From Hypomesus transpacificus (Eukaryota; Chordata; Actinopteri; Osmeriformes; Osmeridae), in assembly GCF_021917145.1 (NCBI RefSeq), contig NC_061074.1, positions 8,477,882 to 8,541,881 on the forward strand: DNA of 64,000 bases, read 5' to 3'. A program made the position numbers and the translations under genes. Of this stretch, positions 1 through 64,000 are shown in pieces (the first letter of the stretch is position 1; each line of letters opens with the position of its first letter). The notes beneath the pieces were generated by a model, which did no database searches, was not told the origin of the DNA, and saw only the letters and a list, made by a program, of their open reading frames with translations.

Positions 1-390
1 ATCTATTACAAAAATCTATGTTAAGGAATGTTAGCTTATACTCATCACTTATGATTGACCTCATTTCACCTTTAAGCAATGCACTTCCAACATCCCATCA
101 ATCTATTGCAGAATGTGAACAATATACTTACATTTGTTAATTTAGTATTAGTGTTGAGGTAAACCTTTCCTGTCTGTCATGCTTTAAGTCAGACACATTA
201 AGGGATTTAGGCTAAACCTGGAAAGAATAATGTCTCTCCTCCCTTCACTTCTGCCTCAGTCTTGGCTGAGATTAAGTTTGTAACAACATACCTAACTTTG
301 TGGGTGTGAAGGAGGTTTAGCCCTGCTAAGTCCATCTTATTTGTGCTACTATAAACACTGTCTTTTCGTCTGTCATGTTTTACAGTTGAC
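1..390 (+). other. bicra intron and splice acceptor upstream of the start codon
   Basis: No coding sequence is recognised here. The stretch ends in a pyrimidine-rich acceptor (AG at 384-385) followed by five untranslated bases and the bicra ATG. The true 5' non-coding exon(s) and promoter of bicra must therefore lie to the left of the window. Confidence 0.6.
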
Positions 391-714
391 ATGGATGATG
401 AAGACGGCAGGTGCCTGCTAGATGTAATTTGGTAAGTTTGTGTCCCACCAGACATGTGTTGGTTGTGTTCATGTGTGATACAACATTGGACCAATCCTTA
501 CTGATGTCCCTCTCCCACAGTGACCCTCAAGCACTCAACGACTTTCTTCATGGATCAGAGACCCATGTGAGTATCCTCTGCTAGGTCTTCAAACGCTTTT
601 GATTTATGCAGGGCTGGAACTGTACCTGCCAACCGGGTAAACGGTAGGATGGATATTTTTAATATCTGCCTGAGTGACAACATGGAGCACACAGGCCACA
701 TACCACCTCCCGTT

Positions 715-746
<32 letters not shown>

Positions 747-3700
747 AGGAGACGTGTGTTCTTCTCTCAATCCTCTGCTTATGGGTGTCTGTGCTGTTTG
801 ATTGCACTCTATTCCTCCCTCCGTTTTCCCCTTTTATTAATACACAAAAGGACAGAAACTAATCTAATGCTTGCAATATTTGTTTTCGTACTATCCTTTT
901 GTTTCTGCTCCTTTTTATACTTTGACTTTCACTTCGGTGTCTTTGTCTTCGATCTTTGGTTGATCGTCGGGTCTGTGCTGTCCTTTCTGCTGTACTCTGT
1001 TTGATGGCCTGTCTGCATTCCCCTCTGTCTTGTCCTTGTGGCGTTTCCCCTCCTGCCGGGCTGTCTGTGGTGTCCTGTCTGTCCTATCCTGGGTGTGTCC
1101 TGTCTGTCCTATCCTGGGTGTGTCCTGTCTGTCCTATCCTGGCTATGTCTGTCTGTAGCTGGACACTGATGACCTTTTGGATGGCTCAAGTGACCCCTCA
1201 AGCTCGTTCTTCTCCACCGCTGGGGTGAGTAACATCCCCCATCCTTCTGTCTCCCTTCATATGTGTAGCATGCGTCTCCCCCCCGCCCGCCCACCCAATA
1301 ACATACGTCCACCGTCTCCAAGCTCCAGTTGACCCCGTTGTGACCCCAGGAAGGTCATGGGGCCTGCTTTGTCAACATCTTTCTGTCACCAGCAGCTCCA
1401 TTCCTCTTCATTCCACATGCCATCTTCACTACTCACCGTCACCGGGCTTCAATTTGACTCTCTTGTCCCCTAGGACCATGTTCCCGAGATCCAGCCAGCC
1501 GTCCAGCTGTCCGTCAGCGAGCCGCCAGGCCTGCCCAGAGTCAGCGTGGACCTGGACTTCCTGGAGGACGATGACATCCTGGGCGGCTCTCCGGGTGGCG
1601 GGGAAGGCGGGAGCAACGGCATCGGGACCAATCACGAGCCGTGTGACATCCTGCAGCAGAGCCTGGCGGAAGCCAATATCACAGAGCAGAGCCTACAGGA
1701 GGCCGAGGCCGAGCTGGACCTGGGATCCTTTGGCATACCGGGCCTGGCACAGGTGGTCCAGACTCTACCGGATGCCAGCCTGTCTGGGGCTGGGGGCACT
1801 GCAGTCGGTGTAGGAATAGGAGTGGGTGTCGGGGGAACGACAACGATCTTCCCGGGGCCAGGCCCTAGTACCACTGCCACACCTCCCAACGCAACGGCTG
1901 ACATGCTGGGATCAGTTCTGGCTCATCAGGGCCTACAGCTCCAGTCCCAGGTCATGAACAAGGCTATAAGTGTTCAGCCCTTCATGCAACAAGTAGGCCT
2001 TGGAAATGTAACTCTTCAACCGATTTCAAGTCTCCAAGCTCTTCCTAATGGGAGTCAGTCTGGACATTTGGGCATTGGACAGATACAAGTAGTGGGTCAG
2101 CCCACTGTTATGACTATAAACCAGTCTGGGCAGCCTATCCTGGCCAAAGCCATGGGTGGCTACCAGCTGCACCAGCCGGGGCCCGAGGCCGCCGGCGCAG
2201 GGACGCAGGCGGGGCTTGGAGGATCCGTCCTGAGCTCTGGAGGGGGACTTTTGATCCAAGGGGGCAAAGCCACTCTGGGATCTCCTGCTTTAAACGGACC
2301 TGCTGTCTGCGTCAGCAGCAGCAGCACCAGCAGCTCCAGCAGCACTATGACGACTCCTGCTGGCCTCATGGGCTTCGGCAATACCCCTCTGAGCGCGGGG
2401 CTCGGACCCCAGGCACAAGCGCAAGGCCAAATCATGCAGATCATCCAACGCACTCCAACCCCCATCCAACCCAAACCCCCCCAAGGGGGAGCCATCCAAC
2501 CCAAAATCTTCAAGCAGCAGCAGCAGCAGCCAGTGCCCCATCCCCTGCAAAATGATGCCAACAAGGCTCTAGGGGTGCAGCAAGTCCCAGTTTCCGCTGC
2601 TCAGAATGTAGCCTTTCTGACGGGCAAGCCAGGCTCTAATGTTGTCCTGAGCACACAGGCTGGGTCTCAGGGCCCCCAGTTCCAACAGACCCTGTTCAAG
2701 CAGCAAGGAGCCCACACGTCAGGCAAGCCTCTCAGTGTGCACTTGTTGAATCAATCGGGTAGCATTGTTATTCCCTCCCAGACGGTTCTGCAGGGTCAGA
2801 ACCATCAGTTCCTGCTGCCTCAGTTGCAGGCAGGGGGCCAGATCTTGACCCAGCACCATGGTGGCCACATCATCACCAGCCAGGGCCCCGGAGGGCAGCT
2901 CATTGCCAACCAGATCCTTTCTGCCAACCAGAACATCAACCTGAGCCAGGTATTAGCCTCGCAGGGGCACCCTGGCGCCGCCCACATCCTCTCTGGACAC
3001 ATCCAGCTGCAGCCCGGCCAGATGGGTCACCCCACTCTCTTCCAGATGCCTGTCACGATAGCCCAGACCCAGACCCAGACCCACCCTATCACGGGCCATG
3101 CCCAGACTGTCATCCAGGGCATGCCCATCCAGAACTCCCTGGCCATGCTGAGCCAGGTGGAGGGCCTGAGCCCGGCCGTCAGCCTGCAGCCTGCCCTGCA
3201 GCCCCAGGCGGGGGGAGTCCCCAGCAGCAGCGGCGGCGGCGCGGCCGTCATGGCCCAGGGCCAGCCCGGGGAGAGCGTCACCGTGCTGGGGAGCACCACG
3301 GAGCAGGCGGCTCACCCCGGGCAGCACAACACGCAGTCGTCCATCCTCACCATGCAGACGGCTCCCTCCTCTGGGGCCGTGTCGGTCCCCTCGTCCTCTC
3401 CGTCCTTGTCTGTGTCCACCTCGTCCTCCGTGAGCACCGTGGGGCTGGGCCAGGCCCAGCACAGCCCAGGCAGGGTGCTGTTCACCCCCCAGGGCTCAAG
3501 CATGATCCTGAGCCAAGAGTCGCTGCAAATGTTCCTGCAACAGGTCAGTGTGCTCCGTCAGCTGCTTGTTTACACTGTCTGCGAAACAGTTAACATTGGC
3601 AAATAAAAAAAAAGAACGATAACTTGCACGGAGTGATGTCCTGGTCTGACCTCTCTGGTTTACTATTTTACCCCCCCCCACCCCTGCGTTGGTAATTATA

Positions 3701-6700
3701 CTTGTGTCAGGACCAGCGCCAGCAAACAGAGAATGACTCCGCCCCCTCTGTGGGCATACCAGCGTCTGTTATCGTCAGCAGCAGCACCACTGATCTGGCC
3801 CCCTCAGGCCATGACGGCCTAGTATCTGAGGCTCAGGTGGGCCACAGCCTCTGCCCCTCCCCTGGCCCCACCCACATGGCAACAGTGGTAAAGCAGGTAG
3901 AAACGCCCCCCCCCCCTTCCCCTTATGCTAAGCCCCGCCCACCTGTTGCTGCCGCTGTCGTTGCCACTGCGTTAGGGTGCCGTCTGTCCCTGCAGCCTTG
4001 TCTCTCCCCAAGTCACTACTACTTGGTCTGCTTACCTTCTCCTCATCTTTCTCCTCATCTTCCTCCTCCTTCTCATCTTCCTCATCCATCTCTTCCTCTT
4101 CATCCTCCTTCTCCTCCCCCTTCTCCTCATCTTCCTCCCCCTTCTCATCTTCCTCCTCCTCTTCATCCTTCTTCTTTCTGCCACACTGACAATGGTGGTG
4201 CATGGTGTCCAAATCCTGCCTCATTTCCATTGCCATGTCCTTTGTCCATACGTACAACTGTGGTATTATTAACGTGTCTGGCTGTTTGCCTGTTTGTGTG
4301 TCTCTGCACGTTGGCTTGATCATACTCACTGTTTCACTGTTTTGCCATGCATGATGCTAAACAGACTCTTAATGTAGTGAGTGGGTATCTATGGCTGTGA
4401 GCACGCTGGTGTTTTTCAGCTAATGACTCATGTTTGTGCCTTTTAGAATGATCCTCCTAAATCCTCTACCTGTCACTGTCTCTCAGACATCTTTCTTTGC
4501 ATGAGCACATCTGGTCAACTCACTGACCCTCCTTCATCTTGTGCACACTCAGGATGGTATACTCTACCCTACCCCCAGCTGGTAAACTCTACCCTACCCC
4601 CAGCTGGTATACTCTACCTTACCCCCAGCTGGTATACTCTACCCTACCCCCAGCTGGTAAACTCTACCCTACCCCCAGCTGGTATACTCTACCCTACCCC
4701 CAGCTGGTATTCTCTACCCTACCCCCAGCTGGTAAACTCTACCCTACCCCCAGCTGGTATACTCTACCCTACCCCCAGCTGGTATTCTCTACCCTACCCC
4801 AGCTGGTATACTCTACCCCCAGCTGGTACACCCTACCCCCAGCTGGTACACCCTACCCCCAGCTGGTACACCCTACTTCTAGCACAGTAGCCTAGATCTC
4901 TTGTTTTGAACTAAATCCACAGCTTTCACCCCCCCCCCCCTAACGACTAGCTCTGACCTGCTCCCCTAAACCCTCCAATCATCACACAAGCTCCATCCCA
5001 GACCTGCTGACCTCCGCCCCTTGCTGGTTCCCTCTGTTTTCCTTTAGCTAATCACAGGAGCAGCTGTATTATTATCCAAATACAGTTATAATGATGTTTT
5101 TATGCTGTTATCTTTATCTCAAATTACTTGCAATTCAAGGTTGTGATGACCTCAATCTGATTTGCTACACTATTCACAGGCAATTTTGCAAGCTTTAGTG
5201 TTATCTGTGGTACTGTTTGTCACTGAATCTCTTTCTGCTTGCAGATGTGTGTGTGTGTGGTTTTGTGCTTGAAGTCCTCTTGCCTCCTGTTATTCTGCTG
5301 TAAAAACGTGTCAGTCCAAATATTTAGTGTGACCTTTGTGTTTCTGGATTGGAGGCCTTGCTATATCTCTGATGGTCTCCTTGTTTGTTTGGATCCCATG
5401 TCTTCAGGTTCCTCCCACTGGTCACCCACAGCCCCTGCGGATCCAGAGCATGTCCCCCTCTCAGCCCCTTGCCACGCACACAGCCCCCCCTCCCCTGGCT
5501 GACAGCCCCCAGCCTTCCCCCTCCCCGCTCACCCTGGGTCAGCACATCCAGTCCCCACACCACCAGCAGCAGCAGTCCCGCCCCCCGTCTCAGCCCCAGC
5601 CCCAGGCCCAGACTCCATCTCGCTCCTGCACACCCTCCTCCCTCCCCCTCTTCATCGTCCACAACCAGCTCCCCGGGTCCCCCCAGCCGGCCCCTCAGCC
5701 CCAGCAGCAGCAGCAGCAGCACCCCCCGTCGGCTCACATCCAGGTCCAGCTCCAGCTGCAGCCCCAGGCTCGACCGCCCTCGCAGCCCGCTCCCTTCCAG
5801 CCCGACATGCCTCCCGCCTCCTGCTCCCCCAAGCCCCCCCAGGCCCCTCCGGCCCAGTTCCAGTTCACGGCACCCCCCCTCAGCACTGTGGTGAAGGCCC
5901 AGGTGCCTCTTCAGGGGCTGACCGCCGAGCAGCAACACCACCTGCAGCTGGTAGCGGCTCAGCTCCAGACGCTGTCCACCATCACCCAGCCCTCGCCTCA
6001 GCAGAAGCAGCTGCTGGAGAAGCTGCACCAGGTAACAGCGCCCCCCCCCCCCCCCCCCCCCCCCTCAGACAGAGCCCTCACACGCTGGCCCATGTGTGTC
6101 CAGTTCAGTGTCCTTGACCGCCCCGAGCGAGGCTGCCTGGGGGCGTTAGTGAACCCTCCTCCTCATTCTTCCTCCCAGGTCCAGCAGAACATTCTCCTGC
6201 AGGCCAAGCAGCTTCCGTTTGGCTCCCAGCAAGATGTGCCTGTCACTCCAGGTTTGACATCAGCAGCCAGCTCTGGAACACCTCTCCAGCTCCCCCCACT
6301 CTTGCAACAGACATCAGTGCTCGTCAAGACCCCTATCACAGGTCAGACATGACCATTCTTAACATTGAATGTACTACTTAATACCGAATGTTTTTGTCAG
6401 TGTAACCAGCTCTTGGTTGCCTGTTAACTCTCTTTTTGAAAGAATCTCTCTTCAACTTCTGTTTTCGACTTCTCTCCTCAGCATCCAATGACCTGCAGGT
6501 ATTCTCAGGATCCCAAGGACCCTGTGGGACAGTTAACCAGGTGGTTACTCCAGGCAGCCTTACACAATCTGTACAGGTGAGCACCACGACCACTGCATCC
6601 TCCAGTGGGATCGAATGTAGAGAGTATGACTGCTCTGACCCTCCCGTCTCCCCCCCCCCCCTCCCCATCCTGTCCTGGTGCAGCCAAAGGTGGGTGTGGT

Positions 6701-8949
6701 CAGCTCAGTGGGAGGGGTCAGCTCAGTGGGAGGGGTCAACTCAGTGGGAGGGGTCAGCTCAGTGGGAGGGGTCAACTCAGTGGGAGGGGTCAGCTCAGTG
6801 GGAGGGGTCAACTCAGTGGGAGGGGTCAGCTCAGTGGGAGGGGTCAGCTCAGTGGGAGGGGTGTCTGGGGAAAGCTGGGTTGTAGATTCAGGTGTTGGGG
6901 ACGGCTCCGTCCACTGGCCGCTGGTCCCATCCAGAGCAAGGTGAGGTCACAGTGAGGACGACCTGGGTGCAGAGCAGGCCTGGGGTCAGGGGTCAGGCAC
7001 GGTGGATGAGTTCTTTAGTCTGGTCTTGATGTTGTCTTTTTTCTCCCACTCTTGTCACAGACGACAACTTTGAAGATGCCTTTCTGCATGGAGCCCAGCA
7101 AGGAAGCCAGGTGTGTTTGGGTTCAGCTGCGTTTACTGTGTTTGCTGCTAGACCTGCGTTTTAGAGCAAGGCCTTGGTTATCAGACCTAGTGATAGTTTG
7201 TGTTTCTCGTATGACGTAACTAAAGTGACAAACGCAAATGAGATGTAAATCCCAGTTCGATCGACATGTTTGAAAAGGTTGTCGTGTGTGTGTGCGTGTG
7301 CAGGATGCTGGAGCAGCTTAGGAAGCAGCAGGGGTCCGTTCTGTATCCAGACCAAAGCGCTCCGTTCCGCTGCTTCGAGGACACTCTGCACAGACTGCTG
7401 CCTTATCACCTCTACCAGGGCACCGCGTCCTCCCCCCACGACTACCGCAGAGGTAACCCCCCAAGCCTCCCCTTGCTTCCCCAGCCCCCCTCTGCCTCTA
7501 CTACCCCCCCACCCCCCCCCCCCCCCCACACACACACACACACACACACCCAAGTCTGACCACATTCTCCCCTCTCTTCCTCCCCAGTGGACGATGAGTT
7601 TGAGAGCGTCTCCAGTCAACTCCTGAAGCGAACGCAGGCGATGATCGACAAGTACCGCCACCTGCTCTTTGAGGAATCCAAAGTAAGTTTACAAGTTGCG
7701 AGTTCCTCGGCCTTGGTTCCACCTGGCCGTGACGCGTATTTAACCCGTGATTGTTGTTGGAATACAAGCAGAGGCTGGGTCCCTCGGCAGAGATGGTGAT
7801 GATCGACCGGATGTTCATCCAGGAGGAGAAGATCGCCCTGGGTCAGGACCGGATTCTGGCCAAGGAGAGACCAGGTACCTCCACCTACACCCTGGGAAAG
7901 CCCACACTCTCTAAACTCTCCATCCTGGAATATAATGCATTTGTTTTAGCAAACTTGGCAAGCTTTTATTCAAAGCGAAATATATGGGGGGATTTGAACC
8001 TGAAATGATCTGCAGTCAAATGTTCTACCACTGAGCCCCCCCCCCTAATGATGATGTTTCTCTCTGTCTCTCTCTTGTCTCTCTCTCTGTACCTCTCTTT
8101 CTGTACGTCTCTCTCTCTACCTCTCTCTCTGTACGTCTCTCTCTGTACCTCTCTCTCTGTACCTCTCTCTCTGTACGTCTCTCTCTGTCTCTCTTTCTGT
8201 CTCTCTCTCTCCAGAGGAGTATGTTGCCAACTCGCGCATGTTGGAGAGTGCGTCTGCCGTGTCCTCCCAGCCCCCCCTGCCTGCTGGCCTCAGCTCTGGG
8301 AGGGCTAGAACAGAGCCCCCTCCTGTATCCACGGGATCTACCCCAACAGCTGCTCCCCCGGTCCCGCCCCCGGGCCCCGCCCCTGCCCCCAGCACGACCC
8401 CTGCCCCGCCCCCGTCCCACTTCCCCTCTACCAGGTTGGTGATAAAGCAGGCTGGAGGTGGGGCCTCGGTGTCCTGGTCCAGTAGCTGCTCCCCGGCCCC
8501 TGCTCCAGGGGTCAAACCCCCGGCGTCTGAGGCTGCCAGGCAGAGCTCATCCTTCAGCCGCGCCCCGCCTCCCTCGTCGTCCTACTCCTCCTCTCGATTG
8601 GCCGACGACGACGACGCTCTCCCTCAGCGAACTAGCAAACCGCCCATCAAGACCTACGAGGCCCGCCGGCGAATCGGCTTGAAGCTGAAGATCAAACAGG
8701 AGGCGGGCTTTAGCAAGGTGGTCCACAACACCGCCTTGGACCCGGTCCACACTCAGCCCCAACACAACACCCAGCCCCAGCCTCCACCTCAGCCCCTAGC
8801 GAAGGCCAGCCCTGCAGCCCCCTCCATCACTACTGTGATCAGGACTCCTCCCCCAACCTGTAGTGCTGCTTCCTCGTCAACAACCTCTGTAGAAACCACA
8901 CAATCCAGCCTCCCCCAGCGAGGCCAGGCTCCCCCCAGCACTGCCCCCC

Positions 8950-8980
<31 letters not shown>

Positions 8981-9935
8981 CTCCCACCCCTGGTCTTCCT
9001 CCACGTCCTCCTCCGCCCCCTCCATGGCTCAGATGAACGGGACTTTAGAGCACCACGACGTCAGCGGAGTCAAACGCAACCCCGCCTCCACGGCGACCCC
9101 GCCCCAGACCACGTGTCGCCTGCCCCTGCGGAAGACCTACCGGGAGAACATCAGCCCCCGCGTCCGTCCGGGTGTACCGGGGGGAGGGGGTGACAGCCTG
9201 CCCTACCCCAGGCCTGTCTCCTCTCCCCCCAAACCCCAGACGCCATCCTCCCCCTCGGCCTCGGACAGGACTGTGATAGCCAGCGTGAAGCTGGAGAACA
9301 GAGGCGGTAGAGAGGCCTCTCAGCCACACGCTGAGCCAGGCCTCGAGGGGGGGAGGCTGGGGAACTCGGTAGACGCTCTGGGCCACGTCTTCGCCCGCGG
9401 CGTCAAAGCCCCCCAGCAGCCTCAGCGGCGCTCCGACAGGGAGGAGGAGGAGGAGGAGAGGGAGGCGAAGAAAGCGGACCCCGGTGCTGATGCGGGGAAG
9501 TACAAGAGGGTCAGCAGTAAAAACAGACAGAGGGAAGGTGGGCCGTTTCGGATGGACCAGCACGCCCCCGGGCCCCCCTCCCCGGCTGACTCCTCCTTCA
9601 CCAGGGACTCTTCCCTTCCTGCCAAACGCTGCAAGTCCGATTCCCCCGACATGGACATGGACAATGCCAGCTTCTCCAGCGGCAGCCCGCCCGACGAGTC
9701 TCTGACCGACCACCTGCAGAGTGCCATCGACAGCATCCTCAACCTGCAGCAGGGGCCGTCCGCCCGTCAGGGCAGTAAAGGTGGCGGCTCCCGGCCCCAC
9801 CACCACCACCAGCGGCCAGGCGCCTCAGGGCCCTCGTCCCACAGACCCTCAGTCCCCCCCTCGTCGTCGTCTGCCTCCCTGGCCACCGGTCGCGGTCACA
9901 ACGGCAGCCTGGTGCCCCAGACTCACAGCAGATAA
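391..9935 (+). CDS. bicra: BRD4-interacting chromatin-remodelling complex-associated protein (BICRA/GLTSCR1)
   Basis: This is the defining subunit of the non-canonical BAF (GBAF/ncBAF) SWI/SNF chromatin-remodelling complex and acts in the nucleus with BRD9. Exons: 391-431, 521-566, 1159-1224, 1474-3543, 3711-3896, 5408-6031, 6179-6341, 6482-6576, 7061-7110, 7304-7452, 7588-7682, 7772-7874, 8215-9935. They join in phase to about 1802 aa; human is about 1560. The N-terminus (MDDEDGRCLLDVICDP) is the family signature. Then follow a long Gln/Gly/Ser/Pro-rich region with poly-Q and poly-P, and the conserved GLTSCR1 domain (about residues 1105-1230, containing EPSKEARMLEQLRKQQGSVL). The C-terminal half is Ser/Pro-rich with acidic and basic patches. 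A VSSVGG minisatellite at 6698-6859 could be an extra exon, but its phase does not fit, so I left it out. Start and stop are clear; the small middle exons are less certain. Confidence 0.95.
721..746. repeat. poly-C homopolymer in bicra intron 2
   Basis: An uninterrupted run of C in the intron between exons 521-566 and 1159-1224. Similar long C runs recur at 6041-6064, 7506-7527, 11787-11802, 37315-37330 and 45169-45181. Run length is likely to vary and to be error-prone in sequencing. Confidence 0.9.
1085..1142. repeat. short tandem repeat, about 25-bp unit
   Basis: Two to three near-identical copies of a unit of the form TGTCCTATCCTGGGTGTGTC lie just upstream of the bicra exon 3 acceptor. 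Confidence 0.7.
3990..4190. repeat. polypyrimidine (TCC/TTC-rich) tract in bicra intron 5
   Basis: About 200 bases of almost pure C/T on the + strand, mostly TCC, TTC and TCA triplets. It gives spurious Ser/Pro-rich and Glu-rich open frames on both strands. It lies wholly within the intron 3897-5407. Confidence 0.85.
4548..4880. repeat. minisatellite, about 25-bp unit (about 13 copies)
   Basis: A tandem array in bicra intron 5 whose unit contains AGCTGGTATACTCTACCC followed by poly-C. Units alternate TATA, TAAA and TATT variants. The last few copies are shorter (about 20 bp) with TACACC. The open frames across it are repeat artefacts. Confidence 0.95.
6698..6859 (+). repeat. 18-bp minisatellite (9 copies) reading VSSVGG/VNSVGG
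   Basis: Nine exact-length 18-bp units of the form GGTCAGCTCAGTGGGAGG, with S- and N-type units partly alternating. An acceptor-like CAG precedes it at 6681-6683, and a GTGAGG donor follows near 6942. The frame continuing from bicra exon 8 reads through as VSSVGG repeats. That would leave two extra bases at the donor, whereas the next exon (7061) needs phase 0. I treat it as intronic or as a damaged or mis-assembled exon. Confidence 0.9.
7924..8045 (-). repeat. tRNA-Cys-headed SINE fragment in bicra intron
   Basis: On the minus strand, 7986-8045 resembles a cytoplasmic tRNA-Cys with GCA anticodon: a D-arm GCTCAGTGGTAGAACATT, an anticodon arm TTGACTGCAGATCA, then GGTTCAAATCC. Part of the 5' stem and the variable/T-arm region are deleted. 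Directly after it comes a tail of the form CGCTTTGAATAAAAGC, matching the 3' tail of the other SINEs here. This makes it a SINE remnant rather than a functional tRNA gene. Confidence 0.65.
8050..8214. repeat. CT-rich microsatellite with GTACGT/GTACCT interruptions
   Basis: A degenerate CTCTCTGTAC repeat that also forms the polypyrimidine tract of the acceptor of the last bicra exon (AG at 8213-8214). Confidence 0.85.
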
Positions 9936-12900
9936 CAGCCCCTCAGCCTGAGGGCAGACTGATACACACACACACACACACAGACAGACTGGGGACATTC
10001 TGAACAAAATCACTGTGCTCTGCTGAGCTGTGTCGGCCTAGTTTGTCCATTTGAATTGTCCAAAAAGATTTCTTTGTCGTTTACTACTTGACTCAGTACT
10101 CTCGCTGGGGCTGGGGGGGGGGGGGGGGCGGTTGGGGTGGGGGGGGTGGGCGAGGCAACTGTTCTGCATCGTCTGTGTGGTAAGTCAGAATGTTAAAGCT
10201 GCAACTGTGAGCTCTTCTCTTCTACGGTCAGGAAACAAGATGAGTTGGTCGGAAGTTATTACTGTCAAGAGCCACTCATTTTTTGCGCTTTGTTTTCTCT
10301 CCCTGCATTCTTCTACATTCCTCTGTCATGTGACATCTGTCATGTGCTTTTGGCACCGGTCCACCCCACCCTCCACGGTCTGTTGTTCTTCAGCTGCCCA
10401 CAGAGGAGCTGAGAACACGCAGCATCGCTCACAGGTTCCAGCTGCCCTCTGGGTTACCCTGATCAGGAGGAAAGGGAGGGAGAGAGAGGGGGGGGAGAGG
10501 GAGGGAGAGAAAGGAGGGGGAGGGAGGGACAGAGGAGAGAGAGGGAAGGGAGAGAGAGGGTGAAAAGGAGGGAGAGAGAGGTTGACCTGGTTTAGAGATC
10601 CCATTTATCACGTCTTTCTTCATTCTCTTTCCCTGTAGCGTGATGCGTAACATTGGAAACATACTCTGGTTTAGTCTGTAAATCTCCCACCAGGCTGTTC
10701 ACATTTTTCATTTCATATACATGTTGCATATAACTGATTAGATGTACCGTCCAGAGCCTGCTGGATTTATAGTGAAGTGGTTTACTTTGTGGCTGCTCTT
10801 GAGAATTGTATTACTGTAACAAGGTGTAAAATGAACATGTATTGATGAAATTGACATGCTAAAACTCTCTTTTTGTTTGGTTTGAACGTCATTGATTTTC
10901 CAGGCACATGTTTTTTTTTAGACACCTTTGTTGCTGACTTTGCCAGGTTTGGGACATTATGCATATCTGTCAACCGATGCCAGGCCAGTCTTTAATTGTT
11001 GATCTTTTTCCTTTGTTATCAGTCTTTGCCTAATTTCTCCCTGTCACACTGTCAATCCTCCAGCCCCTTCCCCTTCTGTCGCCTGGTGGACAATTCAAAT
11101 ACAGCGAGAGCAATGACATTGAAAAAAGAACAATAATAATGTAAAAAAAACAAGAATGAGATAAAAGGCCGTAAGAAAATTCGAAGTATAGTATTACAGA
11201 TTAATTTTGTATTGTATTTATTGTGTATAATGACACTTTTTCAAAAGAAATGTACATTTAGTAAAACTGTAAATTAAACCTTGCTTCTTTTATGAAACAT
11301 TCATCACATGTATGTTTTATTAATTCCCTCGTGTTTGCTTATGGGTAACATAACTGCACGGTCAAAGATCAGACCAACAGATGTTTAACCGTGAGCTCAT
11401 TCCAGTGGGGAACACTGCAATGTGTCCGATGGCCACCAGGTGGCGTGTGGAGGTGGAAATGTGTGGTTCTATCGAGCTCCAGAGTTCAGAGGATTCGGGA
11501 GGAGCGAGAGGGTTCAGAGTGATGAGGGGGGAAAGCGAACGATTCTCTAAATGCAGTGTTGTTTCATGAGTCATGTGGTCTAAAAAGAATGATGAAAGTC
11601 AAACTGGGATCCACCACAAACATTGTGCCTAACAACCGTAGTGCCTAACAACCGTAGTCCCTAACAACCGTAGCATATCGTCAAACGGGGAATGCAGGCA
11701 AAAGAGGAGGAGGATGTCTGTGTGGAGTTATGCCACCTAGCTTGAAGGAACTGACTCCACCCAAATCATTTATTCAGCCCTAACACCCCCCCCCCCCCCC
11801 CCGTATGTACACACCCTAACCTCTATGAATGCAAGGTCTCATCCCGTCCCTACGCAGCAAGGCTTTAAGGTTTTCCCCAGAGCACTTACAAGGCATCCCT
11901 GGAAGAGGAGGTGCATTAAGGAGAGAGAGGAGGAGGAGAACAGTTGTGTTTCAGTGTGTCCCCTGCTAGCAGCTCAAGGACCGTTGGCAGACCTGGAGCT
12001 CAGCTGAAACGTATTTAACCCTGGAGGAGGACTGTCCTGCAGTGATTTCGTGTTTTGACTCTCTGCTGAGGGCTCATATTTGTTGACATAAGTGAACCTG
12101 TACGTGTAGCAGCAGCCCATCCAGGAGGTTCCTTTAGCTCTCGTCCTCGAGTTCAAACGTTTTTTTTCCAGACTCCAGAAGGCAGAGGAGAGATTGAAGT
12201 GCGTGGAAACCATTACCAGGTACAAACTTATTTCCGTTTATCTCTCTATATATATAGAGATATATATATATATATTCTAGAGGTGTTCTTGAAGTGTAAT
12301 TCTGTTGTCTTTAATGTGAAAATACAGATATTTTTCTATCTTACCTGATATCAAAAGGGTCACATGGAAATTGTGATAATGGAAAAAAGGAAGTCTTGAT
12401 TGTGTTTCATCAGTAAAGCAGGAAGTTTTGGATGTAAGACTTAGCAAGAGCTCTCCCATGTCATTTTTTCCACTGCTATGCCCTTCCGTTCATTCTGTAA
12501 ACAAGTTGGATAATTGATGTGCATGTTAACCCTGAGCAAAAAAAATGTGTTGATCAAAAACTAACACTTTGACACGTATTCACGTATTCTGTTTTGAATG
12601 TTCTAGAACGATAACTCGATCCAGCTCGGCAGGACTGTTGCAATTGTGGTGTGCAAAACCCACAAGGCATTTTCCATCATCTTTCAAGTTTGGGAGTTAA
12701 ACTCCAAGCCTGGCACAAGCCATGAGCTTTACTCATAGGAGCTCTGTTGAATCAGATCCCAATGCTGTACCAGGAGTCATTCTCCCCAGTAGAGAACTGT
12801 CTTATGCCTCATGTTGCACAAACCCTATGCCAAGCCAAACCCCTTTTTCATCCATCTCCGGCCTTTGCCATTCTGACAAACCCCTCTTGGCTCATTTATC

Positions 12901-13873
12901 TTGTGACATCTCCAGACTCTCTTGCCGGGCAGAGAGTGTACTTCAGTTTAAATGAGGTTTGCGATTGTGAGTGTCTCGCCACAGATGATTTCACGCCTGC
13001 TGATGTGTGGCTGATCCTTATCTTTCCCCTCATTCCCCTTTCATTTGTTTTTATAAAAAAGGAAAAGAGCTGCAATCTTTTATCCAGATGGTTCTCCACA
13101 TCGCACACTGTGACATTACTGCACTATTGATACCTGATCTAATGGTGCTGCGGGCGTAGGCAGGGGTGATTAACAGTCCTTGGATGAAAGAGACAGAATG
13201 TGTCTGTGCATGTGCAACTATCTGTGTGTGTGGTGCTGCGTATCTACCGCAAAACCTCTCAGCAGCTCTTCACTGAATGAAGAATGATCTGTCACTCTTT
13301 TGACATTCCGCTGCGAACAGCCCCTGGAAAACTGGGGGGAACATCTTACTAATTTCAATGTAAGGAAATGAGCTGTGCCTGTACGCTGGGATGGGGGGGG
13401 TGTTTTCCACAGACGAACAGCCAACTTTTCCAGGCAAGCACTGACAATGCACTGTGCTTTCTCAGTGGGCTAAAAGTCTCTCCAGATTCCACGTTCATAG
13501 GAAAAGTAACTGCACACCTCCTTGCTAAGCAGGCCTCTGAACTTGGTTGTTTATTCTGCTGTCCCTATACAGGCACTCTAAACTTTGATGGTTGGTTTTG
13601 TTTTTTCTTTCTTAGAATCCAAGAAGCCAGCAGAGTGACTTTCGACAGAAGGTCAAGACAAAACGTCCCTTTACAGACAGACACAAGGCCCATTGTCCCT
13701 TTTGGAAGCAGAGGATAAGTGAGCGAAGTTCACATAAATACAGGAAACCCCTAAAGCCATTCCAAGGTTTCATTTGAAGGAAGCCCTAGCCTTACACACA
13801 GAGGGGGCACAAGACACAAACACATCATTTAAGATACCACCTAGCTCCCTTCCCGTTCTTCTAGTCCATCAAC
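9936..13873 (+). other. bicra 3' UTR and spacer before ehd2
   Basis: No convincing coding exon is visible. The bicra 3' UTR probably runs to about 11300. It contains a CA repeat (9963-9981), a very G-rich segment (10107-10152), a GGGA/GAGA purine tract (10470-10580) and a possible ATTAAA signal near 11273. The spacer holds three copies of a 16-bp repeat (about 11627-11675), a poly-C run (11787-11802) and a TA repeat (12248-12275). Non-coding 5' exons of ehd2 may lie upstream of 13874, but I cannot fix them. Confidence 0.5.
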
Positions 13874-16800
13874 ATGTCACGGTGGGGGAGGAAGAATGTG
13901 AAGAAGACTCCTGAGGTGATTCGCACTGTGACCGAGGGGCTCAAGTCCCTGTACCGGAAGAAACTGCTGCCCCTGGAGGAGTACTACGGCTTCAATGACT
14001 TCCACTCCCTCAGCCTTGAGGACGCAGACTTTGACAACAAGCCCATGGTGCTGGTGGTGGGTCAGTACTCCACAGGAAAGACCACCTTCATCAAGTGAGT
14101 AACACAGATTTAGCAATTGAAGTTTAGTTTAGTATGTTCCAGGCTGTGTCATGCTCCAGAGCTGAAGTGCTGTGTATGTGTCTGTGTGTGTGTGTGTGTG
14201 TGTGTCAGATACCTGCTGGAGCAGGATGTCCCAGGTAGCAGGGTGGGGCCTGAGCCCACCACTGACTGCTTCACTGCGGTCATGCACGGAGAGGTGGAGG
14301 GGGTCATCCCAGGCAACGCTCTGATCGTGGATCCCATGAAGCCCTTCCGCAAACTCAACCCCTTTGGAAACACCTTCCTCAACAGGTGAGAACAGGATTG
14401 ATTGGCCCAGTGTAGCTGATCCTACCAGGAGAGCATGCAAGATATAGATGAAAGCATTTAGATTATGAGTGAGCAGAGCAATTCGACCCCTCACCCTACA
14501 TCACCCCAAACCACCCACTCCACACCCACCTCCCCCTACACACACATACACATGCCACACACACACACACACTCCTCTCAAGAGCCACAGGGAGGGGGAA
14601 AGATAACAGAAAAAGTGCGTCGGTTTTTTGCTCTGTGGAATTTCGAGTCTTCATGCCAAATTTCAGAGCGGGGAGGGACTTGCCTTATTTGTGGAAAAAT
14701 AGTGAAAGACAGCGATATCACAAGACAGGGCGATGAAAGCTGATTTACTCAGAGGGGTGCTGCAATGTGTGCCATCTCAGTCCAGGTCAGAGGGCTCCTC
14801 GGCCCGGCAGAGACAGATGAGATCAGAGACAAATACTGACAGAGAGAAAGTGTCAGAGACGCGGAAAGTGTCAGAGACAAGGAGGGTGTCAGAGACACTC
14901 CTCGGCTGTGTGGACTGTCTGGGATGCCTTCCCTGCGTACTGTTCCGTTGATATAAACTCTGGCAACTGGTTCATAGAAGCGCTGTTTGCCTATCACACT
15001 CTGGTCATATTAATTACTGAGAAGTTGCCATTGGCAGGGCGGAGTCATCTGGGCTGGTGGGCCTCAGTGGTGACAGGAACACTCCATAAGTTCCCCTCGA
15101 TACGGAGCTGCCTGTAACGCTCTAACTCTGACATCAGTGTTCCAGGGGAGTCCCTCACCACCTACGCTCAGTGTGTTTGTGGGTCGTGTTTGCGTCTCTC
15201 TTTTCCCTTTGACTTCCTGTCTTGGGGGAACAGTGGCCTCGTTAAACGCTTCTGCGGCAGGAAGTGGTGGTGTTGTTCCAAGTCCGACATCATTAGCAGG
15301 GGTGTATTGTTTGATTCTGGCACTGGTGGCCATTTTCCTTCAGGAAACCCACAACATTGAGAGGCCTGGTTCCACACAATAGGCCGACAGGGAGGGGTGC
15401 GGCAGGCTCTCAGTCTGCTTCTTAGATCACTCTCGGTGCCATGATAAGCAACAGCCATGTTGAACATGATTCGCATTCTTTCCATTCATGTCAGTGGGAC
15501 AGTTTCTTCAGAATGTTTGTTTGACCTCAGAGCCCCTCAGCATGTGTGTCCGACCTACGTCAGCGAAGCGTGATGAGCCTGTAATGCTTTTCTCACGTGT
15601 CTCCGTGTCGCAGGTTCCAGTGCGCCCAGATGCCCAATCAGGTCCTGGAAAGCATCAGCATCATCGACACTCCTGGCATCCTGTCGGGGGCCAAGCAGAG
15701 AGTGAGCCGAGGTGAGAGCAAGGGACAAGGTGAGGAGGGGGGGGGCGGAGGGGGGCATGGGCGTGGGGGTGCCGCATCTCCTCACCTCCGCTCACAACCT
15801 CCGTCACCTTCCCCCCCTCACCTGGCTAACCCATGTGACCACCATGTTGCTTCAACCTGTCCCAGTGTGTGACTCTGCAGAAGGGCAGGGAGAGGCATGC
15901 GACTCTCTGGGGTAAGGAGAGGAGCAATGGTTGTAATTAAGAAGAAGGAGAGCGCAGCCAAAAGCTTCCCACAAATTCCTTCAACACATGTGGAAAAGAA
16001 CACTGATCAGGATAAATGCCTCCAAGCATGAAGTATCTGCCATTCTCTTATCATCCACTCCTCCGTTCATCCACCCTTTTTATCCAGTCAGTATCACACA
16101 CATCACAGTGCATGCGAAACTAACAAGAGCAGATATCATAATATAGGAAAAGTGATGGAGAAAACCACTTTTGAGCATATTCTCAGTTTATTGTGTTCTT
16201 GGATTTTAGCCTCTCCGTTTTGGAGTGTTCTCCTTCAGGTCTAGTTTGTTCCCGTTTACTGTGTATACATGAGGGAATGATCCCCGAGGCCGAGCGGGAG
16301 GCAGGATTGTGTAGAGAGATGGACGCACAACAGACAGATGGAGAGAGAGATTAAAAGAACAAGGGAAAGACGAGAGGTGTGAAGGGACTTTGTCCCCCTG
16401 TGTGTGTTAGTCTGTGAATGTTTGTTTGTGTGTTTGAGAGAGAGAGAGAGTGACACGAGACATGAGACATGAGACATGTCAGATTCAAACTGTCCAACTT
16501 GTCACTTTTACCCTCAACCTTTCCCACAGGCTATGATTTCCCGGCCGTGTTGCGCTGGTTTGCTGAGCGCGTGGACCGCATCATCCTGCTGTTCGACGCC
16601 CACAAGCTCGAGATCTCCGACGAGTTCTCTGAGGCCATAGGTGCACTGAGGGGCAACGAGGACAAGCTGCGCGTGGTGCTGAACAAGGCAGACATGGTGG
16701 ACACCCAGCAGCTGATGCGCGTGTACGGAGCCCTCATGTGGTCCCTGGGAAAGGTGTTTGGCACCCCGGAGGTCCTTCGAGTCTACATCGGGTCCTTCTG

Positions 16801-17932
16801 GTCAGAGCCACTCTTGGTCCCAGACAATCGCAAGCTGTTCGAGCTAGAGGAGGAAGACCTGTTTACAGATATCCAGAACCTTCCCCGTAATGCGGCTCTA
16901 CGCAAGCTCAACGACCTGGTGAAGAGGGCACGGCTGGTCAGGGTGGGTAGACGCGGAGCCTTTTCTTTTTCCTTCCTCTCTCTCTCCATCCGTTCCTCCC
17001 TCCTACAAGAATATCTAGAATATATCTAGAAGACAGAGTGTTGTTGCTGACGTTCCTTCCTCTGTTCCCAGGTCCACGCCCACATCATCAGCCATCTGAA
17101 GCAGGAGATGCCCTCAGTCTTCAGGAAGGACAACAAGAAGAAGACCCTGATCTACCAGCTGCCCGTTATCTTCTCCAAGATCCAGCTGCAGCATCACATC
17201 TCCCCTGGAGACTTCCCAGACTGTGCCAAGATGCAGGTCAGTCTAGCGACGCAGATACACAGTCTATCAATGCATTGGCTCTGAAGGTGTTCATCGAGCC
17301 ACAGTCTTTACGGAGAAGGTAATGTGGTCAGGTGGCTGAATGACGCCCTTGTTTCTGACGACGCATTACTTTCCCAACCTCAGGAGCAACTGCTGGTCCA
17401 CGACTTCACCAAGTTCAAGACTCTCAAGCCCAGCCTGATGGCGGCCCTGGACGAGCTTTTGTCCACCGACATCTCCAAGCTGATGCCCCTCCTCCGTCAG
17501 GAGGAGCTGGATGCTGGGGAGCAGCTGGGGGTGCAGGGAGGGGCGTTCATGGGGACCCGCGCCGGGCCCTTCATGGAGGGAGACCCCTTCGCCGAGGAGA
17601 ACGGGCAAGGCGGCGAAGAGGAGGAAGACTGGGTGGTGACAAAAGACAAGCCCAAGTACGACGAGATCTTCTACAACTTGGCGCCCAACGAGGGGAAGCT
17701 GAGTGGCACCAAGGCTAAGGACTGGATGGTGAGCACCAGGCTGCCCAACTCGGTGCTAGGACGCATCTGGAAGCTGTCGGACGTGGACCGCGACGGCATG
17801 CTGGATGATGAGGAGTTTGCCCTGGCCAGCCACCTGATCGAGGTCAAGCTGGAGGGCCATGGTCTTCCCCCTGAGCTGCCTAACCGACTCATCCCACCCT
17901 CCAAACGCAGGCAGAAAGGCTCTGATGCGTAG
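13874..17932 (+). CDS. ehd2: EH domain-containing protein 2 (dynamin-like membrane ATPase)
   Basis: EHD proteins bind ATP, oligomerise on membranes and shape them; EHD2 stabilises caveolae at the plasma membrane. Exons: 13874-14094, 14209-14385, 15614-15711, 16530-16942, 17072-17236, 17384-17932. They give 540 aa, against about 543 in human. The P-loop GQYSTGKTT (residues 63-71), switch IIDTPG, NKAD (217-220) and KPF/NPF loop ([12 protein letters not shown]) are present. The helical region is followed by a linker with GPF and DPF motifs (residues 419-427). The C-terminal EH domain (about 448-535) contains a calcium-binding EF-hand loop, [12 protein letters not shown] (491-502). The C-terminal PPSKRRQKG favours EHD2 over EHD1, 3 or 4. 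It lies next to bicra, as in human. Teleosts often have a second copy, so an a/b suffix cannot be assigned. Confidence 0.96.
14177..14207. repeat. GT dinucleotide repeat at the ehd2 exon 2 acceptor
   Basis: A GT/TG run immediately before the CAG acceptor of ehd2 exon 2. Other short CA/GT runs in the window (7527-7548, 23128-23152, 30147-30170, 34560-34578, 57305-57322, 62530-62568) are of the same kind. Confidence 0.85.
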
Positions 17933-18767
17933 ACTTACTGTTTAACACTGCTACTAGGGGCCTGCAAAGAATAGCCTTCAAATGGCTGCTATACTCCCAT
18001 TAGAGTCTCCTGTTCTCCTTTCTAGTTACCTTGGCTTCCCCATGCTCCATGTTCCTTTGTCCAGGATAGTCTTCATATTCTTTTGTCAAAATAGGTTTGC
18101 AAAACCTTTCTTAGCAGTCATCCATTTTATTTTTGTAGCAAACTTTCTGTCAGCTGACAGTGTTCGTTAGAAAAAGTTTAGTGCTAAGATGGTCCATTAG
18201 TTTAACAAGCAACATTCCTACAATGTTTACATTTTTATTGCTACAACAGTCGCATGCAAGATCACATTTTGTTTGTAGATTAATAGCCTATATTCAGTTA
18301 TTCAGTCATTTGATGTACTGGTCATTTCCATGTTTTCACATGGATCATAGCTTAGTTAGTTTAGATTGTATTGAGAAACGCAAGAAAGAAAGAAAAACAG
18401 GAAGAAAGAAAGAAATATCAATTTTTCTGATTTTGTAATATGCTTTGCTCTTTCAATTTTGAGATGTTCATAACTCTGACAGACTGACAGATGTTGGTTG
18501 AAGCTATAACCTGAATGCACTTCAAAAGGGTGTCTTGGTTTATTCCCTTGACACACCATTTTCCTTCTCCACAAGCAACATAGTATGTATTTTTGTGTGA
18601 CTCACTTTTTTTCAGTTCTTTGAGATTTTGTAATTATTGCTCTTTTTGTATGCACAAAAGCAAAAGCAGTTTTTGTTTTTATAAATGTATGTCACGTGAT
18701 ATATTAATATCTCACCAACTACTGTACACAGCTTCACCAACAGCTCTTATGTCAATTATCAATACCA

Positions 18768-18773
18768 AATAAA
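18768..18773 (+). terminator. polyadenylation signal of ehd2
   Basis: A canonical AATAAA 836 bases after the ehd2 stop, followed by a TG/T-rich stretch (GTGCCTTTGTC) that fits a downstream element. Confidence 0.7.
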
Positions 18774-19096
18774 CTTCTACAACTGTGCCTTTGTCATCCT
18801 CAAGTAATTCTTTCAAGCTTTCTTTCATTCAATTGAAGGTGGATAAATTTCAGTAGAAAACTATACAACACTCACTTTTTATGTAGTCAATATTTAGTTA
18901 TTGGTCATATGCATAAGCCACATAGCTGCATAGAGTATTTAAAACCAAATTATATTTCCATTAAAGGTTCACTGCATTCACACAGACTGTTTCTTTCTCA
19001 AGCAAGCACAGCACAGTTAGTCTCCTAGTGACAGGCTGGATGAACAGTGAGTCACAGTCTGCCCTGCCAAAACTCCATACCACCATTTTCCAGTGG

Positions 19097-19680
<584 letters not shown>

Positions 19681-21092
19681 AGACAAACCAAACTGAAATT
19701 TTTAACCTAATCTCTTGGGGCCAACTTGGTCAAACATGCATCATGCTCACCAACCAGTACTCCATGTCATTAGGTCTTAGTTTTTGTTTACACTCAATGT
19801 ACACCCACTGGTCTAAGTGCACCTGGTCAGAGAGCATGTACGTATGTGTTAGAGTCTTTCAAGGTTGTGCAGGGAGGGGAGGTTTCCCTGCCTGCCTCCC
19901 TCTTCCACTCCTCCATGGAAAGAAACACAAATGAGAAACAGAGGCAATCCGCCCCATTCCTCCCCGCTCTCTGCTTTACTGTGTGACTCACATGTGAAGA
20001 ATGCGGTGGGTTGGCCATAGTTATTAATATCTCCTTTTCTCTGGTCCGCTAAGTTTCCTCGGGCACAGGATTTAGACACTGTACCTTTATGACAGACATT
20101 AACAACATCCCCCTATTTGGAGTTTTCCTTAGGAACATGAGTAAAGACCTCCCTCTGTTTGGTGTGTGTGAGTGCCTGTGTGTTTGTGAGAGAGAGAGAG
20201 GGAGAGAGGGAGAGAGAGAGAAAGGGTGAGAGAGAGGGACGGGGAGAGAAGAAAAAGATGGTTAGAGCGATAGGGAGGTAGAGACGGAGAAATAACATGT
20301 CTACTTATTGGCATTTACTGACTGTGAAAAGTTTGCAAGCGTCTAAAGCTTACCAGACTGCTACTTGCCAAGGACTGTCAGTACAGCTGAAGTCTTCCCA
20401 TAGATAACCGTAACTATTTCCCCATGAGCATTTCTCAACCACACAAAACAAAATGCCTTCCCAACTTAACAATGTAGATCAAATGTCTTTATTCCCAGAG
20501 GAATGTTGACAATGACATGCACAAGTAAAACACGCAAGATTATAATACAAAACTATAAACAACATACATTTACTTCCAAATAATTAAGTGACTTGTTTTC
20601 TGCAATTTGGAAAATAGTATGTCTAGTACCATACAGCCAGTAGCCGAAAGACCGTACCAGGCTCACCACATACACTCACACATCCGTCAAAAAGATATAA
20701 CACAGGCAGGACTATCCCACGGATGGAACCCCCCAGCCAGATCCTACTAAAAAGGGGACCCCTCATACGTCACAGGGTGTTTACTCGGGGAATTCCTCAC
20801 CCATCATGTGGGGAAAAGGTCTGAAATTACATTAAATATTTTACGTCGAATGGGCGCTCTCTGGCGGATAGATTTGTGTACACACTTTTTGGTGGGTGGT
20901 ATTCATCTGTAGCAGAGCCATGGCTCTGAGCTGTAGGTGGCAGCAAATACATTTATTCAACATTGTGACTGGACATTTTTACAAAGAAGAAGCAGATGTT
21001 ACCTTAGCAACAGTAGTTGGCTGAAGCTGGGGTTTACGACAATCACAAGCCGTATTCTATACGGCCGGTGTCGTACATTTTGCAGAATCACC

Positions 21093-23101
<2,009 letters not shown>

Positions 23102-24021
23102 TTCAACTTGACAATCCCACAACACCACACACACACACACACACACGCACACACACCAGTTACATAGCAATCTCTTTGTATGATATACAGTACCAGTCCA
23201 AAGTTTGGACACATTTTCACTGGTACTGTATGTAAACAACAGTCAAGACTGGTTGATTGATCAGTTTCACTAAATCAATCACCCAGTCTGGCTTGTGGGC
23301 TTATACTTAAAAGGGACTTACTGAACCAATAAAACTGTGGCATCATTCAAGGGGCCAGTCTGTTCAGTGATTTCTAACAGGTCCACATCTGGAAAGAGTT
23401 GAAGAGTGTACATTCAAACTTAAGTGTTGAGGTGGCAGATGTTTGACATTGGACTATTTTGATGGCAGAAAAGTATTCAATTTAGTCAAGTTGAGTTATT
23501 ACTGTTAGAAACAGTCCAATCTTAGTGTATTTACAAATATAATATTTTTCTCCAGTTCAGTGACTATAATAACTTTTGCCTTTCAGTGTCACACATAATA
23601 TAGGGGAATTACTGAATTAAACCAAGTATTTTGGTATTCAGTAATCAGTTGTACTAAGTTTAAGCACCTCATTGTGTATACAAAGTTAATGGTTTTTCCT
23701 CAGCAGTGCTCACAGAACTCAATTTCAATGCCCTTGCCTTGTTTCCTAGCAACTGACAAAGAGAATTGCTGTTAAAGTTTGTGGGTGTTTTTTTAATAGT
23801 ATCTACCTGTCCCCACGAGATGCTTTGTAATCATATTGATCTGGAAAATACAAATGTTTCTCTCTTGATAAGAATGGCTCCAAAATAAACCTTTTTTTCC
23901 TGATCAAGTCTGCCGGTTTGGTTTCTTGCAATGTTCGACTCCATAACTCTTTATTTCATTCTTTATTTGCTTGCAGTATTACATTTTTTTGTGAATGACT
24001 TGAGTATTACCGGGGTTCTTC
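23102..24021. other. Convergent 3' UTRs of psmd8 and the GGN-like gene
   Basis: The left part is the psmd8 3' UTR, with a CA repeat near 23128 and its distal AATAAA at 23884-23889. On the minus strand, AATAAA occurs at 23950-23955 and 23962-23967 and probably ends the GGN-like transcript. The two transcripts should therefore finish within a few tens of bases of each other. No coding sequence is seen. Confidence 0.65.
23884..23889 (+). terminator. distal polyadenylation signal of psmd8
   Basis: An AATAAA followed by a T-run, 783 bases after the stop codon. A proximal AATAAA is at 23329-23334, so two 3' UTR lengths are possible. Confidence 0.65.
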
Positions 24022-26709
24022 TTACTGGTCACACTCTCCCCCAAGTCTTTCCTTCAGAGCTAAGGAAGCTGCTAGTGTTGCCGTGGTGACCCAGCGAGGT
24101 TCACACAGGTAGTTCCGGCTTACATTCAACCTGAGGAAAATCAATGAATGAATGAGGAGGGTGTGGGTACAAAACAGGAATAGGATCTATCACGTTCTGT
24201 ACAGCCTATCGTGCGCTGACTGATTTCACCACCCTTCTTATTTTTTTTACTTTGGATATTGTCATGTGTAGTTCTGCAGCTTGGCAGGAAACCATTGGAA
24301 GTGTGATGTGTGACTCACCACTTAGTGACGTTGCGTGGCAGCGCTGTATTGTTGTGCTGGCAGTGGGCCGTGCGGGAGCAGGACTGGTCCACAGTGAAGG
24401 GGTGCCAGAGGCCTTCTGGACGGGACGGGCGCTCGGGAGACGCCTCATCCGCTTTCTCGTCCCTTCTGTTGTCCTTGACGTCCGGTCTTGCTCGCTTCTC
24501 GTCGTCCTCCTGCGTGGCCTTGTTTGATTCGTCTTGACCGGCTGCTTTGTACGGCGGCTGTTCTCTTCTCTGGATTTGAGAAGTGACTGTGGTAGCACCC
24601 TGAGCCGTCTCTGGGGCTGTGGGAGGACTGACATCTGATGTTGCTGATTGGTCGGTTTGTGTTTCAGCAGCCGTAGGGGTAGTTTTTGGATTGTCTTCGC
24701 AAAACTCCATGAAGGCGTCAAAAGCTGAACACATGGATGTGTCACCCATCTTTGGCATAGTGAAGGGAGTACAGGGACATTTCATATCGGGTATTTCATC
24801 ACCACAGTAAAAATGATATTCAGAGTGGGTGGTTACAGTGACCTGAGTACTGTCTTTTGTCGATTTTTCAGTAGAGTACTTCCTGAATCTTTCCATCAAT
24901 ATCTCGGACTCTGCTTTGTATTTGGCCTTAGTGGTTTTGAGTGGGTCAGGATCACTCTTCTTCTCCTTTATAAGAGTGCTGCTACCCTGCTGGGAACTCT
25001 TCCTCTCTGAGGGAGGCTTGACTGGTTTGGTGAGGCTACAAAGCGCTTCAGTGTTTTCAGGAGGGCCCTGATTTCCATCTATCGGTTGAGCCTTTGACTT
25101 CAGCTGGAGCCGTGTTTTGACTGCGAAGGCGCGTCCTTGCTCTGACTTGGGAGAGCAGTGGGGCACACTGCTGCTAGCTGGTTTGACGGTGCTGTTTGGG
25201 GCGATTCTTGTCCCCTGCGAATCAGCTGCTTTCACCTGAGAGTTCACTTGAGCTTGGTTGCCCAGTTCTTTTTTCTCTTTTGGCACCTGAATCGAGGAGG
25301 GTGTTTTGATAGGTACTGGGATTGTGGTATGTTTGCAGCGCCCTGAGTCTGCAGCCAGTATGGTGTCGACCAGGGTAGCTGTGCTTTGCACCTGGGTAAC
25401 TGGTGGTGTGCTAGGCACTGGTGTAGTGGTGGGGTAATTAAACATAGGGTAAACCATGGATTTAAAAGGCTCTGCATGAACTGACAGTTTAAAAGGCTCA
25501 TGGGCGACTGTCGGTGCATTTGGTGTTGGGATTTCTGAGGTGTTGCTCGATGGCTGGCTTGGCGGAGCACAGCTTGGGTAATGTCCTGGAGGATCCAGAG
25601 CTTGCCTGTTTGATGATTTGGAGACTCGAGCTTTCTTCTGGGCCTTGGCCTCTCTGCGAGCAGCGTTGACCTTAGTTACCGGGCCTTTGACTGCTTCACT
25701 GTAGGGCTCTCCGTTGAGGGCTCTCCTCACCACGGCTTGTCTGTGTGGAGTAGGAGGCGGAGGGATACTCTCTTGTTTCATGATGTACTCAAACCTGTTG
25801 AGGGAGAAATACCAAATCACCTGTAAATGCAAGGTAGATATCGAGCCTCTCGTCACCTCAAAATGTGAACGCACAACATGTCCCTTCACCTTGCTAACAA
25901 TTTGTATATGCATGTCGTATGCATTTATCTCACTTCCATCATGTCAAAAACAGACAAAGATCTAACCTGTTGTCTATCAGCTTCTCAAGGGTCTTCTTGG
26001 TGAGAGGAAAGTTGGATGGCATGTTGAAAGAGAGAGATTTGTCTGACTCGGTGGGTCCTGCAGTCTTCTTCTCACTTTCACCACTAGGGGCAGGAGCTGT
26101 CTCTGGAGGGGCGTTGGTAGTGCTCTGTTCTTTGGTAGGCCCTTGTGTCTTAGCCGGAGCAGTGGAGGTCGTGGTGGGGTTTCTTACGGCCGCCTTCTGC
26201 TCTACCACGTGAGGCTTGGTAGGAGCCTTCTGGGACGTGTCCTTGTGTTGACATGGTGGAGGAGGAGCGTGAACAGAGGTCAAGGCTGCAGGAGTCAGTT
26301 TCTGTGACTTGGAAGATGTTGGATGCTTGTGTTCTGGGGCCAAGGGTTGAACAGGGCTTTTAGTCAGGTCAGGGGTAATGTCAATGACCCCGGGATCTTC
26401 ATGTTGCTTTTTAAGAGAGGCAGGAACAGATAAAAATGTAGGCACCGGTGATGGGGTCCTAGGAAGGTCTTCAGTAAATGGAACTGAGGCCTGTGGACCA
26501 CAAGGACGGTGCCCCATAATAGATAATTTATGTTCGGACATAGGATCAAACTGATCTGAGCAGGGAGGAGCATCTCTGGTTTTGGAGATGGACTTTGTTG
26601 GCTCATCAGTCTTTTCCAGTACCACCGGCTCGATAGTTTTTTCTCTCTCAATATCCTCCCCCAATGATGAATCTTTGGGCTGTTCTTGCTCAGAGTGACT
26701 GTTGCCCAT
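24022..26709 (-). CDS. ggn: Gametogenetin (GGN)-like proline/threonine-rich protein
   Basis: In mammals GGN is a germ-cell protein that binds FANCL/POG and related partners; its role in fish is unknown to me. Exons on the minus strand: 25967-26709, 24319-25794, 24022-24130, giving 775 aa. The middle exon appears to end in a stop (TGA at 24315). However, the sequence AAGTG|GTGAGT there is a strong donor, and splicing to the acceptor at 24131 keeps frame and adds a 35-residue tail (NYLCEPRWVTTATLAASLAL). The N-terminus MGNSHSEQ fits an N-myristoylation signal and the MGNxxSE start I recall for human GGN. Most of the protein is low-complexity Pro/Thr/Ser/Lys. A Cys/His-containing end (VDQSCSRTAHCQHNN) precedes the final exon. 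Position and strand between psmd8 and spred3 match human PSMD8-GGN-SPRED3. Identity rests on synteny, the N-terminus and the tail, not on an alignment. Confidence 0.7.
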
Positions 26710-28243
26710 CCTCTTTCTCTTTCACTCGAGTTTCCTGAGAACATATAATACATGTCTTTCATTGATCTCAAAAGATATTCCCTTCATCACATTTACAGAT
26801 TTACAGTACTGTACAGTAAGTACAGTACAATACAGTAGCTATTCTAAATTAAAACTTCTACTGGTAGTAGTTGCTAACTGTAGCTAGCTGGACTACAGCA
26901 AATTTGCTTATCCTGAATTACCTCGGAATAAACCTCAGATTTGTCATAGCGGTTCCTTCAATTTCGGCATTAGATTACCCGGCAAACGTGGGCTGTATTT
27001 ATGCGAGCTACAAACGTGAAATGAAGTGACACGAAGATGAGCAGGTAAATGTAAACTGGCAGGTAACTGTTGACTGTTGGAATTTGAAAGAAATTACTAT
27101 TTTTTTCTGCCTGGACATTCTTTTTGAGCTCGCGCCGTAGTATACGGAGCAGGAAAGGTCAGTGTTTTTGACTGTTGAGGTAGCTACAAGAAATATAAAG
27201 ATTTGTCAACATCCAGCCCAAGTTTTTCAAAGGCTCTTCGTTAAATGCTCATCATTCCACTCAGAATTGCGCTTTTGTCTGCCATCAATGTCGCTCTCCA
27301 TGGTCCTGAAATGTTACGTCTCGTCTCGGCCCCTTACTGCTAAGTATTTGACCTAGACCTAGCCTCCATGATATAATTGCAGGACCCTTGTTTTATTTTA
27401 AATATGCAACAACACATATATTAGCCTAATAGGGGAAATGAGTTCGCCTCATGAAAAAGTCACCTTTTGTTTTCCCTTTTCTTCAAGTCGAAATATTTGA
27501 GAGTTCTCCATGGTGCTGGAACTTTTGAATTGCCCTTTAGGCTTCAGTACACTTCTTACTACCTACTATGAACTTACTTCTCAGGTAAATTATAAAGATA
27601 TTGGTGATTGATAAATCAGCGGCAGATGTGTGTGTGTCAGACACACGAGTGCTTAGCAGTAAATAGGGGTTAGGGCTATCCCTCGCCATGTGCAGATCGA
27701 TATACTTCCACACGGTAATCCCAAGTCTGCTGAGGAGCTCTGTGGCCACGACTTTGCAAAATATGTAAATATACGGTCATGTCAACAGGCTTACCTCTAG
27801 GTTAACAAGCGACCGCTTAATAGATGGTCTTTATGCGTTCAAATCCCATAGACAACCACAGATAAGTACGGATTCCTATGATTAGTAAGGAAGTACTGGT
27901 TGTTATAACGGTAGACGGAATGGCACGCGGCAGGTAGAGTGAGAAGGGAATAGGGAGGGAGTGATTTGGAGAAAGGGTGAGGGAGGGAGAGGGAGGGAGG
28001 ATGCTGCCGCTGCTGCCAGCGGAAAATGGCTGCTGCAACCTCAAGCCTATCCTGATACACAGAAACGACATAAAGGTGGAGAGAGAAAAGATACGAAAAT
28101 GAGACCAGCGAGTATGATAGAGTGTGAAAGAGAGAGTGAAAGAGTGAGGGTGTGAGTGCGCGCGTGTGTGTTCCGAGAGGGGGGGGATAAAAAAGACAGG
28201 AGACCGGGGGCAGCAAGCTCGAAGCGGCGGGCATCACCGAGCT
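26710..28243. other. Divergent intergenic region between GGN-like and spred3
   Basis: About 1.5 kb between two start codons pointing outward. It must hold both promoters and possibly a non-coding first exon for the GGN-like gene. Upstream of spred3 is a purine-rich GGGA/GAGA stretch (27940-28160), probably 5' UTR/promoter. I see no TATA box I would defend and no coding exon. Confidence 0.5.
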
Positions 28244-31200
28244 ATGGAGGGCGAGTAAGTCCTTGCATTTCTATTTGTAAAATTCTTTATTAAATAATAT
28301 TAGCTTGACTAACAAATGAACCATTCGAATCATCAATGTTACACCAAAAGGCAACCCCAGGATGGTTAAGCTACACTTACAAATAATACTTGGGAATAAA
28401 CACCATTACGTAGTCTTGAATCAACAGTATACACCCCATTCCTGATATAACTACGCAAATATGTGTTAAATATGTATATAGCAGTCGCCTACATTGGGAC
28501 AAAAACATAGACGGTGGATGAAAATGACTGGATACAATCAAAGGCAAAACGCTTATTGAACAATGAAAGATTGTAATTTGTAGAGCGAGATGCCAGAAAA
28601 TAGTCTTGAAGTGATGTGGAGTTCTCTTAACCATTAAATAAATCAGTCAATGTGTAAAATGTATTGAGGAAATTGATTAAATATGGCGAGTTTTGGATAA
28701 CATAGCGTCATTCACAGACATAGGCTACGAGAAAGCAAGGGAGGGATATGTGATTTTTATCAACGTGTCTCGGGTTTCATTATGATTTTTAAAGCCAAAC
28801 TTTATGAATGAAATGTGATTTTTCTCTCTCCCTCTTCCTCAACCCCTCCTCTCCTTCCCTTCCTCATCGCCCCCTCCCCCATCTCTCGCTTCCTCTTTCT
28901 GCCTTCGCACCCACTCATCTTTCCATTTTACATATGATTGCCGTTTTCTTTCCTCAAAAACACTGCAACGGCTGTTTGTTCAAATAACACATTTTTATTG
29001 TATCTCATTCATAAAATATCGACTATCAGGTTGTGTTGATGAGTGTGCAGATTAGTGCGCCGATGGGGCGGTAGGCGAAAGGAGAACGCAATGTCTTACA
29101 ATAATTGTCAACAATGATGGAAATCTGTCCGTAAATGCCGCTATTGTGCACGTGTCTTAACAGTCGAACTGTGCTATTGGAATTTTCTAAACCCATTCTG
29201 TATCTGGCAAAGGAGGTCTTTTTGCTAGAATGCCGGCCCTCTGATGCGAATGGGCGCGTTCATTGATACATCTATCAGGGAAGCACTCATTCTTTCTACC
29301 TCCTCCCATTCCGTCATTCTCTCCTCACTACAAGCGTTCTATCCTTCTATTTGCACGATATCTCTTTCATTCTGATGAGATTTCTTTCAGACTGTGGTTC
29401 GCAAAGCAGATGAGATTGCACACATACCACAGATGCTGCGTTTGGGTTATTTGCGCTGTGGTGAAGTCTCCCCAGACGTTGTGTTCTTTTTTAAATCACC
29501 ACATCTCAAGAAAAAATGGATTTACCTTGCTCACGTGACTGTTGATTAAAGATGCTTAGCCTGTTTCTCATCAGTGGCAGTGTTACATTTGAGAGAGAGA
29601 ATTGTAGCTGGGAAATGGAGTAGCATAATGACAATTAAGTCTTATTGAGAAACAGAGAAATATTAGTTTAATATAATTTTAAATCAGTTAGATGACACTT
29701 GTATTGCAATCCTAATTGAGTTATCCCATTCGATGAGCACATGTTAATGCATTTACAATGCTTGAGCGAACATCTCTATTCTGTTTAAACGCTCTTTCAT
29801 AAAAATGAATACTTAATCAGTATTAAGAAATGTATATTTGTGTGAATGTGTGTCAATGTCTATGTAGACTGCATGTGAGTGTGCATGTGTGCAGGCGTAT
29901 TCCGTTGCACATGAGTGTGTGATGTGTATGGATGTTCATGCTTGTGTTGTCTAATCAGCACGGGCCTGTTTCCCTGACAGTGTGCGTGTTCGTGCAGTGG
30001 TGATGACACGTGATGACTCCAGTGGCGGGTGGGTGCCCCTAGGAGGTGGCGGCCTCAGTCACGTGGTCATATGTAAGGGGCGGAGTCACGAAGGCAGGGG
30101 GCGGAGAGAGTACATCATACGCGGAGAACGGCTGCGCGATCGAGCAGTGAGTGTGTGTGTGTGTGTGTGTCTCTGGTGTCCTACTGTCACCTGACTGACC
30201 TGACTGTGTCACCTGACTAACATTGCTGTCACCTGATGGACATGACTGTGTCACCTGACTAACATTACTGTCACCTGACTGACCTGACTGTGTCACCTGA
30301 CTAACATTACTGTCACCTGACTGACCTGACTGTGTCACCTGACTAACATTACTGTCACCTGATGGACATGACTGTGTCATCTGACTAACATTACTGTCAC
30401 CTGACTGACCTGACTGTGTCACCTGACTAACATTACTGTCACCTGATGGACATGACTGTGTCACCTGACTAACATTACTGTCACCTGATGGACATGACTG
30501 TGTCAGCTGACTAACATTACTGTCACCTGATGGACATGACTGTGTCACCTGACTAACATTACTGTCACCTGATGGACATGACTGTGTCACCTGACTAACA
30601 TTACTGTCACCTGAGGCTTTGGTCAGGAGGCGTGACCTCGCGTGGTTAGTGCGGTGACCCCTCCTCCCTGTGTGTCTAGCCCGTGCTGGAGTGTGCGGTG
30701 CAGAGGGGGCTGGTGTACAACAAGGTCAACCCCATCTTCCACCACTGGCGCGTGGAGGAGCGCAAGTTTGGCCTGACGTTCCAGAGCCCTGCCGACGCCA
30801 TCTCCTTTGAGCGTGGCCTTCAGAGCGTCATAGACAAGCTGGACAGAGGTAGGGCATGGCCAGACGAACATCGTCGTCTTAGGGTCTTTGTTATTTTAAT
30901 TGTCACCTATGGGATAGGCGTGACGTATCTTTTTCAGCGTGTTCGCTTGACCTCAACCCCACTCTCTGTTTCGATGTGCCCCAGGCTCTGACTCGCCCTC
31001 ATCCTCCACTCCAGAAGAGGGCGACACAGAGGATGATGGGCAAGCAGTGAGTGTCTTCATCCTTTCGTTCGTCACGTTGCAAACGCAACAAGGGAGGACG
31101 GCAGCTTTTTCGACGGTCTGTCCTAGAGGCCACAGCTGTGGTCGGTTCCTTCTGCATGTGTGATGACTTGTAGTCTGTGTCAGTCTCATACAGGAAGTGA

Positions 31201-32595
31201 GTCGTCGTCAAACAGCAGGAAGGAGATGCTTCCAAAACCCATCACCATAGTGACCAGCGAGTCCTCCTCCACCTGCTTCGTGCGACCCGCTACAGAGGAG
31301 TTTAGCTTTGGAGCTGGTCCCACCGTCCCCACCCAGACCCCTGCCCAGGTAGGCCCACCTCACCCGGCAGCCACGCTACCTGCTCACTACACAGGAATGG
31401 AATGTCTCCGGAAGTGAGATGGGTCTCCTTATTTCAAACAACAACAAAAAAAACTGTAATATAATGGGATGCACGGAGGTGATAGTAGGAAAGTCTGTTT
31501 CTCAGTCTGGCTGTGCTCTAGTCATGATGCTGCTATGTTCATCTGCCATCCTTCTCCTCATCTCGTTCCTTCACACAGATCCATGCCAGACCTGCACAGC
31601 ACCAGCTCTCCCAAGTCCCGGCTGTGTTGAACCCCCCTGCGCCCCCACCCCCTCCTCCGGCGCCCCCCACCCCGCCAGTGGGCCCCCCAGCCTCCTCCTC
31701 CCCCTTGTCGCCCCTCTCCCCCACCATCTCCCTGCTGGAGGAGGGCGACCTGCGCAGCCTGGACCCCTGCAAGGACCTGTGGGGCTCCCGGGGCTATGAG
31801 GACTACCGGCGGGCTGGAGCGACAAGGACCATGGTGGGGGGGCTGACAGGGGGCGTGGTGGTGGCGGGCGGGGGCAGCCTCCAGGACAAGTCGGAGCTGT
31901 GCGTCGTGCGTTTTGACAAGGAGCTGGCCGGGGCGGGGACAGCAGGGTGTGAGGTCACAGTCAGCCTGGATAGCAAAGGCTCCCAGCACCTGTCCTCGCC
32001 CTCGCCCACCTGCATGTCCATGCCCAACGCCGTGTCAGGTGTGTCCTCAGGTGCCGGCTCGCCCCAGGAGACGGGCAAGGGCTCGCCCTCTCCCTGCTGC
32101 ATCCACACCTCGCTGGCCACGCCCCGATCACGGACTCGTAAGCGAGGGGGAGGGGCCGCCGCCGCCGCCGGAAGCGACCCGGGGGCCGTGGCCGTCTCCC
32201 CTGACGACGACAGTCCGTGTCCTCAGGGCTCCTCGTGCTCGTCCCGCTGCGTCTACTGCCGCTCCGTCTTCAGCGCCTCGGAGAATGGGCGGGGCCGCTG
32301 CCGGGACGCCCCCGACCCCGCCCTGCACTGCCTCCGCCAGTGGACCTGCGTGTGGTGTGCGGAGAGCCTGCTCTACCACTGCATGTCGGACTCCGAGGGC
32401 GAGTTCTGGGAGCCGTGCTCCTGCGAGGACTCCATGGGGGGCCACCCTCACCCTCTCTGCTGCGCCCGCTGGCTGGCCCTCCTGGTCCTGTCCCTCTTCG
32501 TGCCCTGCATGTGCTGCTACCTGCCTCTGCGCGCCTGCCTGCGCTGTGGGGAGAGGTGCGGATGCTGCGGGGGAAAGCACAAGGCTGTGCGGTGA
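28244..32595 (+). CDS. spred3: Sprouty-related EVH1 domain-containing protein 3
   Basis: SPRED proteins sit at the plasma membrane and suppress RAS-RAF-ERK signalling downstream of receptor tyrosine kinases. Exons: 28244-28254, 29981-30146, 30680-30848, 30985-31046, 31184-31348, 31579-32595. They give 529 aa; human SPRED3 is about 410. Domains: EVH1 (about residues 4-116, [17 protein letters not shown] and KVNPIFHHW), then a Ser-rich linker. A proline-rich stretch and a KIT-binding-like segment with GYEDYRR (263-269) come next. Last is a Cys-rich Sprouty domain (about 405-525) ending [12 protein letters not shown]. The first exon carries only 11 coding bases. Exon 5 has two acceptors 10 bases apart; only the upstream one keeps frame. 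The linker is longer than in mammals. The neighbouring GGN-like and psmd8 genes support SPRED3 over SPRED1 or SPRED2. Confidence 0.93.
30181..30617. repeat. 42-bp minisatellite (about 10 copies) in spred3 intron 2
   Basis: A tandem array whose unit contains CTGTGTCACCTGACTAACAT and TACTGTCACCTGACTGACC, with a second unit type carrying GATGGACATG. It fills most of the intron between exons 2 and 3. The 183-codon minus-strand open frame (repeating [10 protein letters not shown]) is an artefact, because 42 is divisible by 3. Confidence 0.97.
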
Positions 32596-34310
32596 GGCCG
32601 GGGCACGGGGGCCGGGCATGGGGGCCAGGCGTGGGGGCCAGGGGGCCGGAAGGAGGCGGGGTGGGGAGGGGGTGGGGGGAGGGGCGGTCTGTGGGGGTGA
32701 GAAAAAGTGAAGGACTAAAAGAAAAAGGGGATGAGCACAGTGGTCGAGTCAGTGCTGTCAGCAGACGTTGATCTCTTACATAGCCCTCCACGGCCACAGG
32801 GCTTTCCACTGCGTTGTGCTTTCTCTTTTACACCTGGGGCCTTCCTCACTGCTCTATGTCTGCCCAGGGGGCTCTGTTGGGCTCGCCTGGGGCCTTCATC
32901 CTGGGGGATTTACTGAGCTGGTCGGGAGTCAGAGGTCAGGGGTCGTAGACTTGACTGTAGAAGGAGGAGGGGGACAGAGGAAGTAATGATGTGTACACTG
33001 TTTCAAACGTCCGTTTTTTATTTTAGGGACAAAAACACACAGAAAGCTAAATATGTTTATATATGATTGTTATCATTTTGATTGGTATATTTTATAATTC
33101 TTTGACACATTGACAGAATCCCCAATGGTGCCCCCCCACACACACACACACACTCAAAATATGGGATATGGGGGCTTGATTTATTTGATAACAACCAGTT
33201 TATCAGTCAGATAAACACACCTGTCACTCTTTACCTCTAATTTACCTCAGTTGTTCCTCAAGTCCCACAGATCACTAGAAAGAAAACTTGAGATCGTAGG
33301 GTACAGTATTAGGACCGTTCGTGTTACGTTTTGGGAAAGCAGGTTGGAAATGGAATCCTGCTTCTAGAAGGGGTACAGAAGGTCTCCAATGTACAACGTC
33401 TGACTGTGTTGTGGAGGACAGTAGTACAGGGACATGGCCCTGTTATGAGGGTATTTGTTTAACAAGGACATCTTCATTTTGTGGTTTAAAACAATCCTCT
33501 GTTAAAAAGAAAAAACAGGGTTCTCTTCATGCGCTGCACCATCAGTTCGGTCAGTGTGAAGTCTTGATGCCATCCAGTCGATCCTGCCTAAAGTACACAG
33601 CAGCCCCATCGCCCCCCCCAACACAAAAACACTACAGATGAAGACTAAAATCACCAAACCCTGTAAGGGCCAATCTGAGGCCCTACCCAGGCCTTTAGTG
33701 TGAGGAGATACCACCAAAAATATAGTGCAATGACTGAACAATGTATTGAGAGATTATTTTTGTATCGATTAATTAACTGAGAAAAGACTGCCTGGTAACC
33801 TCGAATCAGTTGAGATGAACACGCTAGATTGCTTCTGTGTCTGACACGTTGAGCTGAAAGGCTTCTGTATTCTGTAATGTCGCTTGTGAATGCCTGAGGG
33901 TAGCCTGAAACCTCAGGTGTGGTTTTGAAACCGCACACATGCTGTTGACCCTGTGATAGTGAGCGAGATAAACAGAGTTGTTGAAAAAAAAAAAAAGGGT
34001 GTAGTTCTCCTTGCAGACACCTGTGTCTGTTTGAATGTCGCTTTAAATACCAAGTCTCAAAGAAGCTGCTATTTTAACTCCCGCCAGATCTGTCCCACTG
34101 CCTCTTCCGTGGTCTTTAAGGAGCTGATGGAGAATTAGAGAGGGCTCCTTTATCCTAACATGAAACCCTCTCATGTAAGGGGGGAACATTGATTCCTAGA
34201 GTCAGGGGACATCAATCCATGTGACACTGGGACAAATCTAGTGATGTATGACTTTCGAAATTGTCCCAGATGATTTGGTAGGGAAAGAACCAACATTGTA
34301 TTGATATTAT

Positions 34311-34418
34311 TTTGAGTCGAGTGTCACACAGAAGAGATCCCAGTCTGGGAAGAGTGTCACACAGAAGAGATCCCAGTCTGGGAAGAGTGTCACACAGAAG
34401 AGATCCCAGTCTGGGAAG
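34311..34418. repeat. 31-bp tandem repeat, about 3.5 copies
   Basis: Three near-perfect direct copies of a unit containing GTGTCACACAGAAGAGATCC and CAGTCTGGGAAGA, in the inferred spred3 3' UTR. Confidence 0.95.
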
Positions 34419-34723
34419 GCGTCATGGCAGACAGTGTTCTAGTGCTCCACTACACTCTGCTTTGGCTGAGCTGACTGGAGAGTACAACTCCACAGTCAGT
34501 CACGCAACTGTCATTTCCTATCGTCACTCACACCCTACAATGTACAGAGATCTGTACATTCACACACACACACACACAACTTTGGGTTTTTACTGCAGAT
34601 GATGCAGAGTGACTTCCGGTCACACACCAACACACCACTACTTCTGATTGAGACACAGTGAGAGACACAGTAATTAGGTCGAGTTACATAAGATCACTAT
34701 TGAAGGCCCCATTCTTACATCTT

Positions 34724-34729
34724 AATAAA
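34724..34729 (+). terminator. candidate polyadenylation signal of spred3
   Basis: An AATAAA followed by TGTGCCTTTTG. It is the best + strand signal after the spred3 stop and gives a 3' UTR of about 2.1 kb. Confidence 0.5.
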
Positions 34730-35290
34730 TGTGCCTTTTGATTTAATTAATCAATAACTTATGATTTCTAAGTAACTCTGTATTAAGTACTATTTACTTT
34801 TTGGATCATTGATTTCTGCCAATGTGCATATTTTAAAATGTACGTATTTATTAGTTTCAAAGTAATTAATGAAATACTCCCAGTTTATTTATTTATTGAG
34901 ATATTTATTCTGATTCTTTATTTATTTTTGGAGACAGGTTTTTATCTTCCGTGCTGTCTTATTTCTGACTTTGTGCCAATGTGCTGCTTTGAGGTGTTAC
35001 ATATTGTGGGTTTGTATCATTATTAAACCCTCACTCTATATTTTAATGAAAAGTTTGCTCTCTCTATAATGTGTGCAAGTCATTCCTTCCATCATGGAAA
35101 TACCTCTTTAATTGTTTTCAAAAACACTTAAACCGCTCAAGCAATCAACACACGTAACCTGTAAAAAAAAAACATTCCACAATTCATTTACAACTCTTGA
35201 ATGAATCATTTGTCATTCCATGGTAGCTTCTCTCCAACCAAACAGGCTACACGGCCGCTTCCACAGCTGTCCACCGGGCGGCGCTGTCTG

Positions 35291-38200
35291 TCACCTGCCA
35301 GAGTGCATGTGCTGGCGCTTGTGCTTGAGGATTTCAGTGGAGGTAAGGTTCAGATCTTCATCACACACGTCACAGTGGTACAGCCTGGTCAGACTGGGCG
35401 CGCAGGATGAAGTCGGCTTCACAGTCTCCTCTTCTGCAAAACAACCCCCCCCCACGTTTACTCATTTAGTCACACCTCTTAACCTATCCAGTCTATACAT
35501 TCAAATAGACATATCAACTGGAGGATGGGTGAGTCGAGGGTAATATTTGTAGATCAAATTTGTATAGCCCTTTTTACAAGCAATGTCACAGAGGGCTACA
35601 CATACGCCCATAGAACTGCCCCTCAACCAACCTCAACCCTCGTGGAAGACAAGGAAAAACTCACTAGAGGAGAAAAAATTTGATTTGTTGGCTGTAATAA
35701 AAAAAAGGAAAACGAGAGGCGGAGCCTGTCCTACCCTGTCCTTGCTGCAGTTCCCCTGGAGGCCTGCAGGAGGCCTCGTGGTGCATGCGCTCCAGGGGCG
35801 TGAGGGGCAAGTAGAGGTCACAGTTGGGGCAAGTCCAGAAGGTGCGCAGGCACTCGCTGTACAGATCCTTAGAGTCCTAGAAACACAACACAGAAAGCTC
35901 AGATCCTAAGGCAGCATTCCCCCCCGTTACATTCACTCACCCGGAAAAGAAACACCTTGACACAAAGCGAACAGTGTTTCAGCTGGAGGAGAAACTCACG
36001 CTCAGACAGTTGTAGGTGAAGTAGCTGGCCACCCTCAGGCCTCCTTTAATGGGGTCAGGCTTGGCTTCCACTCCAGGGAACAGGGGGTTTGGAGCCTGCG
36101 TTTCCCCCAGCCCGGACGGGGCCTGGGGCCCGATGTACAGGGTGGTGGTCTGGAGGGCGGTGAGCCTCCTCAGGCTGTAACTGACCTGGGGCCGAAGAGA
36201 AGATCGTCACCAAACATCTGATGTCACACACACAGACAGACACCCCACGAGGGGGACGTTCAGAGGGCCTGGCGGTTGCCGTGGCTACCTCGGTGTAGAG
36301 CAGGAAGCGGACGAGGCTCTCGCTCAGCTTCTCCAGGTCCCTGCGGGACCCCCCCGCCCCGACCAGCCCACCGGCCTCGCCCTGCCTCAGCTGGGCCTGC
36401 AGGAGGCGCTCCCAGTCCGCCCGGAGCGTGAGGGCGGTGGCCAGGACCTTCAGGGCGCCCTCCCCTTCCTTCAGACACAGCTCCAGCCAACCGTCCACCA
36501 CCAGGCGAGTGCAGTCAGCGTTGCTGTCTACAGAGTTAGCCACCAGGAGAAGAGCCTGGGGGGGGAGGGGTTAACACGGCACCGATGATTGGTCAGACAA
36601 CACAGCGGCGCCGACACACCAGGGGGGGCTGCGGCCGTCCTGTCGTGAGGAGACTGTTGTTGTGGTCGTGGGGAACCAGGGACGGGGACCCCTGGGACTG
36701 ACCTGCAGGGCCGGGACGCGCACACAGTTGGACACGTAAGGTCTGTTGGTCTCCAGCAGAGTCACAAACGCCAGGAGCTGGTGCCTGCTGCTCTCAATCT
36801 GATCCGGCCCTGCAGGACGAGAGACACCCACACACAGAGAGAGAGAGAGAGAGTCAGAACAAGAGGATTATACCCTACCAGCCTGATCTTAATAGAGCGA
36901 GGGGGAAGAGGAGGGAGGTTTACCCATCTCTCTGGACTCCTGCTCAGGGACGTGCAGCACCTCAGGGTCGCTGGCGAACACGCTGGTGGGGTGGATGACC
37001 ACGCCCGGCTTGTTCCTCGTGTGGAAGACCTAGAGCGTGGCCCGCACGCATGAGCATTCAGACACACAGAGCCACAACCAAGACACTGGACATGGAAACA
37101 CAGGGAGGGGGGTCAAACTAGGACGGCCGACCTGCTCGGAGTCCTTGCGCGTGGCGTTGTGCTCGTCGGGCAGTGCCAGCTGTGGGTAGAGGCCTCGGCA
37201 GAGCAGCAGCTTGAGCAGGGCCTGTTGGCGTGACGACAGGTCCTGACTGGCGCCGGTCGCCTCCTTGAGCTCCGACACGTTGTGGCGCAACTTGAACTTC
37301 ACTTCCTGTAAGCACCCCCCCCCCCCCCCGAGGACCACACCATGAAGAACTGATTCCCGCTTCGCCAGTGCCAAAATGTCAACCCCGATCGGCTGAACAC
37401 TTCGGCAATGACACACGTCAGCTACGAATGAAGTTGTGTGCGTGTCGCCTTGACAAGACACTGTTGGACAGTGTTTTCTTCTCTGGGAGGGCTAACCTGT
37501 ATGTCTATGTTCTGTCCGGACTTGTCCTTGTCTTTCTTGTCTCTGCCCGTGTCCTCCGCGTCTGACCCGGAGGAGTCCCCCTCCTGCCCCTCCTCTAGCC
37601 TCAGGACCTTCCGCTTGCCGCCCTCCTGCAGGTCGTGCTCCCTCTTCATCTGATGCAGCTTCCTCCTCTCCGTCAGCCGGTCCCTGCGCTGCCCCCGGTC
37701 CCCACCGGAGGGCGCCCCACGCTCTCCGTCCAGCAGGCCGTGACTCTTCAGAAGCTCCTGTCACCAGAGCAGATGCTACCAGACAAGGTTCTGTGCAACA
37801 CACTGGTCTAGGCGTGCAGACATGTAAACATGCCGGTTCTTTGAGTGAAAATATTTCTATTTTTTAAAGTCTCTTTTACCTTAAATTGGCGGCGTAGGTT
37901 GACCATCTCGTACAACCTCTGTTGCTCCAGGCCCCTCCTCCTGCACCATTTCCTGGAAGCATCGCCCCTCTCCCCTTTCACCTGAACAAGTAACGGACGA
38001 ACAACAGACCCCTATCAGCTGAACACTCAGGCGTTTCATTTCATCATCCACCCTGCGCTTGCAGACAAGGCGAACGGCCATGTTAGAAGGCTTCCTCTCT
38101 TCACCGACCTGCACCCAGGCATTGAAGGTGTTGAGCAGAGTGAAGGGGTCTCCCTGGTTGCTGAGCAGGGGCGTGCGGGCCGTAGCGCAGTCAGGGTTGT

Positions 38201-41200
38201 GCTGGGCGCTGCGCAGGAAAGGCGACTGGACACTGAGAGCCGCTGCCACCGTCAGCACAGGCTCCACCAGGTTAAACACGGAGCCCAGCACCAGCATCTT
38301 CCCTGGGAAGCAGACGCCACGCACAAGTCACAGGTCAAGGGGTCAGGAGGAGCCGCCCAGGGGCCAGAGTCCATGCTGTAGGGACCTTACCTATGACCAC
38401 ATCCACAGGCAGCTGCGCTAGCAGGCTGCCTATGTTAGTAAGGTCCCCGTAGGAGTCCAGCGCCCCCTGCTGCCTCAGGTAGGTCACTGCAGTCTGGATG
38501 CTGGACACGGGAGGAGGGTCGATGAAAACAAACGACAGTGGGTCACCCAGGCTCATACTCTTCATCTGCAAAGACAGAGATTACATCATCCTTCCTCTCC
38601 ATGTTGTTTGAGTACATTCACATTCCAATGAATTGGAGATCTATATCACTATGTTCAGTCCCAGCAGTCTGTGTGATAGAAACAGCACTGCCCATCTTCC
38701 AATACCTGGAGGACCAGGGAGTCCAGAGCCACACGGTGGATCTCGGGGATGGGATAAGGGGCGAAGGCGTCGTAGTCAGACTCTGCGTAGAGGCGATAGC
38801 ACACGCCCGGCCCGGTCCTCCCCGCCCGGCCCTTCCTCTGCTCAGAGCTGGCCCGGCTGATCCAGAACTCCTGGAGACGCTGCATCTTGGCCTTGGGGTC
38901 AAAACTCATCTCCTTCACCTTCCCTACAGGAGCGCACAACATCATGAGTACAGCCTACCACCTCCCCCTGAGAGAACGCGTACAGCTGTCCTGACGTGGT
39001 GCAGTGTCAGAGCACAGCAGCCTCACCAGTCAGCCTCTGGGTCAACTTTGGTTGAGATCTGGTTGAGAACACTTCAATTTTTAGATGTTCCTCGATTATC
39101 CTCTTTTACCACAACCACTCTCGTCATGACCCCACCCCCCTCCCCTCGGTCCGTCAGCAAACCTCCCCCTACCACCTTGACAATGTAACACATTTTCGCG
39201 GGAAACCCTGACTTGAAATGGCACTAGGCGACTGACCTGAATCTACGACGAAGCGAACGCCATCGATGGTGACGGAGGTCTCAGCGATGTTAGTGGAGAT
39301 GATGCACTTCCTCACCCCAGGTGGAGCAATGTCAAACACCTGCAGGACAGGCACACGGCTCAGTCTGAAAGATAACCATCCATGATCCTAGTGCTGTCGG
39401 TGCTTTAAGGAACTCATCTCATTTAAACTGAGAGCATTCCTACCTAGGCCGTAGCCATGGAGTCAACATTGGGGGGGGACGAATAAATTGTTTTATGATA
39501 ATTTCGGACAGCGTGCGTAGTTGCCTGTCGTAGCGTAGCACATTTATATTTTATATCAATATTTTGGGGGGGACATTTTGACATGTGTCCCACCCAATAC
39601 GTATTACGATTACGGCCCTTGATTCCTACAAAACAATCTAAGCAGTTAAGAGACTCCAACAGAAGTAAGAACTAACTCGAGGAGGTGGGATCACACGCGA
39701 TGCCGTGAGGGTTCGTTGCAATCCGTGTTCATCTGTGGTGGCCCTAGCTTACCTTGTCCTGCTGGGCCAGGGACAGGGTGCTGTGCAGGGGCAGGACTAT
39801 CCAGCGGCTGGTGTGTGTGCCGTACACCTGGCAGGCCTCCTGGATGGTGGCGATCTCTGCCACGCCGCTGAGGAAGATCAGCAGGTCGCCGCGCTCCTCG
39901 GGGGGGTAGCGCTGGTCGATGCCCTGCAGCACGCGCAGGTACGGCCGCGGGTCCAGCTTCTCCAAACGGGATGCCTGCTCTTCTTGGGGGATGGGCTGGT
40001 AGATCACCTGAGCGAGGGGGGGAGGGGGCGGGGGGAGATGGAGGTGAGGAGACCAGGGAGATATCTACTCTCTCCTGTTCTCTCCTCATCCTGCTTTAGG
40101 TAGATAACATAGCTTAATGAAAGAGAAGCCACTTACATTTACATTTAGTCATTTAGCAGACGCTAAATGACAATGAAAAATGAAAAAATGTAACAAATGT
40201 GTTCAAATGGGAGAACATCAAGCAAATTAAGGACGATCCATCACATCTAGTCAGTTTATACAGTACAATTACATTTAGTCATTTGGCAGACGCGCTTATC
40301 CAGAGCGACTTACAGTAAGTACAGGTACATTCCCTCGAGGCAAGTAGGGTAGAGTGCCTTTCCCAAGAACACAACGTAATTTGGCTTTGAACCAACAACC
40401 TTCTGATTACTAGCCTAATTCCCTAACCGCTCAGCCACCTGACCCCATAAATAGAAAAAGGTGTTTTGACGTTCTGTCCTCACCTGTATGGGGTAGAGCC
40501 TCCCGGGGACCTGCAGCACGGGGGCGTGGTTGAAGTAGTCGGAGAAGAGTTTGATGTTGATGGTGGCAGACATGAGGACCAGGCGGAGGTCAGGGCGGGT
40601 GCCCAGCAGCGAGCGCAGGACCCCCAGGAGGAAGTCGCAGTGGAGATGCCTCTCGTGGACCTCGTCTACGATCAGAACCTGGTACTGAGCCAGCGCCCCG
40701 TCCTGCTGGATCTGCCGGAGCAGAAGCCCCTCCGTCAGGAACAGCAGCTTGGTGGCCGCTGTGCGGGTGGTCTCAAATCGGATCTGGTACCCCACCTGGA
40801 AATCAGAACGATCGTGGCGGTCACAAAGGGTTGGGTCCCTGAACATATCCCTGTGTGCTGTCACATATACATTTGCCTTGAGTAAAATGCAGTTCAGCAC
40901 TAAAGATAAGCAATCGGTCTAAAATGTGGCAAATTGCTAACACTACCGGAAAGATGTGAGTATCTTTAAACAAAGATGCTTACCTTGGAGCCATACTGGT
41001 TGAGACTCTCAAAGCTGACCCTCTTGGCGAGGGATATGCAAGCGATGCGCCTGGGTTGCGTGCATGCTATTTGACTGAAGCCAGAGGACAGAAGGTACTG
41101 AGGCACCTGAGTGGATTTTCCGCAGCCTGTGTCGCCCGCCACCACCACCACCGAGTTGGTGCGAACCAGGTCCACGATCTTATCCTTGTACTGGTAAATG

Positions 41201-41691
41201 GGGAGATTTTTCTGATCCTTGCGTAGTTTAGCTAGTTTCGCAAAGCTCTGCTTCTGATTGAAGTCCAGGAAGTGCAGGAGGGCCAGACGACAGTCAGCTA
41301 TCTCCTGAGTCCCCGGGCCTGACGAACTCTGTCTGTGTCTGTGGTCCGAACGGCCAAGCCGTTCCTCTACATCCCTCGTGCATACCGACACATTGATCCG
41401 ATAGCGGGCGTCATACTCTTTAGGAAGACCCATATCTACACTTCCGCTGCCAGACTTTCTCTTCTCTTTCCCCTCCTCCATGTCTACTTTCCTGCTGCCC
41501 CCGACCCCTGACATGTCCTTCTTTGCCTTGAACCTCTGGAAGCGTTCAAAAAAGGCCCAGAATTCCTTGTGTTCAGGGCTGCCTGACCGAATGTAGTCAT
41601 GTTGACGAAAGAAGATCTCATCTAGCTGGGCACGGCAGTGTGGGCTATCCCAGTCCCAGCTCCGGTTTTCCCTCCTCTTGTCTGAATCCAT
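35291..41691 (-). CDS. dhx34: Probable ATP-dependent RNA helicase DHX34
   Basis: An SF2 DEAH-type helicase that promotes UPF1 phosphorylation in nonsense-mediated mRNA decay. Sixteen exons, 5' to 3': 40984-41691, 40484-40795, 39753-40007, 39237-39339, 38706-38923, 38391-38565, 38109-38302, 37880-37981, 37497-37757, 37132-37305, 36924-37029, 36703-36809, 36289-36555, 36000-36185, 35735-35876, 35291-35433. They total 1150 aa; human is 1143. Visible motifs are [10 protein letters not shown] (about 186-194), Ia TQPRRIA, II DEVHER (280-285), [27 protein letters not shown] and [14 protein letters not shown]. The winged-helix/ratchet and OB-like regions follow. The C-terminal zinc-finger-like pairs CPNC...H and YHCDVC...H-x3-H match human. 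The ATG at 41691 has a good context; the open frame upstream begins with GTG only. No break is seen. Confidence 0.97.
39443..39619. mobile_element. short element with GGCCGTA terminal inverted repeats in dhx34 intron 3
   Basis: It begins GGCCGTAGCCATGG and ends TTACGGCCC, so the ends are inverted copies of about 7-8 bases. Internally, GGGGGGGACGAAT and GGGGGGGACATTTTG face CCCACCCAATACG. This looks like a non-autonomous DNA transposon or fold-back element. The family is not identified. Confidence 0.45.
40134..40172 (-). repeat. SINE 3'-tail fragment
   Basis: The plus strand reads TTACATTTAGTCATTTAGCA then GACGCTAAATGA, which is the reverse complement of the conserved SINE tail. The tRNA-like head is absent. 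Confidence 0.7.
40197..40446 (-). repeat. tRNA-derived SINE with 3' extension in dhx34 intron 2
   Basis: Minus-strand copy. The head at about 40380-40446 has a Pol III A-box-like TGGCTGAGCGGT. The body contains a GGCAAGGCACT-like motif and the tail GCGCGTCTGCCAAATGACT. A further 66-bp segment at 40197-40262 recurs at 48534-48600. The B box has decayed to TTGGTTCAAAGCC. Confidence 0.8.
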
Positions 41692-42103
41692 TTCTATTCT
41701 CCTAGCAAGCTGTACACTCACTGTGCTTGATAATTGTCTATATTTACATACATGTCAACACTCTAAACTTTAGTTCGTACGGGTTAAAAGTAATCAGTAT
41801 TCACAAACTAATCGCTAGACTTTTTAGTCGCTTTTACCCGTTCTAATTTGAAAACGAATATCTGCGATAATGGGGTGGCGGAACGAAAATACGGAAGCAC
41901 AATTTCCGGTCCATCACAGATTAGGTCCGTTAAAAATCAGAACTTGATATATTTTGGTCCGTTAAGTGAAAGCTTTTAATTAATAAAAACGAAGAATGAG
42001 CTCACACACCACAAGTGTTTTCATAAATTATCTATAAACACTATTACAAACTTTACAGACATATCTTGATCCTCATCTGCTATAATAATTTGTCCTTTAC
42101 AGT
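41692..42103 (-). promoter_or_regulatory. dhx34 promoter / pla1a 3' UTR interval
   Basis: Only 412 bases separate the pla1a stop (42104) from the dhx34 ATG (41691) on the same strand. The interval must hold the end of the pla1a transcript (a minus-strand ATTAAA occurs near 41978) and the dhx34 promoter/5' UTR. No specific factor site can be defended. Confidence 0.5.
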
Positions 42104-44280
42104 TCACAATTTTAGATGAACTTCAACGCTCTGGTTTTCAACTGCCAAAATATTCTCAGCCCTGTAAATACTCCTGTTGGAAAATTATTCAGAAAAAATG
42201 TATTTACGAGGAACAAACGTGTGGGCTATGTTATTTAAAAGATTCTGTAAAAAAAAATGAGCATGGACTGAACATGGACATTATTTACCCCTTGAATCTA
42301 GGAAGTTGAATGAGCAACAGTTGACCAATGAAAATGTCCTTTTTCCTCCATTGGAAGTAGAGAAGACGTTGAGAAAAGAACTTCAGAGACATTGTTTTAA
42401 AGTTTTCTGCACGCTCCACTGAAACCATGAACTTGTACACATGTTGTGGGTAAAAGTCCAGAACCCCGGAACTAGGCACAAACAAAATGGGTTAATACAA
42501 GTTTATATGAAAAAGTCAAATCAAGAAGTAAAGACTGAACCTCACCCAGACACCAGCATGCTATTTGTTTGGGTCTTGTCACCCTTTAACTGAATGTATA
42601 ACTGTGCCGTCAATGAGTTGTTTCCTTCTATATGAAGCTCTAACAGAAATGGACTAACTGCAGGAGACAGACATTATTATTTCAGGATTAATCTTCATTA
42701 TGATGTGACAGAATTCAACTGTTTCATCTAGTTATGTCCTCCTAACCACAGAATGGAGCCTTTGCTGTGATGCTCAGGAAAGCAGTCAAGGGTCGGATCG
42801 GGATTGGACGCTCGACGGGCAACCAGCTGATGTCATATCCTTTAAGGAAAGAAAAATGATGAGAAAGTTGTATTCATCCCTGCGTACTCGTCAAATGCAG
42901 CGTACTCGAGCATGTAAATGAAGGAGATGACAGTGCGGGACCGACCCAGCTGTGGGCACACAGCGAGGTCAGGGAGGTGGCAGTCAGTACAGGCAGCATT
43001 GTAGAAGTCTTCGACTCCACGGCAGGGTATCGCCGTGAAAGGGCAGGAACCATGGATGGAGCTGGTGAAGATCTTATAGGCCCACTGATGGCTGCAAAGC
43101 AGGTATTCCTCCCCTGCAGACAATACGAGAGCCACTCTCCAGTTCCTGAACAGACGCACCATTGTGACATCAGGCTATTACTATAACCTCACATGCTCAC
43201 TTTTCAGTAGACCTGGAGGGCATCCAGGAAGCTGATGTCCTCGACTGATGTAGAAATCAACATGGCCCACTGGTCCGGAACCCCCTAGGGCAGCCACAGG
43301 CTCGTTCGCTGGGAGGAAAGAATTTAATTAGCTGACAAGTGGGTAGCTAGGATTACAATGAAAGTACAATGGTTTCTTTAGAAATTAGTCTTACGATTGA
43401 AGTTGGTGTGAATCACATCCACATATTGTGCATCTGTGTAACTCAAAGAGAAACTTATGTTTGCCTCGGAAAACACTGGCGCAAAAGGATCCAGTCCTGG
43501 GAAATCGAAAGAGAAACGTTACGTGACATTGGATGGAGGCTGTCGTAATCAGGTGTAACGGAAGAATTTGAGTTTCAGTACCAGTGATTCTTCCTATGGC
43601 TCCATGAAGACATTTCCCAGCCACACCCGCCACATGGGCTCCAACACCAAAGCCAATCAAGTGAAACCTCCCAGGAGAAGACCCCTGATCCTATGACAAA
43701 CAATCTCATATTTCACAGACAATATCTCGACGCACCGAGACAGCAGGCTCAAAGCGACAGTGGAACAACAACCTACCAGCAACGCCCAGATGACCTGTGC
43801 CAGTCTCTCCCCGACCTGACGAGCACCCTCTGTTATCTCCTGTTCCGGAGCAGCCAGCCAGTCGGCAGCCAGCACGTTGCTCAGCCCTGTCGCCAGCAGC
43901 TCCCCTGCCATGGTCCTCACCCAGCTGGGCTGTACCCCCGGAGGCCTCCTGCCAGGCACCACTACCACCGTTGGGCTGTCCGGATGCCAGGGCAGGCTCG
44001 GCAGTTCTGCTGGGACCTCGTATGGAGATCCACAGGGGCTCCGCCCCGCTGAGAACCTCAGCAGCCTCAGGTCTGGAGAGGAGCGGACGGCGGAGAGGAA
44101 GTCAGAGCAGGGTGTGGAGACACCCGTAGCAGAACCAGACAGGAGGTAAAGGACCAGCAGCCACTGACCCCAGACCTGGCCCTGACCCCGGGCATGGCCC
44201 CAGACCTGGCCCCTGCCTGCTGTAAGCTGTCCTGTAACTCTCCCTGCTCTGTCCAGCACAGCATACACCATCATGTTCAT
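42104..44280 (-). CDS. pla1a: Phospholipase A1 member A-like protein, probable catalytically dead lipase
   Basis: PLA1A is a secreted lipase-family enzyme that deacylates phosphatidylserine. Exons, 5' to 3': 43777-44280, 43582-43690, 43395-43496, 43201-43308, 42946-43113, 42747-42839, 42546-42657, 42289-42471, 42104-42173. They join in phase to 482 aa; human is 456. PLA1A-type landmarks are PSCDF-like CSDF, QPSW, GLDP (Asp 207, the catalytic acid), VDVIHT, GHVDFY, CSH (His 283, the catalytic base), APFC and the C-terminal RKKDIFIGQ...VEVHLKL. The nucleophile motif GxSxG reads GFGVG (residues 181-185), with Gly in place of Ser (codon GGT). The usual HGF oxyanion segment reads PGR (109-111). 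The frame is otherwise intact with good splice sites, so it is not an obvious pseudogene. The start is uncertain: about 40 residues precede the hydrophobic signal-like stretch WLLVLYLLSG. Confidence 0.85.
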
Positions 44281-45389
44281 CCACAGCCCTGCTGCAGTCC
44301 TACATCCTCCCCAACACTGCAGATAAGTAGAAGTGGGGGCAGAGCCTGGAGGCAGTTATTATTCAAATACAGTTTGAAAGACAAGGTTGACATGGTGATA
44401 AAGGTAATTTTGTGAATAGATTAGCTCAAATTGAATTGAATATATGGTACATGCATAATGAACACAAAGACAATATGTTATTTAAATATATTAGGCAAGT
44501 TTGTTTTACACTTCTGTGCAGATGTTAAGAGAATCCAAGACAAATAGTTGGTGATATTTTATTTCAAGAAATCTTAAATACATAATTACATTACACTATT
44601 ATACAATCTCCCAACTGTATGATCTTAGTGCAGAAAGGTTTGCAACATTAAAATATCATACGAATGTATATGTAAAATTGTGTATAAGTAAAATAAAAAA
44701 TTCTGTTAGACTCACGATAACAAATCTGATTTCTAATTTAATTGTTTCTGGTCTCTGATTTTATTGTTGTTGTTGTTTCTGGCTTAAAAAATACAAATCC
44801 ATAGATCCATAGGGAATCAACCGATCTTTAAGTACATTTCCAAGTCCAGTAATTTGGAATTTCATGACCAACATTTAATTATTAAGTTATTTGTGACTTA
44901 AATACCAAACCATAGGAGGCAGTAAAGAGCATGAGCTCAATCTTTTTGCTGTCTTTTAGAAAACTCCCAAGTCAGGGAGGAAAAGAACAACAAGCTTAAA
45001 AGGGAATCAGATTTCACATTTAGGCCACAATTTCAAAATGGTAGACTTCACTGGTAAAACAAATTGGAAAGCTTTAACTTTCATCCCCCTGCGTTCGCAT
45101 GTAACAATTTCTCTAAAATAAATGGTAAAAAAGATATTTACATTTTAAAAACACCAAAACCACAACCCCCCCCCCCCCCCCACCCACCCCCTAACAAAGA
45201 CACATTTGACAAACGCTTCTTAAAAGTTGTGCTTTTCTGAGGAAAGTCCACTATCCAGCGCAGATATGCAAGTGTGTGAGAATTTAAATCTTGACTCATT
45301 AAGTTAGAACTGTTCATCAACTAAAGTTCAGATGGCTCTTGACAGAAAGATCTATACAGTACTGTGATCAGAGGTCACGTTCCTCTCCT
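44281..45389 (-). other. st14 3' UTR and pla1a upstream region
   Basis: AT-rich with no coding exon. A minus-strand AATAAA at 44558-44563 lies 827 bases after the st14 stop and probably ends that transcript. The remaining roughly 270 bases would be the pla1a promoter/5' UTR. It contains a poly-C run (45169-45181). Confidence 0.55.
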
Positions 45390-48300
45390 TCACACGCCGG
45401 TCTTTTCCTGGATCCAGCCGCGGAACTTGGTGACCGTTGAGTAGATGCCAGGCTTGTCCTTGCGGGCACAGCCATCTCCCCAGCTAACCACTCCAGCCAG
45501 GAACATGTGACTACCATCAGGGCTGGAGAGAGGGCCACCGGAATCCCCCTGAGAACAACATGTAGTCATTTAGCAGATGCTCTTATCAAGAGCGACTTAC
45601 AGTAAGTACAGGGACATTCTCCCCTGAGGCAAGTAGGATGAAGTGCCTTGCCCAAGGACACAACGTCATTTGGCACGGCCGGGAATTAAAATCAACAACC
45701 TTCTGATTAATAGCCCGATTCCCTAACCGCTCAGCCATCTGACCCCCCAGAACAAGAAGAGGACATTCCTGTCAGGTGGTGTGCAGGATGTGACAGTGGA
45801 CTGTAGGGTGTGGAGGCCCGGTGATGTACCTGACACGCGTCGACGCCGCCATCCAGCTTGCCAGCGCACATCATCCGGGAGGTGATCTGGCCGCTCATCA
45901 GGGCGTTACACACAGTGCTGTTAATGATGCGCACCTTCGCCTTCTGGAGCACGGTGGCACCGCTTCCTGGAACCAACGACACGGATTCGCTGAAATGACT
46001 TAACATTCGGCCCTGCTAAATATATATATATATATATAACATACAAAACACATGTGGCGGGCGTATTCATTCACCAAGGAATTAATGGTCTACAGCAGTG
46101 GTTCTCAATCCTGGTCCTCGGGACCCCCTGCCCTGCATGTTTTAGACATTTGCCTCCTCAAACACACCTGATTCAAATTAATGGGTCGTTATCAGGCCCA
46201 TTTATTTGAATCAGGTGTGTTGGAGCAGGGAAACATCTAAAACATGCAGGGCAGGGGGTCCCGAGGACCAGGATTGAGAACCACTGGTCTCCAGTACCAA
46301 CAGTCCTGTGTTGTGCAGTGGGACTCACCGCCCTCGCGCGTGGCGCCCCAGCCTGTGATCCACACAGAGTTGCCGGCGGCGAAGAAGTGCTGTGGTGCCG
46401 GCAGACAGATGGGCCTGATGTAGTCGCTGTAGGACACAGGGCTGTCTAACTCCATTAGGGCGATGTCGTAGTCAAACGTGTAGCTGTTGTAGTAGGGGTG
46501 GGAGATAATCTGTTTCAGGTTCCTCTTTTCTACCTTGTTCCCAAACTGTTTCTGGATGTGAAGGCCCAGATAGGCTTCCCACACTCCCGGCCGGGAGAAT
46601 CTGGAAGGAGACAGAGAGGGAGACGGAGACATTCATTCTCAGGTTGACGTGTAAAACATCCAATCGGACGTCAGGCTGTGGTGAAGGCTTAGCATGGCGA
46701 GTGAAGTGGAGTTTGTAGCTACTTGATCTTGGTGTCGTCCTGCACACAGTGCGCAGCGGTGACCAGCCAGCTGTTGCTGATAATGGACGCCCCGCACACG
46801 TGACCCATGTTCTTGATGTGGAGGCTGACCTGCCAGGGAAACTCTCCCTCCTCTGCATTCTGCCCGCCTACAATGCGGGATGTCTTGAACAAGCTCTTCC
46901 CACAATCTGCCCGACAAGACAATCAGCATCACAGATCATTCTAGAACCAGCACAGTACATGCACATCACAGTAGTCACGTCTCGTAGTTGACGTGCGAGT
47001 TATTATACGAGAACAGGGGGTGTCCTACCACAGAAGGCCTCGTCTGATCCATCTTCACAGTCTTTGACATCATCACACTCCGGGTTCAGCTTGCTAACGC
47101 ACATGTTGTTTTGACACTTGTAGGTGACGTCAGTACACCTCACGTCGTTTTCTGGGCAAAAGAGGAGAAGAAAAACTTAAGTGACCTTGCGTCCGTGGAG
47201 ACTGACCAATCGCATCGGAGCCCACGCTCTGGCATAGCGACCACGGCAGTCCTCACTTCTGCCGCAGTCCAGCTCGTCCGTGCCGTCTCCGCAGTCGTCT
47301 TTGCCGTCGCAGCGCTTCTTCTCCGACACACAATTTCCGTTCTGACAGGTGGTTTCCCCGGACTTACACCCACCTGAGGGGGAAGACAGAGAGACACCAT
47401 GAGAAGACGGCAAGAGATGTGTTTCATTCCTTAAAGTACTCCTATTAGTGCTCGTCTTACAAAAGGTGACTCCCTTACAGTTCAATTCGTCCGTGTTGTC
47501 GCCGCAGTCGTCGACTCCATCGCACAGCCAGAACTTGGGTTTGCAGAGGCCGTTGTTGCACTGGATCTGATTCTCCTTGCACTCTGCACAGACGTGAGCT
47601 CATGAGCTTGAGGTGGAGTCTTCACAGGTAACAGACTGTCACAGGCAGTCACAAAATGTGCATAAAATGGTGTCCACTCACGGCAATCCATCTCGTCGCT
47701 CAGGTCTCCGCAGTCGTTCCAGCCGTCGCATTTGAGATCCTGGCTGATGCAACGTTTGTTTCTGCACTGGAACGCCTTGGGGCAGGCTGTGGAGGAGATG
47801 GAGAGACCAGGTCTGGGAGGTGAGACACGGTCCTCAACAGGCAGTCAGAACAGTCAGGGAAAAACTGTCACGTCCTGAGTGTTTTTTTTTAATATTCTTC
47901 TGGGACTCACGGTCTGTGGAGGCAAAGGCTTCATACTCGGCACTGAAGCCGCGGTCGACGTAGGAGGCGTCGGAGAAGAACAGCACCGACATCAAGTTGG
48001 TGTCACTTGTAACCACCTGCACAGTCGTCTTCTCTCCGCACATCCTAATGAATGTGCGTACACACACACGTATAAGCCTAATATCCAAGTGGCTATACAC
48101 CCATAGCAGCTATACATAGTAGCCGGAAACTCTGGTTTCAACCTCCAAACTCTAACATCATGGGGGTGTTCACCGTTGCTTGTTGATCTCCACGTAGTCC
48201 TTCTTACAGTCTACCTCATTCTGTCCTGGCTCAGACAGGAGGAACTTGATGAAGCGCACCTTCACCATTTTACCTGCAGGGACCTGAGCAAAGTACAGAC

Positions 48301-51300
48301 TGTAAATAATTGCTGAATCACCTGACCACACGAAAGCCCAGTAGGTTTTTTATAAAGGAAGCATTCGCCGTAATTCGTGGTCTTGCCCTATTGTACATTA
48401 CCTGGATAGTCCATTCACAGTAAGCGTTGGGTGGGTAGTAGTTGGGATAGTTTGGAGTAGTGAATGTACCTTTCTCTCCACTCAGCTGGCCTCCACATGC
48501 TAGTTCTGACGGAAAAAAAATACCACAAATGCGTACAAATGGGAGAACATCAAGCAAATTGAGGACAATCCATCCCATCTGGTTAGTTTACACCGTAGAT
48601 TGTGAGGTGAAGTGCCTTACCTCTGCTGCCACGAACGACCTGGGAGACATGGGCCCTCAGACCTGGGTAGTTCTTCTTGTCATTCGTCAGCAGAGTCACC
48701 AACATCACATTGCGAGAGGAGAGGAAGCTCAAGGGGTCGCTGGGGGAATGGTACCCACAAATCCTGCCAACAAAGTGGGGATAAGATGTGTTCGAAGATA
48801 CAAATCAACCAAGACTGCATTCTCAGGCCGACCAGGATTTTTTAGAAGGAACAATAGCTGACGCATTACTAATTTGATCAGCAGGTGACCTTGCACACAA
48901 CTCCAACTCACATCCAACCCAGAACCTTTGATTCCAATTGATTTAGTCATCTTCAGAAAACACGATATGGGTTTAACCCCCTCATGATACATACAAGAAA
49001 CTACAGACTGAGTGCTGAAGTGAGTGAGAGGAATGCAGGGAGTTATTCATCTACAGGTGAGGGTAGCTCTCCCCCAGACAGCGTGCGGGTCGGACTCACT
49101 CTTCCATGACCCTGCTTTCGATGGCCACCAGGGAGTCGTAGACTTTGACAAAGTCATTTTTGCATGTGTTGTCGGCCTCTCCCTCCTCCAGGTTGAAGGC
49201 GTCGAAGTCCAGCTTGATGACGTGGCCGGGGTCCGCCCTCAGTTGCCACTGGATGAAGGTGTTGGGGGGATACGGGGCGTTGGGGAAGCCGGGGGAATCG
49301 ATCTTTCCGATTTGATTGGCTTTGGTGTGCTCCTCAAATCTGTAATAACCTGAAAGAACAGGAAGATTCCTTCATGTGTTGCCTGGGTGAAATTACTGTC
49401 TATCTCCAGTGCGATTACTGATTTAATGAATGTAAAATGTAAGAGAACTTACTGCTGAATGATTTTGCGAACATTCGCTTGTCTAGTGCTGTGAAACGAA
49501 ACAAAAACATATCACATAATGACCCTCCATGATATTATATACACAAAAATATGACAACGTCAAGCAGAAAAAGTGAAATTGACCTTTGAGTGGGCCGCTA
49601 GCGAGCCATGCTAAAGGATTCTGACTCTACCTGAAGACACGACATCATCGAACACCAGATCACTGCCAGACTTGGATCCGACAGAGCGCACCTTGTCCAC
49701 AATCTTGTCCAGCGAAGCCATGGTGTTATCCACAGCCACCTCCTGGCCAGCTGGCACTCTGAACTCAGACAGGTAGTAGGCTATGACACTGCCTTCACTG
49801 GAAACAGAAGAGACAGGTTTGGTCACTACACCTGGATACAGTTTGATAGTGCCGTTCTGCACACTGGCAACACATGCATGTACATTTAGTCATATCCAGA
49901 GCGACACAGTACGTACAGGGACATTCCCCTAAGGCAAGTAGGGTGAAGTGCCTTGCCCAAGGACACAACATAATTACGCACGGCCGGCAATTGAACCGGC
50001 AACCTTCTGATTAATAGCCTGATTCCCTAACCGCTCAGCCATTTGACCCCACATCAACCATGAAGCTTGGACACACACTCTGCTCTCAACAACAGTCCTA
50101 CCTGAAGGCTTGGATGGTAGAACCAACGTAATTCTTTGCCAGTTGTGGAGTCCTGGCATAGATGGCTTTAAGCTGAAAGACGGAAAATACGGAAATTATT
50201 TCAGAATCTATTTTCTTGATGCTGTGGTGGAAGTTATTCAGAGGATCAATCGTTTAACTGAATTAAATGTATTTCAAACTCACATTTATAAAACAGCACA
50301 ACCATTATACCAACACAAACATCAGACAACAACCCAAAACCATCTGGCCAAGTTCTGATATCCAACCTATCTTTATTTAAAGGAGTACCCTGGAATTTGT
50401 CAAACATCTGGTCTCAAGAATTATCAATCACTTACACAGCTAGTGACCAGAGAGACATCCCCAAATGAACTCTTCCCAGTAGATAAGATTATACCTTATC
50501 ATCATCTAAACGTTTTTAACTTGTTTAACTACATGCTCTTATGGTTTCTTCCCTTTAGCACTATTTTTTGGTTGTTCACAATATGTACTTCTTGTTTTTG
50601 ACTACCCGCAATGCTGTGGGGCTATCTTGTTGTTATTATCAGTGAACTATGCACTTTGTAAAGCTCTCTCTTGGAAGTCGCTTTGGATAAAAGCGTCTGC
50701 TAAATGAATAAATGTAAATGTAAATGTAAACACCTTCATGAGTCTCGCTCCAAGTCAAAAGGTCATAAAACTCCAGGAGATGACTATCTCAAATGGCCAA
50801 CTGTCCTTGTAGGGTCATTAACCCCCCCCAACCTGTGACCATATGCCTTGCTTTCACACAGATAATTCAATGTCTTAATCCAACATTCAAATGCAACAAG
50901 CAGTATTTCCGTTTCCTTTCCCCCTTCACAATGCTCATGAACTTTGACCTTTGCTCGCTTTGCGTCTAGGGGTGCCTGGAGCTGCCTCACCTGTGTGGTG
51001 ACCTGTTTGGCCAGGGCAGGAGCTGACTCACCTGTGTGGTGACCTGTTTGGCCAGGGCATTGAACTCGCTGCTGTTGGAGTTCTCGTAGGCGTCGATAAA
51101 CACCTGGTTAGTGATCCTCATGGAGCCACTGTACATCTTCTTGATCCTCACATCCTTACGGACTAAACGGAGAAAGACGCCACACACATCATTTTATCGT
51201 GAACCAGAGAACTGGAAAGACGTGTCTCGTGTTGTGTGCTGGGTGTAGTTTGTAGTTTGTACAGTAGATGTGGGTTGAGGCAGGGATCACTCACAGTGGA

Positions 51301-53913
51301 AATGCCAGACCAGTAGACCGGTCATGAGGGCAATAACAGCGAGTAGGATCACCAGCCCGATCACGGCCCCCACCTTCCCTGGGCCCTTCTTCTTCTCTAG
51401 CTTCTTGGAGTCTGACGCCGGCAGGAACTGGACAGAATTCTCCCAATCCTTATCCTGGAAGAGGGATGGGGAGGATCACAGTTACCACAACAACCCCTCG
51501 TAAAAGAGCAGTTTTATAGCGGACACCATTAAATAATCATCCTCCTACTCCACTGAGAAGGGTTTTACAATGACAAAAGGTCAATTATGTTGTCAGTATT
51601 CTGTAAGTGAATAGAAAGAATGGATTCTTCCTTACAACTAAAGGACTTCAGAAAAACAGGTATAAAGATAGTTGGGTTTAGTTAAGAGCATGTATGTGCA
51701 CGTGCACTCTAGGAATGTGTGTCTATATTTACTGGTACACTCACAGTCGACAGGTTTTTGGTGACGGGGGTTGAAGCTACATGAAGGAGTTTTATGAAAA
51801 CAAAACATGCTATGAGCTGTTTTGACCAAAATTAATGCTGTACATGAGAAAACAAACAAACAAACAAACAAACAAAACTAGCATGACCAAGAGCCATGAA
51901 CAGATTTGTTTGGATGAAACGGGAGCTACACACGCAGGTAAAAACACCTTCTGAGTACAGCTTCCGGTATTCTGGGAAAGTGAAGCATGGGGAAGGGTGG
52001 AGTCTGAGTTTCAGCATTTCTAATCTGGTCCAACCTGCTGAGAAGCAGCCATTGTGCTCAAGAGTCATCAGAGAAGTGTGACATTACATTAGCCTACATT
52101 CATCTTACACAACAGAAAAACCATCAGTACCCAAATAACTGATATATGTAGTAGGTCCGTAGTTTGGTCATTACAATACATTTAAGCACCATGTATATCA
52201 AAAATGAAATTTCTGATTTATTTAAGGTAGATCTCTCGCCATGGATACCGTGAACAAGTGGCAGGACTCACATGGCACCCAGCCAATACCTCTGATAATT
52301 CAGGCATGCTGTTTTGGGACAGATAACCATCCACAAAGCTCAAGCCAAGTAGTGTCAATAAAAACTTTAGACCCAGAGGTATTGCACCAACTCAAGATCG
52401 CCACTTCTAACCTCCGATCTCTAAACATATCAAAGGCTGAGATACAAGCTTCTTCTATAATGAGATACAAGTCTATGGGAAGCATGTTGATGGGTCCCTT
52501 GTACAACAGAAAAACAGTTAGGTTATTTTCACAGACTCTGATTCCAGAGACGAGCTGAACGTCATACTTTTTCATATTTTAGATTCTTACATGTGAACTT
52601 ACATGGCAAATAAAGCAAATTCAGATTCAAAAGACAAGTTATTTCAAGGTGAAACTGGGCATGTATCTGCTAACCAGAATGTGTCATCAGATAAGGTAGG
52701 TTTGCCAGGCATTGTTTCCATCATTGTTGTGTGGGGGGTGTTGTGTGTGTGGGGTGATTACGTGGAGTTTTACAGATCCCTCCAAAGTGGAGATGTTCTA
52801 CTCAACATGTCAGAACAGGGGTGTGGAATCTATGCATCTGTGTTGTGGTTCCCTCATTACTCGAACACACCATTCAAAACTTCTATATTTTTTTTTACCT
52901 CAATTGTGTAAATCCAGCACAAACAGTATACAATCTCTGCTTATGGACATGACAGGAGTAAAGGAGCTTTTAATTACAACATTATTTTAACCCCCCAAAA
53001 AATTCCATTACAGGGTATTAATTGTCAGCTACAATCACAGCCAAAATGAGAGATGATACTGCAAATTCATGTGAAATCATGACCATATGATTACAAAAAA
53101 ACCTTCATTAGCATTACTACTGGAATGTTTGTGTAGCTTTGTATTGACAGCAGTATGGTTTGGCTTTTATAAAGCTTGGCTTCCTCCTGCATGTGCCGGT
53201 GTTGTGCCAAAATCTCACTCCCTGACAGAATTCCACTCCCCTACGCGTGAACACGCGCACTGCCTACTACAACATAATTCACATATTACCTCATACCGAT
53301 GATAGAACAGTGTAGCACAACATGAACATCGTTTCTCAAGTGTAGCTCAACGTCACGTCTATTTTCGTGAAACAATCATTCAGATTTACATGTAGCACAT
53401 ACAAATCATATAGGCTCTCAAGTGGAGCGCAACATCACTTATATTTCAATGAAACATGAATAAAATATCTTACTGACAGTTTTCTCAAAGCCTAAGACAA
53501 GGTAACACAGGTTTAACAGTTTAATCGTAAAAATCGCCTCGGTTCGCCAACCTACACATAGCAATGTGCTAGGAAGGCATTGCGTGCGTTCACACATAGG
53601 GGAATGGAATTCTGTCAGGGAGTGAGATTTCGGCACAACACCTGTTTGGTTGATTCATAGTCTATTGTGTTTCAATTAGTTAACAGTAATATTCTTGGTT
53701 GTTGACGTCTAAAATCCCATTATGAGAGACTGTACCAGATGCTTCAACAACTAAGCCTAAGACAAATGTTATGTTGACCGTGCAAGTCTTAAACGCCTTA
53801 ACTTCCTGATTCAAATATGCAAACAGGGAGAGGGAGAGAGAACATCTTTACTGAATACACTCAATGTATCGTACCTTTGGCGTGTAACGCATTCCGCTGT
53901 CCATGTGGTCCAT
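45390..53913 (-). CDS. st14: Suppressor of tumorigenicity 14 / matriptase, type II transmembrane serine protease
   Basis: An epithelial membrane-anchored trypsin-like protease that activates HGF, prostasin and PAR2. Nineteen exons, 5' to 3': 53875-53913, 51295-51454, 51032-51162, 50102-50172, 49631-49797, 49453-49488, 49100-49349, 48621-48763, 48402-48505, 48174-48283, 47911-48044, 47682-47786, 47479-47583, 47257-47373, 47029-47151, 46723-46906, 46329-46600, 45830-45966, 45390-45548. They give 848 aa; human is 855. Order: short cytoplasmic tail, TM (about 42-63), SEA domain with autocleavage motif GSVIA (about 136-140), two CUB domains (exons 7-8 and 9-11) and four LDL-receptor class A repeats (exons 12-15). 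The protease domain starts at the activation site R609-IVGG. The triad is His651 (TAAHC), Asp705 (DIAL) and Ser799 (GDSGGP); Asp793 gives trypsin-like P1 Arg/Lys preference. Everything needed for activity is present. Exon 3 carries a duplicated donor. Confidence 0.97.
45559..45747 (-). repeat. tRNA-derived SINE in st14 intron 18
   Basis: A minus-strand, nearly full copy: head AGATGGCTGAGCGGTTAGGG, a B-box-like stretch about 60 bases later, GGGCAAGGCACTTCA, and the tail AGAGCATCTGCTAAATGACT. It lies between the exons coding for DACQ and GDSGGP. Confidence 0.85.
46096..46286. mobile_element. hAT-type MITE in st14 intron 17
   Basis: A 191-bp near-perfect palindromic element. It begins CAGTGGTTCTCAATCCTGGT and ends with the inverted copy ACCAGGATTGAGAACCACTG. 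The CAGTGGTTCTCAA ends are typical of Charlie-like hAT elements. It is flanked by 8-bp direct repeats, GTCTACAG (46088-46095) and GTCTCCAG (46287-46294), with one mismatch; 8 bp is the hAT target-site size. There is no coding capacity. Confidence 0.9.
48534..48620. repeat. SINE-associated repeat remnant next to an st14 splice donor
   Basis: 48534-48600 matches 40197-40262 (AATGGGAGAACATCAAGCAA and onward), which at 40 kb is joined to a SINE. Here it runs into GAGGTGAAGTGCCTTAC, resembling the SINE body motif GGGTGAAGTGCCTTGCCC. That motif contains the intronic half of the donor of st14 exon 8 (48621-48763). Confidence 0.55.
49881..50050 (-). repeat. tRNA-derived SINE in st14 intron 4
   Basis: A minus-strand copy with head AAATGGCTGAGCGGTTAGGG, the B-box-like GGTTCAATTGCC and GGGCAAGGCACTTCA. 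Its tail lacks the CAGACGCTCTT segment found in the other copies. Confidence 0.8.
50580..50736 (+). repeat. retroposon 3' end sharing the SINE tail, in st14 intron 3
   Basis: Plus-strand sequence ending AAGTCGCTTTGGATAAAAGC then GTCTGCTAAATGAATAAATG and a TAAATG repeat. The same tail ends the SINEs, but no tRNA-like head precedes it. It may be the partner LINE or a different SINE family. Confidence 0.55.
50978..51059. repeat. 41-bp tandem duplication across the st14 exon 3 donor
   Basis: 50978-51018 and 51019-51059 are identical except for one base (CTGCCTC versus CTGACTC). The right copy holds the last 28 coding bases of exon 3 and its donor (GTGAGT). The left copy repeats the coding end and a second donor (GTGAGG). 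Confidence 0.95.
53198..53642. mobile_element. MITE-like element with about 65-bp terminal inverted repeats in st14 intron 1
   Basis: The left end (53198-53262) and the inverted right end (about 53575-53642) share GGTGTTGTGCC, then AATCTCACTCCCTGACAGAA. Between them, a roughly 80-bp unit is tandemly duplicated (TCTCAAGTGTAGCTCAACGT near 53334 and TCTCAAGTGGAGCGCAACAT near 53416). No target-site duplication is obvious, so the superfamily is open. Confidence 0.75.
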
Positions 53914-54311
53914 GGTTTTGAGAGGCAAACTGTTGACACCAGTTCTTTTGATCTTGCTTGGAAGGTCTTCTTTTTGTTGCAACAACCTCGCAAATTTCCA
54001 AGTACAATAAACGTACAGGCCTTTCGTCTTCCAGGTGATCCTGTTTGTTGACGAGTGTAGGTGAACCACAACGCCCCAAACCGGGACCAATTCAAAACAC
54101 GTGAAATAAAGTTTGTCGAAGCCTATTTAATGCTCTCAATGCAATTATATATACATATAGATATATGTTTCAATTGTAGTCTATATCTGTATGGTTGTAA
54201 TTCACCCACGATTTGTGGTCTTGCCTACCTGTCGTCTACAAAAACTTTTCCGTTGAGATTCAGGTTGTGGCGGGCGTGTCTAAGCGATACTTGCCTCTAC
54301 CTGTGACTTCC

Positions 54312-54673
54312 TGTACAGGTGTATGGGGTGTTTTCCGTAGACAAATTCCCATTTCAGCTAATTTCAAAATCGAGTTAAATCAAAACGTTTATGCTCACTT
54401 TAGTCAATAGTACAATAGTTTAATTGGTACAAAGAATCATCATCATACAAGCAATCTATTGAAAATAAATCAAGTAAAACATCTATGAGACCATCAGAAA
54501 TTGGACACTTGTACAATGAGAGAAAAACCAGTGTCTTTGTGTAAGTTATTTGTTAATGTCTAAAAACACATTTAATTGTACAGGTGTATGTTTTTTTTCC
54601 GTAGACAAATTCAGATTTCAACTAATTTCAAAATCGAGTTAAATCAAAACGTTTATGCTCACTTTAGCCAATA
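54312..54673. repeat. direct repeat pair flanking an inserted copy of aplp2 3' UTR sequence
   Basis: 54312-54410 and 54577-54673 are about 95-bp direct repeats (shared core AAAATCGAGTTAAATCAAAA). Between them, 54418-54576 matches 56206-56357 in the same orientation (shared ACAAGCAATCTATTGAAAAT and GAGACCATCAGAAATTGGAC). Confidence 0.9.
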
Positions 54674-56205
54674 GCCTATTATATTCAACCAACGAATTTT
54701 TTAACATGAACATAAAAATTTAATAATTTGAGAATACTACTTTGAACAATTGGATTGAAGTATCGAAGTGAGCTATCTGAAGATGAGTCATCCAGAAGGA
54801 TGTTTTTAAAATGTCACGCATGTATGAGTCAACAGTTTCTGTTGCTGAAAAAAACCCTCTGTCAGAAATTGTGAAACCAAATCATAAGCGTTTCATACAT
54901 GACTTACGTCATGTCACGCAGGCTAATTTTTTATAAAATGAAAACTACAAAGATTTAGCGTAATGATTGAAGTTTCATATCAAAAGAACCAAACAGCCGA
55001 TACAATTATATCATACACAAAAAAGACAGGAGGTAGGGGCCTACCAATATGGAAGTAGTGAGTTTATTGATGTGTTCCCCCTGTAACCATAAATCTGTTT
55101 CCATTGATGTCAATCAAATTGTATCACTAATACGCATATATTAGTCTCCCCTCCCTACCACACAATCAAGCAGGCAACTACAAGATTGAAGCCATTTGGG
55201 TGCATAGTGAGACAGTCACATACAGAGATACTGTCACAGGAAGAGAAAATTAGAAAACAAGAAAACAAACTTAAAAATATATATCATATCATTTCATATA
55301 AGAACAATGCACACCACAGGTAATCCTCCAGAAAGCCATGATTGCAACATCAACTATACAGGCATACCAAGACAATACTAAGAGAAAAAAAAACTAATGA
55401 TTCTAGGATTCAATTTACTTGTTTGTGCAGTTCTCTACCGGTACAAATACACACTTTGCTTTTATCAGAAACCAGTTCTCTAAGCCCCGTCTGTCTGTCA
55501 GTCAGTCTGCACAGCCCTCCAGCTCCAATTACTTATTTTATAATGGCTTTTGTCTATCAAATATTACTCAAACTGCTCTGTGCTTTAGGACCAGCAAAGC
55601 AAACAGCTGTTCATGAAAAACCCATACTTCCCAAATTAGTTTCCATTGATCGATTGTATGTTTGGAATCACGACACAGTCAAATTGTTTGTGCAAAATAT
55701 TTTGTGTGGCGTCTTCACTCGCTGGCTCACTCTGCCAATACAGGATCAGACCCTCGAGGGACTTACTCAGAGGCAAAACATCCAGAATCTTCCACAATAC
55801 ATTCAACTATGATCACACATCAATCATGGGGATCTTTCGGGATCAAAATGATGTTGTCACACTGTTACTTCAATGATGGATATGTGTGTGTGTGTGTTTA
55901 GGGGATATAAAGGGCTTTTCCCACTTCTTAAGATGGATCAGGGTTGAGAGCAGGTCTAGTGAGCTGGGGGACTGTGCACACGCTGACTAGCTGGGGGTCA
56001 GCAACACAACTCTGTCACCAACCCATGCATCAGTCATAAACTGTTCCCTGGAGAAAAGGTGGAATAAAACATCTACTTTTTATATATATTTATATATATA
56101 TTTAAACTGTTTATGTATACTTTGTTGTCATAACAAAGGACAGAAAGAAAATGTATTTTATGATTTAGTTTCATTTTTTTCTCATTTTCGTTTCACCATA
56201 CATTT

Positions 56206-56357
56206 TAATTGGTACAAATAACCATCATTATACAAGCAATCTATTGAAAATAAATCAGGTAAAACATCTATGAGACCATCAGAAATTGGACACTTGTACA
56301 ATGAGGAAGAAACCAGTAGTGTCTTTGTGTAAGTTATTCGTTGATGGCCACAAAAAC
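56206..56357. repeat. source-like copy of the segment duplicated at 54418-54576
   Basis: About 150 bases in the inferred aplp2 3' UTR, matching the upstream st14 insert with scattered substitutions and small indels. Confidence 0.85.
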
Positions 56358-56726
56358 ATTTAATTTCAACCGTTAGCTTGATTTGATTTGAGAAAAAAAA
56401 GAACATAAAAAAATGTTTTACATCTTGATCAAGGATAATGGTATGCATAATTACAGAGTCATTTACTGAATCACTTTTTCCAGAATGTAAAATGTAGATA
56501 CATCACCTCTTAAAAGAAACAAAAGATCAAAAAGGAGCTCTATAATACAATTGTAGCAGTAGTAGAAGTAGTAGCATTATTTAAGAATTGTTTTGAACAA
56601 ACCAGTATAGGGCATTCGTATGCAAATGATTTTGACGAGAGCATCTTTGTTATTGGTCAGTAGTATGTTCCCCCCTCTATTGCCTTCTTTTCATGGCCTC
56701 CACATCGCCCCCCCCGTCTTCCCACA

Positions 56727-59700
56727 CTAGATCTGCATCTGCTCCAGGTATTTGTAGGTGGGGTTCTCGTAGCCATGGTTCTGCATCTTGCTGAGGTGGC
56801 GTTCCTCTGGGGTCAGCATGGGGTCAACCTGTCCCAGAGGAAAGGTGGGTTGGACACAAGACAGGGATATGGGTCAGCTAGACAAGCCAGACCGAACTCT
56901 ACTTCCAGCTATTCCAAGATTGTTGAAAGCAGATGACCAAGATTCAGATTCTAGCTAATGGTAGATCTGTAGAAATAGAATCTACAATTGGAAGAAATTT
57001 GAACTGTGTGCCTAAATCACACGGGATGTGGAGATCATCATCGTTAGCACACACAGAAGAGCTTATATACGGAGACACTTCCAGGTTGTTGTTGAGGGAG
57101 AACCCCGACCAGAGGTGTGTGTGCGTGCGCTCACCTCCACAATGCCATGACTGATGGTGCCATACTGCCTCTTCCTCAGCAGCACCAGGCTGATCACTAT
57201 CACCGTTGCTATGGCCACCGCGATCACCAACAAGCCAATCAGGGCACTGCTCCCGAAGCTGAAGTCCTCCTCAAGAGGACGATAGGATTCCTAGAGGGGA
57301 GAGTGTGAGTGTGTGTGTGTGTGAAGAGAGAAAGGGAGAGGGAGAAAGATAGATGGGGGAGGGGAAAATTGAGATGATTACAGACACACACAATATGCTG
57401 CTGTTGTTGTACGATGTACCACACTGGACTAAATCATCTTTTAATGCATTATGTAACGGGCATCTCGACTTAACACATCCACAACAATATTAGAAGGCTT
57501 CCCATTAGACATGACAGCTGATAAAAAATAGGTAGAAGAACGAGACGGGAAGTTCTGGAGAACAGTGAGAGAGGTGAGGGGGTCGACCCAGAGAGGATCA
57601 GCGAGACTCAACAGCTGAAGCGGTAAAGAGCGGCCCTGTGTATCACTATCACGAGTGGCCAGTAAACACGTCTCAATGGCGCATCTTCCGCGTCAATCCC
57701 CTAACAGGGTGTGGAGTTTCACTGTGTCGGATGTGATGCCAAATGAAAGTGCATGTATGCCGACAGCCAGTGAGCCGTCTTCAGCTCATTCACACACAAA
57801 TGCAGCGTAAACCCAACGGTTTCTGTGGATTCACATTCACCGAATGTACCGAGCACCCCGTGTACATTCTGGTACAGTCACATACAGTCATGCGTAAACA
57901 TGCACAGAACAGAAAAACAGGAAACTGAATGGAGGATCACAATACGAGGAAGCTGTCTGGTACAGTGTGTGTGAGTCCAGGCCAAGGGCAGGTTTCCTCT
58001 GCAGTTCCCCAGAGAGCCCAGAGGAGGGCGCTGTACTCACCAGATCATCAGCATGCATTACGCTGACTCTCTCTGCACTGTAAATCACTTCTTTAACATC
58101 CAGAGACTCATCAATCACCTGTCAACACAGACAGGGGAGCCCAGGTTATACTTACACTCACTTTACGGTGCGCCTGGGTGTGTTTCGGTGTAAATTATTC
58201 TGTGTATTCAAACAGATCAGTGACTGCTATCTAATACCATTTGTTTCTGCATTATAAAAAGGGCGAGGGAGTATTGTTTTGTTTTTATCAAGCATCAACA
58301 ACAAAATATCTCTCTGTTAGGACTAAAGATGATAATCGAGCAAAAAAACATCCGTCGATTTTGAAACTGAGACCACTAAGCTCAACCCTAGGTTTATGAA
58401 AGTGCAGCTTGAATAATTAACTGTGGGTGTGTTGGCGTGGAAACAATATCAGCAGTGTAACAGCACCTGAATCATCAGAGTTTTCTAGCAGTTAAAAAAA
58501 AAAAAAATGGGAAAAAAAAGGAAACAGGATTTGATCATTTTCAATGATTTCCACCACACAGGCATCTGGCATCACAGTTGCCTGTGTAGTGAGTATATTC
58601 TGGTCAAATAATTTCAATAAAATATGCTATGCTACACTATAAACACTGATTCTTCAGACTTTTGAAACAGTTATTCAGTACATGTACAAAATACCGGCAT
58701 GCACACAAAACCGTATACAAACCACGGCAGCTACACACAAGCACAGTTGTAAGCGTGGTTTGGGATCATGCAAGACACAAACACAGTCCACCATCAAAAC
58801 ACATTGAACATGTAAGAAAACTGGTGCTGCTGGCAAATGAAAATGCATGCAATGAATTCTGGGCAATCCATTGACAGTAATGCTTTTTGGTGAAGAAGGG
58901 TCGTGATGGCCTTTTGGAGTGGAGACAGCTGTAACTATGGCATCATAGTTACTAAAGTTTAAAAAAAGCTGTGAAAAAAGTCTCTGACAAATAAATAAAT
59001 AAAACTGTGAGTTATGTCAAAGCTGATAAAAGGGTTTCTCAATCCTAACAATATTTATTTACCTCCCTGAGCCTGGAGTCTAGAATCATACAATCTGAAC
59101 CTAACAAAACAGGTCCCTTAAGTAGCTGTGCCAGCATGATACCGAAGCTGAACAGCGAGGAAACCAGGCGCGATCAGGTGATCACTGGCATCTCCTTCTA
59201 CACCAAGCGCCGCTGAGACGTCAGTCTGTAATCCTCTTACCACGCTGTCGCTGATCTTCCCCTTGCTGTTGATGATCCTCTCCTCAGCGCCGATCAGACC
59301 GTCCAGACCGGACATCCCGGAGCCTGCAGAGATCAGGGGAGGGCGGTCAGAAACGAGAGACGGGCCCACGCATGGAGCACCAGGGTGGAGAGGAGGAGGA
59401 GGAGGAATGGTGCAGCGGCTCTACGACGCAGCCCTATCTCCCCTCCTTCTCCCGTCGTCCTAGTACCGTTCCTCAGCTTCTGCAGTGTGTGGCCTGGCGG
59501 AGTCGTGACTGCTACAATAGCCTCACTGACGAGACAGTGCCGTGCACATGGTGCCCTCCAGTCACATGCACATGACAACACATCCCCACAATGGCTGCAT
59601 TCAGTCAGTGTGTGGAGGTCACGTAGGTGAACTGTGGCGTGTCAATAGACACACAGGCGGATCGAGAGCACCATCGCCATGGGCTGTGTTAGCATGTTAG

Positions 59701-62700
59701 CATGTCGGCGTCAGCTCAGTCCTCCAAACAAGGAAGGACAATTGTCCGTAAAAGCTAACATTCTAACACATTGTGTGTTCATGACAAGGAGCCAGGGAGT
59801 AAAATGTTCCTGCTATGAAACTCGTCGCTTTTAATTTGATTTTTACTTTTGCAAGGCATCGTATCTATTAATACCCATGTCAAGTATGCCATGAATAAAT
59901 CAGGTGAGAAGAGAGAGCAGCTGTAGTGAGCTCCTGGTCTAAGTGACATGCTGAGGAGATCTGTCTGGCCTGGACCTTCTGACTCCTGCTGGCTGCTGCT
60001 GCTGCTGCAGACACCATTACAGCAGGATTAGCACAATAACCAAGAACTGTCGGATTTAGCGAGAGAACAATGTTGCATGTTTACTGCGGGTGACAGTGCT
60101 GGCGCACGCCAGCGTTCTCCGGCTGGCTACAGTACTGGCCGTCACCGCCTCAGCCCCTGACAGTAATCCCTCCACTATCAGCAGGACAATGTAACACCAC
60201 AGTCTGAGCTAGCACAATACACCGGAGGACGAACAGAAGACAAAAGTTACACACACATCTACAGAGCACAATCACAGGGGCTTACTGAGACCAGGAGATA
60301 GAGGCTCGCAGAAGGAAAAAGCACCTGCTATCATATAACATTGATATGGAGTAATAGAATGTGTCATATCATATAATACGAGGACAAGAGGATCAAGGTG
60401 GGGCAGGGCCTGTGAGCACAGAGGTTGGAAACCCCTCGAGGTGAATGAAACCCAGATCGGACCGGGGGGGGGTTTTCCCACTCAGTTTACCAGGGAACAA
60501 ATTCAGGGAGTCAGATGGCTGAGCGGTGAGGGAGTCGGGCTAGTAATCAGAAGGTTGCCGGATCGATTCCCTGCCCCTCCAATATGACGTTGTGTCCTTG
60601 GGCAAGGCACTTTACCCTACTTGCCTCGGGGGGAATGTCCCTGTACTTACTGTAAGTCTGCTAAATTACTAAATGTAAATGTAACAAATTGGGCCGATTG
60701 AAACTTGGCTGTGGGTCATTGGAAACACTGTGTCCCAGACAGGGATAGTAAATCACAGAGCTCCAAGCAGGGATGGGCAGGGAAGGGGCTGGGAAGGAGA
60801 GGGGCAGGGGGGGCTAATTAAGGGGAGCACTTTAACAAATGTAGAGAGGATGTGGTAACGGGGAAAAGGGGGTGGGTGGGGTCTCTCTGGCCTGAGAGGG
60901 GGGCTGCTGTGACCTTGTGTCTGGGTCGTTCTGACAAGTCTGGCTCCAGTTCCTAAGAACCAGGTAAGGATACTGCAGGGGTGAACATAGAGCCTGTCTG
61001 ATCAGGAGGCCCAGGGAGGGACACCACACAGAGGACTGGAAGAGTGAACAGGACGAGAACATGGCCGTGAGTGCAATGGGGAAAAAACATAGCCAGGGAA
61101 AGATAGACGATTACAGATTTCAACAAAGGAAGGATGGAGAGAACTAACAGATGTAGGGATGCCAGATGGGAGATGAGGAACAGGGGGGAAGAGAGGAAAA
61201 AAAGAGGGAGAAGAGACACCAACCTTTCTTGAAGGCACGTGGGGAGTCTGATAGAAAGAAAAAACGGAAAAGGGAAAAAAAAGGAGAAAAAAAGAGAAAA
61301 CGTAGGTGAGCAGAGAAAAGGCTGGATTCATCAAGCTGTGTTAAACGATCGAAAGCGAACTCCTGCAGGGAAGCTTCCGGGATGAGAGATAACCCAAATC
61401 AAGAGAAAAGCAGTTTTCAAAACTGGCCAGTTCCTGCTAGGTGCTGGCATGGTAATTCTGTGAAAACGTATTTTCTTTCAACCTTCCAATTGGTGCGTTC
61501 CCCCCCACCTCACCAGATTCTTTCAAACGGTTTAGATCTTTTGTCCGGAAACAAACGTGACATGGGGAGAGAAGCAATGTGTCGCTAGAAAAAAACATTT
61601 TCAAAGCGCTTTGGCTCGAGCTCTGCGACGGAGCCGGGGGCGTTGTGAGTTGATTCCAACTTCAATGGCGTTGTGTTGAAGGCTGGGCCGCTCTGAGCGC
61701 TCTCTGGCTCAGATAAGAACATCTCCCAGGCTCAGACACACTGCTGGCCCAGCCACGGTCACTACGCCCTGGAGCCAATCTCCTGTCCCTCAGACACACA
61801 CAACACCAGCAGTTAAATAGGGTGTCGCTCCGTGACAAGGCTCCTTACGAGTGGCTCTTGTGTTTCTTTGAAGGCAGAGTGCTAATAGTGGGTGTGACAG
61901 GGTGACGTGGGCCGTTGTATGTGGTGAGGATGTGTGTGTGTGTGCGCGCGTGTGTGTAAGGGGTGGGGCTTCTCACCCTCTGGGTCAGAGTGGGACCCCA
62001 GGGAGGTGACCTGGAAGGGCCGGTACGGCTTGCCCTCGGAGGCAGGCAGCTCCATGCTCTCCTCGGACGACACGGTGACGTCCGGCTGGGACTCGGAGAT
62101 GGAGGACAGGAACTGGTCCATGTCAGCCTTCTGCTCCTGGAGCAGCTCGTCTGGAGTAAGGGAGGGAGGGAGGGAGGCAGGGAGGGAGGGAGGCAGGGAG
62201 GGAAACAGGTGAGCAGATACTCCGACAGCCGTCAACCAGGAACACGACAGTAATAAACAGGATGAGCTTCAATCAAATTACCACCCCCCCCCCCCCACAC
62301 ACCTCCCACTCCCCACAGCAATCATCCTAATACCTTAGAAATCCACTTCTTTAAACTCTAATGGAGAGTGCACGCGTGTGTGCATGTAACAGAGTGCCAT
62401 TCCCCCCCCCATAGATCTGCAAGTCTGCCTGCTGGATGCAGTGAGAGAGTTGACCCAGTTCTGTCATGAGTTCCTCTTTAATCTGTGCTGCACACCGTGT
62501 TATGACTCCTTTTATGAACGGCGTCTAAGAACACGCACGCACACACACACACGCACACGCACACGCACGCCAGAGACACCTCCGAGCCAGATCCGTCTGT
62601 CTGCAGCTCCTGCTCCCTCAGACTAAAGTCGTCCAAATGCTGCAGTGCAGAGTTTCTAAATGTAATTGTGCCGGTAGCTTCTCCAGCTGAGGCATTCGCA

Positions 62701-63136
62701 GACAAGCTCCATTAGCCCCTCTCTCTCCTCCACCTCTCCACCAGACAAAGACATTTTACTCTCTGATAATTGGTTTACAGTACAGGCAGAGGGAGTTGGC
62801 TCTCTATATTTCTGAGAATTATGTCAACATTGGCCTTTGACAAAAAGTTAAAAACCGTGCGGCATAATAACTTCCCGTCAGCTCGCACGAGTCGCTCCTT
62901 CGTATTGAGTATGAAGAGAACATTATAGCTGATACATGTTCAGTGTCTTCCACAGAGTGCTCTCGCCTCCTTCCCCCCTCCTCCCCGTTGAGGCTGAGGC
63001 AGAGGCTGAGGCAGAGGTTGAGGCGGCGTGACTCACCGATCTCATCCTGGATCTCCTCACCCACGTGGGGCACCTTGTAGAGGAGGGACAGGCTCTGGTT
63101 CATGCGCTCCTCGATCACACGCAGGTGGGTCATCAC
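56727..63136 (-). CDS. aplp2: Amyloid beta precursor-like protein 2, C-terminal part (5' exons outside window)
   Basis: A type I membrane glycoprotein of the APP family, cleaved by secretases and involved in adhesion and synaptic function. Exons visible, 5' to 3': 63037-63136, 61977-62150, 61224-61247, 59241-59323, 58041-58118, 57135-57290, 56727-56828. They join in phase to the last 238 residues. Landmarks: the end of the E2 domain ([17 protein letters not shown]), an acidic Ser/Glu region (QADMDQF-like [19 protein letters not shown]), a 24-base microexon ending in KK before [15 protein letters not shown], and the juxtamembrane region. The TM helix is [20 protein letters not shown]. The cytoplasmic tail has [14 protein letters not shown] and the PTB/clathrin-sorting motif [15 protein letters not shown]. 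The tail and the st14 neighbourhood identify APLP2 rather than APP. The E1, copper-binding, Kunitz and most E2 exons lie beyond 64000. Confidence 0.95.
60509..60684 (+). repeat. tRNA-derived SINE in an aplp2 intron
   Basis: Plus-strand copy with A box TGGCTGAGCGG, B box GGATCGATTCC, GGGCAAGGCACTTTACCC and the tail TCTGCTAAATTACTAAATGT. The short hairpin segment before TCTGCT is deleted. It is the clearest Pol III promoter structure among the copies. Confidence 0.88.
62157..62210. repeat. GGGA-rich microsatellite beside an aplp2 acceptor
   Basis: A repeat of GGGAGGGAGGCA type directly upstream (in gene orientation) of the acceptor of aplp2 exon 61977-62150. It provides the polypyrimidine tract on the minus strand. 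Confidence 0.85.
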
Positions 63137-64000
63137 CTGGCAGAGGGAACACAAAGGTACGGGTTCAGCATCACAGCATCACAGCATCACATCATCACAT
63201 CACACCCCAGAGAGACTAGCGGACTCTAAGGTGATAGGTGGCGCAAACCCAAATGACGAAAACAGAAACGTGTTATGTAAAGTCACGTGAACGAGTGTTG
63301 AAATCAAAGGCGGCACAGCATAAACTGTGTTCACTGGCGACGGCAGGACGATCCAGACTGCCGTCTTTGTCCACGGAGCGAATGTGGTACCCCAGAACCG
63401 GCAACAGGTGGCAGTAATGTGCCTTAGTAAGGGAGGATGGCAATAACTGCTGTTCCCCAACTGCAGCCACTATTGATGTTTGACAAACAACTTCAGAACA
63501 AATTGACATGTTCCAGTGTTAGCGGAGAGATTTGGCTTCAGCGGTCTCCCCTTACCTGAGCTAGACTAGAGGCTTCAGGAGCTTAGGTGAAACAGAGCGA
63601 CGTTTATCCCCTGACACTCCAATCAGACCGTTATATAAAAAGCCCAGGAACAGCAGATTGCCTGACACAATGGGTAATCTCACCCCACACTGTACTCTGG
63701 GAGTCACGTGTCCCATAGGCCCGGGAAGCAGACCAAAGCAATGGAAATGTTGAGTCTGCTTTGCAGCCGAGCGGAACGTCGAGGCCACCGATAGGAGGAG
63801 AGACGGAGCTCAGCCAACACCAAAATATAAACAGGAACTAAGCAATGAAAATAAGCAGTTGAAATAAACCCAGCCACCGTGTTGGGTTTCCCACGACCAC
63901 CTTCAGAGTCTCCCTCCTGCTCTCCCCAGTCTCTCCCTCCCTCTCTCTCTCCCAGCCCAAGGTCACTGCTTTCATAGCTAATGGCTGATAGCGTCTATGA
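63137..64000 (-). other. aplp2 intron running off the window
   Basis: No further aplp2 exon is recognised. It contains a short ATCAC repeat (63170-63205) and otherwise unremarkable sequence. The preceding E2-domain exon should lie to the right of 64000. Confidence 0.55.

What the first reader, a model, noticed from the sequence alone, without database searches (positions are those of the whole stretch)
43582..44280. PLA1A homologue that has lost its nucleophile serine and oxyanion loop
The reading frame at 43627-43641 (minus strand) gives GFGVG where lipases have GxSxG; the serine codon is GGT, one transition away from AGT. The usual HGF segment of the oxyanion loop reads PGR (about 43948-43956). 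Catalytic Asp (GLDP) and His (CSH) remain, the frame is open across nine well-spliced exons and the C-terminus is conserved. That suggests a maintained but non-catalytic secreted lipase-fold protein, perhaps a lipid-binding or decoy form, rather than recent decay.
Basis: partly seen in the sequence, partly recalled or inferred. Interest (0 to 1): 0.8.

Follow-up and report, generated by a model that had tools for sequence, protein, structure and literature searches.

The report
Fish lipase relative missing its catalytic serine
One of several lipase genes in what is probably a fish genome has lost the amino acids needed to cut fats, yet its reading frame and fold-forming residues look kept, which suggests a protein that may bind lipids or partner proteins instead of digesting fats.

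Summary
On the minus strand a nine-exon, 482-residue frame (44280 to 42104) encodes a pancreatic-lipase-family protein (Pfam Lipase E 1.8e-53). The nucleophile Ser is Gly (GFGVG, codon GGT 43648-43646), the oxyanion HG is PG (43956-43951) and the Leu after the Ser is Val. Asp and His remain. All 7 other lipase genes modelled from this genome have Ser (AGT/AGC) and HG.

Corrections: it is not the PLA1A orthologue. A pla1a with intact catalytic motifs lies elsewhere (C23, L044; groups with human PLA1A 99/99), as do two LIPH-type genes (C20, C8). The window gene falls in the PLA1 clade (97/94) on a long branch whose place inside is unresolved; its intron pattern resembles C20/C8. It combines a PLA1-type 12-residue lid with a long beta9 loop and lacks both cysteines of the C-terminal disulfide.

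It keeps 34 of 45 family-invariant residues; each relative misses 0-3 of 45-48. Simulated neutral decay rarely gives that many losses with an open frame (at most about 0.005 from stops alone). Most likely it is a maintained, non-catalytic secreted lipase-fold protein. No orthologue, RNA or reads could be examined; function is inferred.

The parts
43777..44280 (-). coding exon 1 as modelled: N-terminus with hydrophobic stretch (WLLVLYLLSG), N-terminal Cys pair, PGR in place of the HGF oxyanion segment (43956-43948). The true start is unsure; a 3' splice site that looks good by eye (cttatctgcag) ends at 44317, so an upstream exon may exist
43582..43690 (-). coding exon 2: GFGVG elbow (43654-43640), Gly codon GGT at 43648-43646 where all modelled relatives have Ser
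43395..43496 (-). coding exon 3: GLDP with the catalytic-type Asp (43491-43489)
43201..43308 (-). coding exon 4: beta9 loop, six residues longer than in the five PLA1 relatives, and first lid Cys (43222-43220)
42946..43113 (-). coding exon 5: end of the 12-residue lid, second lid Cys (43096-43094), CSH with the catalytic-type His (43090-43088), two further disulfide pairs
42747..42839 (-). coding exon 6
42546..42657 (-). coding exon 7 (start of the C-terminal domain)
42289..42471 (-). coding exon 8; donor GTAAAT in phase 2, as in the LIPH-type genes
42104..42173 (-). coding exon 9 with stop TGA; matches the last LIPH-type exon in phase, its disulfide cysteines absent

Best explanation
The gene encodes a protein with the pancreatic-lipase fold that should no longer act as a serine hydrolase, because the nucleophile is Gly and both segments that form the oxyanion hole are altered (HG to PG, GxSL to GxGV; which residues form the hole is recalled from lipase structures). 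The alpha/beta core, the lid disulfide, the Asp, the His and a C-terminal domain are kept. Most likely it is secreted and works as a lipid-surface binding protein: it uses the still-formed pocket and loops to hold or carry phospholipid or fatty acyl chains, or to occupy surfaces and partners that its active PLA1A/LIPH-type relatives use, without cutting. Shown here: the lost residues, the open frame and GT-AG introns, PLA1-clade membership, retained fold residues and cysteines. Inferred: secretion, glycosylation, folding, long maintenance without catalysis, and the lipid-binding role.
For: Lost catalytic parts. Fold and family: Pfam Lipase E 1.8e-53; PDB chains of pancreatic lipase-related protein 2, LPL and others from E 2e-39. 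Clade: 97/94 with PLA1A and LIPH rows. Retained structure: 34 of 45 invariant residues, all six cysteines that are invariant in the catalytic domain plus four more at shared positions, three N-glycosylation sequons. Paralogues with intact catalytic motifs in the same genome. Neutral-decay simulation. A short lid with a relatively long beta9 loop is also described for wasp venom lipases with incomplete triads, and non-catalytic lipases serve as insect yolk proteins (PMC7240578, abstract text and passages seen).
Against: No expression, protein or ligand evidence. No orthologue seen, so the Gly could be young or confined to this genome. 11 of 45 invariant residues are lost, not all of them catalytic, which also fits relaxed constraint. 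Both C-terminal disulfide cysteines are gone and some splice donors look weak. The N-terminus, and so the signal peptide, is uncertain. The branch is long (2.25 against a median end branch of 0.69).
Confidence: 0.62

Rival explanations
1. A gene in early decay: function was lost recently, the frame has not yet been broken, and the changed residues are neutral.
For: 11 of 45 invariant residues lost against 0-3 of 45-48 in each relative; C-terminal cysteines lost; long branch; splice donors weak by eye.
Against: Simulated neutral drift (nine divergences from 0.02 to 0.3, 6000 runs each) gives 9 or more changes at 43 invariant sites together with no stop with a probability of at most about 0.005, and below 2e-5 if 0.1 indels per substitution are assumed. 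It assumes that all the losses fell in the neutral phase; a slower change under other constraint followed by recent decay is not excluded.
Confidence: 0.17
2. A pseudoenzyme that works by protein contact: it pairs with or competes against active lipases, their receptors or chaperones, rather than binding lipid itself.
For: Three other PLA1-clade genes and four further lipase genes with intact catalytic motifs are present in the genome; lid, core cysteines and a C-terminal domain are kept. LPL-type lipases form dimers (recalled, no call).
Against: No interface could be tested; I have no evidence that LIPH or PLA1A form dimers.
Confidence: 0.13
3. A hydrolase or acyltransferase with a different catalytic residue.
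For: Asp and His of the triad are kept; an extra Cys lies at residue 195.
Against: No Ser, Thr or Cys within the elbow GFGVG; the oxyanion segment is changed too.
Confidence: 0.05
4. A sequence or assembly error at the catalytic codons.
For: Reads were not available.
Against: Two separated motifs in two exons are both changed, with changed neighbours, in an otherwise open frame; the window has no N stretch.
Confidence: 0.03

Closest known systems
Vertebrate PLA1 subfamily: LIPH (mPA-PLA1alpha), LIPI, PLA1A (PS-PLA1)
   Same: Fold, clade (97/94), 12-residue lid, an intron (alignment column 376, phase 1) found in the 4 PLA1-clade genes and in none of the 4 other lipase genes modelled, six catalytic-domain cysteines.
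   Different: Nucleophile Ser and oxyanion HG lost, beta9 stretch six residues longer, C-terminal disulfide cysteines lost, 26-32% identity to the 5 PLA1 rows. LIPI itself was not compared.
Insect lipase-like yolk proteins and non-catalytic venom lipases
   Same: Lipase-family proteins with an incomplete triad that are expressed; short lids with relatively long beta9 loops reported in wasp venom lipases (PMC7240578, abstract text and passages).
   Different: Insect lineages; no sequence of theirs was compared here. That Drosophila yolk proteins carry Gly at the Ser position is recalled, from no call.
Pancreatic lipase-related protein 1 (PLRP1)
   Same: Vertebrate lipase-family member known for little or no activity (recalled); matched at 7e-33 (2ppl).
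   Different: Keeps the triad (recalled) and belongs to the pancreatic branch (recalled).

Membership tests
Pancreatic lipase gene family (PF00151), fold membership | Significant match to the family profile over the catalytic domain | tested here: met
   Pfam E 1.8e-53, 182.5 bits against a cut-off of 27, profile positions 69-336 of 336; query of 404 residues without N-terminus and last exon
Pancreatic lipase gene family, as active enzyme | Ser-Asp-His triad in GxSxG | tested here: not met
   GFGVG; Asp and His present, Ser absent
Pancreatic lipase gene family, as active enzyme | Oxyanion HG segment and Leu after the nucleophile | tested here: not met
   PGR and Val; invariant His and Leu in the 11 other rows
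Vertebrate PLA1 subfamily (PLA1A/LIPH/LIPI) | Groups with PLA1A and LIPH to the exclusion of LPL and pancreatic lipases | tested here: met
   97/94 with 12 rows, long branch
Vertebrate PLA1 subfamily | Short lid of 12 residues (PMC9031518, PMC3482443, passages) | tested here: met
   12 residues between the lid cysteines; 12-13 in the 5 PLA1 rows, 22-24 in the 6 others
Vertebrate PLA1 subfamily | Short beta9 loop (13 against 18-19 residues, PMC9031518) | tested here: not met
   His205-Asp221 stretch 23 residues; 17 in all 5 PLA1 rows, 22-23 in the 6 others
LIPH | Disulfides 233-246, 270-281, 284-292 and 427-446 (PMC3482443) | tested here: not met
   cysteines of the first three pairs present, of the fourth absent on both sides
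PLA1A (PS-PLA1) orthologue | Is the gene that groups with PLA1A of other species | tested here: not met
   C23 groups with human PLA1A 99/99; holding the window gene together with them is not rejected (p-AU 0.455), but it would then be an extra copy
LIPH-type gene | Groups with LIPH rows; no intron between the N-terminal exon and the elbow exon | tested here: inconclusive
   grouping neither found nor rejected (p-AU 0.203); intron pattern as in C20 and C8
Lipase-like yolk or lipid-carrier protein (way of working) | Binds lipid without hydrolysis; kept by selection | not testable with these tools
   no expression, ligand or orthologue data

The most novel reading that the evidence does not exclude
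An old, maintained vertebrate pseudo-PLA1 lineage, distinct from PLA1A, LIPH and LIPI, with a hybrid short-lid and long-beta9 loop set, that has become a secreted lipid-binding or lipase-modulating protein, a vertebrate parallel to the insect yolk-protein lipases.
Probability: 0.35. Interest if true: 0.62.

Novelty: new variant of a known kind. Interest (0 to 1): 0.45.

Why it matters
Lipase-family proteins without a complete triad are described in insects, where some became yolk proteins (PMC7240578). In the listings of my ten paper searches I saw no report of one in the vertebrate PLA1 subfamily; several listings were capped (for example 20 of 2,744, 20 of 23, 12 of 30), and subscription papers are not held, so this is weak evidence of absence. 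If orthologues share the Gly, it would give a natural case for asking what a phospholipase fold does once catalysis is gone, beside three relatives with intact motifs in the same genome.

Tried and rejected
Orthologues: the genome tool states that this genome has no relatives there. A scan of the prokaryote genome collection for stray host DNA found no relative (20 pattern matches, none confirmed). So the clade-wide check, dN/dS and relaxed-selection tests were not possible. I did not compute pairwise dN/dS, because I expected synonymous sites to be saturated between paralogues of 26-32% protein identity; that is a judgement, not a result.

Exact PLA1A orthology: rejected, since C23 is the pla1a. 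Close recent paralogue in the genome: none seen among the 25 matches (best candidates only). Placement as LIPH-type or PLA1A-type: the tree cannot decide (p-AU 0.203 and 0.455). The intron at alignment column 135 (phase 2) in C23 and those at 136 (phase 0) in C10, C19 and C270 have different phases, so I did not use them as one shared ancestral intron.

An eight-exon model with the stop at 42285 was dropped when a phase-2 donor and a last exon were found. The small N-terminal exons that my spliced aligner proposed for the window gene, C23, C19 and others are not trusted; the C-terminal exons of C23 and C19 are also uncertain. The aligner penalises stops, so open frames in the paralogue models are partly by construction.

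Neighbour label: my notes and the paper search call the downstream helicase DHX35. That label does not fit: the DHX35 chain scored only 1.8e-19 while other DEAH helicases reached 4.8e-30. I now take it for DHX34, by recall only. One search was therefore run with a wrong gene name and could not be repeated (10 of 10 searches used).

No Rfam match at the gathering threshold and no tRNA in the window.

Simulation: kappa 2.5, 43 of the 45 invariant columns (2 are gaps in the window protein, and both count among the 11 lost, hence the threshold of 9), start from the present window sequence; the indel rate of 0.1 per substitution is assumed.

Full report
What is there. The reported region is exons 1 and 2 of a minus-strand gene. 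Reading the sequence and testing splice sites gives nine coding exons: 44280-43777, 43690-43582, 43496-43395, 43308-43201, 43113-42946, 42839-42747, 42657-42546, 42471-42289 and 42173-42104. The frame is 482 residues plus stop. All eight introns start GT and end AG. The N-terminus is the weakest part: the modelled start gives about 39 residues before the hydrophobic stretch, and a splice acceptor that looks good by eye ends at 44317, so an upstream exon may exist. The protein matches Pfam Lipase at E 1.8e-53 (that query of 404 residues lacked the N-terminus and last exon) and pancreatic lipase-related protein 2, LPL and similar solved structures.

The lost residues. The Asp of GLDP and the His of CSH are kept. 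All 7 paralogues have AGT or AGC at the Ser codon and CAT or CAC at the His codon.

The family in this genome. A Pfam search of the whole genome gave 38 matches (best candidates only, so a lower bound), which I grouped by eye into eight loci: the window (C15), C10, C19, C270 (LPL-type), C11 (pancreatic type), C23, C20 and C8. Spliced models were built for the other seven. In a 12-row tree C23 groups with human PLA1A (99/99) and C20 and C8 with human LIPH (100/99). The window gene falls with these in the PLA1 clade (97/94), on an end branch of 2.25 against a median of 0.69. Its place inside is open: holding it with the LIPH rows costs 1.32 log units (p-AU 0.203), with the PLA1A rows 0.21 (p-AU 0.455). 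Adding the printed branch lengths, the other five PLA1 rows lie 1.03 to 1.64 from the same fork, so the window gene has changed about 1.4 to 2.2 times as much. The intron at alignment column 376, phase 1, is found in the window gene, C23, C20 and C8 and in none of C10, C19, C270 and C11. Between the N-terminal exon and the elbow exon the window gene has no intron, as in C20 and C8; C23 has one. That leans towards the LIPH side but is one character. PMC3482443 (passages) gives ten coding exons for LIPH and eleven exons for PLA1A.

Loops and cysteines. The lid between Cys 268 and Cys 281 has 12 residues, the PLA1 value given in PMC9031518 and PMC3482443 (passages seen); the PLA1 rows have 12-13 and the other rows 22-24. 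The stretch with the beta9 loop (His 205 to Asp 221 of LIPH) is 23 residues, against 17 in all 5 PLA1 rows and 22-23 in the 6 others. Ten cysteines at shared positions are kept; one more (195) is alone. The cysteines of the LIPH disulfides 233-246, 270-281 and 284-292 are present; those of 427-446 are absent on both sides. How the remaining four pair is inferred; the C8 model lacks one of them. Three N-glycosylation sequons are present.

Kept or decaying. Of 45 columns invariant in the 11 other rows, the window protein keeps 34. As a fair control, with the window left out, each of the other 11 rows misses 0-3 of the 45-48 columns invariant in the remaining 10, where the window protein misses 11-12. 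Of 86 columns invariant in the 5 PLA1 rows it keeps 52. The 11 losses include His 76, Ser 154 and Leu 155 (LIPH numbering) but also Tyr 117, Arg 192, Phe 200, Asn 225, Gly 226, Arg 250, Thr 320 and Cys 446, so they are not confined to catalysis. Under neutral drift from the present sequence, the joint chance of 9 or more changes at 43 invariant sites and no stop peaks at about 0.005 (divergence 0.08-0.1); with an assumed 0.1 indels per substitution it stays below 2e-5 over the nine divergences tried. Considered alone, an open frame is not telling at low divergence: at 0.02 substitutions per site it stays free of stops in 37-39% of runs. Together the results speak against plain neutral decay and for continued constraint of another kind. 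They do not date the loss of Ser, and cannot exclude a shift of constraint followed by very recent decay.

How it most likely works. With the nucleophile gone and the oxyanion hole altered the protein should not hydrolyse esters (established lipase chemistry). The retained core, lid disulfide and C-terminal domain suggest a folded protein, and its family is secreted; lipid-surface binding is the most economical role left. The closest precedents are insect: PMC7240578 (abstract text and passages seen) reports wasp venom lipases with incomplete triads, relatively long beta9 loops and short lids, cites an average of 10% of insect neutral and acid lipases without the catalytic motif, and describes non-catalytic lipases used as yolk proteins. 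The match in loop lengths is notable but no insect sequence was compared here. A role through protein contact with active lipases is the main functional rival.

Neighbours. Upstream in transcription lies a matriptase (ST14)-like serine protease (best PDB match Suppressor of tumorigenicity 14, 2.5e-84); downstream a DEAH-box RNA helicase. I first labelled it DHX35, but the DHX35 chain scored below many others; I now take it for DHX34, by recall. A second ST14-like gene is on C5 near 2.75 Mb, and no lipase match was listed on C5. That the genome is a teleost is my inference from gene content and size.

Limits and verdict. No orthologue, transcript or read was available. Ten paper searches (listings, some capped, one with the wrong helicase name) and passages of three papers showed no report of this gene.

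Noticed in passing
window 40271-40446 and 45558-45746: Two copies of a dispersed repeat (62-nt and 57-nt matching blocks, 90-91% alike, about 5.3 kb apart), SINE-like in size, one on each side of the lipase gene.
   Followed up: partly
window 46096-46286: An inverted repeat with 90-nt arms, 93% complementary, 11 nt apart, within the matriptase-like gene region.
   Followed up: no
window 45390-47844: Matriptase (ST14)-like gene on the minus strand with LDL-receptor class A and trypsin domains; a second ST14-like gene on G000:C5:2752625-2753942.
   Followed up: partly
window 37000-41754: DEAH-box RNA helicase gene on the minus strand; best PDB matches HrpA and DHX29, DHX35 much lower (one exon tested); DHX34 by recall.
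   Followed up: partly
window 31528-32592 and 16466-17929: A Sprouty-domain frame and an EH-domain (EHD-like) gene on the plus strand.
   Followed up: no
window 24318-26721: Long adjacent open frames on the minus strand (541 and 259 aa) without a Pfam match at E 0.001.
   Followed up: no
G000:C20:4792152-4792292 (outside L042): A trypsin-like protease exon lies about 15 kb from the LIPH-type gene on C20, while a matriptase-like gene sits beside the window's lipase; possible shared ancestry of the two neighbourhoods.
   Followed up: no
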